Positions 1 through 64,000 of a stretch of DNA of 64,000 nucleotides are shown here, in pieces. Within the stretch, counting starts at the first letter, position 1. Each line of letters opens with the position of its first letter. The translations under genes were made by a program, and so were the position numbers. The stretch spans positions 23,132,566-23,196,565 of the forward strand of contig NC_058063.1 of the NCBI RefSeq assembly GCF_020085105.1, written 5' to 3'. The stretch comes from Siniperca chuatsi. Lineage: Eukaryota; Chordata; Actinopteri; Centrarchiformes; Sinipercidae. A model generated the notes under the pieces. It was not told where the DNA came from. It made no database searches and saw only the letters and a list, made by a program, of their open reading frames with translations.

Positions 1-145
1 GCCTTTTTAAGGTCATGACACAGCATCTCAATAGGATTCAGGTCAGGACTTTGACTAGGCCACTCCAAAGTCTTAATTTTGATCTTCTTCAACCATTCAG
101 AGGTGGACTTGCTGGTGTGTTTTGGATCATTGTCCTGCTGCAGAA
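1..145 (-). mobile_element. Tc1-like transposon fragment, cut by the window edge
   Basis: On the minus strand this stretch encodes the transposase region around the DLNPIE motif that holds the catalytic Glu; the plus-strand text matches the same segment of the Tc1-like copies at 9077 and 16216. It stops abruptly near 145 and passes directly into another repeat. No terminal repeat is visible, so it is a dead internal fragment. Confidence 0.85.
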
Positions 146-220
146 ATGGAAATACTCACGTAAAGCACATTTGTACTTGAGTAAATGTATTTATTTACAT
201 CCCAGCACTGCAGCTCCTTG
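146..220 (+). repeat. Fragment of a dispersed CAGTGGTGG-type MITE
   Basis: Text such as TGGAAATACTCACGTAAAG followed by GAGTAAATGTATTTATTTACA matches the end of a repeat family seen again at 7680-7790, 13735-13870 and 27010-27117. It directly abuts the Tc1-like fragment, which suggests one element landed in the other. Confidence 0.6.
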
Positions 221-2140
221 TACCAACCGTCCAGTGTTGGAGCGTCTTTAGAAATCCAAAATGTGAGGATTATCATCCTGCACACACCGACCCACAGACA
301 ATAACTTCTGATCCTATATTTTTTGTGCAGTTTCCAAACTGATGTTTGACAGCAGTAAAAAAACACATAAAATCTTTTAGACTGACATTTGACGACTTTT
401 CCTCAAGTTACCTCAAAATGTGCAAAAATGAAAATATTTAAAAACTGTGTTCAGGTGCTACAAATGTTCGTACAGTTCAGAGACTTCCTGTCCAGGAGGT
501 CATTGATCTGGTCTTCCAAGATGAGACTCGCTTGCTATTAGAGATTATTTTTGTTTGGTTTGTTAGTTAATGTTGAATTAATCGATATAATTAGTAGTTA
601 TGAGGATTCTTTTTACGATATAGCAGCGAGGACAGTGTTATAAATGTTATATAATAAACCCCACAGTTCCACAATGTTCTTGCCATTTTCAGTTTCAATA
701 AAATATATTAAAATCATCATGTCTATTGTGTTTTCATGTCTTAGGTACAACAGGATGTTATATTGTGTGGGGTTTTTTAATCCAGAGATGTAGAACCTAA
801 AAAACACTCTCCCTGCTCTCTGAAACATTAATTAAAGATTAATCACCCACTTATTATAATGCCAGATTTATATTTATACATCCTAAATAGATCTGTGCTT
901 CAAAATGTGGTACAGACACTTGCTGTGAGGAGAGAATATGAAGATTTTCCAGAGCAGTAAAGAGATCTGGAGGATGAAAACGTCCTGAATCCGGCAGTCA
1001 GGAAAGACCACGAAGCCCAGTTTGGCCCTGAAGTGGAAACCAGTCCAAAATAAACCTGCGTAGTCTGGGTTTTCACACTGTGTCGCCCTCTGGTGGTGGC
1101 TGTGCGATTAACAGGGACTCTCTGAAGGGAACATAATAAGACTACTGCATGATACAAATAAATACAACCAAAACTACACATCATTACGTGTTTTGTTAAA
1201 AATATAAACGCAAATGGCTCAGAGGGAACTGATGTGATGACCTGCGACAGGCTCAAGCTGACAACAACCACGCAGAACAACAGAAACTCATCTTATATGA
1301 ACCTTTCGAGGCAGATGGAAGCTGTTGTGCACCGACTCTAATCTGCACGCAGCAGTTAATAGTGATCACTAATAACATCCGATTATGGTTCTTTGTCGAC
1401 AGACAGAATTACCTGCTTATAATTAAGAGTCTGTCCCTCAGGAAATCTTGTAAAAGTATTAAAAAGCTTTGTAGTCGCAGAAAATATTCTGTAAACTGAC
1501 ATTTCGGGGCTCAACAATGACAAAACTTCTTTAAGATAGTTAAAAAGACGCGAGACATAATATCGTAAATATTTTAGGCTCATACACTTAACTGCCTTTG
1601 TTCCCTATTGATGAAATTATCTTCAAACTGGCCCTAATTATATATTTCTTACAATGGCTAAATAAATACGGGCCCATTAACCTTGAACCTACTTTCAGAT
1701 TGACTTCCTAAACTGGGTTATTGATCGATCGTTACTGGCAGATACTCTAAGACAAACATAAAGCCAGACGACGTGTGACATCTTTAACCAACCTAGTCAT
1801 TATTACACATTCTACGCTTAGTTTTGGTGTCAATTTATGGTGTTTAGACGCCAGTTATCTGAAATACACAGCTGACTGATGGTCGTCTGTCTCGGGCCTG
1901 TAGATCCACTGAGCTGCAGCAACTTTCATCAGTCTTGTTACATGAAGATGAAATCTGAGGAATCAGCCTCTCTCATTCTTATGCTGTTGTTTTTTAAAAG
2001 TCTTTTTATGCTTTCTAACTGCACTGGAAAGCATTTTGTGCTCTTCGCTTGAAAAGTGCCACACAAATAAAATTATTATTATTGATGTTTTTCAAACACT
2101 GACAGAGGAAATTCTCTTGTGTACATTTTGATGATTGTAC
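221..2140. other. Intergenic sequence without a recognisable gene
   Basis: AT-rich sequence with only short open frames on both strands. I see no splice-flanked coding exon, RNA gene or element end that I can name. Confidence 0.5.
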
Positions 2141-2232
2141 TTCCATATTTTTACATTTTGAATTCAGGACTTTTTTTTTCTTTTAATGAAGTATTTTACT
2201 TTATTTACTTAAGTTAAAGATCTAAATTCTTC
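2141..2232 (+). repeat. End fragment of the same MITE family
   Basis: The segment reads through a TTTTGAATTCAGGACTTTT core and a TTTACTTAAGTTAAAGATCT end, ending close to CTTCTTCCAGCGCTGG. This resembles the right end of the CAGTGG...CCACTG repeat whose full copy lies at 13735-14446. Confidence 0.5.
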
Positions 2233-2239
2233 TTCCAGC

Positions 2240-3000
2240 GCTGGAGATCCATCAGCAGCGCACTCCCAGAGAGGGCTGGGTTTAAAAAATAGATTTTCCA
2301 ATTCAAAATCGATCTTCATTTGAATTATCCTATGCCGATTCATAAAGTCCGATATCGGCCTTTTAACAGATGCCTTTTCCCGTGGATGCGTGAAGCTTTA
2401 ACACCGTTAGGGCTTGTGTCCGTATAGCCTAGCGGGTTTTTCTGGCAGAAAAGCGCTGGAGTGAAGCGCTTGTGCAGTGAGAGAGAAAAACGCTGCCGGG
2501 TTTTGTTTCTACGACAAGCGGCCTAACATTAGTTCGGTAGCTAAAAAGAGGAAAAAAAAAACACCCAGGTCAGAAAGTGGTGTTTACCCGTGTTTTTTTT
2601 CTCGATCCCGAGATGCAGCCGGTTTCCCCCGAGCTGCAGCGGGACCCCGGCCACCAGTGTTAGTTGCTCCTCTGCAGGAGAAGCTTTCTCCGGCCGCGAA
2701 GTGCAGCGAGTTGGGCTCCGCGGATCGGAAGGCGTAGCAAGGGTGCAATACCTGGGGAAACTTTACAGATATGGCTGCTTTCACGTGTTGTGCTGCTAGC
2801 TTGATGAACTCTTTATCTGAGCTAAAAAAACGGCACATAGATGCGCCGAACGTAAGACGAAGGAAGTTCACAAACAGTGCGAATAAATGTTGATACATAA
2901 CCGCGCGGTATTAAAGCGTGAATAACACGCCTACAACACCTGTATACCTGAATCTGCCACTCAGGTATATAGGTTCAATCAACAGTATCAATAAGACAGT
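2240..3000. other. Unassigned block with a CpG-rich core
   Basis: About 2440-2760 is clearly richer in CG dinucleotides than its surroundings and holds an 86-codon plus-strand frame (2477-2737) rich in Lys, Arg and Ser. I see no known domain in that frame and no convincing donor or acceptor around it. It could be a promoter CpG island, an untranslated first exon, or part of a transposon. I do not assign a product. Confidence 0.3.
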
Positions 3001-3004
3001 GTAG

Positions 3005-3595
3005 TCCCTCATTCGTCCAGGAGTGTTCTAGCGTAGAAAAGGTTTCAGTCGTAGTCGTCTGGACGCTGTTTTCAGAATCAAGACGTTTCGTCTCCCATCC
3101 GGAAGTCATTCTCAATTGTGAAGAAATGGGACGGGAATTAGAAATTTAAGCTACTCTGTGTTACATAAGCCCCGCCCTCAGGAAGGAGTCTACCTGAGTA
3201 TCTGTTAATAGCTAGTTTCACCTGAAACTGACCTAATTGTTTCCAAGATGGCCCAGTAATCAATAATCAGGCCTATTGTTTTCTGGCTGCATCTACTTCA
3301 TCAATGTTAAGTGCCTGATTAGCATGTGATTGGCTTGACCACGGTGTTAATACACTGTGGTAGACTTTGGGCAGATTGAATCTCAGACCACCATTTCTGT
3401 TCAAAGAGGGGTTTTCTTTTTTCACAAAAATGGCTTCCTTGACGCCCCGTTCAAACCAACTCTTCTCTCTACTTAGAATCTCCACCTCGCTGTCTTCAAA
3501 TGTGTGGTTTGTAGCTTTTAGATGCAAATGCACGCCAATCACATGCTGTGTCCAGATGACTACGACTGAAACCTTTCCTATGATACAACAGTATC
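3005..3595 (-). mobile_element. Penelope-like element remnant with GIY-YIG endonuclease tail
   Basis: The minus-strand frame 3273-3542 contains HTFEDSEVEILSREKSWFERG, then EAIFVKKENPSLNRNGGLR. From memory of the family, this is the C-terminal part of the GIY-YIG-type endonuclease of Penelope-like elements in fish. It is flanked by inverted sequences: a GGTTTCAGTCGTAGTCGTCTGG stretch on the left and its complement (CCAGATGACTACGACTGAAACC) on the right near 3550-3575. The reverse transcriptase is missing. A shorter relative without the coding part lies at 63237-63575. Confidence 0.65.
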
Positions 3596-5075
3596 AATCT
3601 GTTTTTTTCTTTAACGCGGAAATAACAGCACAACATTTAGAAATGCAATACTGGATGATTAAGAGGACAATTATTTCAACCTTAAATGTTAAGCTTTTTC
3701 CTTAATATCTATATATTTATTTATAATACAATCGTCGGGGAAACACTGGGGCGTCTGAGTGGAAACATCAGCTCTGTTACAGGTGATTTAAAGGGTCAAT
3801 TCTTAATGTAAACATTCATATTTTTAATAATGCACCATCAGAGGATTCCTCGTACAATTCACAGCATTAGTTCTCTCGGAATCTCTTTCATATCCAAGCA
3901 AAATTGGTGTTGTTACTGAAATATCCCTAACCGAATCGATATGGGAAATCAGTGGCGGTACCCAGCTCTCTTTTGTTGCCAAAAATGCTCGTTATTGATT
4001 CTTCCAAACCAGATCAGACTTATCACCAAACCCTTGATAACACTGAGCCTGGTTTAATGTACTTAAATGTCATTACTGCCTTCAAATCTGAAAATTACAA
4101 ATTAATATTTGGGTAACACTTAGTATGTAGTCCACGTCTTTATTTTTTTCTTCTATTTAACTCGTTTGTAGCACTTCAACTCGAGGTGCCGACCTCCACT
4201 ATCACCGCCGTCTGTGGGCAACAGAAGCTCTATGATAGCTACTACATATTTATATAGAGACCAGATGTATATTACTATGACCCAAGTTAGCAATAGCATT
4301 AGCTCTGATCGATCCGAACTCCATTCAGAAAACAAGCATTTTAAAAGTTGTTTGCTTGTCGTCTTGCGGACAGACCTGACAAAGCATGAATTCAGACTTT
4401 TTACAAATCGGCATCATGATGTAGTTATTTCGGCATCCTTTGATCCGTTTATTGCAATTCAATCACAGCAAAATCAGTATATTTTAGGTTCATACTGCTG
4501 TAGTGAGCCAGAAAGGGTGAATATTTGCAGGTTGTATTTACTCGCAAGTAAACATATGATGTGGCGGTCAAACTCACGCGAGTAACGCGTTTGGTGTTAA
4601 CACAGCTTTGGTCAGGAACCTCTCAGTTCGTTTTTGATTTCCAGGGGGCGTTATCAACGGGCGCCGACCAAAATGCCTCTGGACGCAACTGGAAAGACCT
4701 ACAACCAATCAGAGCATCGAAACGTGCTGAGCGACACATGCAAGTCGGGGCGGTTGAAACAGGTAACGCAGCAACAGAACCTGGATTCATATTTGATCAG
4801 CGCTGCCTAGTTTGACACTTTGATCTGAGTTAAGTGAGTCTGGTGCCTTGCGCTGTATCAACCAATCAGAGCAGCGAAACGTGTGACTTCAAATCTGGAC
4901 TGGTGATGCTCCTCTGTCAGTCACCTTATCAAACCCGCCCCTTATTAGATAAACGGCTGTGATTGGCCCGACCGCATGCAGGACAGGTGGAAATCCTTCT
5001 GAATGGGAGGGACGGCCAGATGCATCCGCCAGAGCAAATGAAACATGAGCTCGGCAAATTCGTCTGGTTCCCAGG
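3596..5075. other. Intergenic sequence without a recognisable gene
   Basis: Mixed AT-rich sequence. Short frames on both strands (for example 4214-4585) show no domain and no splice context. Two CCAATCAGAGCA(T/G)CGAAACGTG stretches (near 4705 and 4860) suggest a local duplication. Confidence 0.4.
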
Positions 5076-5235
5076 CTATGTTTATACAACCCTTTCTCTA
5101 AAAACGACACTATGAGAGCCGCGAGAGTGAACCAGAGCAGTAAAGTTGCAGCCGGGCAGATAAACAATGAGCTGAAAGTCACTATGAAGCTCCGTAAAGC
5201 CGAGTGGAGCTGCAGATTCAGCTGATAATCCTCTG
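5076..5235 (-). repeat. Dispersed repeat copy (GCTCGGCTTTACGGAGC family)
   Basis: Read on the minus strand this matches 43080-43215 almost collinearly, through CTGCAGCTC, CGGCTTTACGGAG, GTTTATCTG and GGCTGTAACTTTACT-like landmarks. A short third relative is at 59845-59880. The family has open frames by chance; I see no gene. Confidence 0.6.
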
Positions 5236-5803
5236 TAGCTTCGTCGCTACCAGACACCTTTCATATTGTTAATTATAATTTATACATTGTTATTATAGAA
5301 ATGTCCATTATAGCCGCTTTAAATATTCACATCATTTGGAAATATCAACCCTCTCTAATCTTTTTGGCCTTGTCGCTGTCTCAAGGACATTTCTCTTCTT
5401 TTAAAAAGAGTGCTTGTTGCTTCAGTGATCGGATCGGGATATCCCTACTTTGGATGATTAATTTCGGCAGCAGAAGTTTATAAAATGATTACGTGATATA
5501 ATCACATCATCACAAAACACTTCCACTTGACAGCCGATGGGATAATATTGAATTATCGTCAATTCCTACTGTATACAAATGTACTTACTAATTATTACAA
5601 AATATTCTAAAACGGGAAAAAGTATTAAAATCAGCGACTGTGTGATGGAAGAACAACTTAACAAGTTTACAAATCAGAGCAGACGTTTGATGTTAGACAC
5701 ATGTTGGTCGGCATCACAGAAGAATCAAGGTTCGATCCCTAGCCCCATCAAAACGCCCCCTATCATCACGTTTCAGACAGCACAGGCTGATAAAACATGT
5801 CTT
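5236..5803. other. Sequence 3' of zinc-finger gene 1
   Basis: On the minus strand this lies just past the stop codon of gene 1 and probably contains its 3' untranslated region. No polyadenylation site could be assigned with confidence. Confidence 0.35.
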
Positions 5804-7079
5804 TCAGGACGTGGGTGCGTTCAGGAACGGGTCTTCTTCCCCCTGGTGGCTCCTCATGTGTGTTTTCAGACAGTGGCTCTGAGTGAAGGCTTTGTCGCAG
5901 ACAGTGCACTGGTACGGTCTCTCCCCGTTGTGGGTCCTCATGTGGACCGTCAGGTGTTCTTGGCGGGAGCACGCTTTCCCACAAACCCCGCAGACAAACA
6001 GTTTGATGCCCAGGTGGCTCCTCACGTGGTTGTTCAGGTGAGATTTGTGTTTAAAGAAGCGACCGCAGTCCGAGCAGCCGTACGGCGCCTCGCCGGTGTG
6101 CACGCGCATGTGACCCTTCAGCCTCCCGTTGGATATGAAGCCTTTGCTACATATGACGCAGATGAACGGCCTCTCGTTGCTGTGTGTTTTCATGTGAGTT
6201 GTTAAACTGCCGTTTGACACAAACGTTTTGCAGCAGATGTGGCAGAGGTACGGCCGGTCTCTGGAGGTGTGGATCTTCTCGTGTGACTTCAGCGTGCCGG
6301 GAAGTTTGAAACGCTTCCCGCAAACCTCGCAGCCGTAACGCCTCTCCCCCGAGTGAGTCGTCTTGTGGCGGGTTAAAGATCGCAGATCGTAGACAGATTT
6401 ACCACAAACATTGCAGTGGTACTTGTCTCTACCTGTGTGCACCTTGCTGTGAGCTCTGAGCTGCGCCTTCAGACCGAACGCTTTCGGGCAAATATCACAC
6501 TTGTGTGGTTTATCTGCCACATGGACCCAACGGTGAATACTCAAGCTCGACATGTAAGTAAAGGTTTTGTGGCAAACATCACATTTAAACAGCCTGTTTC
6601 CTGTGTGTAGATTGGTGTGGGAGTTGAGGCCAGTGATGGTGAGGAAAGACTTTCCACAATTTAAACAGTCGTGAGTTTTTTGATAATTTCTAAGATGTCC
6701 CTTTAACTCGTCCACAGATACAAAATGTTCTCCGCACACTCCACAGACACACTGTGGTTCCTCCACGTGACTCCAGGAGTGTTTGATCAAACTGCCCAGT
6801 ATCCTGTACCAAACTCCACAGACTTTACAGGGCGTTTTTTTTCTCCTAATCAACTTCTCTGGCACACCAGACGTTTTGGCCCCTCGTTTCCGCCTCATCT
6901 TTGACGACTGCAGCTCAGGATCGGGTTTCCAGTCGTCGTCTCCATCAAATGCGTCATCTCCATCGCTGGAGTCCACTTGGCTCTCAGCAGCATCTCCATC
7001 ATCATCTTCCTCTTTGTCCATGTTCTGTTGCTGTGATGTTGAGCTGCTGGACAGAACATCCACATGTTGAACAGGGCTG
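5804..7079 (-). CDS. Terminal zinc-finger exon of gene 1 (12 C2H2 fingers)
   Basis: The exon begins after a CTCCACAG acceptor and joins the preceding AG in phase. It first encodes an acidic, Ser-rich stretch with a DDDWKPDPE motif, then basic RRKRG. The fingers follow the C-X2-C-X12-H-X3-H pattern. The first (CKVCGVWYRILGSL) has a long linker; the second has an enlarged Cys-His spacing ending in HLRNYQKTH. Later fingers have TGE-type linkers in part (HTGRDKY, HSGERRY, HTGEAPY). The last two fingers are nearly identical in DNA to those of gene 2. Confidence 0.92.
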
Positions 7080-10000
7080 CTGTGGAGGAAAAATTAAACA
7101 TTACTTTGTTGTAGATATATGTAGTGTCTAAGAGTCGGCCATGCTCCCATTAATCTGGGCCAAATCTGAACATGAAATACTGCATTAGAAATTATGACAA
7201 GGTTCGCTGTAGAGTTTTTGACCTCTTGTAGCACTTTGGAGCGGTTTTGTTTCTCATGCACGAAGGGGAGAAGAAGACTTCCAGCTAGTACACATGGATG
7301 TAAACAATGTTGGGATTTAAAATACCTAAAAAAAATTCTTTCAAATGTTTTATGAGGAAGAAAATAGTTTTGGGCGGTATCAAGCTGTTACGATATACCA
7401 GAAATCCCAAAGGTATGATTTTCAATACCGTCAAAAAAAAAAACAGACGCTCCTCTTTCAATTTAATGTATATTATATTATTTGATTATAATCATTGATG
7501 CATTCATTTGTCCATCACTTTAATGTTGCAGCTGGTAAAGATGGGTGGCAGCTATAATAATATATCATATTATGATAATATTTTGGATAATTAATCTGAA
7601 TCTGCAACATAACTAAAGCTGTCAGATAAACGTCGTGAAGTAAAAAGTCCAATATGTCCCTCTGAGATGTGGTGGAGTAGAAGTAGAAAGTGGCACAAAA
7701 TGGAAATACTCATGTAAAGTACAAGTACCTCAAAATTGTACTTAAGTAAAGTAATTGAGTAAATGTACTTAGTTACATTCCAAGAGAAGGCGTCTTACAG
7801 AAGGCGCCACTGGGGAGACGACGTTTCCTCACACCTTCTCACAACTTGAGGCAATGACATCACATGTGACAGACTGGGGTATTTTTGTCCGTTTAAACTT
7901 AAAACGCTTACAACAGTCAAAATGTTGGTGAGAAAACTCTGAAAATAAGTATGTGTTATTTTGGTGATTTCTGATCAATACTGAGCAAAAAAAGAAAATG
8001 CTGTGCCTTCAGTAGAAATTAATGCAAGACACCGAATGTCACTGCGGACTCATCGTTTGACCGATCTGAACACCATTTGAAACGTGATAGCTGCAGTGAG
8101 TCAAACTTTTGTCACATTTGAGTGGATGTGCTGTTAAGATTTCAGCTCCGTAGGCTGATTTATTTTGATTTTTTGAAGTTTAGAATGTGAATTGTATAGA
8201 AATGTAAATTTGTTGTAATAAGTCATGCCCACTTTAAGCAATCAAATTTCTGCAAACCGAATTTTTACTAATCTAAGTAGCTGATTACAAGATATAAACT
8301 TCTTGCATTAGTGGCGCCCCCTGGAGGTGCGGCGCAACACGCTTTAAGACGTAAGCTAAGTGAAAACTGTACGTTTGTCTCAAATTTTAGGTTGATATCT
8401 CAATGCGTTCATAAGTTATTGCAAATTTTTGAAAATGAGCTATTTTGATAAAAATTGATTGACTTGTAAAATATAAACCGGAATGACGTATTGAAATTTG
8501 CTTGATAGCTTTAGATCAGCGAAGTCCGTAGATTATCCTGCCAAAGTTTCAGGACTTATAACCTAGCGGTTTCTGACGAGTTCGCAAAAGTAGTTCTTGA
8601 TAATTTGACCATTTTAGAGCAGAAGACCATTGGAGCAAAGATGCGAGACATTAAAATGGTGAAAGAATTTTGACCCTAAGCCAAGCTGTTTGAGATAACT
8701 GCAGAAACGTAAAGTTTATTGATATAGCGCCACCTTGTGGTCAATGAGTGTCATTTTATGTGCTTGAGTAATGGGTGGAATTTGCAACCCACCTGCCAGT
8801 TTTGGTGACTTTTCATTTTACGGTTGTTGCTGCACGAAAACTTTTAATCGAGAAAAAGAAGAAGAACGAAAACAAAAACAATACTAATTACCTTGAGCTC
8901 AGCTTGGCTTCATCATTTTTTATCATCACAGCATCAGTGGACGAAGAATCAGTGGCGGCCTCATCGTTTCTCTGTAAAAGGTGAAGCTCCTCCTCCTCTC
9001 CTGTCTACAAGAGTTAACAAAAAAAGGCTGAAAATTAAAACTAATGCTGGTTTAATTTAAAAAGGATAACAATATACAGTGGTGTGAAAAAGTGTTTGCC
9101 CCCTTCCTGATTTCTTATTTTTTTGCATGTTTGTCAAATGTTTCAGATCATCAAACAAATTTAAATATTAGTCAAAGATAACACAAGTAAACACAAAATG
9201 CAGTTTTTAAATGAAGATTGTTATTATTAAGGGAAAACAGAATCCAAACCTACATGGCCCTGTGTGAAAAAGTGATTGCCCCCTAAACCTAATAACTGGT
9301 TGCTCCACCCTTAGCAGCAACAACTGCAATCAAGCGTTTGTGATAACTTGCAATGAGTCTTTTACAGCGCTGTGGAGGAGTTTTGGCCCACTCATCTTTG
9401 CAGAATTGTTGTAATTCAGCCACATTGGAGGGGTTTCGAGCATGAACTGCTTTTTTAAGGTCATGCCACAGCATCTCAATAGGATTCAGGTCAGGACTTT
9501 GACTAGGCCACTCCAAAGTCTTCTTTTTGTTCTTCTTCAGCCATTCAGAGGTGGACTTGCTAGTGTGTTTTGGATCATTGTCCTGCTGCAGAACCCAAGT
9601 TCGCTTCAGCTTGAGGTCACGAACAGATGGCCGGACGTTCTCCTTCAGGAGTTTTTGGTAGACGGCAGAATTCATGGTTCCATTTATCACAGCAAGTCTT
9701 CCAGGTCCTGAAGCAGCAAAACAGCCCCAGACCATCACACTACCACCACCATATTTTACTGCTGGTATGATGTTCTTTTTCTGAAATGCGGTGTTACTTT
9801 TACGCCAGGGACACACACTTTCCAAAAGGATCCACAGAGTATTTCCCCAAAAGTCTTGGGGATCATCAAGATGTTTTCTGGCAAAAATGAGACGAGCCTT
9901 AATGTTCTTTTTGCTCAGCAGTGGTTTTCGTCTTGAACTCTGCCATGCAGGACATTTTTGCCCAGTCTCTTTCTTATGGTGGAGTCATGAACACTGACCT

Positions 10001-13000
10001 TAACTGAGGAAAGTGAGGCCTGCAGTTCTTTGGATGTTGTTGTGGGGTCTTTTGTGACCTCTTGGATGAGTCGTCGCTGCGCTCTTGGGGTCATTTTGGT
10101 TGGCCGGCCACTCCTGGGAAGGTTCGCCACTGTTCCATGTTTTCGCCATTTGTGGATAATGGCTCTCACTGTGGTTCGCTGGAGTCCCAAAGCTTTAGAA
10201 ATGGCTTTATAACCTTTTCCAGACTGATAGATCTCAATTACTTTCTTTCTCATTCGTTCCTGAATTTCTTTGGATCTCGGCATGATGTCTAGCTTTTGAC
10301 GATCTTTTGGTCTACTTCACTTTGTCAGGCAGGTCCTATTTAAGTGATTTCTTGATTGAGAACAGGTGTGGCAGTAATCAGGCCTGGGTGTGGCTAGAGA
10401 AATTGAACTCAGGTGTGATAAACCACAGTTAAGTTATATTTTAATAGGAGGGGCAATCACTTTTTCACACAGAGCCATTTAGGTTTGGATTTTGTTTTCC
10501 CTTAATAATAATAATATCCCTTAATTTTTTTTTTTATTTTTTTTTTTTGACTATCTCAGATGAAACCTCAGATAGTATCAACAACAGAGCCTAACAGAGC
10601 AGGGACATGTATGTGGTATAAGAAATGGATAGTACTACAGTATCTACCTTCAGTCGGATGTAGAGGAGCGTCTTTTCCACCCCGGTGGACTTCATGCTCC
10701 TGTAGATCTCCTCCGGTGTCAGCGTCTTCACTTTGAGCCGTTGGAGTCTCCTGCTCCTGTCGGACTTGAAGACGTCTAGAGGTTTGTTGTCTCCTGCCAG
10801 CTGAGGGAAGGTGGACCTCAGCAGGTCCAGGAAGTCCGCCTCCTGCAGGCCACGAGGACACCTCACCTCCTGTATGGAGGATTTCAGTAACACTGAAACA
10901 GAGAAAAAGAAACCAGGAGTTCCAGATTATCCTTAAACAACCATCCATCCAACACACTCAACATTTCGTCCATTCAGAATTACATCTTTCATCTTCACCT
11001 TTTTTTGAGAGAACGTCTGACTGGGAATCTTCCAGCATGCAGACTTTGAGGAAGTGGTGAGTCGGTTCTTCTCCGAGGCGAGGTCTACCACGCCGCCTCC
11101 TCTCAAACGAATCTCTGGGAGACAATAACCTGAGAGATAATTGACAGAAGACACAATATCTGATTATCCTGCAGTCATCTATGAGTGTTATTATTAAGAC
11201 ATATTTTTAAATGAAAATAAAGGGTGAACTCTCTCTGCTAACTGTGCTTCATGAAGTCACAGTTGTAGGAAATGTAATTTTTTTTTTCCTGTGAGAAAAA
11301 AACTGAAAATCCCGCCGACAAATTGCATTTGGCACAAAGATTTGTTGAAATTAACATTATTTCTGAAAGACAACTAAGACATCTAATAAAAACCGGCCAT
11401 TGTGCACATACCTGTGAGCAGATATGTCGGCCTCTCTAGTTTTTAGTTCACTGGTGTACATTTGGGTTTGATGAGCTGACGTTGTGGCGGAGCTGGATTG
11501 TGAATCATCTCGTCTCTGTAGAGGATGAGGGTCTTCACTGCTGCTCTGAGGATCCTCTCCGGTCTGTAACAAAAAATAAAAAATAAGCAGACAGGCCTTC
11601 TTATATTGATACAGCAGAAAATCTGCCCTGTCTGGATCAAAATGCCCCACCACACAAGTAAAACTGCCCCACCTGGCAGAAATCACAATTATATCAACAC
11701 GAATAGACAAATGGGCAAAAAGAACATATATTTATTATATATTCTGCTAGAAATAATATTATTAAAATGCCCTGACAGACAAGAAAAACTGCCCCGTCTT
11801 CATCAAATTACACTTGGGGAACAATCCCTTTGATTTCATTGATATTTAGCTTTAATAAACTACATATTAAAGATTTATTTATTAATTGGATTAAAACACA
11901 AACATTCCTTGGCGGACTAATTCTCCCAAATCTGGGGATCCTCCTAAATTGTAGCTGCACTGACGGATGGAGAGAGGACACTGAAGACATACAGGTGATG
12001 TTATTGTAACCTATTTTGAATTGAATCAAACTACCTTCAGTCGGATGTAGAGGGCAGAGTTTCCGGCTCCAGTCAGCCTGATGCTCCTGTAGATCTCCTC
12101 CGGTGTCAGCGTCTTTACCTTCAGAGGCTGGAGTCTCCTCGTCCTGTCGGATGTGAAGACGTCAAAAGGTTTCTCAGCAGCCAGCTGAGGGAAGGTGGAC
12201 CTCAGCAGGTCCAGGAAGTCCGCCTCCTGCAGGCCACGAGGACACTGCAGCTCCTGCAGCGGGTACTTCTTATACACTGAAACAGAGAAAAAATAATCGC
12301 GTGGTTAAGTTCATCTTTCCAACAGAAGCCTCTGTACGGACACTTTATGAAGTCAGTCACCAATCAATCATTATGTATTGGATATTTCACGGCAGAGTGA
12401 CAGTCTTTCAAACGTACCCCTTTTCGAGAGCACATCGGCCCGCGAGTCCTCCAGGATGCGGATCCTGAGATCTAGATGTCTCTGTGTGTCACTGATCCGA
12501 GGTCTTCCTGGCCTTCTCCTGTCAGACTGGCCGCTGGGGGAAATTAACCTGCAGGATGAAGATTGTTAGCAGGTTAATAGCAAAATAACAGACAGCTTAC
12601 TGTTTAATATAGTTACATCACCTCTGACGGGTTCAAGTCGACTTCGTCACTGTATTATGGAGCCCCGTTGTTGTTGTTCTCATTCTTCTTCTTCTTCTCG
12701 ATTAAAACTGTTCGTGCAGCAACAACCGTAAGACGAAAAGTCACCAAAAGCAGTGGGCGTGTTGCAAATTCCACCCATTACTCAGGCACATAAAATTACA
12801 CTCGTTAGGCTACCTAGCATGCTAAGCTAACATGCTTCATTGGAACTAAAAGACCCAAACAAGGAAAAACAGACCAGGAGCATACAAAGGTTTTACCACA
12901 GGGGTGTCCACATACTTTTGGCTATATAGTGAACATTTTTAATAAGCTGTAGTCTCAGGTGGTACTGGGATGTTTGACCTTGGTGGTATTTGATAATCTG

Positions 13001-15379
13001 GGTCCTTCAGATCTTGTCTCTGTCTGGAGCTCGTTGCTGGTCCTGCCGACAGCTGCTGGTCTTCATCTCCACCATCACCCTCTTCGTCGTCACCGTACCA
13101 CAAGAGGCCCAGGCTCCCAGTGTCCTCCACACCTGGAGATGTCAATATAAGACTGCAGGTAACTGATTTTCATTAATCGGTCTATAAAAACAGCGGAAAA
13201 TAAAAAGAGCCAATTACAGAGCACAGTCCAAAACTCAAAATGTAATAAATCGTCACATTTAAGGAGACTTAACTGAAGATTTAGTTTTTTATTGTTACAA
13301 AAAATTACTTAAATGATTAATTAATTTTCTTTATTCTTTATTGGAATAATTAAATATTTTAAAAAAATAATAATAATTTGCAGAGCACGGTTTATAAATA
13401 AGGTGCAGCTAAATGTTTAACCTAAAAAAACAAAATGTTACAAAAACATTAAAAAATTAAACATAAAATATAACAAATATAAATAAGGCAGAAAAACTAA
13501 ATAAACTACAAACTCCCACATCTCCCACTGTTCATACACATTTTATTCTAAATACTTTCAGTCAATAAACTATGACTAACACTCCCGGCTCAATTTACCA
13601 CCTACACTTCAACTCCCTTCAGCACTTTCACCGCAACGTAACTCAGCGTTTACACTTCAACTGACACTGCAACTTCATTCAGCACTTCTATTTTCACTTC
13701 TTTCACTATTTTAAACACTTCAACTGCACAATTTCAGTAGTGAGTACATTTACTTAAGTACAAATTTGAGGTACTTGTACTTTAATTTCTTCTTCTACGT
13801 CTCACTTTACTTCACTACATTTATCTGACAGCTTTAGTTACTTTACAGATTCAGATTTTTACACAAACGATTAGTCGATTAATCGATTAGTCGACTGACA
13901 GGAAATGAATCAGCAGCTGTTTTGATGTTTGAAGTCGTTTTTCCTGTAAATCCCTTCCTGGCTGCAGCTCCTCAGATGTGCAGATCTGCTGCTTTTCCTC
14001 TGAACGACTGTAATAACTGTGATGTTTGTTAATAACGTCGAGCTTCGGACTGCCGGTGACGGCGTTTCTCACCGTTTTCCAAACCGATCGATCGATGGAT
14101 CGACGGATCGACAGAGAAAAGAATCGGCAGATGGATCCAGAATGAAAAGCATCATCAGCTGCAGTCCGACACAAACCGGTTCAACATGAGCTCCAGCTCC
14201 ACCAGCTGCAGCAGCAACATCCTGCTTTACATTAATGCACGAGGAATAATAACCTGATGATAGAATATATAACAGCACAGCAGCCACAGGGACGCTGCAC
14301 TGCTTTAATGCTTTAAGGGCTTTTTCCTGATCACACTCTCACACTTTCACTGCAGCAACACTTTCAATTTTTACTTGTAACAGAGTATTTTTACAGTGTG
14401 GTATTAGTACTTTTACTTCAGGATCTGAATACTTCCTCCTACACTGGCGAGCGCACATAACATCTTAATAAGATTTTGCCTTTTCTGGTTTTACAGGTAA
14501 AAACTTTACATTTCACCTGTTCTTCTAAATGTTCTTAACTGTATTCGGTTTGTTTTTTCCCCCAAATGTTATAAACACGTTTTAAGAAGAAAGGGTGAAG
14601 ACTTACCTGACTGCTGTGTGTGCTGCTGCTCCTCTTCCTCCTCCCTCACAACATCCACCTCATGGCCTTCTACATCTGGGGTCAGGGCGGTGGGATTTCA
14701 GTAAGAAAAGTAAAAGAAAGTCTGATAAATTTAAAAAAAATGTTCCCTAAACATGTGTTTTCATTGCAGCTTCAAACGCACATGCTACAGAACCACGGCA
14801 GTGATTCGGTAATCATATGCAATCAAAGTCCAGCAAGTTATTTCTCCATATTAGCATTTTGACAGCAGGGCCCATGAGCCAAATGTGAAACCTGACTTAA
14901 TTTACTACAGTTAGAATAACTTTCTGCACGCCGATTTGTAAACCACATCATGACCATGTGTGTGAGTGTTCACTTCATGTCCTCCGACGTCTGCAGGTTT
15001 ATCAGCGAGCAAAGAAACTTTAAATTAGCTGTTTTTTAAATGAAGTTCCGCAACTTTACATAACAGAGCGTTCTTGACTGGAGGTAACGGTGCTGTTTAT
15101 TACTCAGAGTTGATTCACCCACTGACCTCTTCTCTCTAGTTTGACCCGAGGCTGCAGGAGAAGCTCCAGCTGCCTCCTCTGCCGGTGGATCTCCTGCCTG
15201 AAGCCCGAAGCCTCCTCCTCGTAACCGGCTACGGTTCTCTCTACAACCGCTAAGATTTCCTGCGCGGCCGTTGTCAGTTTCTCGGTGACGATTCCTCTCA
15301 GGATCTCCGCTTTAGACACGTTGCTGAGACTGTCGAGTGTCTCAGAGCCGCCACTGTTCCTCTCCATCCAGTAAAACAT
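5804..15379 (-). CDS. Zinc-finger gene 1: ten-exon C2H2 protein with coiled coil and duplicated hook/domain cassette
   Basis: Predicted nuclear DNA-binding protein of 911 residues. Coding exons (minus strand, 5' to 3'): 15127-15379, 14607-14675, 12979-13132, 12418-12533, 12035-12276, 11412-11563, 10999-11114, 10648-10892, 8892-9004, 5804-7079. All have AG/GT borders, all nine junctions keep phase, and there is no internal stop. Domains: coiled coil about 24-80; acidic exons to about 158; AT-hook-like RRRPGRPRI in exon 4; unnamed CPRGLQEADFL domain about 198-278; Ser-rich TGE-type exon; second hook (RRRRGRPRL); second domain about 368-449; second TGE-type exon; acidic linker; 12 C2H2 fingers in the last exon. 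A second in-frame Met four codons downstream is an alternative start. Target DNA is unknown. A Tc1-like element sits in intron 8. The model is inferred from sequence; transcripts would confirm it. Confidence 0.85.
7490..7785 (+). repeat. MITE copy in intron 9 of gene 1
   Basis: Reads ATCACTTTAATGTTGCAGCTG, then an AT-rich core, then GACATTTGGAG-like text and TACAAGTACCTCAAAATTG to a TTAGTTACATTCCA end. It is the opposite orientation of the family copy at 13735-14446. Confidence 0.6.
8290..8880 (+). repeat. Dispersed repeat between gene 1 exons 9 and 10
   Basis: A long AT-rich dispersed repeat beginning at GCGCCCCCTGGAGGTGCGG, with a second GCGCCACCTTGTGGTCAATG landmark near 8728. Its end (8748-8876) is matched in inverted orientation by 12676-12805. 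Confidence 0.55.
9077..10505 (-). mobile_element. Tc1-like transposon, inactive, in intron 8 of gene 1
   Basis: Left end reads TA/CAGTGGTGTGAAAAAGTG, with the inner direct repeat (GTGTGAAAAAGTGATTGCCC) near 9262. The minus strand encodes a helix-turn-helix N-terminus (9915-10283, IYQSGKGYKAISKALGLQRT) and, in another frame, the catalytic C-terminus (9289-9825) with [11 protein letters not shown] and [13 protein letters not shown]. The segment that normally carries the first catalytic Asp (TDETK in copy 2) is deleted near 9830, so the enzyme cannot be functional. The right end has the inner repeat but breaks off near 10505 in a T-rich run, so the outer terminal repeat is lost. Confidence 0.92.
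10648..11114 (-). other. Cassette B of gene 1: second hook exon plus second domain exon
   Basis: Exon 7 (10999-11114) is 116 nt, exactly the length of exon 4, and encodes RRRRGRPRLGEEP then KVCMLEDSQSDVLSKK. Exon 8 (10648-10892, 245 nt) encodes VLLKSSIQEVRCPRGLQEAD to TLLYIRLK, one codon longer than exon 5. Exon 9 (8892-9004) begins TGEEEELHLLQRNDE, matching the TGED exon of cassette A. The repeats are in tandem, in the same order and the same phases. Confidence 0.8.
12035..12533 (-). other. Cassette A of gene 1: hook exon plus CPRGLQEADFL-domain exon
   Basis: Exon 4 (12418-12533, 116 nt) encodes RRRPGRPRIS, an AT-hook-like core, followed by LRIRILEDSRADVLSKR. Exon 5 (12035-12276, 242 nt) encodes the unnamed domain from VYKKYPLQELQCPRGLQEAD to SALYIRLK. 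Exon 6 (11412-11563), a Ser-rich TGED exon, completes the cassette. Equivalent exons follow downstream as cassette B. Confidence 0.8.
12676..12805 (-). repeat. Inverted partner of the repeat at 8748-8876
   Basis: The reverse complement reads TTATGTGCCTGAGTAATGGG, then TTTGGTGACTTTTCG, GGTTGTTGCTGCACGAA and AATCGAGAAGAAG, the same order as 8750-8876. It lies in intron 3 of gene 1. Confidence 0.75.
13735..14446 (+). repeat. Full-length MITE copy in intron 2 of gene 1, interrupted by another repeat
   Basis: Starts CAGTAGTGAGTACATTTACT and ends GAATACTTCCTCCTACACTG, i.e. inverted CAGT...ACTG ends. The family reads through GTACTTGTACTTTA and GACAGCTTTAGTTACTTTAC on the left and TTTTTACAGTGTGGTATTAG on the right. 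The middle (about 13868-14220) carries a different repeat with GATTAGTCGATTAATCG. Confidence 0.6.
15127..15379 (-). CDS. Exon 1 of zinc-finger gene 1 (coiled-coil start)
   Basis: Encodes [20 protein letters not shown] followed by a heptad-like stretch rich in Glu and Arg up to [14 protein letters not shown], then a donor (AGAG/GTCAGT) in phase 1. This N-terminal helix is familiar from many teleost zinc-finger proteins and probably mediates dimerisation. Nearly the same exon recurs at 31542-31829 and 56632-56878. Confidence 0.85.
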
Positions 15380-16213
15380 CTTTAATTTCTTCTCACAGGT
15401 CTGATTTTACGCAGAATACCTTTGCACATTTGCACGGACGGTGTTGTTCCGGGTTTTGGTGCAGCTACAAATGGTGTCCGGCGAGAAACAACAACGGCGC
15501 AGGTGTAGCAGACACAGTTCACAACGTCGTTCCTTAACTTTTCTAATTCCCTCATAGATATAATAAAGTGTTTTTTATACAAAATGCACCCATTAAATAT
15601 ACAGCTTTTATTCAGGCTTCCAAGCCATTTATTAGCCTGGTGATGGCGTCATTTAGTTTCACAAACACCGGACGCAAAATGTTTGTTGTAAAAAACTGTT
15701 TGAATATTTAAATATTACAAAGCTGAGATATTATTATTATGTTGTTACCTTTAACTCTCTTTTATTAACTTATTAGTAATCAACGTTTATCTCTTTTTCA
15801 GCTTTACGACAGCTCGGAAATCGATATCTACAGTTTCAAAACACTGAAATCTACTACGAATATGAACGCACCAGTTCAAGTTGATTTTGTTGATGAATTT
15901 AAAATCATCCACAAATTACTGTTGAATTAGATTAAAGTCAGGTTATGTATTTATCGGTGTACAAATAAGCAGCATGAATATGGTTTGGTGTGAGTGAGTA
16001 ACTAACAAAGGGAAACACGTTTATCAACATTAAAATGAAGCTGTTGTTTTTTTTTGGTGGAATTTAACTAATTTTCGGTCCCCAACAAAATGAAAGAGAT
16101 TTATATTATAATTCTGCATATACACTATCACTGGAATCACCTCATATCATTTTAAATCTGCTATTTCCCCTTATGTTTCTTCTGCAAGAAGAAAACTGAG
16201 ACTATTTCTCATC
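15380..16213. other. Upstream region of gene 1, no gene seen
   Basis: This should contain the promoter and 5' untranslated region of minus-strand gene 1. I see no clear TATA element, and no other coding exon. Confidence 0.4.
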
Positions 16214-16215
16214 TA

Positions 16216-17045
<830 letters not shown>

Positions 17046-17310
17046 TTGAAAATACTGAATATAATGCGACTATATGGCGCTTGGCTTGTGGAGCTCAAAG
17101 CACCAAAAAAATACATTTGAAAAACTCAATCCTGACCAGGTTACTCAAGATAATCCTCAGATTTGTTGTGAGCAGTTTCATGTAGGAACTATTTTCTTTC
17201 TACCGATAGTTCCTACAAGAAACTGCTCACAACAAGGTCTGTGGAGTAACTGGGTCATGATTTCTGGAAAGAGACGTTGCTGTTGAGTTTTTCAGGACAC
17301 TATACAGAAT
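17046..17310. repeat. Fold-back repeat with imperfect hairpin
   Basis: The left arm ends GATTTGTTGTGAGCAGTTTC then ATGTAGGAACTAT; the right arm begins ATAGTTCCTACAAGAAACTG then CTCACAACAAGG. Further out the left arm has TTGAAAAACTCAATCCTGAC and the right arm the complement of TGAAAAACTCAACAGCAACG, so the arms extend beyond the hairpin but differ by small deletions. A perfect version of the hairpin is at 57165-57245. Confidence 0.75.
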
Positions 17311-18693
17311 ATTATACGAAACCAACTGGAAGGTCAAGGTCAAAGTTTATTCATATAGCACATTTGAAACACTCACAGTTGACCAAAGTGCTGAACAGGA
17401 TTAAAATAAAAAAAGATATGGCGGGGGACAGGGACCGGGGGAGGGGTTTTTAACGTTCTTCAGGGACGCAGTACTTGTACTGATACGGATACTGATGATA
17501 TCAGAGTTTATAGCTAGTTTTATTTTAACTGAGGAAAAATGACTCATTGTTTCATTTCACTGGAATTGATCCAGCAATGGTGTCGCCCAACAACGTCCTG
17601 ATTCCGTCTCACATGATGAACAAGGCTCATCTGACAGCAGTCCAATACAAAGTCAACTTTAATATCTCCTAAAGAAAACATTTGCTCAGTGCTATAAAAA
17701 ATAAAACATAATTCAGGGCTGGCTGGACTTTCACAGTGGTGTTTGCTGAGTCAAGTGTAGCAACCATGAATGTATTTCCAAACAATGAAAATGATATAGA
17801 AGAAATACAAAATGACAGTGGCGTTCATGCCTGTGGACAAAATTACATGACTTAGAGGACGTTATACATTTCAGCAGCAGAAATGTTTTATCAACAGTCC
17901 TCTAACGTCCTCTAAGTGAAATGGTGTCAGTCATATTTCATGACTTAGTATGTCCACATGCTGGCACCATTAAGCAAAACCAAAGATGTGTGACGTTTGG
18001 ATGTTATATTTTTTATTTTTCATGTAACACCATAGTCAAAGTTTGGAAACGTATATATATATTAATTTATTTATTGTGGGACAGAAATTTTCAATAGGTA
18101 CTCCCCACAGTGATGATGTACAGTATTATTTGGTATTATAGCTGGAGCTCTTTGGGAAGTTAGACCCATAAAAACGAGATATTTAATACAAACTCACAGA
18201 CCAGCTTGTTTCAATGCCTGAGACTATAATTTCTGCACAAGACAAGAAAGAACAGTTCACTCTGCAGAATAATGTTCTCAAAATCATTCTTTTCATAACA
18301 CATTCAGTCTGCTTTTATTAATTAAAGACCTCAGAGACAATCCAGCTCCAGTTCATGTCGCTTTGTTCCTTCAGTAGCGATAGAAAAGAAATACAGAAGT
18401 AAAATGAGTGATGATGCATCACGAAGTAGACAGACACTGTGTAAATATTCCAGGGAAATGATGACATTGTTCTGTACAACATCACCACATAGTTTCAGAC
18501 AGAAATCACTTTGGTATGTAATTCTGATATAACTGTACATTTACAGCATCAGTAAGTTATTAATCAAAACTATATAAGCAATACTCAAAGCTTTTGTTGG
18601 GTCTCTGTAAATAATATCATCAAGAGTTACGGTCTAGACCTGCTCGATAGGAAAAGTGCAATGAGATAACTTCTGATATGAAGTGGCGCTATA
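17311..18693. other. Intergenic sequence without a recognisable gene
   Basis: GTCAAAGTTTATTCATATAGC near 17340 looks like a dispersed-repeat end common in fish. Beyond it I see no coding exon or element end; a 69-codon minus frame at 18331-18540 has no support. Confidence 0.4.
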
Positions 18694-18695
18694 TA

Positions 18696-19138
18696 CAGTG
18701 GTGTGAAAAAGTGTTTGCTCCTTCCTGATTTCTTATTTTTTTGCATGTTTGTCACTTAAATGTTTCAGATCATCAAACAAATTTAAATATTAGTCAAAGA
18801 TAACACAAGTAAACACAAAATGCAGTTTTTAAATGAAGGTTGTTATTATTAAGGGAAAACAAAATCCAAACCTACATGGCCCTGTGTGAAAAGGTGATTG
18901 CCCCCTAAACCTAATAACTGGTTGGGCCACCCTTAGCAGCAACAACTGCAACCAAGCGTTTGTGATAACTTGCAATGAGTCTTTTACAGCGCTGTGGAGG
19001 AATTTTGGCCCACTCATCTTTGCAGAATTGTTGTAATTCAGCCACATTGGAGGGTTTTCAAGCATGAACTGCCTTTTTAAGGTCATGCCACAGCATCTCA
19101 ATAGGATTCAGAAATCAGGAAGAGGGCAAACACCACTG
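18696..19138. mobile_element. Internally deleted Tc1-like element (MITE form), 443 bp
   Basis: Starts TA/CAGTGGTGTGAAAAAGTG at 18694 and ends GGGCAAACACCACTG/TA at 19140, so both ends and the TA target duplication are present. It holds the left terminal repeat and a little of the transposase 3' region, then jumps to a short right end (AATCAGGAAGAGGGCAAACA). No transposase is encoded, so any movement would depend on another copy. Confidence 0.85.
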
Positions 19139-19140
19139 TA

Positions 19141-19526
19141 AATAAAACCGAACTGAATTTAATACTGTGTATGGCTAACCATTAACTGATGAACTCAAAA
19201 TATATTTGCCATGAAACTGAAGGATGGACATCAAAAACTATACTTTAACTTGTATTTAGTTTGTTTTTTGGAGTTAACTGAATAATTAATTATCTCTTGG
19301 AGTTGAACCAGGTGTCACTGAGAAACACACAGAGCTAGATAAGTAAAACATATATATGTGTTTCTCTGTGTTTGCGGCAGTGACCGTAACGAAGAAATAG
19401 TTTAGTCTGGAGGGTTTGTGACTTCAAGACAGTTCTGCTAATCTCAGTTTAGTCAAGTCAGATCTGTGGGGTGCACTCTCGTTGGTCCTGAAGTGATGTG
19501 TGGATTAACGCACCTCTGCCATAACC
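19141..19526. other. Spacer between Tc1-like and Rex3 insertions
   Basis: AT-rich sequence with no recognisable gene or element. Confidence 0.4.
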
Positions 19527-19540
19527 ACGCCCCAAACCCA
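19527..19540. repeat. Target-site duplication of the Rex3 insertion, left copy
   Basis: ACGCCCCAAACCCA; the identical 14 bases stand at 22876-22889 on the other side of the element. Confidence 0.85.
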
Positions 19541-22500
19541 TCCATCCATCCATCCATTTTCTTCCGCTTATCCGGGGCCGGGTCGCGGGGGCAGCAGTCT
19601 AAGCAGGGACTCCCAGACTTCCTTCGCTCCAGACACTTCCTCCAGCTCCTCCGGGGGGATCCCGAGGCGTTCCCAGGCCAGCCGAGAGACATAGTCCCTC
19701 CAGCGTGTCCTGGGTCTTCCCGGGGCCGCCTCCGGTGGGACATGCCCAGAACACCTCCCGAGGGAGGCGTCCAGGAGGCATCCGGATCAGATGCCCTAGC
19801 CACCTCAGCTGGCTCCTCTCGGCGTGGAGGAGCAGCGGCTCTACTCGAGCTCCCCCGTGTGACTGAGCTCCTCACCCTATCTCTAAGGGAGCGCCCAGCC
19901 ACTCGGCGGAGGAAGCCCATTTCGGCCGCTTGTATCCGCGATCTTGTCCTTTTGGTCACTACCCAGAGCTCATGACCATAGGTGAGGGCAGGAGCGTGGA
20001 TTGACCGATAAATCGAGAGCTTTGTCTTTCGACTCAGCTCCTTCTTCACCACAACGGTCCGATACAGCGCCCGCATCACTGCAGGCGCTGTACCGATCTG
20101 CCTGTCAATCTCACGCTCCATCCGTCCCTCACTTGTGAACAAGACCCCGAGATACTTGAACTCCTCCACTTGAGGCAAGGACTCCCCACCTACCCGAAGA
20201 GAGCAAACCACCTTTTTCCGGTCAAGAACCATGGCCTCAGATTTGGAAGAGCTGATTCTCATCCCAGCTGCTTCACACTCGGCTGCAAACCGTCCCAGTG
20301 CATGCTGCAGGTCCTGGTTTGAAGAAGCCACCAGAACGACATCATCTGCAAACAGCAGAGATGAGATCCTGTGGTTCCCAAACCGGACTCCCTCCGGCCC
20401 CTGACTGCGCCTAGAAATTCTGTCCATATAAATTATGAACAGAACCGGTGACAAAGGGCAGCCCTGGCGAGTCCAACATGCACCGGGAACAGGTCTGACT
20501 TACTGCCGGCAATGCGAACACAGCTCCTGCTCCGGTTATACAGGGACCGGACAGCCCTTAGCAAAGGGCCCCGGACCCCATACTCCCAGAGCACTCCCCA
20601 CAAAGCGCCCGGGCACACGGTCGAATGCCTTCTTCAGATCCACAAAGCACATGTGGACTGGTTGGGCAAACTCCCATGAACCCTCGAGCACCCGATGGAG
20701 AGTATAGAGCTGGTCCAGTGTTCCACGACCGGGACGAAAACCACTCTGCTCCTCCTGAATCCGAGGTTCGACTATCGGACGAATTCTCCTCTCCAGTACC
20801 CTGGAGTAGACCTTACCGGGGAGGCTGAGAAGTGTGATCCCTCTGTGATTGGAACACACCCTCCGGTCCCCCTTCTTATACAGAGGGACCACCACCCCGG
20901 TCTGCCAGTCCAGAGGCACTGTCCCAGACCGCCACGCGATGTTGCAGAGACGTGTCAGCCAAGACAGTCCCACAACATCCAGAGACTTAAGATACTCAGG
21001 ACGGATCTCATCCACCCCTGAAGCCTTGCCACCAAGGAGCTTGCCAACAACCTCAGTGACTTCGGCCAGGGTGATGGATGAGTCCGCCTCCGGGTCCCCA
21101 GCCTCCGCTTCCTCTTCGGAAGACGTGACAGCGGGATTGAGGAGATCCTCAAAGTATTCCTTCCACCGTCCGACAACATCCCCAGTCGAGGTCAACAGCT
21201 CTCCACCCGCACCGTGCGGTGTTGGTGAAGCTTTGCTTCCCCTCCTGAGCCGTCGGACGGTTTGCCAGAATTTCTTTGAGGCCGACCGATAGTCCTCCTC
21301 CATGGCCTCTCCGAACCTCTCCCAATCCTGAGTTTTTGCCTCTGTCCGCCTGCGGGCTGCAGCACGCTTAGCCTGCGGTACCTGTCAGCTGCCTCGGGAG
21401 TCCCACGAGCCAACAAGGCCCGATAGGACTCCTTCTTCAGCCTGACGGCATCCCTTACTTCCGGCGTCCACCACCGGGTTCGGGGATTGCCGCGCGACAG
21501 GCACCAGAAACCTTGCGACCACAGCTACGAGCCGCCGCGATCGCAAATGGAGGTGGAAAACATGGTCCACTCGGACTCAATGTCCCCAGCCTCCCGGGAT
21601 CTGGGAGAAGCTCTCCCGGAGGTGTGAGTTGTAGACCCTGCTGACAGAGGGCTCCGCCAGACGTTCCCAGCAGACCCTCACGATACGCTTGGGCCTGCCA
21701 AGTCTGTCCGGCTTCCTCCCCTGCCAGCGGATCCAACTCACCACCAGGTGGTGATCGGTTGACAGCTCCGCCCCTCTCTTCACCCGAGTGTCCAAGACAC
21801 GCGGCGGAGGTCAGATGATACGACAACAAAGTCGATCATCGACCTCCGCCTAAGTGTCCTGGTGCCACGTGCACTGATGGACACCCTTGTGCTTGAACAT
21901 GGTGTTAGTTATGGACAAACTGCAACTAGCACAGAAGTCCAACAACTGAACACCGCTTGGGTTCAGATCAGGGGGGCCGTTCCTTCCGATTACCCCTCTC
22001 CAGGTGTCACTGTCATTGCCCACGTGGGCGTTGAAGTCCCCAGTAGAACAACGGAGTCCCGGGCGGTGCACTATCTAGTACCCCTCCCAGGGACCCCAAG
22101 AAGGCCTGGTACTCTGCACTGCCGTTCGGCCCATAGGCCGCCACAACAGTGAGAGACCTGTCCCCACCCGGAGGCGGAGGGACGCGACCCTCTCGTTCAC
22201 CGGGTAAACTCCAACACGTGGCGGCTGAGCTGTGGGGCTATGAGCAGGCCCACACCAGCCCGCCGCCTCTCCCCGCAGGCAACGCCAGAGAAATGGAGCG
22301 TCCAGCCCCTCTCGAGGAGACGGGTTCCAGAGCCCAGGCTGTGCGTGGAGGCGAGGCCGACTATATCTGGCCGGTAACGCTCAACCTCCCGCACAAGCTC
22401 AGGCTCCTTCCCCCCCAGCGAGTGACATTCCATGTCCCTAGAGCCAGTTTCTGTGTCCGGAGATCTGGTGCGCGGCTCCTGCCTTCGACTGCCGCCCAGA

Positions 22501-22875
22501 TCTCTCTGCACCGGCCCCTTACGGATCCTCCTGCGGGTGGTGGGTCCACGGGAGGACGGCCCGCGCTCGCTCCTTCGGGCTGTGCCCGGCCGGCCCCGTG
22601 GGAAAAGGCCCGGCCACCAGGCGCTTCGCCGTCGAGCACCCACCCCAGGCCTGGCTCCAGGGTGGGGCCCGGTAGCGCCAATCCGGGCGGCGTAACTGGC
22701 CTTGATTGACAATTCATAGGGGGCTTCTGAACCGCTCTTAGTCTGACCCGTCACCCTGGACCTGTTTGCCATGGGTGACCCTACCAGGGGCATAAAGCCC
22801 CAGACAACATAGCTCCCAGGGTCATTCGGGTACTCAAACCCCTCCACCACGTTAAGGTGGCGGTTCAAGGAGGAG
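19541..22875 (-). mobile_element. Rex3 non-LTR retrotransposon (RTE clade), near full length, frame-broken
   Basis: Minus-strand order: endonuclease region (about 22870-21850, with [14 protein letters not shown] and GERRRAGVGLLIAPQLS), then reverse transcriptase (about 21300-19800, with GFRPGRGTLDQLYTLHRVLE and the FADDVVL catalytic motif), then a tail of GGATG repeats (19537-19556 on the plus strand as CCATCCATCC). The text CGGTGACAAAGGGCAGCCCT at 20446 matches, as I recall, the standard Rex3 PCR primer, and ACCACCCCGGTCTGCCA near 20890 matches its partner. The 14-bp ACGCCCCAAACCCA occurs at 19527-19540 and 22876-22889 as a target-site duplication. Reading frames shift several times, so the copy cannot encode an intact protein. 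Confidence 0.93.
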
Positions 22876-22889
22876 ACGCCCCAAACCCA
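22876..22889. repeat. Target-site duplication of the Rex3 insertion, right copy
   Basis: Identical to 19527-19540. Together they define the insertion limits and give an empty site of CCATAACC + the 14-mer + ATAACCTG. Confidence 0.85.
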
Positions 22890-22959
22890 ATAACCTGAAA
22901 CTGTCCTCCCTCCATGACCGCTAAGCTGCCACCAAAGCAGAAATCTAACTATTAATTCA

Positions 22960-23690
22960 GACTTTAATTTTCTCCTGTCTACATAACTGTAATTCCATCT
23001 ACACGAGCCTCAGTCAAGCTGCTCTAAATCGTTTACACTTGGTCCAAAACGCAGCTTTCAGGCTGCCAGCTGTTGATCCCACATTACCCCTGTTCATGCA
23101 TCCCTCCATTGGCTTCCTGTAAAATTCAGAATGAACTACAAGATGTTGTTGGTAACATATAAGTCTCTGCATGACCTCGCCCCCTGTTACATTTCTGATC
23201 TCCTTCCTCATTCCACTCCTCGACCACTCAGATCCCCCGATCTCAGCCTTTTGTCCGTCCCCCGCTCCAACCTCAAAACAAAAGGTGATCGCGCCTTCGC
23301 TGTTTTAACCCCAACCCCAAGAATTATCTTCCCCAAACTATCAGATTTGCTGAATCATAAGCAGTGTGTCTCATATGATCTGAGATCAATTATTAAAAGC
23401 GACACTATGAAGCGCCACTGCGAGACAAAGCACAGAGCATCTTTTGAGCAGGTTAACAAGGGGGAAGGATTTTGGCCATTTTGCTAACAAGGGGGATGGC
23501 ATCCCCCCCCTCGTCCCTCTCAAATCGCCTACTGTTTATAGACAAGCCTTTGTATAGATCTCCATCCCTGTCTTTTATATTGTAATTTATATTTACTTTA
23601 TTTATTCATTTATATTTTTCTTGCACGTGTGAAGCACTGTGTTTTAAAAAGTGCTATAAAAATAAAGCTTTACTTACTTAAATGAAAATT
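22960..23690 (+). mobile_element. L2-type LINE 3' end, with a nested fragment
   Basis: The plus frame 23131-23330 encodes LLVTYKSLHDLAPCYISDLL, then LRSPDLSLLSVPRSNLKTKG and DRAFAVLTP, the typical C-terminal tail of L2/CR1-group reverse transcriptases. The 3' end reads GTGCTATAAAAATAAAGC near 23655, the usual tail of such elements. The catalytic part is missing. The coding tail is interrupted at about 23345 by foreign sequence. Confidence 0.75.
23345..23510 (+). mobile_element. Fragment resembling a hAT/BED-type transposase gene, nested in the LINE
   Basis: The frame encodes SDTMKRHCETKHRASFEQV, the KRHxETKH zinc-binding pattern seen in hAT-derived and GTF2IRD2-like proteins. It interrupts the LINE tail and ends in a C-rich run. 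Only this short segment is recognisable. Confidence 0.45.
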
Positions 23691-23862
23691 ATCTTGCATG
23701 TTTATTTAGTCATCATAAAACAGCTCCTTTGGTTACAAAAAATATGCAAACAAGTGAACATGATGCCTGTTGACGTGTATTTTAGTTTGAGTTTCTATGT
23801 GTGTTTTCAGTGTGCGTGTCTTTAGTTCCTGGTTTTGTGAGGGACGGCACGAGAAGTCACTG

Positions 23863-23869
23863 TATATAA
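23863..23869 (+). promoter_or_regulatory. Likely TATA box of the lectin gene
   Basis: TATATAAG about 220 bases upstream of the lectin start codon. A plausible untranslated first exon follows (to about 23947, donor CAGCAG/GTTTGC) with an acceptor near 24050 (TTTATTAAAG). Confidence 0.5.
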
Positions 23870-24086
23870 GAGCTGGTGTTTCTCCTGTTCAGCACCTCCA
23901 CACAGGACGACTGAAGCTACTGACGCTGACGAGGAATTCTGCAGCAGGTTTGCTTACAAACTGTCATTATATATTGAATTAACTGCCACTGCAGGTCGTC
24001 TCTTCCCTGGAGGAGTAATACTAACACGTCCCTGTCTGTCTTTATTAAAGGTAATCATCATCTTTGACATCTGCATCATCTCCACC

Positions 24087-25187
24087 ATGAAGATGCTGAC
24101 TGTGTCTGCACTTCTTTGTGCCTTGATGGCTCTGACCACAGCTGCTGGTGAGTTTTAGTCCATACGTGAGTGAATGTGAAAGAGCAAGAGCTTATGTACA
24201 TTTGTCTGTACACGGCAACAAGGGTAAATGAAGAAATTAACTCACTGGAGGGTCAAAATGTCCTTCCTGCTCTTCCAGGCGCAGGGGATGAACCTGGGAC
24301 AGCGGGAACTATTGTCCAAGGTGAGTACATATTTCTGTACATTTGTAAATCTAATATATGAGACATGAGTATTATGCATGTACAGAGAAAGAAATTGAAT
24401 GCATTCATAAACACACAATGACAACAGCAGACAACTTAAATCAGTAACTGCTATGTCAAACTGTGCAGCTCGTCCAGACGCAGAGGCCGGAAATTCTACC
24501 GACTCAACAGGTCAGTGGGAACTTTTCCAGGATTGCACTAAAATACACTTCGTCATGATGTTCTCCTGTAAACAAACAGAAAGACTACTGTGGACTCATT
24601 ATCCACTCTTGTCTGTTTGACTTCAGCAGAGGGTCATGTTGTCAAGAGGTCCACATTTTGTCGCGGTGGTTGGACTGGGCTCTACCGTCGCTGTTTCCTC
24701 TACGTTCCACGAATCATGACTTGGCCTCAGGCTGAGGTAATCAGGATTATCTTTATTCAGTGAGGCTTCTACACTACGTTTATTCTGTTCACTACTTTCT
24801 ACACTCAGTTAATTGGCATCGTTTACAGAGTTTTCTTCTTTCTCCGCTGTAGAGAAACTGTCTGTCCATGGGTGGAAACCTTGCATCTGTGCACAACATT
24901 CAGGAGTACCGTGCAATTCAGAAGATGATAGTGAGGATCACTCGTGATCAGAGAGAAGCATGGATCGGAGGGTCTGATGCAGTAGAGGTATATTATTCAT
25001 CATTATATAACAGTTATTTAATTAAATAATTATTGTCTTGACTCTTATACGTACAATAATATCTTCTGTATTAAAGAACAGATCTTGGTTCTGGAGTGAT
25101 GGAACGGGTTTCTCCTTTTTTCTAACTGGTGTCCTGGACAGCCTATTAACGATCGTTGGCAGAACTGTCTACAAATGAATTTTTCAG
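24087..25187 (+). pseudogene. C-type lectin-like secreted protein (nattectin / type II antifreeze-like), frameshifted
   Basis: Exons: 24087-24147, 24279-24320, 24469-24510, 24627-24736, 24853-24987, 25077-25187, all with AG/GT borders and matching phases up to exon 6. Exon 1 encodes a signal peptide (MKMLTVSALLCALMALTTAA). Exon 4 holds the first Cys and YRRCFLYVPRIMTWPQAE; exon 5 NCLSMGGNLASVHNIQEYRA and WIGGSDAVE; exon 6 NRSWFWSDGTGF. These are the hallmarks of the small soluble fish lectins. In exon 6 a run of six Ts leaves the frame one base off: the following text would read NWCPGQPIND in the expected frame, but the actual frame stops at the exon end. The last exon is not clear; 27205 is a weak candidate, about 2 kb on. 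Either a recent pseudogene or a homopolymer sequencing error. Confidence 0.75.
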
Positions 25188-25189
25188 GT

Positions 25190-27200
25190 AAATTCTAACT
25201 CCTTATTTTCCTTGAGAGCTCAGTGTACGATTGGTGTAAATGGTACAGGATGAATATAAAAGACAAATGACTGATAAACAATTAAAATATCTTTGGCTTT
25301 ATGAAACCACTCGAATGTTACCAATACATGGCATTATATCACACACTACAAAATACTGAGTATTGGTTTTGAGATTGATTAGTAACCTATTAATGCAGCT
25401 ATAAAAACCGTGATGTTGTGATGACAACAGCCCAAAATTATTTAAGGATTTTCAGCAGTATATTTTGAAGCAGGTCTGAGGTGATTCAGTGTTCAATATG
25501 TGAACGTACCTGCAGGGCAGCTTGCAGTACAGCCATCTGTCCACAAGGCAGTGCTGCTGTTAACTTTATCAGCTCGTCTTCAAAACATCCAGCTAGAGAC
25601 AAACAGAGAATCCATTCATATCACAGTGATACCAAAAAGGAGTTCAGTATAAAATGCAGCAAACATAGTGAGCTTCATTGTCATTCATATTTTAAAGTCT
25701 TATAAACACTTTAAGCCTAAGAGGGTTAGATAAGGAACTAGACTTGAAGCCATTTTTCTAGACCCAACTGGATTATATTTGTCTTCAAAGAACAGAGATT
25801 ATTTTGGGGGGTAGAACAGAAAATGTAGTTAAAAGAGGGACAGATTCGCCAGATATAGCCAACAAACAAAAAGTGACGTAATGGTGGGACAGGAAGTTAA
25901 GTGTTTAACTTACCTGGATGAACAGCGGTGGAGGAGAAGATCTTTGTTGTACTTTGTTGAGATCCCTCTTTTCTGTCCCGGGCCTCCAAGACTACTTATA
26001 CGAACAAAAACAAATTGCTGCTTGGCACAAAGTCACAAACACTGTTGTAAAATGTGGGTATAGGTTGCTTTTTTGGCCGGACAGTCCCTGACTTATTGAG
26101 TGAGTGAAGGTTGGATCCAGACTGGCTCAGGTGAAAATACCAGTCCTGTGCGTTGATGCTGCAGCGGTGGGGGTGGAAAAGTTTAAACAGACTCAACTTT
26201 TGGAAAAATGCAACCCGACGTCATGCTGTAGTGGCCAATCCGGCGTTCAGACTGGTCAAACTGCTCCAGTCAGCTTCATTGGTTTGTTAATTTGTTTGCG
26301 AGAGAGAGAGACACAAAAAATCCTAGCAACCAAAAGAAAACAAAATATGTGGTCACTGTTTGACAAGTGAGGTTGAAAAACTCCATGACAGTAGCTGCAC
26401 CAAAGATTAGCTCCTGAATACATCTTAAATGTGGACCTAAAAAGTGGGACATTTTTCAAAATTACCTTCAAATAATCTTCAGAAAGGACTCCAAAGAAGA
26501 GGTAACCGCATTAATCAACAAGAACAGAAGAGGAAATATCATCTTTGGATATATTTTTTAAATCAAAACAACTGGCTAACAGTCAAGCTAGCTAGCAACT
26601 GTTAACTGCTACCAACTTTCCAAAGGAGAACTCACACTCACTTCACGAGAAATCAATAACCAGTCCATACCTGACCGATGCGTCACAGTATCATATGCGC
26701 ACAGTTGGCACAGAGACAGTACAATGAAACTGGAAAACAACAAAAAATCTGCTGCAGTGAGAAGTGGAGTTGATGGTTACGCACTCTACCAGTCCAGCAG
26801 AGAGCAGCAGAGTAGGAGAGAAAACTGCTCTCCATGCGCCGACAGGCACGAGGGAGAGCGCAGGTAAAGCACCCCAAATAACAATCACTCCATACAGAGT
26901 GAGTCATAGAAAAACGAGAGACATCCCGCAGATAGAAACTAATAAGAAAGAGCAGAGGGAGTTAATAGATAATTAGAATATCTTGTTATGTAACTAAAAT
27001 ATCAAATACATGTAGTGGAGCAGAAGTATAAAGTAGAAGGAAACTGAAATACTCAAGTACAAGAACCTCAAAATTGTACAACATTTGAGTAAATGTACTT
27101 TGTTAAATACCACCACTGTAACAAAGGAAGTGTAGAATCATGCAGTCAGCTATTTTATGTTTTGACATTATTTTAGATGAATTTGTAGATATTTGTTTTC
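25190..27200. other. Repeat-filled region after lectin exon 6
   Basis: About 26160-26290 (TTTGGAAAAATGCAACCCGACG) resembles 57660-57740, so it is a dispersed repeat. A MITE end lies at 27010-27117, finishing CCACCACTG. No coding exon apart from the doubtful lectin end at 27205. Confidence 0.4.
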
Positions 27201-27204
27201 ACAG

Positions 27205-27230
27205 GAACAAGCTGTCGGAGATGTTTACAG
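27205..27230 (+). pseudogene. Possible remnant of the lectin last exon
   Basis: After a TGTTTTCACAG acceptor, phase 1 gives SGTSCRRCLQ, which is weakly like the Cys-containing final segment of fish C-type lectins (normally G-x-C-W-D-D...C). The Trp and conserved acidic residues are absent. Weak call. Confidence 0.2.
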
Positions 27231-27299
27231 GTAAACAAAAACAAACAAGTACCTATACAGGATGAATCAATGCTCCATTCAAAACAACTGGACAACATT

Positions 27300-28090
27300 T
27301 CCAGCAGAATTTCTACATACGGTTTATTCATGTGTTTTAAAACATTGACTGGGTGCTGGTAAAAGTCCTGGATTCAATAAAACAATGTCATTAATAAAAG
27401 GAAAAACAATATCTAACAACTCCCCATTTTCAGTAAAAATGATCTCCATCAAGTGTAAAAAAAATAAACAATTTTTGCTTTAAAAAAACCCTAAAAACGT
27501 CATTTAAAAAACCTTCATGTCATGTAATACATGTTAACACTATTTTAGATACATTATTACACATTTTCCTCCCATAAACATAATATAAAAACATTTTTGT
27601 GGGCTTGACATGTATTTCTGTAGATAAGATGTGGAGATGTCCACCAGAAATGTATATACCTTTAACAGATTTTGTTTTATTAATATGTAATATTAATCAC
27701 TCTGACCTGAGGAGAATCCACGAAGGGCAAAATATCCCACAAGTAAGGTGTAGTCTATGGCTAAAACATCCCGACTACATACTTCTTTAACTTTATTAAA
27801 TTTCAATTAATTACCATAAACAGCTTTTATCATTTCTTGGGACTGAAACTATCTGTGAGATGTTTTTAAAGATTTACATCTTCAGCAGGAACCAATGGGC
27901 TCGGAGCTGAGAGCCACAGACAGGAAGTCAGACAGTATTGCGAGGAGGACTAACATGGTGTTGGTTTGAGTCTTTTTAGGGGATTTCTTGACATTAACCA
28001 AAATGTAGATTATAGCCATCCTTATCCTGGACTGCAGTACATTTTCAAAATATTTAACAACAAAACAGTTTGTGCAAACACATCATCTGA
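27300..28090. other. Intergenic sequence 3' of the decayed zinc-finger gene
   Basis: AT-rich, no recognisable coding exon. May include the former 3' untranslated region of the gene on the minus strand. Confidence 0.35.
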
Positions 28091-28745
28091 AATCACCGGA
28101 CACGTTTGACACTTTTAGTGCCGTTAATTCTTTTAGACAGAATCTGAGCTTCAGTCTTGCGGCAGTCTGATCCAATGTGGTGGGACTTCATGTGTCTTTT
28201 CACACAGTGGCTCTGACTGAAGGCCATGTCGCAGACAGAGCACTTGTAAGGTTTCTCCCCAGTGTGGACCCTCATGTGAGTCACCAGGTTTGAGTTGCAT
28301 AAAAATCCTTTGTTGCATTTGCTGCAAACGTGCGGCCTCTGTCCGAGTGACTCAACATGTGTTGGGATAAAGTTTCAAGGCTGCGGAGGGATTTACCGCA
28401 CATGTTGCAGCGGTGCAGCTTCTCACCTGTGTGGGTCAACCTGTGACGTGTCAGATCAAACTTTGAAACACATGATTTTTGGCACAAATCACATTTGTGT
28501 GGCTTATCCACCTCATGGACCCACTTGTGATTCCTTAGCACCGACCTCTGAGCGAACGCTTTGTGGCAAATCTTACACTCGTACGGTTTCTTTCCTTTGT
28601 GTCGAGCGACGTGTCCGTTGAGGCCAGTGATGGAGAGGAAAGACTTTCCACAGATCTTACAGCTGTGTGTTTTCTGGTGACTTTGAAGATGACTCCTCAG
28701 CTCCTCTGCAGACTCTGAATGTGAGCAACAAACCGATAAAATCAT

Positions 28746-29110
28746 GACTCATTTTGCAGTTAGTCAAAATAATCGCAATATGATTTTTGGCATATTGTTC
28801 AGCCCTACGACAGCAGGACTGGGGCTACCTGAAGAAACCAGCATACAGACCCAGCACGCCCACAGAGCCCTCGCTCAAACACCAAGTTCAGGTGGTGCTC
28901 GGAGATCAATTTGTGGTCAATGTTCTTCAGTTTGAAACCAAGGAAAACTGTTTTGCCATTTACAATTATATTAAAAGCTATTTTACCCCACGAAGTCGGT
29001 CCAATATCGAAACAACTGGCAGCACAAAGCATGTGTGGACTTCTATTTCACAACGCTATCCAACATGTTTGACTATCCCAAATACTAAAACAACCACATT
29101 TCTGCTTTAA
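28746..29110. repeat. Repeat inserted against the truncated finger exon of gene 3
   Basis: AATAATCGCAATATGATTTTT followed by ATATTGTTCAGCCCTA is a dispersed-repeat motif known in fish. It replaces the 5' part of the finger exon. The remainder to 29110 is unassigned. Confidence 0.4.
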
Positions 29111-31541
29111 ACTTACCGCTGGCTAAGAGCACTTCAACATGAGAGTCCTCCAGGATGCGGATCCTGAGGTCTACATGGTCCTGTGGTTTACTGATCCAAG
29201 GTCTGCCAGGCTTCCTCCTGTCAGACTGAACTCTGGGCGACAATAAATTGAAATTTGGAGGTTGGAAGCAGGTTAATGAAGAAATAAAGCAGTAATTTAA
29301 GCTGCAGTCTGCAGGCATCCATGTATCTCTACTGGTGTTCTGCCTTGTTTTTGGTGAATATCGAACCTGTAACCACTCTGAGTTTTGTATTTCATTTACA
29401 GAAACAGTTGCATTGTGTTGTTGTGTATTACCTGGTTTGATCAGGAGTGGATGGAGAATCAGCAGCAGCATTGTTTCTCTGTGATGGAAGAAACTCATCA
29501 GTGGACTCTAGTTCCTCAGCTTTGTTCTCAAATGACATGTTCTTTAGGAAAATGGCTCCACAAGAACACCACAAATAAAAATGTCCCCCTCTCCCTCATT
29601 TTTCTCTCTTCTAAAATGATTTCCTTCCCAACCACAAAACATATGACATGTTTAATCTAACGCGAACAAAGGATCTAAAACTCAATATGAAAAAACAAAC
29701 ATGAAAAAGAAAAAAAGGACAAGACCACAAACAACAAAAACAAGGCGAAGCTTAATATCATCAGTGAGAACTTCCTGAACTACCGCTTTGAGATAATTCA
29801 CAGAAAGTACGACAGAGACAGAGATAGAACTAAAGCTGAAACTATTACTCAATTTATTGATTGGCTGATTGACAGAAAATTAATCAGCTGCTATTCTCTT
29901 AATCGTTTAAGCAATTCCTCAAAAAAAAGGCCAAATATTCCCTAAAGTTGGTAGAATAAAGCCAAAGTTCAGACGTGTTGTGGAGGTCAAACTAGTGCAG
30001 TATGAATCATGACAAAGTACCTGCGGGCGGTGGTAGAGGGCTGAATGCCCAGTGGACCTGATGCTCCTGTAGATCTCCTCTGGTGTCAGCGTCTTTACCT
30101 TCAGAGGCTGCAGTCTTTTGGTTCTTTAAGATGTCAAGATGTCAGAAGGTTTCTCTTATACACTGAAACAGAGACAAATACGTTCTTTCAGTTCAGTTCA
30201 GAAATGTGTTTAAAGATGTCTTGTCAGCATGGTGGAAAGGAACATTTACTCCAGTACTGCTCTTTTGTACTTGTTTTGAGGCTGCACCGACACTCGCAGC
30301 TGTGTGGATGCAGGAAATAAGCTCAAGTCAATGGCCCAAAACAAGCATGACCGAGGACTGCGCACGGATGAGCACTATACTGCATCATTCCTCGCCCAAC
30401 CCAGAAATTGTTTCGGTCCTCCAACATGAAGGAGCTCCAGTATACTTAAATGTCCAAAGACATTCACACAAGACCTACATTCTCATAAGCTGGATTTATT
30501 TTTATTTTTTTAAAACATCAAAAGCTGCTCCAGAACTGTTAAAGCTGATCCGACTGTGCTACCGGCTGAAACCGACATGGCTTCAGATGACAGTTCAGAG
30601 GAAAGGACGTCTCGTTTCTCTAAAAACATGCTTCTTCTCTTTTATTTTAAACCAGCTTTGAAGAACCAAGAAACTCCAGACTCAAATCGTCAACATTACG
30701 AGCTGGATAACTCGGTACGAAGAACAGACACGTTGGTGTGGAAGTTTAGGGTTTGGTGTTAGTGAAGTTTTGTTTGTTGTTTTGGGCGACGCTCATCTCT
30801 GAGGTTTATAATAAACGGCTATTTCGAGCTTGGATTAATTAATCCCCCTTTTATTGATTACAAGGGGTGTAGGTTTGGTCTGAGAAGTGGAGGAGACACT
30901 GAAGTCAGAGCTTCTTTAACAACAACAAAAGTAATATAAATGTTATTTTCTTCATTTACATTCATTTATATCTTCATGATTAAATTGGTTCTCATGCTTT
31001 CCATTACAATGTTATGTACAAAAACATATAATTTCCTTCACAGAGATGTGATACATTTGATCTTTTTAGAAGAATTATCCGTGAATAAAAACAGCAGAAT
31101 TATTTTTTGTTTTACCCAAAAATGTGTAGGAGTCTGGGGATGTTTTCAGCCCTGAGTCATGTCTGAAGGCTTCAACCTCCACCAACAAGGTAGGGCAGCC
31201 TGTAAGTCGCCTGAGAGGCAAAACCCTTAAAGTCACTCTTGCTTGTTCAGCTCACGGTGAAATGTGAGAAATTAAACTGCTGTGTAAGAGGCTCCTGTTT
31301 AATTATCCTGTTTTCACTACATGTTACTGACTGGTGGGTGGGAAGTCACTAGAAGAAGACCAAGTTTTACGTTTATTGTTAAGTTTTATTCAATTTATGT
31401 CATCACTAAGTTTAAGACGTGCTTTAGACTGAGACATCCCGTATTTTTAAAATGTTAAACCGGGTTCGTCATTAGGTGCCTTTTCTCTACGGGGAGAACA
31501 CATTGTCGTGTTTAACTTATAACTACTTAACTGACAGACAT

Positions 31542-31829
31542 TCAGTCTAACGCCGACCTGCTGTCTCCTGTTTGAGGAGACTGCAGGTCCCGAGGCTGCA
31601 GGAGAAGCTCCAGCTGCCTCCTCTGCCGGTGGATCTCCTGCCTGAAGCCCGAAGCCTCCTCCTCGTAACCGGCTACGGTTCTCTCTACAACCGCTAAGAT
31701 TTCCTGCGCGGCTGTTGTCAGTTTCTCGGTGACGATTCCTCTCAGGATCTCCGCTTTAGACATGTTATTAAAGCTGTCCACGAGCTCTGCCTCCATGTTG
31801 TCACTGCGGATCCAGCTCAGCAGCATCAC
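31542..31829 (-). CDS. Coiled-coil first exon of gene 3
   Basis: Encodes [20 protein letters not shown] and the same Arg/Glu-rich helix as gene 1 to LELLLQPR, then DLQSPQTGDSRSALD and a stop. In genes 1 and 2 the frame continues to a phase-1 donor; here the sequence after QPR differs and no matching donor is present (a weak CAG/GTCGGC lies at about 31560). It could make a 95-residue coil-only protein if transcribed. Confidence 0.6.
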   Translation of the reverse strand: MMLLSWIRSDNMEAELVDSFNNMSKAEILRGIVTEKLTTAAQEILAVVERTVAGYEEEASGFRQEIHRQRRQLELLLQPRDLQSPQTGDSRSALD

Positions 31830-31834
31830 CGCAC

Positions 31835-32000
31835 GTGTTGCTGTTGTTCTTTTTGTTTTTGTTGTTGTTGTTGTTCTTCTTCTCTTCTACATGTTTTTTG
31901 GCGGATTACAATACCAACTTTTAGGTGCATACCGCCACCTACCGTACCGGAGTCTGTAGAACAGTCTGTAGTTTACATAAGTAATATTAACAAGCAATAA
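31835..32000 (-). mobile_element. LINE 3' end fragment
   Basis: On the minus strand: GGTAGGTGGCGGTATGCACC, then AATCCGCCAAAAAACATG and GAAGAAG repeats. This is the same type of 3' tail as at 59470-59540 (GGTGGCGGTAATGCAGCAGA, CCGCCATAAAACACCAGA, GAAGAAGAAG). It ends within a few bases of the gene 3 coding start. Confidence 0.6.
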
Positions 32001-32640
32001 ACAAAAACAGAAACTAAACAAACAAATAAAATAAATAAATAAATGAATAATAATCAACAACCATACTCTATTAAACAACCAGGTGTTTATTAAGGAATCT
32101 ATTACCCCTCTCTGAGTTTCCCATCTCTCTCCCTTTGTTGCAAACCTTCCTTCATTATATTTATATATAGCTGCTGACTGGTGACATCAGAGCAGCTGAC
32201 CAATGAGGTGAGAGCAGAGTCCTGCCGACCAGAGAAGGTGAGGTCGACCAAAAAACATCAAGTCCAGCTGCAAAGTCATTTCTCTTTGTGTTGATGCAGA
32301 GGTCATGTGAGGTGAACTCTCACCTTTGAGTGTGTTCACAGGTTCAACCTGAGACGAACTCTGTGCACATTAAAAGGTAATAAATCACAACCTCCAGCCA
32401 ATCAGGAACGAGTTTTCATCCAGACCAGGATATGATGTGCACTAAATAAAGTAGTAAATAAAACAAAATCTCATCTTGTCTCTCTTTATTTCTCTTTTCC
32501 CTCCAGCTGCAGGAGGAGACCAAAAGGGAGGAAGCTGAGAAAGAAGTGAAGAACCTAAAGAAAGAGAGAAAGCATTGTTTATTAATTTATTGATTAATTC
32601 CATCTTCTTCACAAATTATTGATATTAATCTGAAACCAAG
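32001..32640. other. Unassigned region with one candidate coil-encoding exon
   Basis: After a CTTTTCCCTCCAG acceptor at about 32505, the plus strand encodes LQEETKREEAEKEVKNLKKE then a few residues and a stop near 32590. It could be the last exon of an unseen gene. I find no upstream partner exon. Confidence 0.25.
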
Positions 32641-32708
32641 AACTCAAACTACATGAGAACAAATCTGAGACACCAAATAACTTTTCTGAGACTGAACAGA
32701 TCCACGTA

Positions 32709-32846
32709 CACGCACACACACACACACACACACACATGCACACAACCACACACACATGCACACACACACAACCACAAACATGCACGCACACACACATGCA
32801 CACAACCACACACACACACACGCAACCACACACATAATTTATGTAT
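32709..32846 (+). repeat. (CA)n microsatellite next to an assembly gap
   Basis: CACACA runs with interspersed ATGCA and ACCA units, continuing up to the Ns. Confidence 0.95.
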
Positions 32847-32946
32847 NNNNNNNNNNNNNNNNNNNNNNNNNNNNNNNNNNNNNNNNNNNNNNNNNNNNNN
32901 NNNNNNNNNNNNNNNNNNNNNNNNNNNNNNNNNNNNNNNNNNNNNN
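32847..32946. other. Assembly gap, 100 Ns
   Basis: Exactly 100 undefined bases, the usual placeholder for a gap of unknown size. Missing sequence may include 5' exons of the vWD/ZP gene. Confidence 0.98.
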
Positions 32947-32949
32947 TGG

Positions 32950-33488
32950 ACACTCAACAAAACTAAAATTTTAGGTTAGATCACATCAAAAACTTTTCTA
33001 AAAGCTTTTGGAGGAAACTTCCTAATAGTGTCTGTATCTCCTCTGTTGACTCTTTACAGATTAAATTCTTACTAGTTGATCTTGGGACACAAGCAGCTCT
33101 GGCTTTTGCAGGTCAAGGGAATGATAAACAGGTATTTATGTATGTGTGTGTGTGTGTGAGTATATACAGTATATATATATATGTATATATATATATAAAT
33201 ATAATGACTCCTAGTGGTGGTATAAAGAAAGACGTTGGCAGCAATGAAATGCTGTTATGCCCCCTCATTCTCCCAAACTGACATGAACGAGTTGAAGGCA
33301 ACACATACACACTGCACAGATTTTCATCAGGATTGTCTTATATCTCCACAAAGATGTATGAGTGAATCATTAGATGCTATAATCACATCAAAGCTCTACA
33401 CAAAGTTTTGTGTTTTTATCTTAATATGTATGAATTCAGTTGTCTCTGCTCTGTGATACTAACATTGGTTGTGTTTGATTCTGTCTAG
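32950..33488. other. Region between gap and first ZP-gene exon
   Basis: A possible short exon at 33061-33111 (IKFLLVDLGTQAALAFA) has AG and GT borders but its phase does not fit the exon at 33489. A TG/TA microsatellite lies at 33141-33200. Nothing else recognised. Confidence 0.3.
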
Positions 33489-36400
33489 TTTGATTTTGTG
33501 GTCAACGGTGAAACAGTCAATACACTGAATACTATGACAGATAATCCATACTTAGACATCAGCGGATGCAGACACTCAGGTCGGTAAAACAAAATGTAAT
33601 ATTTTAACATTGATGTTTTCTTTTTTTCTTACAGTCTGTAAGCTACTAAGTGAACTTTTTAACCTGATGTAAACCTTCTGTCACCTCTCAGGTGTTCTGT
33701 ATAAACCTGGTGCAGTGATGAGCTCTGACCCAGAAACCTGCTCCCGTCTTGTCTGTAGTGAGACTGCAGTCTCCACGTCCACTGGCTGTCGCCCCATGGA
33801 GCGTTGTGACGGCAACGGCATGTAAATATGTGTCCTTCATATTTAGAAGAAAGAGCTGTGATGATATAGGGACTTGATGAGGACTTTTTAAACTTTATGT
33901 GTTTAGGGAGATTTCACTGAGAGGAATGCTCTCTTTGCAGATTCTTCAGTAGAAAGCTTTTAATGTGAAGCAGCAGATGTTGGGTTCGCATCAGCAGTAA
34001 CTTAACACCGCTCAAATGCAGCTCTGATAGGAGCAAAGAGATGAGTAAACAGTGAGTCTGATATCTGTTAGATAAAAGTAAGAACATTCATGTAGACGTG
34101 AACTCCAAACCACAGAGATTCAGTCACCGAGAGCTGGACGTGGACAGCCTGTTCGCTCTGTAAGAAGGAACATTTCAGGAGTTTTATTCTCTTGGCAAAA
34201 CAAAAAATCCTCCAGCCAAAAAGGCCATCTAACTAAGTCACTTGGTGACCGTCAAACTACGGTGCAGAAAACAACAAACAAATAAGATATACAAACACCA
34301 ACAGGGGGTGTGTGTGCGGTAGGCTGTGTGTTAGCAAACAGGTGAAGACAATGATTAGACAAAGAAGCTATTGGCTGGAAGTTCCCGCTACTGTGGGTGG
34401 GGAAGAAAGAGAGCGCTCAGGATAGCTCCCGAAATTTAGTGATCACTGCACTTTGCAATTAAAGCAGACTATAGTGAGCCCATGGAAATATGCTAATAGA
34501 CCACCAGTCAATTTAAAAGCAGCTGGCACTTTATCTGTATCAGGACGAGGTTCTGACACAGCACAGGTTTCACTGGGTCACAAACTGTAACGTGGTTACT
34601 GAATTAAAATGGTAGCGCATTACACCAGTGACATACTGGAAAAGGTTCCATAACAACAGTAAGACATTTCCCTGTAATACTGTAACAAATGTTGATTTTA
34701 GTGCTGAGTCCTTCAAGTCACTGCTGTTGGTTGACATGTGAGCCAGGTGTGTGGAAACGTTACAATCAAATATTATGTAGAGAAATGCCTAAAATATGTC
34801 TTAAATATGAACAGAAGACTTCCCTCCTGTATATAGTTTGTTGGAGGGCCCCCTTGTGGCTGCAGCCCTCAACAGCAGCTCTTGATGATGCAGCTGTTGA
34901 TGATGATGATGTTGTTTCTGTCTCTCTTCGCCTCCATCAGCTGCATTCTTGACTCCATCTGCACTGTGACCGGCCCCACTGTCATCGACTTTCTCGGCCA
35001 AGTTAACTCTGTCGACGATCGGTGTGCGTACTCTCTGATGTCGGGTTCTTCAGTCCCAGACTTAAACGTGCTAGCGAACTTCCAGGAACGCCGTCGTAAA
35101 GATGTGAGCTTTTTGGACAGTGTGACACTGCGACTGAACAAGACGGGTGTTCACATTCAGCTGGAACAAGGCGGGAGAGTTCGGGTAAGCTGCCTACATC
35201 CAGTCATGCGTCAGTGTGGAGTTTGAGAGGCAGTTATTTTAATACTGGCGAACTCAGACGTTGTTGCTATAAAAACAACCTGTTTGTGTGTGTTTGTGAT
35301 GTTTGAATCAGTGTTTCCTCCACTTTGTGTTACGGAGGCCGGAGACACCAAGGTGGAGACACAGATGGATTTTATTTCACACAAGGAAAACAAGCAGTGA
35401 GTAGAATGATATAGAATGGGTACTGATACTTATTAGACTTAGCTAGCGGGATTGGAGATCTGATGCTGTAGACACACACACTGGAGACAGGAGGAACACA
35501 GGACAAGAGTCGGGAAAGCACTCTTTGCCTAGGTTTGAGTCAGTGACAGATGTTGTTGCTATAAAAACAGCCTGTTTGTGATGTTTGAATCAGTGTTTCC
35601 TCCACTCTGTCTCTCTGCTGTGATGTAGGTGGACAACAGCGTGCTGACCCTCAACAGCTCGGCTCAGCTAGTTAAGGGAGTGGAGCTCTCTAAGGATCAA
35701 ACTGGAGTCACTGCCAGGTTGTTGATCTCAGGCTACAATACTACTGTCTTCTTTGATGGCAACACGGCCCAGATCCGCTTCACAGGTACAGGAACTAAAA
35801 TCCTCCCACTCACCACTCGGGATAATGAGAGCAATTGTCACACCCAGCTCTCATTTGGGGTGTCAGGAATGTAAACTATGCTGTCCTTTAGTAAACTGCT
35901 GTGATCGTCCAGTTTGATACTGATCTGACTCACATTCTGTCCTGAACCTGTCCAGGACCTGCTGGAAAAGATCAATCTCTGCAGGGTTTGTGTGGCAGCT
36001 CCAGCAGTTCTTTGAGTGAAGTGAGGCTCCCTCAGTACAGCGCCAGCAAGTAAGATCACAACCCACTGAATACTGTTGATGAAAGGTTCAAATGTGCTAT
36101 AAAGTTAGTTTTTTGAAATTGAGTCATGTAAAAAATCTTAACTTATCTGGAATGTCGATGTTTATCTTTTGGTTGACATTTCTACTACTTTAAATTTGTT
36201 TTGGGCGCCTGTTGAGAAAGAAGAAAGGTTCCCCGGCCTTTTGACTTGTGGACTGAACCGAAGATACAAAGCCTACATGTATCTTTGCTTGAGCCCATAT
36301 TACCCAAAAAGTGTCTTTGTGTTTGTATGAACAAGTTAGAGCAGAGGAACAGTCCTGACCCTGTGTTGTGTGTCGCCCCCTAGCTGTACGATGCAGTACA

Positions 36401-38410
36401 CTGACACTGCTGACAGTACGATCAACTGCAACACGACGACTGAACGGTGAGAAGATGAATCCATGCAACAGGAAACGTCTCTCTGTGTTATACTTTCATG
36501 TCTGTGGTAGTGACATGTTAGTTGATCACATTTTGTGTGAACAGAAATCTGTGTGACATGAAACTTGGACGGCTGTCCTGTGTTTAGGTTTACTCCCAAT
36601 TCTAGAAAGTAAGACGACACTGACTGGACTTCATCCTTCTATCTCCCATTCTGTCACTTTCTATCTGTGGAACAGCTGTAATCTGCTGAAGGAGGCGCCC
36701 TTCACCACCTGTCACAGCCACACCGACCCAAAGCCCTACATAACTGCCTGCACTGAAACTTTGTGCAAATATCCTGCAGTGGACGGTCTCAACTGTCAGT
36801 TCCTGGAGGCCTACGCCAGAGCCTGCAGCCTGCGTAGCAACGACGAACTGGCGGACTGGAGGTCAAAGGCCAGATGCTGTAAGACTTCTCTCTTTTCTTT
36901 TTGATGATAAAACATGTTGCCCAAGCACAAACATTAACAGAATTAACCTTTAAATAAATGTAACAAACTCATTCTCTTTGAATTAATATTTAAATAATAA
37001 TAAGTCTGTGTATTGCAGTATATGAAAATAAAGGAGAAAGAAAACAAATGTCTGACATGAAAAGTTAGTGTTAGAGTTAAAGTTGTGGAGACTGTATTTC
37101 AATGTCCTTGCAGTCCTCGTGTGTTTGTGACAGAGTTAGTATAAAAAATGGTCAATGTCTATATGGAACAGTGGAGATCAACAGCAACAATTTTATTAAA
37201 GCACACCGCTTGTTATTAATATTCTCCACATGTCTCTCTGCCTCTGTCCCTCAGCCCCCCCTCAGGCCTTCTGTCAGGACAGGATCTGCAGTGCTCACGA
37301 GTTCTGTGCTGAGAAGACGGTCGGTGGTGAACACGGCTGCTTGTGTCGGGCCATTTTTGACTCCCCGTACAGACTGACAGGCACTTTCGGTACGACAGTT
37401 GTGACACGAGGTCACGTGATTGACTTTCAGCACTCAGTTTGACTGAATGTTTGTCATCAGGAGCACAGACTAGACTTCATTAAATCAGCTCTTCTTTTAC
37501 CTTCTTACCCTTTTCAGTCTGATGTTATCAAACCATAAAAACTGGTTCGATAACCTTTGTTTCTGCCTCCAGAGCAGCTCTGAATGAAAGAAAAGAACGA
37601 AATGTCACCAAAGCTGGACTGAATGGTTTGACTGATGTCCCACATGTTGTGAACGTCTGTAGAGTCTCTCCTCTGTAATATGGTCAGTGTTACATGTATT
37701 GATTTCCCTCGTCTGGATGTTTAGGTGAGCCGACGGTCTGCGCAAAGAACTCTGGTTCAATTACTCTGGTCGGTTGTCTCCTGGAGGAAAAAGGCATCGA
37801 CTTCTCGTCCTTACACCTCAATGACCAGACCTGCACAGGTCAGATGAACGAGCTGACCCACATGTTGACCTTCAACTTCGACAGCAGCAACACCTGTGGG
37901 ACGGTGGCCACGGTGGGTTCTCTCCTCTCAACAAGCAGCCAAATCTCTTCCAGCACTCTGCGGAGCTTCTCCTGCTCTTCTCTAGTCCAGGATCTTCCTG
38001 TGGCTTAGGCTTCAGCTCTGACCTCCTTATTTTCTAGTAATGTTGGTCATCTGTGAAGCTTATTCTAGCCAGTCAACACCTATAAAAGAATGTCACATTT
38101 TAAGTTGTAATGTAAACAGTCTTGATAAACTCGTGAGGAACTTGTGCCGTAACAACACCTGAATCCCTGTGACCCTGCAGGCCGAAAACAACCAACTAAT
38201 CTACAAGAACACCATCACGACCCAGAACAGCTCCTCTGACAAAATCATCCGCCACAACCAGTTATCCATCGACTTCTCCTGCTTCTACACTCAGCCAGAC
38301 ATCAAGACTGTGGCCTTCAAAATCAGAGACAGGTGAGTGGTGGCTGGTAACTTTAGTTTGAATTACTTTGTGTTGTGAAACCCGTTGTTAGGAGGTTCGT
38401 GAGTATAAGA

Positions 38411-38448
<38 letters not shown>

Positions 38449-39800
38449 TCTGCAGCTCTGTGATCCAGCAGATCGTATCTGGAGCTTGGAATTACACTTT
38501 GAGCATGAAGGCCTACACCGACGCCGGCCTCACACAAGCTGTGGAGTTGAGCACCGAAGTCCAGCTGGATCAGAAGATCTGGGTGGAGCTGGAGACTGAC
38601 GGGCTGGATGCCGGCTTGGTCGCCGTGGTGACCGACTCCTGCTGGGCGACCAATCAGGCATCGCCCAATGGGAGTCTGAGATACAACCTGATCACGAACG
38701 GGTGAGAGGCACACAGAGGTGGTAGACGCTCGCTGCTGTTCCAAATGAAATTCGTTTTGCTTCCTGGAAACAAAGCGTGCTCTGATGTGATGTGTGTTCT
38801 CCTGTTTGTGAGCAGCTGTGCGAACCCCGCTGACCAGACGGTGAAGGTGGTAGGGAAACGGACTGGGAACGTCCAACTACTTCTCCTTCAACATGTTCTC
38901 GTTCCCAGGAGCTCTGGTGACATCTACCTGCACTGCAAACTCAACCTGTGCGGCAGACAGAACAAGAGCTGCGCCCCGGTACGCCTCGCACCCAAACACA
39001 CCACACACACAGTAAAGAAACCAGCTGCCTGACACTGTAAAACAGCCCAACACACATCCCACATTATGTGATCACAAAGTCCCAGGGTCGAATCCAGCTG
39101 AGGACATTTGTTCCACGTCATCCCCCTTCTCTCTTTCCTCATTTCCTGTCCCCTCTCTATTATCCTTGTTAGAGTTAATGCAGAAAATGCCCCAAAAATC
39201 CTTAAAAATGCAGTGAGAACGACAGTTTACAGACGTGTCAGACTGCTGCTGAGCTTCCATCACCTCCACCAAAGACCTTCTGTTTACTGTCTGTCTGTTC
39301 ACTCTTCTAGTCGTGACCTGTTTGACATATACTGCATCACTCTTGAACACTCTGCTGTAACATTTGATGGCTTTTCACCTTCAGGTGGCGCTGCTGCAAC
39401 ATAATACATTTAGTCCTTGTACAAAGTCCAAATATTTAAAGACAAAATGATTTATTCTCTCACAGCTGCTTCAGCCAATCAGAATGTCTGTCTGTCACTG
39501 TGTGTATTTGGACTTATATTACAATACATTTCTAAATAGTTTCTTAGTGAAATAAGAAATTTGTTTTGAATTTGAAATTGTTCCAGTTCTTATTAAACAT
39601 GTAAATGGTAAAATTGAAAGATAGTGATAATATTTGCTATCAGCAGCATCAGTCCAGGATGAATGGATCAGTGTTGGTCTTCATCTCTCTCTGTCTTTAA
39701 CTTCCAGAGTTGTAACAGAGCTGATCGCAGACGCAGATCTGCCAGGGTGAAATATGAAAATGAAGCCACAGCCTTCATCACCATGGCGTGGACTAATTAG
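33489..39800 (+). CDS. Secreted vWD-C8-TIL-ZP protein, alpha-tectorin-like (5' end missing)
   Basis: Exons: 33489-33579, 33692-33821, 34941-35184, 35629-35785, 35956-36049, 36384-36446, 36676-36878, 37255-37389, 37725-37912, 38181-38332, 38456-38701, 38816-38978, 39708-39800. Every junction is AG/GT and in phase; 652 residues are visible. Order: short Cys-rich segment (GVLYKPGAVMSSDPETC, RCDGNG); vWD domain (ICTVTGPTVIDFLGQ; LCGSSSSSLSEV); C8 domain in exon 7 (CNLLKEAPFTTCHSH); TIL/EGF-like exon 8 (CQDRICSAHEFCAEK); ZP-N in exons 9-10 (GSITLVGCLLEEKGIDFSS, CTGQ, NTCGT); ZP-C in exons 11-12; then SCNRADRRRRSARV, a furin-type site, and TMAWTN before the stop. No transmembrane segment or GPI signal follows. 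Such proteins form extracellular matrices or mucus-type polymers through ZP modules. No start codon or signal peptide was found. Exon 12 carries a pair of compensating indels. Confidence 0.88.
35253..35627 (+). repeat. Duplicated segment in intron 3 of the ZP gene
   Basis: GTTGTTGCTATAAAAACA(A/G)CCTG then GATGTTTGAATCAGTGTTTC and CTCCACT occurs at 35260-35330 and again at 35553-35610, the second copy running into the real acceptor of exon 4. Confidence 0.7.
38413..38446 (+). repeat. (TG)n microsatellite beside a splice acceptor
   Basis: A TG run of about 17 units ends ten bases before the CTCTGCAG acceptor of ZP-gene exon 11. Confidence 0.95.
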
Positions 39801-42330
39801 GTAAGACACCGCTCTACCATCCACTGTGTTCGTCTTCATTTCCTGAAATCGACACCAGGCTGCTACAGAATAACGCTTTGACACACATCAGACGGTCGGT
39901 TATACCTCTGTATTCTGCCTGTTTATGAGGCCGACATCGGATTACTGAAGCTCGTTCCTGTGCGTCAACATGACCTCCTTTCCAACTTTCTTTGCAGTTT
40001 TTTCAGCGGCTTATGTTTTATTCTTGAAATGCATTACGAAGCAAACGCTGCTGTGTCACATTTTAAGATGTGATGTGAGCATTTACAACATGAGAGAGTA
40101 GAATCAACACTGAAATGGCAACAGATCAATGCGATCGTATAAACAGCTTCACCAAACAATTTTTTCATTGTTTATTTCTATTTTCTATTTCCATAATACT
40201 AATTTGGTGCCTTGTGCTCACGTCGTGCCGCTCGGCACCATCCAGACAACAATATGATTTCCTGGAGAGGCCTTTTCTTCATTTGTTGAGCTGTGGTTGG
40301 CATGCCTCACTGTGATTGGCTCAGCTGTTTCAGTGCGATGAGACCAGTGATGTGACTGGTTGAGAGCACATTTATTAATCACACCCTCCGATCTATATTC
40401 CACCTTCATCCAGCTCTTTTGCACGTAGCTGCACATATATGAACCAAAACCACAGGTGGAGACACCTACACAGTCAGACAGGACCGCCGTCATCATCATC
40501 AGTTGTTACCACTGCTGTATGAGAGCACAATGATGAGCACAAAGAGCTCAGTGGGGCTTCAGTCAGAGACAGAACTAGATGATACGTCTCTTTCTACGTC
40601 CCCCAAACCAACAGTCAGACAACAAACACACAGTTCAACAGCTTCCTCGTTATCCAGCTTCTGTGGTGGGTCAGCAGCAGGCAGGTAGGTGGCGCTCTCT
40701 AGTGGTGGGAAACATCCTGAACATGTAAATGTTTTACTCAGTGATGCTCATGCTTTCAGATCACGAAGGATCAAGGAAAGCAAGAAGGAAAGAAACATGA
40801 TGAGTGGGGACAGGAGGGGTTTTCTGCTCAGGTTTCAGACTCATCACAAATAACAGAAGGAAGAGAGTTCAAGAGTCAAACCTGGTGGTTTCAGTTAGGA
40901 TGCATGTTTGGAGAAAAGACATCAATCACAGTTTGGTCTGGTTGTCTTCTCAGGTTGTTTCCACGGTGACTCGGACCGACTGACAGGCTGTCGACCTTCA
41001 CAATGATTCCTGACTTTTGCTTCGTCCTGATCCAGAGCCTGGGTGTGTGAATCCTTTGGTTTTAGAACGACGTCTCCTTAAAGGGTTAGCTCAGTTCTCG
41101 CTGCTGTGAAGCCGTGCTGCACCACCTTCATACAGTCCCTCCACCATCACACACAGGCCTGTTTCCATTATTCAGCCCCAAAATGACAATTTACAGCAGA
41201 TTTTCTGCAACTAGAAAACATTATGATTTAACCTTTTTTTTGCTGATATATGAAACTATAAAAACACTATCAAGAACTATGTGGTGACGGGAAGTGTGTG
41301 TGGGGAAACTTGGGATTAATTATAAACATGTTATTTGTTCTATAGTATATCTACACTCCAACAAATAACAATAATCAGATATTATTAGGGATTACTAATG
41401 ATTATTAATGATTAAGTGTCGTCTGCATATTAGAGTCGGTGAGAGGAATAAGATGAGTATTTTGGAGCAGCCATGTGGACACCACAGTATAACTTTAAGG
41501 CCCTTTATATTTACTTTTTCATTCTTTTTGGAGACAGCAGTTTTTGTCAGCTTGTGTCTGTAGCATGATATCAGTTCATCACATCAGTTTGATCCATGGT
41601 TGATAAGAGAAGCTTTGCCACAATAAGGTGCAGATGTCCACTCTGAATTCAGTGCAAACACAGCATCAACACGTTGATTATTTACAGATTCCAGATTGGA
41701 TCCTGCTGTCACTCTCAAAGTGACTGACGGGTTTTATAAGCTGCAACTCAGGACAACAACTAAAACTAAACTAAAACTACATCTGAATTGTTTTTAATAA
41801 TATGGAACCTTTGGAAGGAAACATTGATTAAAAAATAAACACATAAACACAAAATATCTTATTTTATAATTCAACATGATGTGATTACACCTCAAATTTA
41901 ACTGGCCAACAAAAATACATAAAATAAATTAAAACCCTTACAGAAGAACTCTTTGAAATAAATGTCAATTGAGCCAAAACTGTTGCCGTCATGACACTGA
42001 GATATGACTTGTGCTGTTTCATCTTTATTATGTTACTATTGTTAGCAACCAAAAAATAAAAATAAAAAGGTTTGTGGGAAAATCAAAACTATGAGTTTGT
42101 TTCATTTGATGTCTTTATTTTTTTCTGAAAATTTAGGCCACTTCTTGAGGACATTACAGCTTCTTATATTTACTTGTCACAACTTATTGTGAATCTACTG
42201 TTGTTTAAGTTAATGTTACCAACATACATTTTATTTTATTTTTAAATAATTCAAACATTTATTTCAAGGTGCACTGTTGCACATATAAAATTCTGTGCTG
42301 ATAGGTCATTGCTAACAGTCATTTAAAGTT
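39801..42330. other. Intergenic sequence 3' of the ZP gene
   Basis: AT-rich. One plus frame (40503-40688) with many Ser and Thr is followed by GCAG/GTAGGT, a possible donor, but has no acceptor, domain or partner. Nothing else recognised. Confidence 0.4.
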
Positions 42331-42840
42331 GTTTTTTTACTGTAGCGCCACCTACAGGTGAAAGGCCATGAAAAGCATTGGGTGCGTGAATATACCACCC
42401 ACATTTGGTTGTAATTGGATGATGCATTGAAGACATGGCAGTGCTTCATAACTGGCCACATGGTGGAGCATGTTTAGCACATGTTCAGTGGCAAAGTAGA
42501 GTTATTAGCCAAAAACTCAAAGTGGTTTTTAACTGGCCACATGTTGGCGCTATTGTTACCATACTTCAGTATGTCGAGCACATGCTCAGGGGAAACAGGG
42601 GATTTCTGTAGCATGTGTAGTATTTGAGATATTGATACTTTTAGGTGCACTCCAATAGAATTTTAAAAAATCATTAAAACTAATATCTCAAAATACTGCA
42701 CATTATTCTATCCATCCATTAGCTATACCTGCCTCTCCTTAGGAGGGTTGCGGGGGTGCTGAACATTGGGCGAGAGGTACACCTGGACAGGTTGCCAGTC
42801 AATCACAGGGCTGACACATAGCCACATGTGTTTTTTAACA
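42331..42840 (+). repeat. Two dispersed-repeat fragments
   Basis: 42340-42660 begins GTAGCGCCACCTACAGGTGA and has repeated ACTGGCCACATG(G/T)TGG motifs. 42710-42830 reads TCCATCCATTAGCTATACC, GGAGGGTTGCGGGGGTGCTG and GGACAGGTTGCCAGTCAATC, a very common fish repeat. Confidence 0.55.
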
Positions 42841-42849
42841 TGACTTAAA

Positions 42850-43600
42850 GCTGTCATGTCTGTGCATTAAACATGAAGCTGCAGCCCGTAGGCGGTTAGC
42901 CTAGCTTAGCATAAAGACTGGAAGCAGTGGGTAACAGCTAGCCTGTCCGAAGTTAAAAAATACAGCTATCAACATCTCTAAAGCTCACTATTTAACAAAA
43001 TGTAAACATGGAAGATGCAACATGTTCATCAGTGGGCATTTGAGGTGTTGGTAGATAGCTGTTTCCTCCTGCTTCCAGAATTATCAGCTGAATCTGCAGC
43101 TCCGCTCGGCTTTACGGAGCGTTATAGTGACTATCAGCTCGTTGTTTATCTGTCCGGCTGTAACTTTACTGTTCTGGTTCCCTCTCACCGCTCTCGTACC
43201 ATCGTTTTCAGAGAAAATGCTGTAAAAGCCACTGTACACTACCTGCTCATCAGCAAACAGCAGACAGACACAGTCAGAGAGCAGCTGGTGAACATAGCGG
43301 AGCATCTAGCTGCTAAAGAGCCAGATGTTTCCCTCAGGAGCTGCTGGAGACCAAACACAGAGCTGACAGAGAGAAGACTGGACTGACATCCATCAGGTGA
43401 CACAAACACGACTCAATGTTGCTCCGTCACGGCTGGATGTGTAAATAAGCAACTGTTTGCTAACATATTAATATGTTAGCATATTAATGGATAATTAGCC
43501 ATTACAACTTTAAAGGTGATAATACTGTAGGTCAATAATGTTTTTACAGCTTGTTCTGCCCCCAAGTGGCCACAAAAAAGGAATTAATGCAGCTTTAACT
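42850..43600 (+). repeat. Dispersed repeat (GCTCGGCTTTACGGAGC family), long copy
   Basis: Contains the segment matched inverted at 5076-5235, and a right part (43400-43590, ending ATTAATGCAGCTTTAACT) matched inverted at 57340-57500. A 123-codon frame at 43015-43386 runs through it, but the same sequence is open elsewhere only in pieces, so I treat it as repeat. Confidence 0.55.
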
Positions 43601-43699
43601 CTCTTAAGTGTCATACAGTTACTAATAGAAAACAAAGTATGTCATCTATGCCACATGGAGAACATTTTACTCATCTAAAAAATTAAAACTTCTGTAACA

Positions 43700-44391
43700 G
43701 AACTTTGTTTCTTCTTCTTTCCTCTCCCATTAATCATCTCATGACCCCTCAGATTGATCTAGTGACCCTTTGGAGGGGCCCGAACCCTAGGTTGAAAACC
43801 ACTGGACTAAACTAGCTAACCGTACATAAACTAGTTAAAACTAGCTAACTGTATATAAAGCAGTTAAACTAGCTAACTGTACATAAACTAGTTAAAACTA
43901 GCTAACTGTATATAAAGCAGTTAAAACTAGCTAACCATACATAAAGCAGTTAAAACTTGCTAACTGTACATAAACTAGTTAAAACTTGCTAACTGTACAT
44001 AAACTAGTTAAAACTAGCAAACTGTACATAAACTAGTTAAAACTAGCGAACTATATATAAAGCAGTTAAAAAACTAAGCTAAACTAGTATACAAAAGCAG
44101 TTAAAACTAGCTAACTGTATAAAAAGCAGTTAAAACAAGCTAACTGTATATAAAGCAGTTAAAACTAGCTGCACCTCGAGCAGCTACACCAGTAAAATGC
44201 TGCTCTAACGTTGATGAATCAGTATAACAATCTAATAAGATAGAATCAGATATCAGACATTTTACAGCAGAACCAGTAGTTATACTGCTGATACTTTAAC
44301 TACATGAAGCTGATAATACTTGTGTACGTTTACTTCAGTAGGATTTTGAACGCAGTTTTTTGTAGCGTGGAGGAATACTTCTTCCACAACT
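43700..44391 (+). repeat. MITE copy with a short internal 29-30 bp array (array 1)
   Basis: Left part ends GTTGAAAACCACTG at 43804. Then about 12 units of an AACTAGCTAACTGTATATAA-type repeat with AAGCAGTTAA follow to about 44172, then AGCTGCACCTCGAGCAGCTA and a right end GAATACTTCTTCCACAACTG at 44391. It is the small counterpart of the array at 47424-52012. Confidence 0.8.
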
Positions 44392-45071
44392 GTCTATGTG
44401 CAATGTATTGTTCAGTTTTTGTATGATCATTTTGTGGTGCTGTTGAACTGTATTGCATTATACAGTGAGGTGTTTGTTATTTTGTTTACCCTCATTGATG
44501 TGAATGGGGTGGACAAAATAATACAAACACTTGTCATTAGTTTTACTTGGTATACATAATAAACTGGCAGCTGAGTGTATAACAAGAATATGAGCAACGG
44601 CAGTGGAAGAACCCGAGGCAAAAAATGACTGACAGTGTCAGTGTGTGCTGGGGGCTTATTGTGGGGGGTCATTTTCAGCTATATTACAATGCTTGTGAAT
44701 TTACTTTTATTTAAACCTGATCAAACCGCAGTCTGGACAGAACTACCTCCTCTCTTCTTCCTTTAACTGTCTTGTGTATTTCAGAATCAGCTTTATTGCC
44801 AAGCAGGTTTACACATACAAGGAACTGATGAGGCTGCCGATGGAAAGAAGCTGTTTATGTGGCGTCAGGTTTTAGTCCTGATGGACCACAGACACAGGGG
44901 AGTGTCTGAAACAGTTTGTGTCCAGGGTGGGAAGGGTCAGCCACAACCTTTCTGGAGGGGTACAGGTCCTGGAGGCATAAAAGTCCTGGAGGCGTACAGG
45001 TCCTGGAAATTATTAAAACATTTTGCTGAGTTTTTCCAAACAGTAGAAAAGGAACAGACACTTTCAGGCTT
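44392..45071. other. 3' flank of gene 2 with a dispersed repeat
   Basis: 44780-45010 contains AGAATCAGCTTTATTGCCAAG, GATGGAAAGAAGCTGTTTAT and GTCCTGATGGACC, a common teleost repeat. On the minus strand it lies directly after the gene 2 stop codon and so probably in its 3' untranslated region. Confidence 0.5.
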
Positions 45072-46477
45072 TCAGGACTTCTGTCCATCCACTGCTGACT
45101 GTTCTTCCCCCTGGTGGCTCCTCATGTGTGTTTTCAGACAGTGGCTCTGAGTGAAGGCTTTGTCGCAGACAGTGCACTGGTACGGTCTCTCCCCGTTGTG
45201 GGTCCTCATGTGGACCGTCAAGTGTTCTTTGCGAGCGCACGCTTTCCCACAAACCCCGCAGACAAACGGTTTGATGCCTGAATGGGTTTTCAGATGGGCT
45301 CTGAGAATATTCCTACAGTTAAAGGTTCGTCCACAGTCTGAGCATCCGTACGGTCTCTCCCCAGTGTGGATCATCATGTGTCTCCTCAGAGCTCCTTGAG
45401 ATGACAATCCCTTACCGCATTCGCTGCACACGATCTTCTCCTCGCTGTGTGTTTTCAGGTGAGCCTTTAACTGACCTCCTGTGTGGAACGCTTTGCAGCA
45501 AACATCGCAGAGGTGCGTTTTGTCTCTATCTGTGTGTATTTTCTCATGTTGTTTTGCTTTTCCAGGAGTTAAAAACCGCTTCCCACAAACCTGACAGCTG
45601 TAACGTTTTTCCCCAGCGTGACCCAACTTGTGTCGGGATAAAGATCGAAAGTCACTGACAGATTTACCGCACTCATCGCAGCGGTAAGGCTTCTCACCTG
45701 TGTGAATCCTGCTGTGAATCCTCAGCTGCTGTTTAAAAACAAAAGACTGATTACAGACATCACATTTGTGTGGTTTCTCCTCCACATGTTCCCACCGGTG
45801 AAGCCTCAAAGTAGACTTCAGCGTATATGCTTTATGGCAGATATCACATTTGTATGGTCTCTCTCCAGTGTGTAGAGTAGCATGCCTATTTAAACCAACA
45901 ACAGTGAGGAAACACTTTCCACAGATGTTACAGCTGTGTGTTTTCTGGTGACTTTGATGAAGATGACTCTTCAGTTCCTCTGCAGACTCCTTCTCTTCTC
46001 CACACACTCCACAAAGCCTTTCTGGATCGTCCACGTGACTCCAGGAATGTTTAATCAACACGTTCGTTGACCCGCACAGAGCTCGGCAGACCTTACAGGA
46101 CAGAGGAGCGTCGCTGTTATCAGTCGATGCCTTCAGAGGCGACTGCATCATTTGGACGCCTGAATGTTCAACTCGTCGCTTCCTCGTCGTCTTTGATGAG
46201 TTCGGTTCAGCTTCGCTCTCCCTCAGCTCCTCGTCATTGTTGTCTGGTTTCCAGTCGTCATCTCTGTCATCTTCCTCCACCACCTCATCATCATCATCAT
46301 CATCATCATCATCTCCATCTTCCCCTTCGCTCTCAGCTGCAGAGCGGGCAAAAGAAAGATCACTAAAGTCATCTGGTTCTGATATTCCACGTTGTTCTCC
46401 GTTTTCGTCTGTTTCCACTTGTTGTTGCTGGCTCGAGTTGCCGGAGAGACGATCTTCTTGGTTGCTCTCCACTTTTT
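45072..46477 (-). CDS. Terminal zinc-finger exon of gene 2 (12 C2H2 fingers)
   Basis: Encodes an acidic head ([10 protein letters not shown] run, [11 protein letters not shown]), basic [11 protein letters not shown], then fingers from [21 protein letters not shown] to [21 protein letters not shown]. The order and unusual second finger match gene 1 finger by finger. Middle fingers differ at the helix positions that contact DNA, so the two proteins probably bind different sites. Confidence 0.92.
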
Positions 46478-49400
46478 CTACAGAACTGAAGGTAGAAAAT
46501 AAGCAGTTTCATTATTTAAATTTATCTTCATCTTTGGCACGGTATCAAAATGTGCTTACTGAGGCCTTGAGGACACCTCAGGTCCTGCACTGGAGACTTT
46601 AACACTAACACACAATGTCTGCTGCTACTTTTTGTTTTCAGTGTTAACAATAACAAACACCTCTCTGTTTAATATAATACAGTTCAACAGCAGCACAAAC
46701 TACATCTTACGAAATGATCAACACAAACTGAACATTATAACCTTCATGAAGGAGGATTTATTACAGGACTTAAATCTAGCTAGCTGTACCTAATAAACTG
46801 GACACTGAGTGTTTCCTCCAACGCACACTCCCAACATCCTGACTGGACATTTCACTTTCCTGTTGGACTCTTACCGCCTTTTTTGAGCACATTTGTCTGA
46901 GAGTCCTCTAACAGACAGACTCTGAGGTTTAGAGGAGCCCGCCTCCAGCGCTTCCTCCTCACAGACTGACCTCTGCAAGAAAATCAAGGAAAAAAATCTA
47001 GCAATCCTTCAATGTAGTTCTGTGTGTCAGTGTTATTCCCCAACATACCCAAATCTTTCTGTCTCACTCCCAAGGAAACATTATGTAGTAACATCATATC
47101 ATGTTTGAACCTAGGATTTGATATCTGATGATCCGGATCCCTGAGATCCTCCTGATCTAGACTGGTGTTCTGTGCTGGTTCCTCAACAGACTCCTCCTTC
47201 TCATCTTCACCCTCCTCCTCCTCAGCGTGGCCTAAGATGTCCCGGCTCCTCGAGTCCTCCACATCTTAACAAAATAATAAAATAAAGAGTCAAAAATGTG
47301 ATTTTGTTTAAATTCTGAAAGCTTAGTTTTAACTTATTTCCTCTCCCATTAATTATCTCACGACCCCTCAGATTTATCTGGTGACCCTTTGGAGGGGCCC
47401 GACCCCAAGGTTGGGAACCACTGGACTGAACTAGCTAACCGTATACATAAAGCAGTTCAAACTAGCTAACTGTGTATAAAGCAGTTCAAACTAGCTAACC
47501 GTGTATAAAGCAGTTCAAACTAGCTAACCGTACATAAAGTAGTTCAAACTAGCTAACCGTATACATAAAGCAGTTCAAACTAGCTAACTGTGTATAAAGT
47601 AGTTCAAACTAGCTAACTGTGTATAAATAATTAAAACTAGCTGACTGTATATAAAGCAGTTCAAACTAGCTGACTGTATATAAAGTAGTTCAAACTAGCT
47701 GACTGTATATAACGTAGTTCAAAGTAGCTAATCGTATATACGTAAATAATTAAAACTAGCTGACTGTATATAAAGCAGTTCAAACTAACTAACCGTACAT
47801 AAAGCAGTTCAAACTAGCTACCTGTGTATAAAGCAGTTCAAACTAGCTAACCGTGTATAAAGTAGTTCAAACTAGCTAACCGTGTATAAAGCAGTTCAAA
47901 CTAGCTAACCGTGTATAAAGCAGTTCAAACTAGCTAACCGTGTAAAAAGTAGTTCAAACTAGCTAACCGTACATAAAGTAGTTCAAACTAGCTAACCGTA
48001 CATAAAGCAGTTCAAATTAGCTAACCGTGTACATAAAGCAGTTCAAACTAGCTAACTGTGTATAAAGTAGTTCAAACTAGCTGTGTATAAATAATTAAAA
48101 CTAGCTAACTGTGTATAAATAATTAAAACTATATAAAGCAGTTCAAACTAACTGACTGTATATAAAGCAGTTCAAACTAACTGACTGTATATAAAGCAGT
48201 TCAAACTAACTGACTGTATATAAAGCAGTTCAAACTAGCTGACTGTATATAAAGCAGTTCAAACTAGCTGACTGTATATAAAGCAGTTCAAACTAGCTGA
48301 CTGTCTATAACGTAGTTCAAAGTAGCTAATCGTATATACGTAAATAATTAAAACTAGCTGACTGTATATAAAGCAGTTCAAACTAGCTGACTGTATATAA
48401 AGCAGTTCAAACTAACTGACTGTATATAAAGCAGTTCAAACTAGCTGACTGTATATAAAGCAGTTCAAACTAACTGACTGTATATAAAGCAGTTCAAACT
48501 AACTGACTGTATATAAAGCAGTTCAAACTAGCTGACTGTATATAACGTAGTTCAAAGTAGCTAATCGTATATACGTAAATAATTAAAACTAGCTGACTGT
48601 ATATAAAGTAGTTCAAACTAACTAACCGTACATAAAGCAGTTCAAACTAGCTACCTGTGTATAAAGCAGTTCAAACTAGCTAACCGTGTATAAAGCAGTT
48701 CAAACTAGCTAACCGTGTATAAAGCAGTTCAAACTAGCTAACCGTGTAAAAAGTAGTTCAAACTAGCTAACCGTGTAAAAAGTAGTTCAAACTAGCTACC
48801 TGTGTATAAAGTAGTTCAAACTAGCTAACCGTGTATAAAGCAGTTCAAACTAGCTAACCGTGTACATAAAGTAGTTCAAACTAGCTAACTGTGTATAAAG
48901 TAGTTCAAACTAGCTGTGTATAAATAATTAAAACTAGCTAACTGTATATAAAGCAGTTCAAACTAACTGACTGTATATAAAGCAGTTCAAACTAACTGAC
49001 TGTATATAAAGCAGTTCAAACTAGCTGACTGTATATAAAGCAGTTCAAACTAGCTGACTGTATATAAAGTAGTTCAAACTAGCTGACTGTATATAACGTA
49101 GTTCAAAGTAGCTAATCGTATATACGTAAATAATTAAAACTAGCTGACTGTATATAAAGTAGTTCAAACTAACTGACTGTATATAAAGTAGTTCAAACTA
49201 ACTAACCGTACATAAAGTAGTTCAAACTAGCTAACTGTGTATAAAGTAGTTCAAACTAGCTAACTGTGTATAAAGTAGTTCAAACTAGCTAACTGTGTAT
49301 AAAGCAGTTCAAATTAGCTGACTGTATATAAATAATTAAAATTAGCTGACTGTATATAAAGCAGTTCAAACTAGCTGACTGTATATAAAGCAGTTCAAAC

Positions 49401-52400
49401 TAACTGACTGTTTATAAAGCAGTTCAAACTAGCTGACCATATAAAGTAGTTAGCTGAAATTAGCTGACTGTATATAAAGCAGTTCAAACTAGCTAACTGT
49501 ATATAAAGTAGTTCAAACTAGCTGACTGTATATAAAGTAGTTCAAACTAGCTGACTGTATATAACGTAGTTCAAACTAGCTGACTGTATATAAAGTAGTT
49601 CAAACTAGCTAACGTATGTAAATAATTAAAACTAGCTGACTGTATATAAAGCAGTTCAAACTAGCTGACTGTATATAAAGCAGTTCAAACTAGCTGACTG
49701 TATATAACGTAGTTCAAAGTAGCTAATCGTATATACGTAAATAATTAAAACTAGCTGACTGTATATAAAGTAGTTCAAACTAACTAACCGTACATAAAGC
49801 AGTTCAAACTAGCTACCTGTGTATAAAGCAGTTCAAACTAGCTAACTGTGTATAAAGTAGTTCAAACTAGCTAATCGTGTATAAAGTAGTTCAAACTAGC
49901 TAATCGTGTATAAAGCAGTTCAAACTAGCTAACCGTGTATAAAGCAGTTCAAACTAGCTACCTGTGTATAAAGCAGTTCAAACTAGCTAACTGTGTATAA
50001 AGTAGTTCAAACTAGCTAATCGTGTATAAAGTAGTTCAAACTAGCTAATCGTGTATAAAGCAGTTCAAACTAGCTAACCGTGTATAAAGCAGTTCAAACT
50101 AGCTAACCGTGTATAAAGCAGTTCAAACTAGCTAACCGTGTAAAAAGTAGTTCAAACTAGCTAACCGTACATAAAGTAGTTCAAACTAGCTAACCGTACA
50201 TAAAGTAGTTCAAACTAGCTAACCGTACATAAAGCAGTTCAAACTAGTTAACCGTATACATAAAGCAGTTCAAACTAGCTAACTGTATACAAAGCAGTTC
50301 AAACTAACTGACTGTATATAAAGCAGTTCAAACTAACTGACTGTATATAAAGCAGTTCCAACTAGCTGACTGTATATAAAGCAGTTCAAACTAGCTGACT
50401 GTATATAAAGCAGTTCAAACTAGCTGACTGTATATAAAGCAGTTCAAACTAGCTGACTGTCTATAACGTAGTTCAAAGTAGCTAATCGTATATACGTAAA
50501 TAATTAAAACTAGCTGACTGTATAGAAAGTAGTTCAAACTAACTGACTGTATATAAAGTAGTTCAAACTAACTAACCGTACATAAAGCAGTTAAAACTAG
50601 CTACCTGTATATAAAGCAGTTCAAACTAGCTGACTGTATATAAAGTAGTTCAAACTAGCTGACTGTATATAAAGCAGTTCAAACTAGCTAACCGTACATA
50701 AAGTAGTTCAAACTAGCTAACCGTACATAAAGCAGTTCAAACTAGTTAACCGTATACATAAAGCAGTTCAAACTAGCTAACTGTATACAAAGCAGTTCAA
50801 ACTAACTGACTGTATATAAAGCAGTTCAAACTAACTGACTGTATATAAAGCAGTTCCAACTAGCTGACTGTATATAAAGCAGTTCAAACTAGCTGACTGT
50901 ATATAAAGCAGTTCAAACTAGCTGACTGTATATAAAGCAGTTCAAACTAGCTGACTGTATATAAAGCAGTTCAAACTAGCTGACTGTATATAAAGCAGTT
51001 CAAACTAGCTGACTGTCTATAACGTAGTTCAAAGTAGCTAATCGTATATACGTAAATAATTAAAACTAGCTGACTGTATATAAAGTAGTTCAAACTAGCT
51101 GACTGTCTATAACGTAGTTCAAAGTAGCTAATCGTATATACGTAAATAATTAAAACTAGCTGACTGTATATAAAGTAGTTCAAACTAACTGACTGTATAT
51201 AAAGTAGTTCAAACTAACTAACCGTACATAAAGCAGTTAAAACTAGCTACCTGTATATAAAGCAGTTCAAACTAGCTGACTGTATATAAAGTAGTTCAAA
51301 CTAGCTGACTGTATATAAAGCAGTTCAAACTAGCTGACTGTATATAAAGCAGTTCAAACTAGCTGACTGTATATAACGTAGTTCAAAGTAGCTAATCGTA
51401 TATACGTAAATAATTAAAACTAGCTGACTGTATATAAAGCAGTTCAAACTAGCTGACTGTCTATAACGTAGTTCAAAGTAGCTAATCGTATATACGTAAA
51501 TAATTAAAACTAGCTGACTGTATATAAAGCAGTTCAAACTAGCTAACTGTGTATAAATAATTAAAACTAGCTGACTGTATATAACGTAGTTCAAACTAGC
51601 TGACTGTATATAAAGCAGTTCAAACTAGCTAACTGTGTATAAATAATTAAAACTAGCTGACTGTATATAAAGCAGTTCAAACTAGCTGACTGTATATAAA
51701 GCAGTTCAAACTAACTGACTGTATATAAAGCAGTTCAAACTAGCTGACTGTATATAAAGCAGTTCAAATTAGCTAACCGTGTACATAAAGCAGTTCAAAC
51801 TAGCTAACCGTATATATAAAGCAGTTCAAACTAACTGACTGTATATAAAGCAGTTCAAACTAGCTGACCATATAAAGTAGTTCAAATTAGCTGACTGTAT
51901 ATAAAGTAGTTCAAACTAGCTAACGTATGTAAATAATTAAAACTAGCTGACTGTATATAAAGTAGTTCAAACTAGCTAACCGTATATACGTAAATAATTA
52001 AAACTAGCTAACACCACAGCACTGAAACAGCCCTTCTCAAAGTCACCAATGACCTTTTAATGAATGCAGACGCAGGCATGTGTTCAAATTCTTGTGCTGC
52101 TGGACTTAAGTGCTGTCTTTGACACAATTTATCATGGCGTTCTTTTAGATAGACTGAGGCACTGGGTGGGCATATCTGGCACTGCACTAGACTGGTTCTC
52201 ATCTTATCTGTCCAATAGGAAATTCTGTGTCAGCATTAAAAACTTCATGTCATCCTTTTCCCATATCAAGTACGGTGTGCCTCAAGGTTCAATTCTGGGA
52301 CCAATACTGTTCTCCTTATACATGCTTCCTTTGGGTGATGTAATCCGCAGACATGGTATTTCTTTTCATTGTTATGCGGATGACACGCAGTTGTACCTCC

Positions 52401-55400
52401 CTGTCGAGCCCACTGACCTTAGTACGCTGAGTTCTCTGCAGGACTGCCTGTCTGACATAAAAAATTTGATGTCGATAAATTTTCTTCAGCTCAACTCAAA
52501 CAAAACTGAAATCCTTGTAATTGGGCCCCAACACATCACTAAACAAATACTGCCATCTACTGGTAACCTGTCACAACATAACAAGCCTGTTGCAAGAAAT
52601 CTTGGTGTCCTGTTTGATAACAATTTATGTTTTGAGCAACATATCACTAAGCTTGTCCAATTATGTTTTTATCACTTCAGAAACATTGCAAAAATACGAT
52701 CTATTTTAAAGTTTAGTGATGCAGAAACTGTTGTACATGCTTTTATTTTCTCACGCCTCGATTATTGTAACAGCCTGTTCACTTGTCTTAATCTAAACAC
52801 TCTGACAGACTGCAGACTGTACAGGACTCAGCTGCTCGGCTGTAAACCAGGACCCAGAGGTGCGACCACATCACACCTGTTTCAGCCTCTTTACATCGGC
52901 TCCCTGTTTGTTTTAGAATTGATTTTAAGATCTTGTTTATTTCTTTTAAGGCTCTTCATGGCCTGGCTCCAGACTATATTTTAGACCTTGTAATCCCTTA
53001 TGAACCTTCACGTAGTCTGAGATCTTCGGGCAGGGGTCTCCTGTCTGTTCCTGAGTCCAGGATGGAAACTAAGGGGGACAGAGCTTTGGCCATCAGGGCC
53101 CCGAGGCTCTGGATCAACCTGTCCGAAGACATCAGGCTGTCTGAGTCAGAGTCTTCGTTTAAGTCTCGTCTCAAAACACATTTTTATCTGAAAGCAGATC
53201 CTGATTTTACCTGAACTGGCTGTTTATTTTATTGCTTTTGTGTATTTTATGTATTTTATTTCTTTATATTTCGTCATTCACTGTGGTATTTTATTTCTCT
53301 TGTTGTGAAGCACTTTGTTTTGATAAGTGCTCTATAAATAAAGTTTTATTATTATTATTAACTGTATATAAAGTAATTAAAACTAGCTCCACCTCAAGCA
53401 GCTACAACAGCCGAGGAAGGAACAACCTGAAGAAGACCAACTTCCACTGCTGAGGTCACGTGATTTCCTGTCAACTGCAGAATTGCTCTTGCGGAGGTCT
53501 GCCATTTTATGTCTGCAGCTAGGTATTCTCGTAAAGCGTAGGCGACTGAGTTTCACTATACAGTCCTATTTACTTTTGTATGTTCAGCTAACCTAGCTTT
53601 CATTACAAACACACATTCGTTTGCCTCATAAATAACAGCAATTCATCGATCACCTTGATCTTGCAGAAATTGTGAATGTGTCATTCCCCCGTTGTCGCCA
53701 CACTCGTGTGCGCGCTTGGTATAAGCGCATTAAAGCAGTTGCTGATAAAAGGCACTTTGTTTGGGCGTAAAACAAAAGCCTTTGCCAATAACACAAAGGC
53801 CCTTCTTGAGTTAGATATGCAGGAAAAACCCTCATAATTATGCATTAATGTGTTCATCACTTTAATGTTGCAGTTGATAAATGTGGAGCTAATTTTAAAT
53901 ACTTTTTATACTGCTGAGTAGCTTAATCTACAATACCACATTATCAAGTAGCAGAAAATGGAAACTATTTTTAAAGTGGATTTAAAGACGTACTCTGCTC
54001 ATATTTGTGCCGCACTTCCTCTTCAGGGAGTTCAGCTGCTCCTCCAGCCGCCGGCTCAGAGACAGGAAACTGGTCATCTGGATCACAGACAGACAGTATT
54101 GTTTTTTATTCAATTAAAACCTAATAATCACATCAGAATTCTGTTTTTCTTAGGAACAACTAAAGACTTATTTTGCTGAAACACTATTGAATTAATTCAT
54201 TAATTCAGTAATCAATTAATTACTTGGGTAAATGTACTTAGTTTGCTACTTTCCACCACTGGTCCCATTAGGGTGATATTTACCGCTGAGTGGCAACGCT
54301 TTAGATTACAACCTGCAGCGTACAGCGTAATTACTCCGGAGTTACGGTGTCGTCTTTTGTACTAACAGTGCACCAGTACGTACCAATACATATGTAGGCA
54401 CTGGGGAACAAGAAGTGAAGTTATGGAATAAGGAGCAAGCAATTCAGGATCTTACAAAGAACTTATAATGCAGTTATTATTTAACTCCTGGGTACCTTTT
54501 CTATTATTACAGGGTGCAGTGTTACCATAAAACTGAGCAGAAGTCTGGACGTTTCAGGGACGATGGAGTGATGACTTCTGCATTTAATCATGTGGTTTTA
54601 TTTAAAAATGACTTTATTACCAACAAACAGGCAAAAAAAATCCACTAATTATCACCAGAGAAATGTTTGATCTGCTCAGTCACCATTGTCCTTTGGTGCT
54701 GATCCAGGAACTAGCCTGGTGGTTATTGTGGCCATGTGGTCTGGGTTAGGTACATGTTCAAAATCTCCATCTGACTTGAGGATAAAGGAGAGCTCAGCTT
54801 CAAGACCCAGATTCAAGTCCCAGCCATCAAACCTGTGAGCTTTATTACTCTGTAACTGAATGTAACAAGGGCGGAACTAAAGTGCTATAAGCCGTGTTTC
54901 CACCGCAGGAACTTTCCTCAGGGACCAGGAACCTTTGGAGGAACTCAGTGTGTTTCCACCGCAGAGACCAGAGTCTAAATTAAGTACCGGGGACATTATT
55001 TTACCACACTGGAACTGTGGGGGTGGAGCTTTAAGCGTTGACCATTTCCGATTTGTTGAGGACTCGCAGCATTTAATTTCAGGCGCCATTTTTAAATATC
55101 TGCAGCCGCAATCCAACTTTTGTGCTTCAACACATCGACATGCAGCCGCAGATGAAAGGTTACAACAGATGGACCGACGACGAAGTCCAGGTCTTGCTGA
55201 GTATTTAGGCTGAGGACAAAATCCTGCGATGATTGTAAACAGCGACCAGAAACAATAAGGTGTACGCCAAAATCTCCAGAAAGTTAAGCGAGCTGAAAAT
55301 TGTTCACACCGGGAGAAGATTAAAAATCTCAAACAAGATTACAAGAAAATCAAGGACCACAACAACCGGGCTCCGACCGGCGGACCAGCAAGTGGTTCGA

Positions 55401-56878
55401 CCGCCTGGGTCACAGGACAGGTAGTTACAGGTAACAAGGGGGGAACTACCACCGCATATATACAGTATCTAACTTACTCTGTAACTACAGAGAACAATAT
55501 GAGAACAGTTTGTTTCGATTTGACTTGCCTGAAAACATGGAAGAACAAACTAAATTAACTGAGGACTATATTAACCATATATATGTGCTGTGATTCATAC
55601 CTTGTGCTTTAGCTTTCTATATTTGCATTTATTTCCTGGGATGAAAGGAGGCCGTGCAGCGCTGACAAAAGGTAAAGTTGCACCTTGAGGAGCTGCAGTG
55701 CTGATTGAACACAACTGCCAGGGAGAAAGAAGACTTTCAACATTTTAACCACTGATCTGTCCGCACGTGGTTTCACCAAAACACCAGCGAGAGACATCTA
55801 GGGTTCCCACCTGTGTTCCCAAGTAAACGCACAGATGTTCCCCGTAGTTCTTTTAAGTGCTGCAAAATGATAAAGGAACGATGTAGTTCGCCTGTCTGTT
55901 GGTAATAAAGTCATTTTTAAATAAAATCACATAAGATTAAATGCAGAAGTCATCACTCCATCCTCCCTGAAACGTCCAGACTTCTGCTCAGTTTTACAGT
56001 TTTGTGGTGTTTGTAAGCGCAGAAAGTCCAAGATCCAAGATGTCCAGAGGGCTGTTTCTCTCACGCGTCCAGTTTCCTGCTCGGTAGGTTTTATATATCC
56101 TGTAATAATAGAAAAGGTACCCAGTAGTTAAATGATAACTAAATACTGACACCAAAACTCCGGAGTAATTAACTAAATCTAAAGCGACACCAAATTTAAT
56201 AGTGATAAAATCAGATTAGTGCAGATTCAAAGTGCTTAAAACTCGCTCAATCAGAAACTCTCTTCAATTAAAAAGCTCATGGTCCAGAATCAGAAATACT
56301 TTATTGATCCTGAGGGGAAACTCTTTTGTTACAGCAGCTCACTGTCACGTCAGTGCACACAGGAATAGAAGTATTAAGCAAATCAAATATAACACACTAT
56401 AATACAGGCAAGATAATTTAAGTACAAGTGGGTATAAAGTATAAAAGCTAAAATAAGTGTAAAGTACAAAGTGATTTAGAGGTTGATGATAAGTATGTAC
56501 AGTATAATACAATGTAATAATATAAGTAATAAGTAATAGTACAATATTGAGAACACCCCTGGTTTAGATTTGTATGATTTTAAATCACCAGATTTTTAAA
56601 TGGAGTTTGGTACACAGCGTCAGTTACCCACCTATCCTGCAGAGTGCGACCCGAGGCTGCAGGAGAAGCTCCAGCTGCCTCCTCTGCCGGTGGATCTCCT
56701 GCCTCAAGCCCGAAGCCTCCTCCTCGTAACCGGCTACGGTTCTCTCTACAACCGCGAAGATTTCCTGCGCGGCTGTTGTCAGTTTCTCGGTGATGATTCC
56801 TCTCAGGATCTCCGCTTTAGACAGTTTATAGTCCACAGAGTCCACCGAGGAAACAGACATCACGTTAAGCGTCGCCAT
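45072..56878 (-). CDS. Zinc-finger gene 2: C2H2 protein with coiled coil, one hook-type exon, reduced domain
   Basis: Exons (minus): 56632-56878, 53994-54077, 47111-47264, 46875-46972, optional 46560-46604, 45072-46477; 662 residues without the optional exon, 677 with it. All borders are AG/GT and in phase. Exon 1 encodes the [20 protein letters not shown] coil; exon 2 an acidic/Ala segment; exon 3 (154 nt, same length as gene 1 exon 3) ends [12 protein letters not shown], matching DLKDPDYQIPP; exon 4 has the basic [11 protein letters not shown] instead of GRP, then [10 protein letters not shown]. The last exon has an Asp run from a CAT microsatellite, DDWKPDN, and 12 C2H2 fingers. Intron 2 (about 6.7 kb) holds the 29-bp array and an L2 element. 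Predicted nuclear DNA-binding protein; target unknown. The exon 6 acceptor (CTGTAG/AAAAAGTGG) is the least certain border. Confidence 0.82.
46277..46312 (+). repeat. CAT/ATC microsatellite inside gene 2 coding sequence
   Basis: Encodes a run of Asp residues on the minus strand within the acidic head. Confidence 0.9.
46560..46604 (-). other. Vestigial domain exon of gene 2 (45 nt, optional)
   Basis: After a TGTGTTAG acceptor it encodes [15 protein letters not shown] then A/GTAAGC. This equals the first 15 residues or so of the gene 1 domain exon; the remaining two-thirds are gone. Its length is a multiple of three and both borders are phase 1, so it can be included or skipped. Confidence 0.6.
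47335..47423 (+). repeat. Transposon end with hAT-like terminus flanking the large array
   Basis: Reads TCCTCTCCCATTAATTATCT, GACCCTTTGGAGGGGCCCGA and GGTTGGGAACCACTG, ending at 47423. Its reverse complement starts CAGTGGTTCCCAACC, a typical hAT-type end. The same sequence flanks array 1 at 43725-43804. Confidence 0.7.
47424..52012 (+). repeat. 29-bp tandem array with higher-order structure (array 2)
   Basis: About 155 copies of a unit like AGTTCAAACTAGCTGACTGT + ATATAAAGC (29 bases). Two main variants alternate in blocks: TAACCGTGTATAAAG and TGACTGTATATAAAG. A distinctive marker (TAACGTAGTTCAAAGTAGCT, then AATCGTATATACGTAAATAATT) recurs at about 47713, 48306, 48545, 49096, 49706, 50463, 51019, 51108, 51374 and 51464, showing longer repeat blocks. 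The unit matches the inside of the MITE family (AGTATATAAAGTAGTTAAAA type). Confidence 0.95.
52013..53355 (+). mobile_element. L2-type LINE, 5'-truncated, inserted in the array
   Basis: The frame 52064-52984 encodes reverse transcriptase motifs: [36 protein letters not shown] and the [11 protein letters not shown] catalytic motif. A second frame (52933-53214) continues with [16 protein letters not shown] and [17 protein letters not shown], so a frameshift separates them. The 3' end reads GTGCTCTATAAATAAAG then ATT repeats. The 29-bp array sequence continues on both sides. Confidence 0.92.
53356..53430 (+). repeat. Rest of the array and MITE right part after the LINE
   Basis: ACTGTATATAAAGTAATTAA, then AACTAGCTCCACCTCAAGCA and GCTACAACAG, the same order as 44150-44190 in array 1. 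Confidence 0.8.
53830..53960 (-). repeat. MITE fragment, reverse orientation
   Basis: The reverse strand reads TACTGCTTGATAATGTGG-like text then AGCTACTCAGCAGTATAAAA and ATTAGCTCCACATTTATC, which is the internal segment from which the 29-bp unit appears to derive. Confidence 0.55.
54330..56175 (+). mobile_element. PIF/Harbinger-like element with long inverted ends and a Myb/SANT remnant
   Basis: Left end ATTACTCCGGAGTTACGGTG (54330) and right end CCAAAACTCCGGAGTAATTA (about 56153) are inverted. Inner landmarks GGGTACCTTTTCTATTATTA, ACTGAGCAGAAGTCTGGACG and ATGACTTCTGCATTTAATC recur inverted on the right, giving about 300 bp of inverted arms. Between them, at 55140-55430 on the plus strand, a broken frame reads [16 protein letters not shown] and [13 protein letters not shown]...IVHTG, the Myb/SANT-like DNA-binding domain that accompanies Harbinger transposases. 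Stops interrupt it. The transposase itself is not seen. Confidence 0.7.
56284..56560 (+). repeat. Dispersed repeat (AATACTTTATTGATCC family)
   Basis: CAGAATCAGAAATACTTTAT then TGATCCTGAGGGGAAACTC is a very common teleost repeat, followed by AAGTA-rich text. Confidence 0.65.
56632..56878 (-). CDS. Exon 1 of zinc-finger gene 2 (coiled-coil start)
   Basis: ATG at 56878 starts [20 protein letters not shown], then the shared coil to [14 protein letters not shown] and a phase-1 donor (ATAG/GTGGGT). An upstream in-frame start at 56932 would add 18 residues; I chose the internal Met because gene 1 and gene 3 begin close to the coil. Confidence 0.78.
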
Positions 56879-56999
56879 ATTCTTCGGAGAAAGTCTCAAG
56901 TTTGAAAACTTGATGCATTTCCTTGATGGCACCGCTTGTGATGCGCACGCACACTAATTTTGTCCGACTGAAAAGCGACCAAACCAAAGGTTCCGCTCC

Positions 57000-57245
57000 T
57001 TCTTAAAAGGGACAGTTCACTCTAAAATCACAAACACCTATTTCTCCTCTCACCTGTAGAGCTGTTTATCCATCTGGATTGTTTTGGTGTGAGTTGCAGA
57101 GTTTTGGAGATATCGGCCGCAGAGATGTCTGCCCTTTTTTGAAAATAACAGGACTATATGGCAGAGATTTGTTGTGAGCAGTTTCATGTAGGAACTATTT
57201 TCTTTCTACTGATAGTTCCTACATGAAACTGCTCACAACAAATCT
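57000..57245 (+). repeat. Dispersed repeat ending in a perfect 34-bp hairpin
   Basis: 57005-57160 (GGGACAGTTCACTCTAAAAT, GAGTTTTGGAGATATCGGC) leads into arms 57165-57198 and 57212-57245, which are perfect reverse complements of 34 bases around a 13-base loop. Confidence 0.85.
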
Positions 57246-57339
57246 GTTGTCGTAAATAAAACAAATAACAGCATGTAGGGAGAAAAGACAACCTGGAGTT
57301 TGGATCATTTTATTCTCTATTTTTCCTTTAAAGCTGCAT

Positions 57340-57760
57340 TAATTGATTCTTTTACGACTTGTGAGCAGCAGAACAAGCTGAAAACACATTAACAACTTCT
57401 CAGCTGACCAGTTACACATCCAGCAGCCAGAGCAACAAGATCATCCCTCAAACACGACTCTGACGGGATGCTCACGTTGCTCTGTGTTAGCTGTTTGTTA
57501 ACACGTTAGCTACTTCATATGCTGGTGAGACTGTGGTGGCTGTGCGAAACAATGGGCCTCATGCAAGAACCACTCGTATTCACACCAAATCAAGTGAAAC
57601 AGCAGTCCTCCCATTCATTTGAATGTGGGTGATGCGTTTAGGCTGCGGCCCTGCAGTGAAAACTTTAAACACAATCAAATTTTGGAGAAACGCAACCCGA
57701 CGTCGTGCTGCAATGGCCAAAAATATCACTGAAACCAGGCGGAGCTCATGGACCAGACTA
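57340..57760 (-). repeat. Dispersed repeat fragments
   Basis: 57340-57500 is the inverted counterpart of 43400-43590; 57640-57740 (GGAGAAACGCAACCCGACGT) matches 26185-26240. No gene is seen. Confidence 0.5.
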
Positions 57761-57855
57761 TGATACTCTGCCAGTTGCATCCTCGCTTCGTGAACCCGGC
57801 TTCTATGCGGGAAAATACCAAGAGGCTTCCTTTGGTTGGTTTTCGTTAGTTTGAG

Positions 57856-58556
57856 AGAGAGCAGCGGTGGCCGAGTGAGCCAGAGAGTGAATAAGGAGAG
57901 GGAGCGGTGGTCGAGTGAGCCAGAGAGTGAATAAGGAGAGGGAGCGGTGGTCGAGCGAGCCAGAGACTGAATACGGAGAGGGAGCGGTGGTCGAGCGACC
58001 CAGAGAGTGAATAAGGAGAAGGAGCGGTGGTCGAGCGACCCAGAGACTGAATAAGGAGAAGGAGCGGTGGTCGAGCGACCCAGAGACTGAATAAGGAGAA
58101 GGAGCGGTGGTCGGCGACCCAGAGACTGAATAAGGAGAGGAGCGGTGGTCGAGCGAGCCAGAGGGTGAATAAGGAGAAGGAGCGGTGGTCGAGCGACCCA
58201 GAGACTGAATAAGGAGAAGGAGCGGTGGTCGAGCGACCCAGAGACTGAATAAGGAGAGGGAGCGGTGGTCGAGCGAGCCAGAGGGTGAATAAGGAGAAGG
58301 AGCGGTGGTCGAGCGACCCAGAGACTGAATAAGGAGAGGGAGCGGTGGTCGAGCGAGCCAGAGGGTGAATAAGGAGAGGGAGCGGTGGTCGAGCGAGCCA
58401 GAGAGGGTATAAGGAGAGGGAACGGTGCTCGAGCGACCCAGAGACTGTATACGGAGAGGGAGCGGCGGTCGAGCGAGCCAAAGACTGAATAAGGAGAGGG
58501 AACGGTGGTCGAGCGAGCCAGAGAGTGAATAAGGAGAGGGAGCGGTGGTTTGCGAG
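57856..58556 (+). repeat. 40-bp minisatellite
   Basis: About 17 copies of GGAGCGGTGGTCGAGCGACC + CAGAGACTGAATAAGGAGAA with scattered substitutions (GAGCCAGAGAGTG variants). A continuous minus-strand frame of 246 codons spans it only because the unit lacks stops in that phase cycle. Confidence 0.95.
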
Positions 58557-58885
58557 GAATAAAGCGTTATTTTCTGATTGTTTCACAGCGGTTACGTTCT
58601 AAAGCACAAATAAACAGATCCGTTCTCAAGCTTCGTGATCGAGTGATGAAAGAGAATTGGTGGCTTTCAGTCTTCTCGTGTTTATAGTTTATATAAGACC
58701 TGTCGGAGTCACGTGGCCTGCAGACAGTCTGCCTTTCTCTAACACTTCGGTTAAAATTACCTAAAATAAAATACAAAACTAAGACAAACTCTCCCTCTTT
58801 ATTTCTGTCACCGCTCTGATGAGACGTTAATATTTTGTTTCAGTTCCTCTAATACGACTCTGCTGAACTTGTTTTTGTCTGCTGA
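58557..58885. other. Spacer without recognisable gene
   Basis: No domain, splice-flanked exon or element end identified. Confidence 0.4.
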
Positions 58886-59560
58886 CTTCGACTATACACC
58901 GATGCCTCAGAAGTAGAAAATAATAGAGGAGGAGACGCATTCAAAATCCCAGATTTAAATGTGGTGTCAAATAAAAGAGTCAGCAACAACCTTTCAGTAT
59001 TTATGGGGGAAACGTTGGCTTTCTTTTAGCCCTTCAGGTTCCCGAGTTTACAGGCAGAAGACAGGACACGATGCTGGAAACAGCTCAAAGTATCTGCAGA
59101 GTTACTAAAGCAGGAGTAACAGCGAGATTCATCTGGATTCCAGCGCATAAAGGGGCAGAGGGAGATGAACTGGCAGACAACTGAGAAAGTAAATGTGACG
59201 GTAAATTAAAGTTAAAAGCACAAAGTAGAAATTAAAAAGAAATGGCAGGGAGATTAGAACAGGGAAACCAAAGGCAGACATTACTATAGTATCCAACAGG
59301 AAGCGGGAGGAATGAGGGAAACCAGGAGAACAAAAGAAGAAGAAGACATTATCTCGAGGATGAGGAGAAGCTAAAAACAGACTGGGAGGAGAATAAAGGA
59401 GTTTCCACATGCGGCTACGGGCGATATTTAGTGTTTGGAAAAGACGGGAGAAGAAGACCAGTCTGATCCAGGTGGCGGTAATGCAGCAGACGCTGTTCGC
59501 CAACCGCCATAAAACACCAGACGAAGAAGAAGAAGCACTTCGGCTGTGTTCGGCAGTCAC
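58886..59560 (+). mobile_element. Decayed LINE 3' region with RNase H remnant
   Basis: Broken plus-strand frames give YTDASEVENNRGGDAFKIP, then later FIWIPAHKGAEGDELADN, matching the start (TDAS) and the WxPAHxGxxGNExAD motif of RNase H domains found in I-group LINEs. A (GAAGAAG) tail follows GGTGGCGGTAATGCAGCAGA and CCAACCGCCATAAAACACC. Stops and shifts show it is dead. Confidence 0.6.
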
Positions 59561-59639
59561 GCGACTCGGCCCGAACACGGTGGAAAGCATCATGGTGGAT
59601 GGGCCGTTGAAGAGAGACTGAAAAGCGGATAAAAGGAGG

Positions 59640-60370
59640 TAATTTGTTGGATTTTTAATCTGCTGTCTCCGTGTGCAGCAGTCCGGGTTTAAACCGCCAA
59701 AGTCCCGGATCGACGGATCCGTTTGAACGTTGCGCGTAGAAAGAGAAAACGCGAGGAGCAGCTAGCTTAGCTTAGCCTTTAGCCGCTTCCTGAGCAACAG
59801 TCTCAACTTATATTTTTATAACAGCAGCGTGTTGGTGTCTCTGCTGCTCCTCTCGGCTTTACGGAGCTTAAAGCTGAAGAGAAAACCAGCGAACACTGTA
59901 ATGATTTTAAAGCAAAAGCGATGTTTAAAAACGGTATAATCATCTTCTTCTTCTTCATCAGTGACGATGGCTGACCGGAAGGCTGTTGATGATCGATTAG
60001 AGTCGTCAGGAATAATCTCTCAGTATTTCTGCTTTTATAAAAGTGTCGAAACAGCCCAAAATATAACGACCATCTGATCCCAAAGCGTCCGAAAAGAAAG
60101 CCGAGAGGAGGAAGCATTTTTCGGCCGCACGCGTTCAGGCTGGCGGGAGAACGTCATACAGGTGACCCCACCTGACTGATGACGCTTCAGCTCTGTCATT
60201 AAATCTGTCACTCTGTTCTGAAGCAACGCGTTGCAGTAAAACACTCCATCGGTAATGAAGTAATCAATAATCAGTAATTAATAATCAATAAAAGCCCAAA
60301 TATAAAATTCTTTTGCTGACAGGAAATATTAACTTACCTTATTGTTGTAGGTTAGTCTCAGGGTCACTGA
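59640..60370. other. Intergenic sequence upstream of the pyrimidine tract
   Basis: Contains a short CTCGGCTTTACGGAGCTTAA repeat piece near 59850. The minus frame 59803-60117 has no domain. No gene seen. Confidence 0.4.
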
Positions 60371-62540
60371 AGCCTCCTCTCTCCTCCTCTCCTCTCCTCT
60401 CGTCTCCTCCTCCTCTCTCTCCTTGTCTCCTCTCTCCTCCTCTCATCTCTTCCTCTCCCCTCGTCTCCCCTTGTCTCCTCCTCTCTCTTCGTCTCCTCCT
60501 CCCTCCTCTCTCCTCGTCTCCTCTCCCCTTGTCTCCTCCTCTCTCTTCGTCTCCTCCTCCCTCCTCTCTCCTCGTCTCCTCTCCCCTTGTCTCCTCCTCT
60601 CTCTTCCTCTTCCCTCGTCTCCTCATCTCCCCCTGTCTCCTCCTCCTCCTCTCCCCTCGTCTCCTCTTGTCTCCTCCTCCTCTCTCCTCGTCTCCTCTCC
60701 CCTTGTCTCCTCCTCTCTTCCTCTCCCCTTGTCTCCTCCTCTCTCCTCGTCTCCCCTTGTCTCCTCCTCTCTCCTCGTCTCCTCCTCCTCTCTCCTCTTC
60801 TCCTCGTCTCCTCCTCCTCTTCTCCTCGTCTCCTCCTCTCTCCTCGTCTCCTCTTCTCCTCGTCTCCTCTTATCTCCTCCTCTCTCCTCGTCTCCTCCTC
60901 TCCCCTCGTCTCCTCCTCTCCCCTTGTCTCCTCCTCCTCTTCTCCTCGTCTCCCCTTGTCTCCTCCTCTCTTCGTCTCCCCTTGTCTCCTCCTCGTCTCT
61001 CCTCGTCTCCTCCTCCTCTCTCCTCCTCGTCTCCTCCTCCTCTCCTCTCCTCGTCTCTCCTTGTGTCCTCCTCTCTCCTCGTCTCCTCCTCTCCCCTTGT
61101 CTCCTCCTCGCCTCCTCCTCCTCTCTCCTCGTCTCCTCCTCTCTCCTTGTCTCCTCCTCGTCTCCTCGCCTCCTCCTCGTCTCTCCTCGCCTCCTCCTCC
61201 TCTCTCCTCCTCTTCTTGTCTCCTCCTCTCTCCTCTCTTCGTCTCTCCTCGTCTCCTCCTCTCTCCTCGTCTCCTCCTCTCTCCTCGTCTCCTCCTCGTC
61301 TCCTCGCCTCCTCCTCCTCTCTCCTCCTCCTCTCCTCGTCTCCTCCTCTCTCCTCGTCTCCTCCTCCTCTCTTCGTCTCTCCTCGTCTCCTTCTCTCTCC
61401 TCGTCTCCTCCTCGTCTCCTCGCCTCCTCCTCCTCTCCTCTCTTCGTCTCTCCTCGTCTCCTTCTCTCTCCTCGTCTCCTCGCCTCCTCCTCCTCTCTCC
61501 TCGTCTCCTTCTCTCTCCTCGTCTCCTCCTCCTCTCCTCTCTTCGTCTCTCCTCGTCTCCTCCTCATCTCCTCTCTTCGTCTCTCCTCGTCTCCTTCTCT
61601 CTCCTCGTCTCCTCGCCTCCTCCTCCTCTCCTCGTCTCTCCTCGTCTCCTTCTCTCTCCTCGTCTCCTCGCCTCCTCCTCCTCTCTCCTCGTCTCCTTCT
61701 CTCCTCGTCTCCTCCTCCTCTCCTCTCTTCGTCTCTCCTCGTCTCCTTCTCTCTCCTCGTCTCCTCTCTCCTCGTCTCCTCCTCGTCTCCTCTCTTCGTC
61801 TCTCCTCGTCTCCTCCTTGTCTCCTTCTCTCTCCTCGCCTCCTCCTCTCTCCTCCATGTCTCCTCGCCTCCTCCTTCTCTCTCCTCGTCTCCTCCTCTCT
61901 CCTCTCTTCGTCTCTCCTCGTCTCCTCGCCTCCTCTTTCCTCGTCTCCTTCTCTCTCCTCGTCTCCTTCTCTCTCCTCATCTCCTCGCCTCCTCCTCCTC
62001 TCTCCTCGTCTCCTTCTCTCTCCTCGTCTCCTCCTCATCTCCTCTCTTCATCTCTCCTCGTCTCCTTCTCTCTCCTCGTCTCCTCGCCTCCTCCTCCTCT
62101 CTCCTCGTCTCCTTCTCTCTCCTCGTCTCCTTCTCTCTCCTCGTCTCCTCGCCTCCTCCTTCTCTCTCCTCGTCTCCTCCTCTCTCCTCCTCCTCTCCTC
62201 TCTTCGTCTCTCCTCGTCTCCTCCTCTCTCCTCTCCTCTCTTCGTCTCTCCTCGTCTCCTCCTCGTCTCTCCTCGTCTCCTTCTCTCTCCTCGCCTCCTC
62301 CTCCTGTCTCCTCGCCTCCTCCTCCTGTCTCCTCGTCTCCTTCTCTCTCCTCCTCCTCTCCTCTCTTCGTCTCTCCTCGTCTCCTCCTCTCTCCTCGTCT
62401 CCTCCTCCTCTCTTCGTCTCTCCTCGTCTCCTCCTCTCTCCTCGTCTCCTCCTCCTCTCCTCTCTTCGTCTCTCCTCGTCTCCTTCTCTCTCCTCGTCTC
62501 CTCGCCTCCTCCTCCTCGCCTCCTCTCTCCTCCTCTCCCT
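60371..62540 (+). repeat. Polypyrimidine tract, CTCCTCGTCTCC-type, about 2.2 kb
   Basis: Almost only C and T on the plus strand, with regularly spaced G (CGTCTCC, TTGTCTCC, CGCCTCC). Unit lengths vary around 10-20 bases. All plus-strand frames are open for long distances, as are purine-rich minus frames, because the unit contains no stop triplet. Confidence 0.97.
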
Positions 62541-62686
62541 GGCTTACGTTACTGTGATGTTACTGCGGCTGCTTGTCTCTGTTTGATGTCAGAGCCGAAT
62601 GGCGGGAAGAGAAGCATCAGGCGAGGAGGAGGGGGAACGTTGTCGGCCATTTTGTCTTACTTAAGGAGCGCTGCCGAGGAGGCGAC

Positions 62687-64000
62687 ATGAGTTCTTCTCA
62701 AGAGGTCAGTAAAACTCTGATGAATATTCGCGTTTATAATTCAGTGACGACGGTTCATCAGCTGCTGCTCTGATGTCTCAGCCAGTTCGTTCACCGCGGT
62801 GTAACACCGGCGCTCTGGCTGCCGGTGTTACACCGCGGGGAACGCTACATGCAGCCACATGCGACGGGCAGACAGCGTGTCGTTAGGTAAAGCTTCTATT
62901 TAAAGGTACGACTCCCTCTTGGTCCCGTCAGTCGTCACAAGTGTCCCCTCAGGTAACACCGACTCAGCTTGACCGTCACGTCCAGTGTCTCTGGTTTGAG
63001 GTGGACGTGAAAACTGCCTCCGAGAAAAGAGTCCGGACGGAAAAAAAACCCAGCGCATATACACACACCCGAGTCACTTTTACGTAAAAGTGACGACAGC
63101 CATCTTACAGGTCGAACCTGAAACATTTCTGTAACACTTTCAACGCAACACGAGTCTGAACTGAATGTTGTCAGATTAACGTGAAAGCTGCAGCCGGTGA
63201 AACGCGCAGAGAGAGAGAACGTCTTGTTCTGTCGTCCCTCATTCGTCCAGGAGTGATCTATCGTAGAAAAGGTTTCAGTCGTAGTCGTCTGGACACTGTT
63301 TTCAGAATCAAGACGTTTCGGCTCCCATCCGGAAGTCATTCTCAATTGTGAAAATGGTCTGAGAACTCAGAAATTTAAGCTACTCTGTGTTGCTTAAGCC
63401 CCGCCCTCAGGGAGGAGTCTACCTGAGTGTCTGCTGTTTAACCTGCCTAGTTTCACCTGAAATTGACCTTCTTTGTTTCCATGTGAAAATAGGCAGGAAC
63501 TAGGCAGGGAGCCGAAACGTCTTGATTCTGAAAACAGCGTCCAGATGACTACGACTGAAACATTTTCTACGTCTTGTTCTGTAGTAAATGTAATATCTCA
63601 GTCTTCGTCTCTTATGCACAAAATCAGTTTAATAAACTATGAAACTCTGTGAAAGAGACCGTTTTAAGATTAAGTCTGCTCCTCATACGCCCTCACCGTA
63701 TTTTCACATTTAATTCACGTCAAATGTTGAATGAAAATGTGGAATATTATAAAACAGGCAGCAGAGTTCACTCTCTAATGAGGAAACTAAAATTGTATCA
63801 GTGGATTCACAACCGTCAACTCATCTACACTACATCTGTGTTTGTTTCTCTGTCTGTCACCATAGAAACCGGGAGCCTCAAAGAGACCCAGACCTCACCG
63901 CTGCCAGCAGTGTGACAAAGCTTTCACATCAACAAACCACCTGAAGGATCATCTGAGTGTCCACACTGGAGAGAGACCGTACCACTGTGAACTGTGTGGG
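62687..64000 (+). CDS. Zinc-finger gene 4 (5' end; continues past the window)
   Basis: Exon 1 at 62687-62704 encodes only MSSSQE, with donor GAG/GTCAGT in phase 0. Exon 2 starts at 63866 after a TCTGTCACCATAG acceptor, phase 0, and encodes [20 protein letters not shown], then [20 protein letters not shown] and CELCG up to the window end. C2H2 fingers with the canonical TGERPY linker. This start (a few residues, then KPG...RPHRC) is usual for another class of teleost zinc-finger genes without the coiled coil, so it is not an orthologue of genes 1-3. The number of fingers is unknown because the gene is cut. Confidence 0.82.
62794..62838. repeat. Perfect 18-bp GC-rich hairpin in intron 1 of gene 4
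   Basis: CCGCGGTGTAACACCGGC (62794-62811) and its exact reverse complement (62821-62838) flank a nine-base loop. Confidence 0.9.
63237..63575. mobile_element. Short Penelope-type element with inverted ends, no coding part
   Basis: Left end CGTAGAAAAGGTTTCAGTCG, CAGAATCAAGACGTTTCGGC; right end CCGAAACGTCTTGATTCTG and GACTACGACTGAAACATTTT, inverted. Arms of about 65 bases surround about 200 bases containing CCCCGCCCTCAGGGAGGAGT. Related to 3005-3595. Confidence 0.7.

What the first reader, a model, noticed from the sequence alone, without database searches (positions are those of the whole stretch)
47424..52012. 4.6-kb array born from the inside of a MITE
The 29-bp unit equals the segment near the middle of the CAGTGG...CCACTG MITE family, and the array is bounded by the MITE right part (AGCTCCACCTCAAGCAGCTA at 53388) and a hAT-like end on the left. 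Thus a single transposon segment appears to have expanded to about 155 copies with higher-order blocks. This is a direct view of satellite birth.
Basis: partly seen in the sequence, partly recalled or inferred. Interest (0 to 1): 0.72.

Follow-up and report, generated by a model that had tools for sequence, protein, structure and literature searches.

The report
Subterminal minisatellite grown inside a transposon
A 29-letter piece from the middle of a common mobile element has multiplied about 157 times here; among the copies sampled in this genome the same piece stays at one or two in the middle of chromosomes and multiplies further only near their ends, so place seems to help decide whether it turns into repetitive DNA.

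Summary
The array is real: 47429-52012, ~157 tandem 29-bp units, with irregular block duplications. Its unit is a segment of a hAT-type MITE ("MITE#1") that is single in ordinary copies (701 places for the segment; 37 of 40 read are single, none arrayed). The hAT-like left end belongs to a second MITE nested in MITE#1 beside the segment. Of 78 copies with an exact right junction, >=3 units occur in 34 of 51 within 4 Mb of a contig end and 0 of 27 farther in (p=1e-9); un-nested MITE#1 is spread evenly, 26 of 90. Expanded copies are rejected as one clade, though clustered, and unit order is mostly locus-specific, so most arrays probably grew in place, likely by slippage/unequal exchange between AACTAGCT repeats 29 bp apart. 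MITE-to-satellite birth is known, and subtelomere-only growth of a transposon segment is published for frogs (PMC10794172). Minisatellite scale; new member of a known kind.

The parts
47322..47423 (-). right end of a second hAT-type MITE (hAT#2; ends ..GGTTGGGAACCACTG), nested in MITE#1 next to the segment; its other end is lost here
   Evidence: same ~105-bp flank at 43703-43808 and in 12 of 20 other array loci; intact 691-bp copy with GATTAAAC target duplications at L020:1851-2541
47424..47431 (.). diverged copy of the hAT#2 8-bp target duplication (GACTGAAC here, GATTAAAC intact)
   Evidence: sequence compared with L020
47429..52012 (+). main array, ~157 units of 29 bp; private unit variants (C at unit position 28 in 85% of units, G at position 9 in 49%)
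52013..53359 (+). LINE fragment (starts inside the reverse transcriptase domain, ATT-repeat tail) inserted near the right edge of the array; 3-4-bp target duplication (T)AAC
   Evidence: RVT_1 PF00078 E=1.9e-18, profile positions 67-193 of 205; boundaries read
53360..53380 (+). rest of the last 29-bp unit, TTAA type
53381..53410 (+). 30-bp remnant of the MITE#1 right half (AACTAGCTCCACCTCAAGCAGCTACAACAG)
   Evidence: nhmmer match, model positions 1-30, E 6.7e-5
43703..43804 (-). hAT#2 right end of the second array
43809..44170 (+). second array of the same unit, 12.3 copies
44163..44364 (+). MITE#1 right half of the second array
   Evidence: nhmmer E 1.1e-53
53838..53893 (-). MITE#1 copy whose segment is present once (weak model match, E 0.55; segment read by eye); a CAGTGG end is at 54256-54261
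7491..7812 (-). MITE#1 copy with CAGTGG end, no array
14189..14447 (+). MITE#1 right half, no array
   Evidence: nhmmer E 1.1e-33

Best explanation
The array is a minisatellite that grew from one 29-bp internal segment of a nonautonomous hAT-type MITE. Shown: (a) the segment is single in most MITE#1 copies read; (b) in one lineage a second hAT MITE is nested at GATTAAAC directly before the segment, and this nested element exists at many loci with one unit; (c) arrays of 3 or more units were found only within 4 Mb of contig ends in the samples taken; (d) unit order is mostly private to a locus. Inferred: once the segment's first eight bases read AACTAGCT it is flanked by a perfect direct repeat (AACTAGCT..AACTAGCT, 29 bp apart). 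Misalignment between the two at replication or break repair makes the first tandem copy (the array unit is AACTAGCT from the 3' side joined to AACTGTATATAAAG[C/T]AGTTAA). In a presumably recombination-rich subterminal zone, unequal exchange then expands it and duplicates blocks. At this locus growth was long enough to bring private variants to high frequency, the outer MITE parts were lost, and a LINE landed near the right edge afterwards.
For: Single-unit segment: 701 places, reversed control 0; of 40 places read further, 37 single, 3 other, 0 arrays. Right junction shared: 457 places, control 0. Ladder ~1, ~2, 3.6, 5-7, 9, 10, 14-42, 107 units among 78 exact-junction copies. Nesting precedes growth: 33 of 41 single-unit copies carry the hAT#2 end. 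TSDs: GATTAAAC/GATTAAAC around hAT#2 in L020, 1 of 105 end pairs at the true offset and 0 at six shifted offsets; CTCAGCTG around the whole L020 composite, 1 of 9 loci inspected; ATAAAATC around array-bearing L059 (2 hits for 52 ends at the true offset, 0 at three shifts). Position: 34 of 51 vs 0 of 27 (p 1.1e-9); without contig C18 18 of 35 vs 0 of 26 (p 6e-6); 40 of 40 array places picked's list, the window's included, within 4 Mb; un-nested MITE#1 26 of 90, as uniform. Position effect holds within age tertiles (one-sided permutation p 3.5e-4). Local growth: in-register unit similarity between loci equals shuffled order; 0 of the window array's 155 variant three-unit words occur in the 50 other arrays, 45% recur within it; 28 of 48 arrays share no such word with any other. 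One origin of expanded copies rejected, p-AU 0.023.
Against: Expanded copies have less diverged hAT#2 flanks than single ones (median 0.060 vs 0.113 and 0.163), so age and position are partly confounded; the least diverged third all lie within 6 Mb of an end. Expanded copies are clustered on the flank tree more than chance (12 changes vs 16.8 shuffled, 6-7 of 500 shuffles as low), supported branches force only 3 changes, and 33 of 48 branches are unresolved. Nine of 48 arrays share 20-73% of their variant three-unit words with some other array, and L034 and L080 on C17 share a private left breakpoint, so some array-bearing copies were themselves copied. The left context was recognised as nested in only 18 of 37 copies of >=1.8 units (15 unclear, 4 ran off the fetched piece). 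Low unit counts depend on scoring (L037 3.7 or 6.9, L043 1.1 or 3.6). The AACTAGCT seed test is only suggestive: exact seed 14 of 18 nested expanded vs 15 of 33 nested single (p 0.04), TACC type 0 of 18 vs 9 of 33 (p 0.02), and leftmost units may have been overwritten by conversion. Single AACTAGCT copies could be contracted arrays. Recombination rates were not measured. The window's own two arrays are not among the 78 copies (their junctions differ by point changes).
Confidence: 0.72

Rival explanations
1. An array-bearing MITE subfamily transposed recently, and its copies lie near chromosome ends because they insert or are kept there; most arrays did not grow in place.
For: Expanded copies have less diverged flanks and cluster on the flank tree (6-7 of 500 shuffles as low); GCAG-type last units in 29 of 37 copies of >=1.8 units vs 9 of 41 single ones; units differ little between loci (within 0.075, between 0.081); nine of 48 arrays share 20-73% of variant three-unit words with another array; L034 and L080 share a left breakpoint; array-bearing L020 and L059 have intact 8-bp duplications.
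Against: Unit order in register is no more alike between loci than shuffled order at either end, and 28 of 48 arrays share no variant three-unit word with any other; expanded copies are rejected as one clade, p-AU 0.023; single and expanded copies pair up with strong support (L020/L098, L035/L099); position effect remains within age classes.
Confidence: 0.21
2. Arrays are ancestral and interior copies shrank to one unit; chromosome ends merely preserve them.
For: Single-unit copies with the array-type AACTAGCT seed exist both near and far from ends (8 near, 6 far); 0 of 27 interior copies keep >=3 units, as thorough contraction would give.
Against: The un-nested relatives, 701 places with the pre-array TACCC segment, were single in 37 of 40 read and never arrayed; TACC-type seeds are found in 9 of 33 nested single copies and in none of 18 nested expanded ones.
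Confidence: 0.06

Closest known systems
SINE/tRNA-V 52-bp minisatellite of Xenopus tropicalis (PMC10794172, passages read)
   Same: A short piece of a dispersed mobile element becomes a minisatellite only in copies in subtelomeres; authors propose recombination-driven expansion.
   Different: There a SINE 3' tail, in frogs with ~20-Mb subtelomeres; here a hAT-type MITE interior with a nested second MITE, within ~4 Mb of contig ends, with a candidate seed repeat and a ladder from 1 to 107 units in the 78-copy sample.
miDNA4 and Xstir MITEs of Xenopus (as described in the review PMC12628747, passages; originals not seen)
   Same: MITE-internal tandem repeats from one monomer to arrays; flanking short direct repeats proposed as cause; arrays outlive MITE ends.
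   Different: miDNA4 is a Tc1/mariner MITE; no nested-element or chromosome-position comparison was seen in those passages.
Tetris/TIR-220 of Drosophila virilis (PMC4079207, abstract and one section)
   Same: Transposon-borne repeats amplify into kb-size satellite-like arrays; unequal crossing over invoked.
   Different: ~220-bp repeats inside terminal inverted repeats of a foldback element, amplification favoured in beta-heterochromatin.

Membership tests
hAT-type MITE (MITE#1) | short terminal inverted repeats CAGTGG..CCACTG | tested here: met
   CAGTGGTGGAAAGTAAG../..CCTCCACCACTG in L059; the hAT label itself is recalled, not from a call
hAT-type MITE (MITE#1) | 8-bp target-site duplication | tested here: met
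   L020 CTCAGCTG (1 of 9 loci inspected); L057 CCCAATAC and L059 ATAAAATC (2 exact matches for 52 right ends tried); most copies have decayed ends and gave none
hAT-type MITE (MITE#1) | no coding capacity, mobilised by a related hAT transposase | not tested
   no transposase search was made; elements of 0.66-2.6 kb between duplications were seen
Satellite DNA | long homogeneous arrays, usually heterochromatic | tested here: not met
   the largest of the 51 arrays unit-counted is this one, 4.6 kb (some others were cut by the fetched length); mean unit difference within it 14%; assembly collapse cannot be excluded
Minisatellite (dispersed, subterminal) | 10-100-bp unit, array of about 0.1-20 kb (recalled definition), biased to chromosome ends | tested here: met
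   29-bp unit, kb-size arrays, 40 of 40 and 34 of 34 within 4 Mb of a contig end
Satellite higher-order repeat (HOR) | fixed multi-unit period repeated many times | tested here: not met
   block duplications at many different lags

The most novel reading that the evidence does not exclude
Birth of a tandem repeat here needs two keys: a point change that completes a perfect 8-bp direct repeat around a 29-bp transposon segment (AACTACCT to AACTAGCT, in a lineage marked by a nested second MITE), and a position within about 4 Mb of a chromosome end. With both keys 34 of 44 copies have >=3 units; with the first alone 0 of 7 (all copies of >=1.8 units were counted as having the first key, so this tests the second key, not the first). 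Un-nested copies without the first key were not arrayed in any of the 25 read near ends. This would make tandem-repeat birth predictable from sequence and place.
Probability: 0.35. Interest if true: 0.72.

Novelty: new member of a known kind. Interest (0 to 1): 0.52.

Why it matters
How single-copy DNA becomes a tandem array is usually reconstructed from the end product. Here one genome holds hundreds of copies of the same starting sequence at known places, unexpanded and expanded, with an internal clock (flank divergence) and a nested marker insertion. That lets position, seed sequence and age be separated by counting. It extends to a hAT-type MITE the frog observation that subterminal location goes with minisatellite growth.

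Tried and rejected
Fixed higher-order repeat period: rejected, many lags. Segmental duplication as the main source of dispersed arrays: shared flanks stop after <=427 bp (left) and <=290 bp (right) in 20 loci plus the two window arrays, with 1.6 and 1.5 kb compared; the L034/L080 pair is a likely exception. Named record of this repeat in print: the unit string was found in 0 papers; the end motifs were in 60 papers, of which 15 were listed, all of other subjects by title; searches on MITEs, satellites, fish and chromosome ends (one search listed 15 of 83) listed no matching fish case by title and start of abstract. PMC4079207, PMC12628747 and PMC10794172 were opened, in passages or named sections only. 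First unit scan by fuzzy regex missed the small array and was replaced by BLAST. One search used a wrong hand-entered count (15 of 18); corrected to 14 of 18, where the TACC tally is also by hand. Distances for contigs C1, C6, C7, C9, C10 were estimated and replaced by true lengths; searches used the earlier estimates.
Full report
What is in the window. The finding's array is at 47429-52012: 157 units of 29 bp, 86% matches, 44 distinct unit types in 158 anchored units. A second array of the same unit, 12.3 copies, is at 43809-44170. Both have the same left flank, the last ~105 bp of a hAT-type element ending ..GGTTGGGAACCACTG (GGTTGAAAACCACTG in the second), and the same right continuation, AACTAGCTSCACCTCRAGCAGCTAC. 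Between the main array and its right continuation lies a LINE fragment with a reverse transcriptase stretch (PF00078, E 1.9e-18) and an ATT-repeat tail; it split the last unit off, leaving a 3-4-bp duplication (T)AAC (read). The window is 1.5 Mb from the end of contig C22 of a 719-Mb genome in 65 contigs, 24 of which make up 718 Mb. That it is a fish is my inference from the repeats and the 24 large contigs, not a call.

The parent element. Right flanks of 11 of 20 other array loci share a MITE half over 81-290 bp, ending near CCACTG in the best kept copies. A model of this right half, built from 9 of them, finds copies with and without arrays; window 53893-53838 (-, weak match) and L023 3446 (-) show the 29-bp segment single (by reading). 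I call the element MITE#1. The segment in its un-nested form, GATTAAACTACCCAACNGTATATAAAGTAGTTAAA, is present at 701 places (<=2 mismatches; reversed control 0). Of 40 of its 90 exact places read further (25 near ends, 15 interior) 37 are single, 3 are otherwise broken, none is an array.

The nested second element. In 12 of 20 loci and both window arrays the left flank is hAT#2. MITE#1's left half lies upstream on the same strand within 850 bp in 10 of 20 loci (my reading of the match list). In L020 hAT#2 is intact: 691 bp from CAGTGGTTTCCAACC to GGTTGGGAACCACTG with GATTAAAC on both sides, the only <=1-mismatch 8-bp duplication among 105 end pairs, none among 101-105 pairs at each of six shifted offsets. 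The whole L020 composite is itself flanked by CTCAGCTG twice; the other eight loci inspected gave no convincing outer duplication. L059, with ~19 units, has CAGTGGTGGAAAGTAAG..CTTCCTCCACCACTG and ATAAAATC duplications. hAT#2 thus sits at one fixed site, immediately before the segment, in many copies: most simply one nesting event, then spread of the composite.

The ladder and its place. The right junction AACNGTATATAAAGYAGTTAAAACTAGCTCCACCT occurs at 457 places (<=2 mismatches, control 0). All 78 exact places were read. 41 have one unit, 3 have ~2, 34 have 3.6 to 107; arrays cut by the fetched length are counted at what was seen. Low counts depend on scoring: under the stricter scoring, 8 of the first 30 copies had >=1.8 units, all within 5 Mb of an end (8 of 21 vs 0 of 9, p 0.07). 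33 of the 41 single-unit copies carry hAT#2, so nesting came before growth; of the 37 copies with >=1.8 units the left side is hAT#2 in 18, unclear in 15, off the fetched piece in 4. With true contig lengths, >=3 units occur in 34 of 51 copies within 4 Mb of a contig end and 0 of 27 farther in (Fisher 1.1e-9; Spearman -0.58, p 2.6e-8); one of the 27 scores ~2 units. Leaving out C18, which alone has 17 of the 78, it is 18 of 35 vs 0 of 26. Forty distinct array places that I picked's list (itself truncated; the window's array is one) are all within 4 Mb, on 16 contigs. The un-nested MITE#1 segment is not so placed: 26 of 90 exact places, 27% expected.

Age and origin. hAT#2 flanks of expanded copies are less diverged from their consensus than those of single ones (medians 0.060, 0.113, 0.163). 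Shuffling labels within age tertiles still leaves a position effect (one-sided p 3.5e-4, 42 copies, 12 expanded). In a tree of 51 flanks expanded copies need 12 changes of label, 0% of 200 bootstrap trees make them one group, and supported branches force at least 3 changes; but the label is clustered (shuffled mean 16.8, 6-7 of 500 as low), so relatedness matters too. p-AU is 0.023 against one clade. Unit variants in register are no more alike between loci than in shuffled order (right end 2.18 vs 2.20 over 406 pairs of 29 arrays; left end 3.06 vs 3.07 over 136 pairs of 17). Of 48 arrays with enough variant three-unit words, 28 share none with any other and nine share 20-73%; none of the window array's 155 occurs elsewhere while 45% recur inside it. 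Its private variants (position 28 C in 85% of units vs 0-12% in 21 other arrays; position 9 G 49% vs 0-10%) point to long local turnover. Against growth in place at every locus, L034 and L080 share a private left breakpoint, so some array-bearing copies were duplicated.

Mechanism. Shown: single segment, nesting, mostly private arrays, subterminal restriction in the samples. Inferred: initiation by misalignment of AACTAGCT copies 29 bp apart. The array unit is exactly what such a slip would make, AACTAGCT of the 3' side followed by the segment's own AACTGTATATAAAG[C/T]AGTTAA. Seeds grade from AACTACCA and AACTACCT to AACTAGCT; TACC types occur in 9 of 33 nested single copies and 0 of 18 nested expanded ones (p 0.02), the exact seed in 15 of 33 and 14 of 18 (p 0.04). 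Growth by unequal exchange or break repair in recombination-rich chromosome ends is inferred from place and from published work, not measured.

Known relatives. MITE- or transposon-born tandem arrays are established (Tetris, PMC4079207; Xstir and miDNA4 as told in PMC12628747). The closest parallel is PMC10794172: in frogs intact SINE/tRNA-V copies are spread through the genome but a 52-bp piece is expanded only in subtelomeric copies. This case has the same logic in a hAT-type MITE, with intermediate steps visible. I therefore rate it a new member of a known kind; the two-key version is the bold reading.

Noticed in passing
window 57855-58549: Separate minisatellite, 40-bp unit, 17.4 copies, 91% matches.
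   Followed up: no
window 60373-62538: 2.2-kb CCT-rich pyrimidine tract (GC skew -0.70 in 60001-62000).
   Followed up: no
window 45072-46508 (-), 5801-6831, 28178-28722: Related stretches with internal repeats; the first holds a 478-aa open frame that reads like a C2H2 zinc-finger protein (family name from inspection). The two arrays lie on either side of it.
   Followed up: partly
window 9072-9876, 16211-17047, 18691-19120: A dispersed repeat with three copies 92-96% alike.
   Followed up: no
contig C18, 0.97-5.04 Mb: 17 of the 78 exact right-junction copies lie here, 16 of them with >=3 units; why this one chromosome end is so rich is unexplained.
   Followed up: partly
nested copies near chromosome ends: The least diverged third of 42 nested copies all lie within 6 Mb of an end, while exact un-nested MITE#1 segments are spread evenly; recent insertion there, or homogenisation between ends, would both do it.
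   Followed up: no
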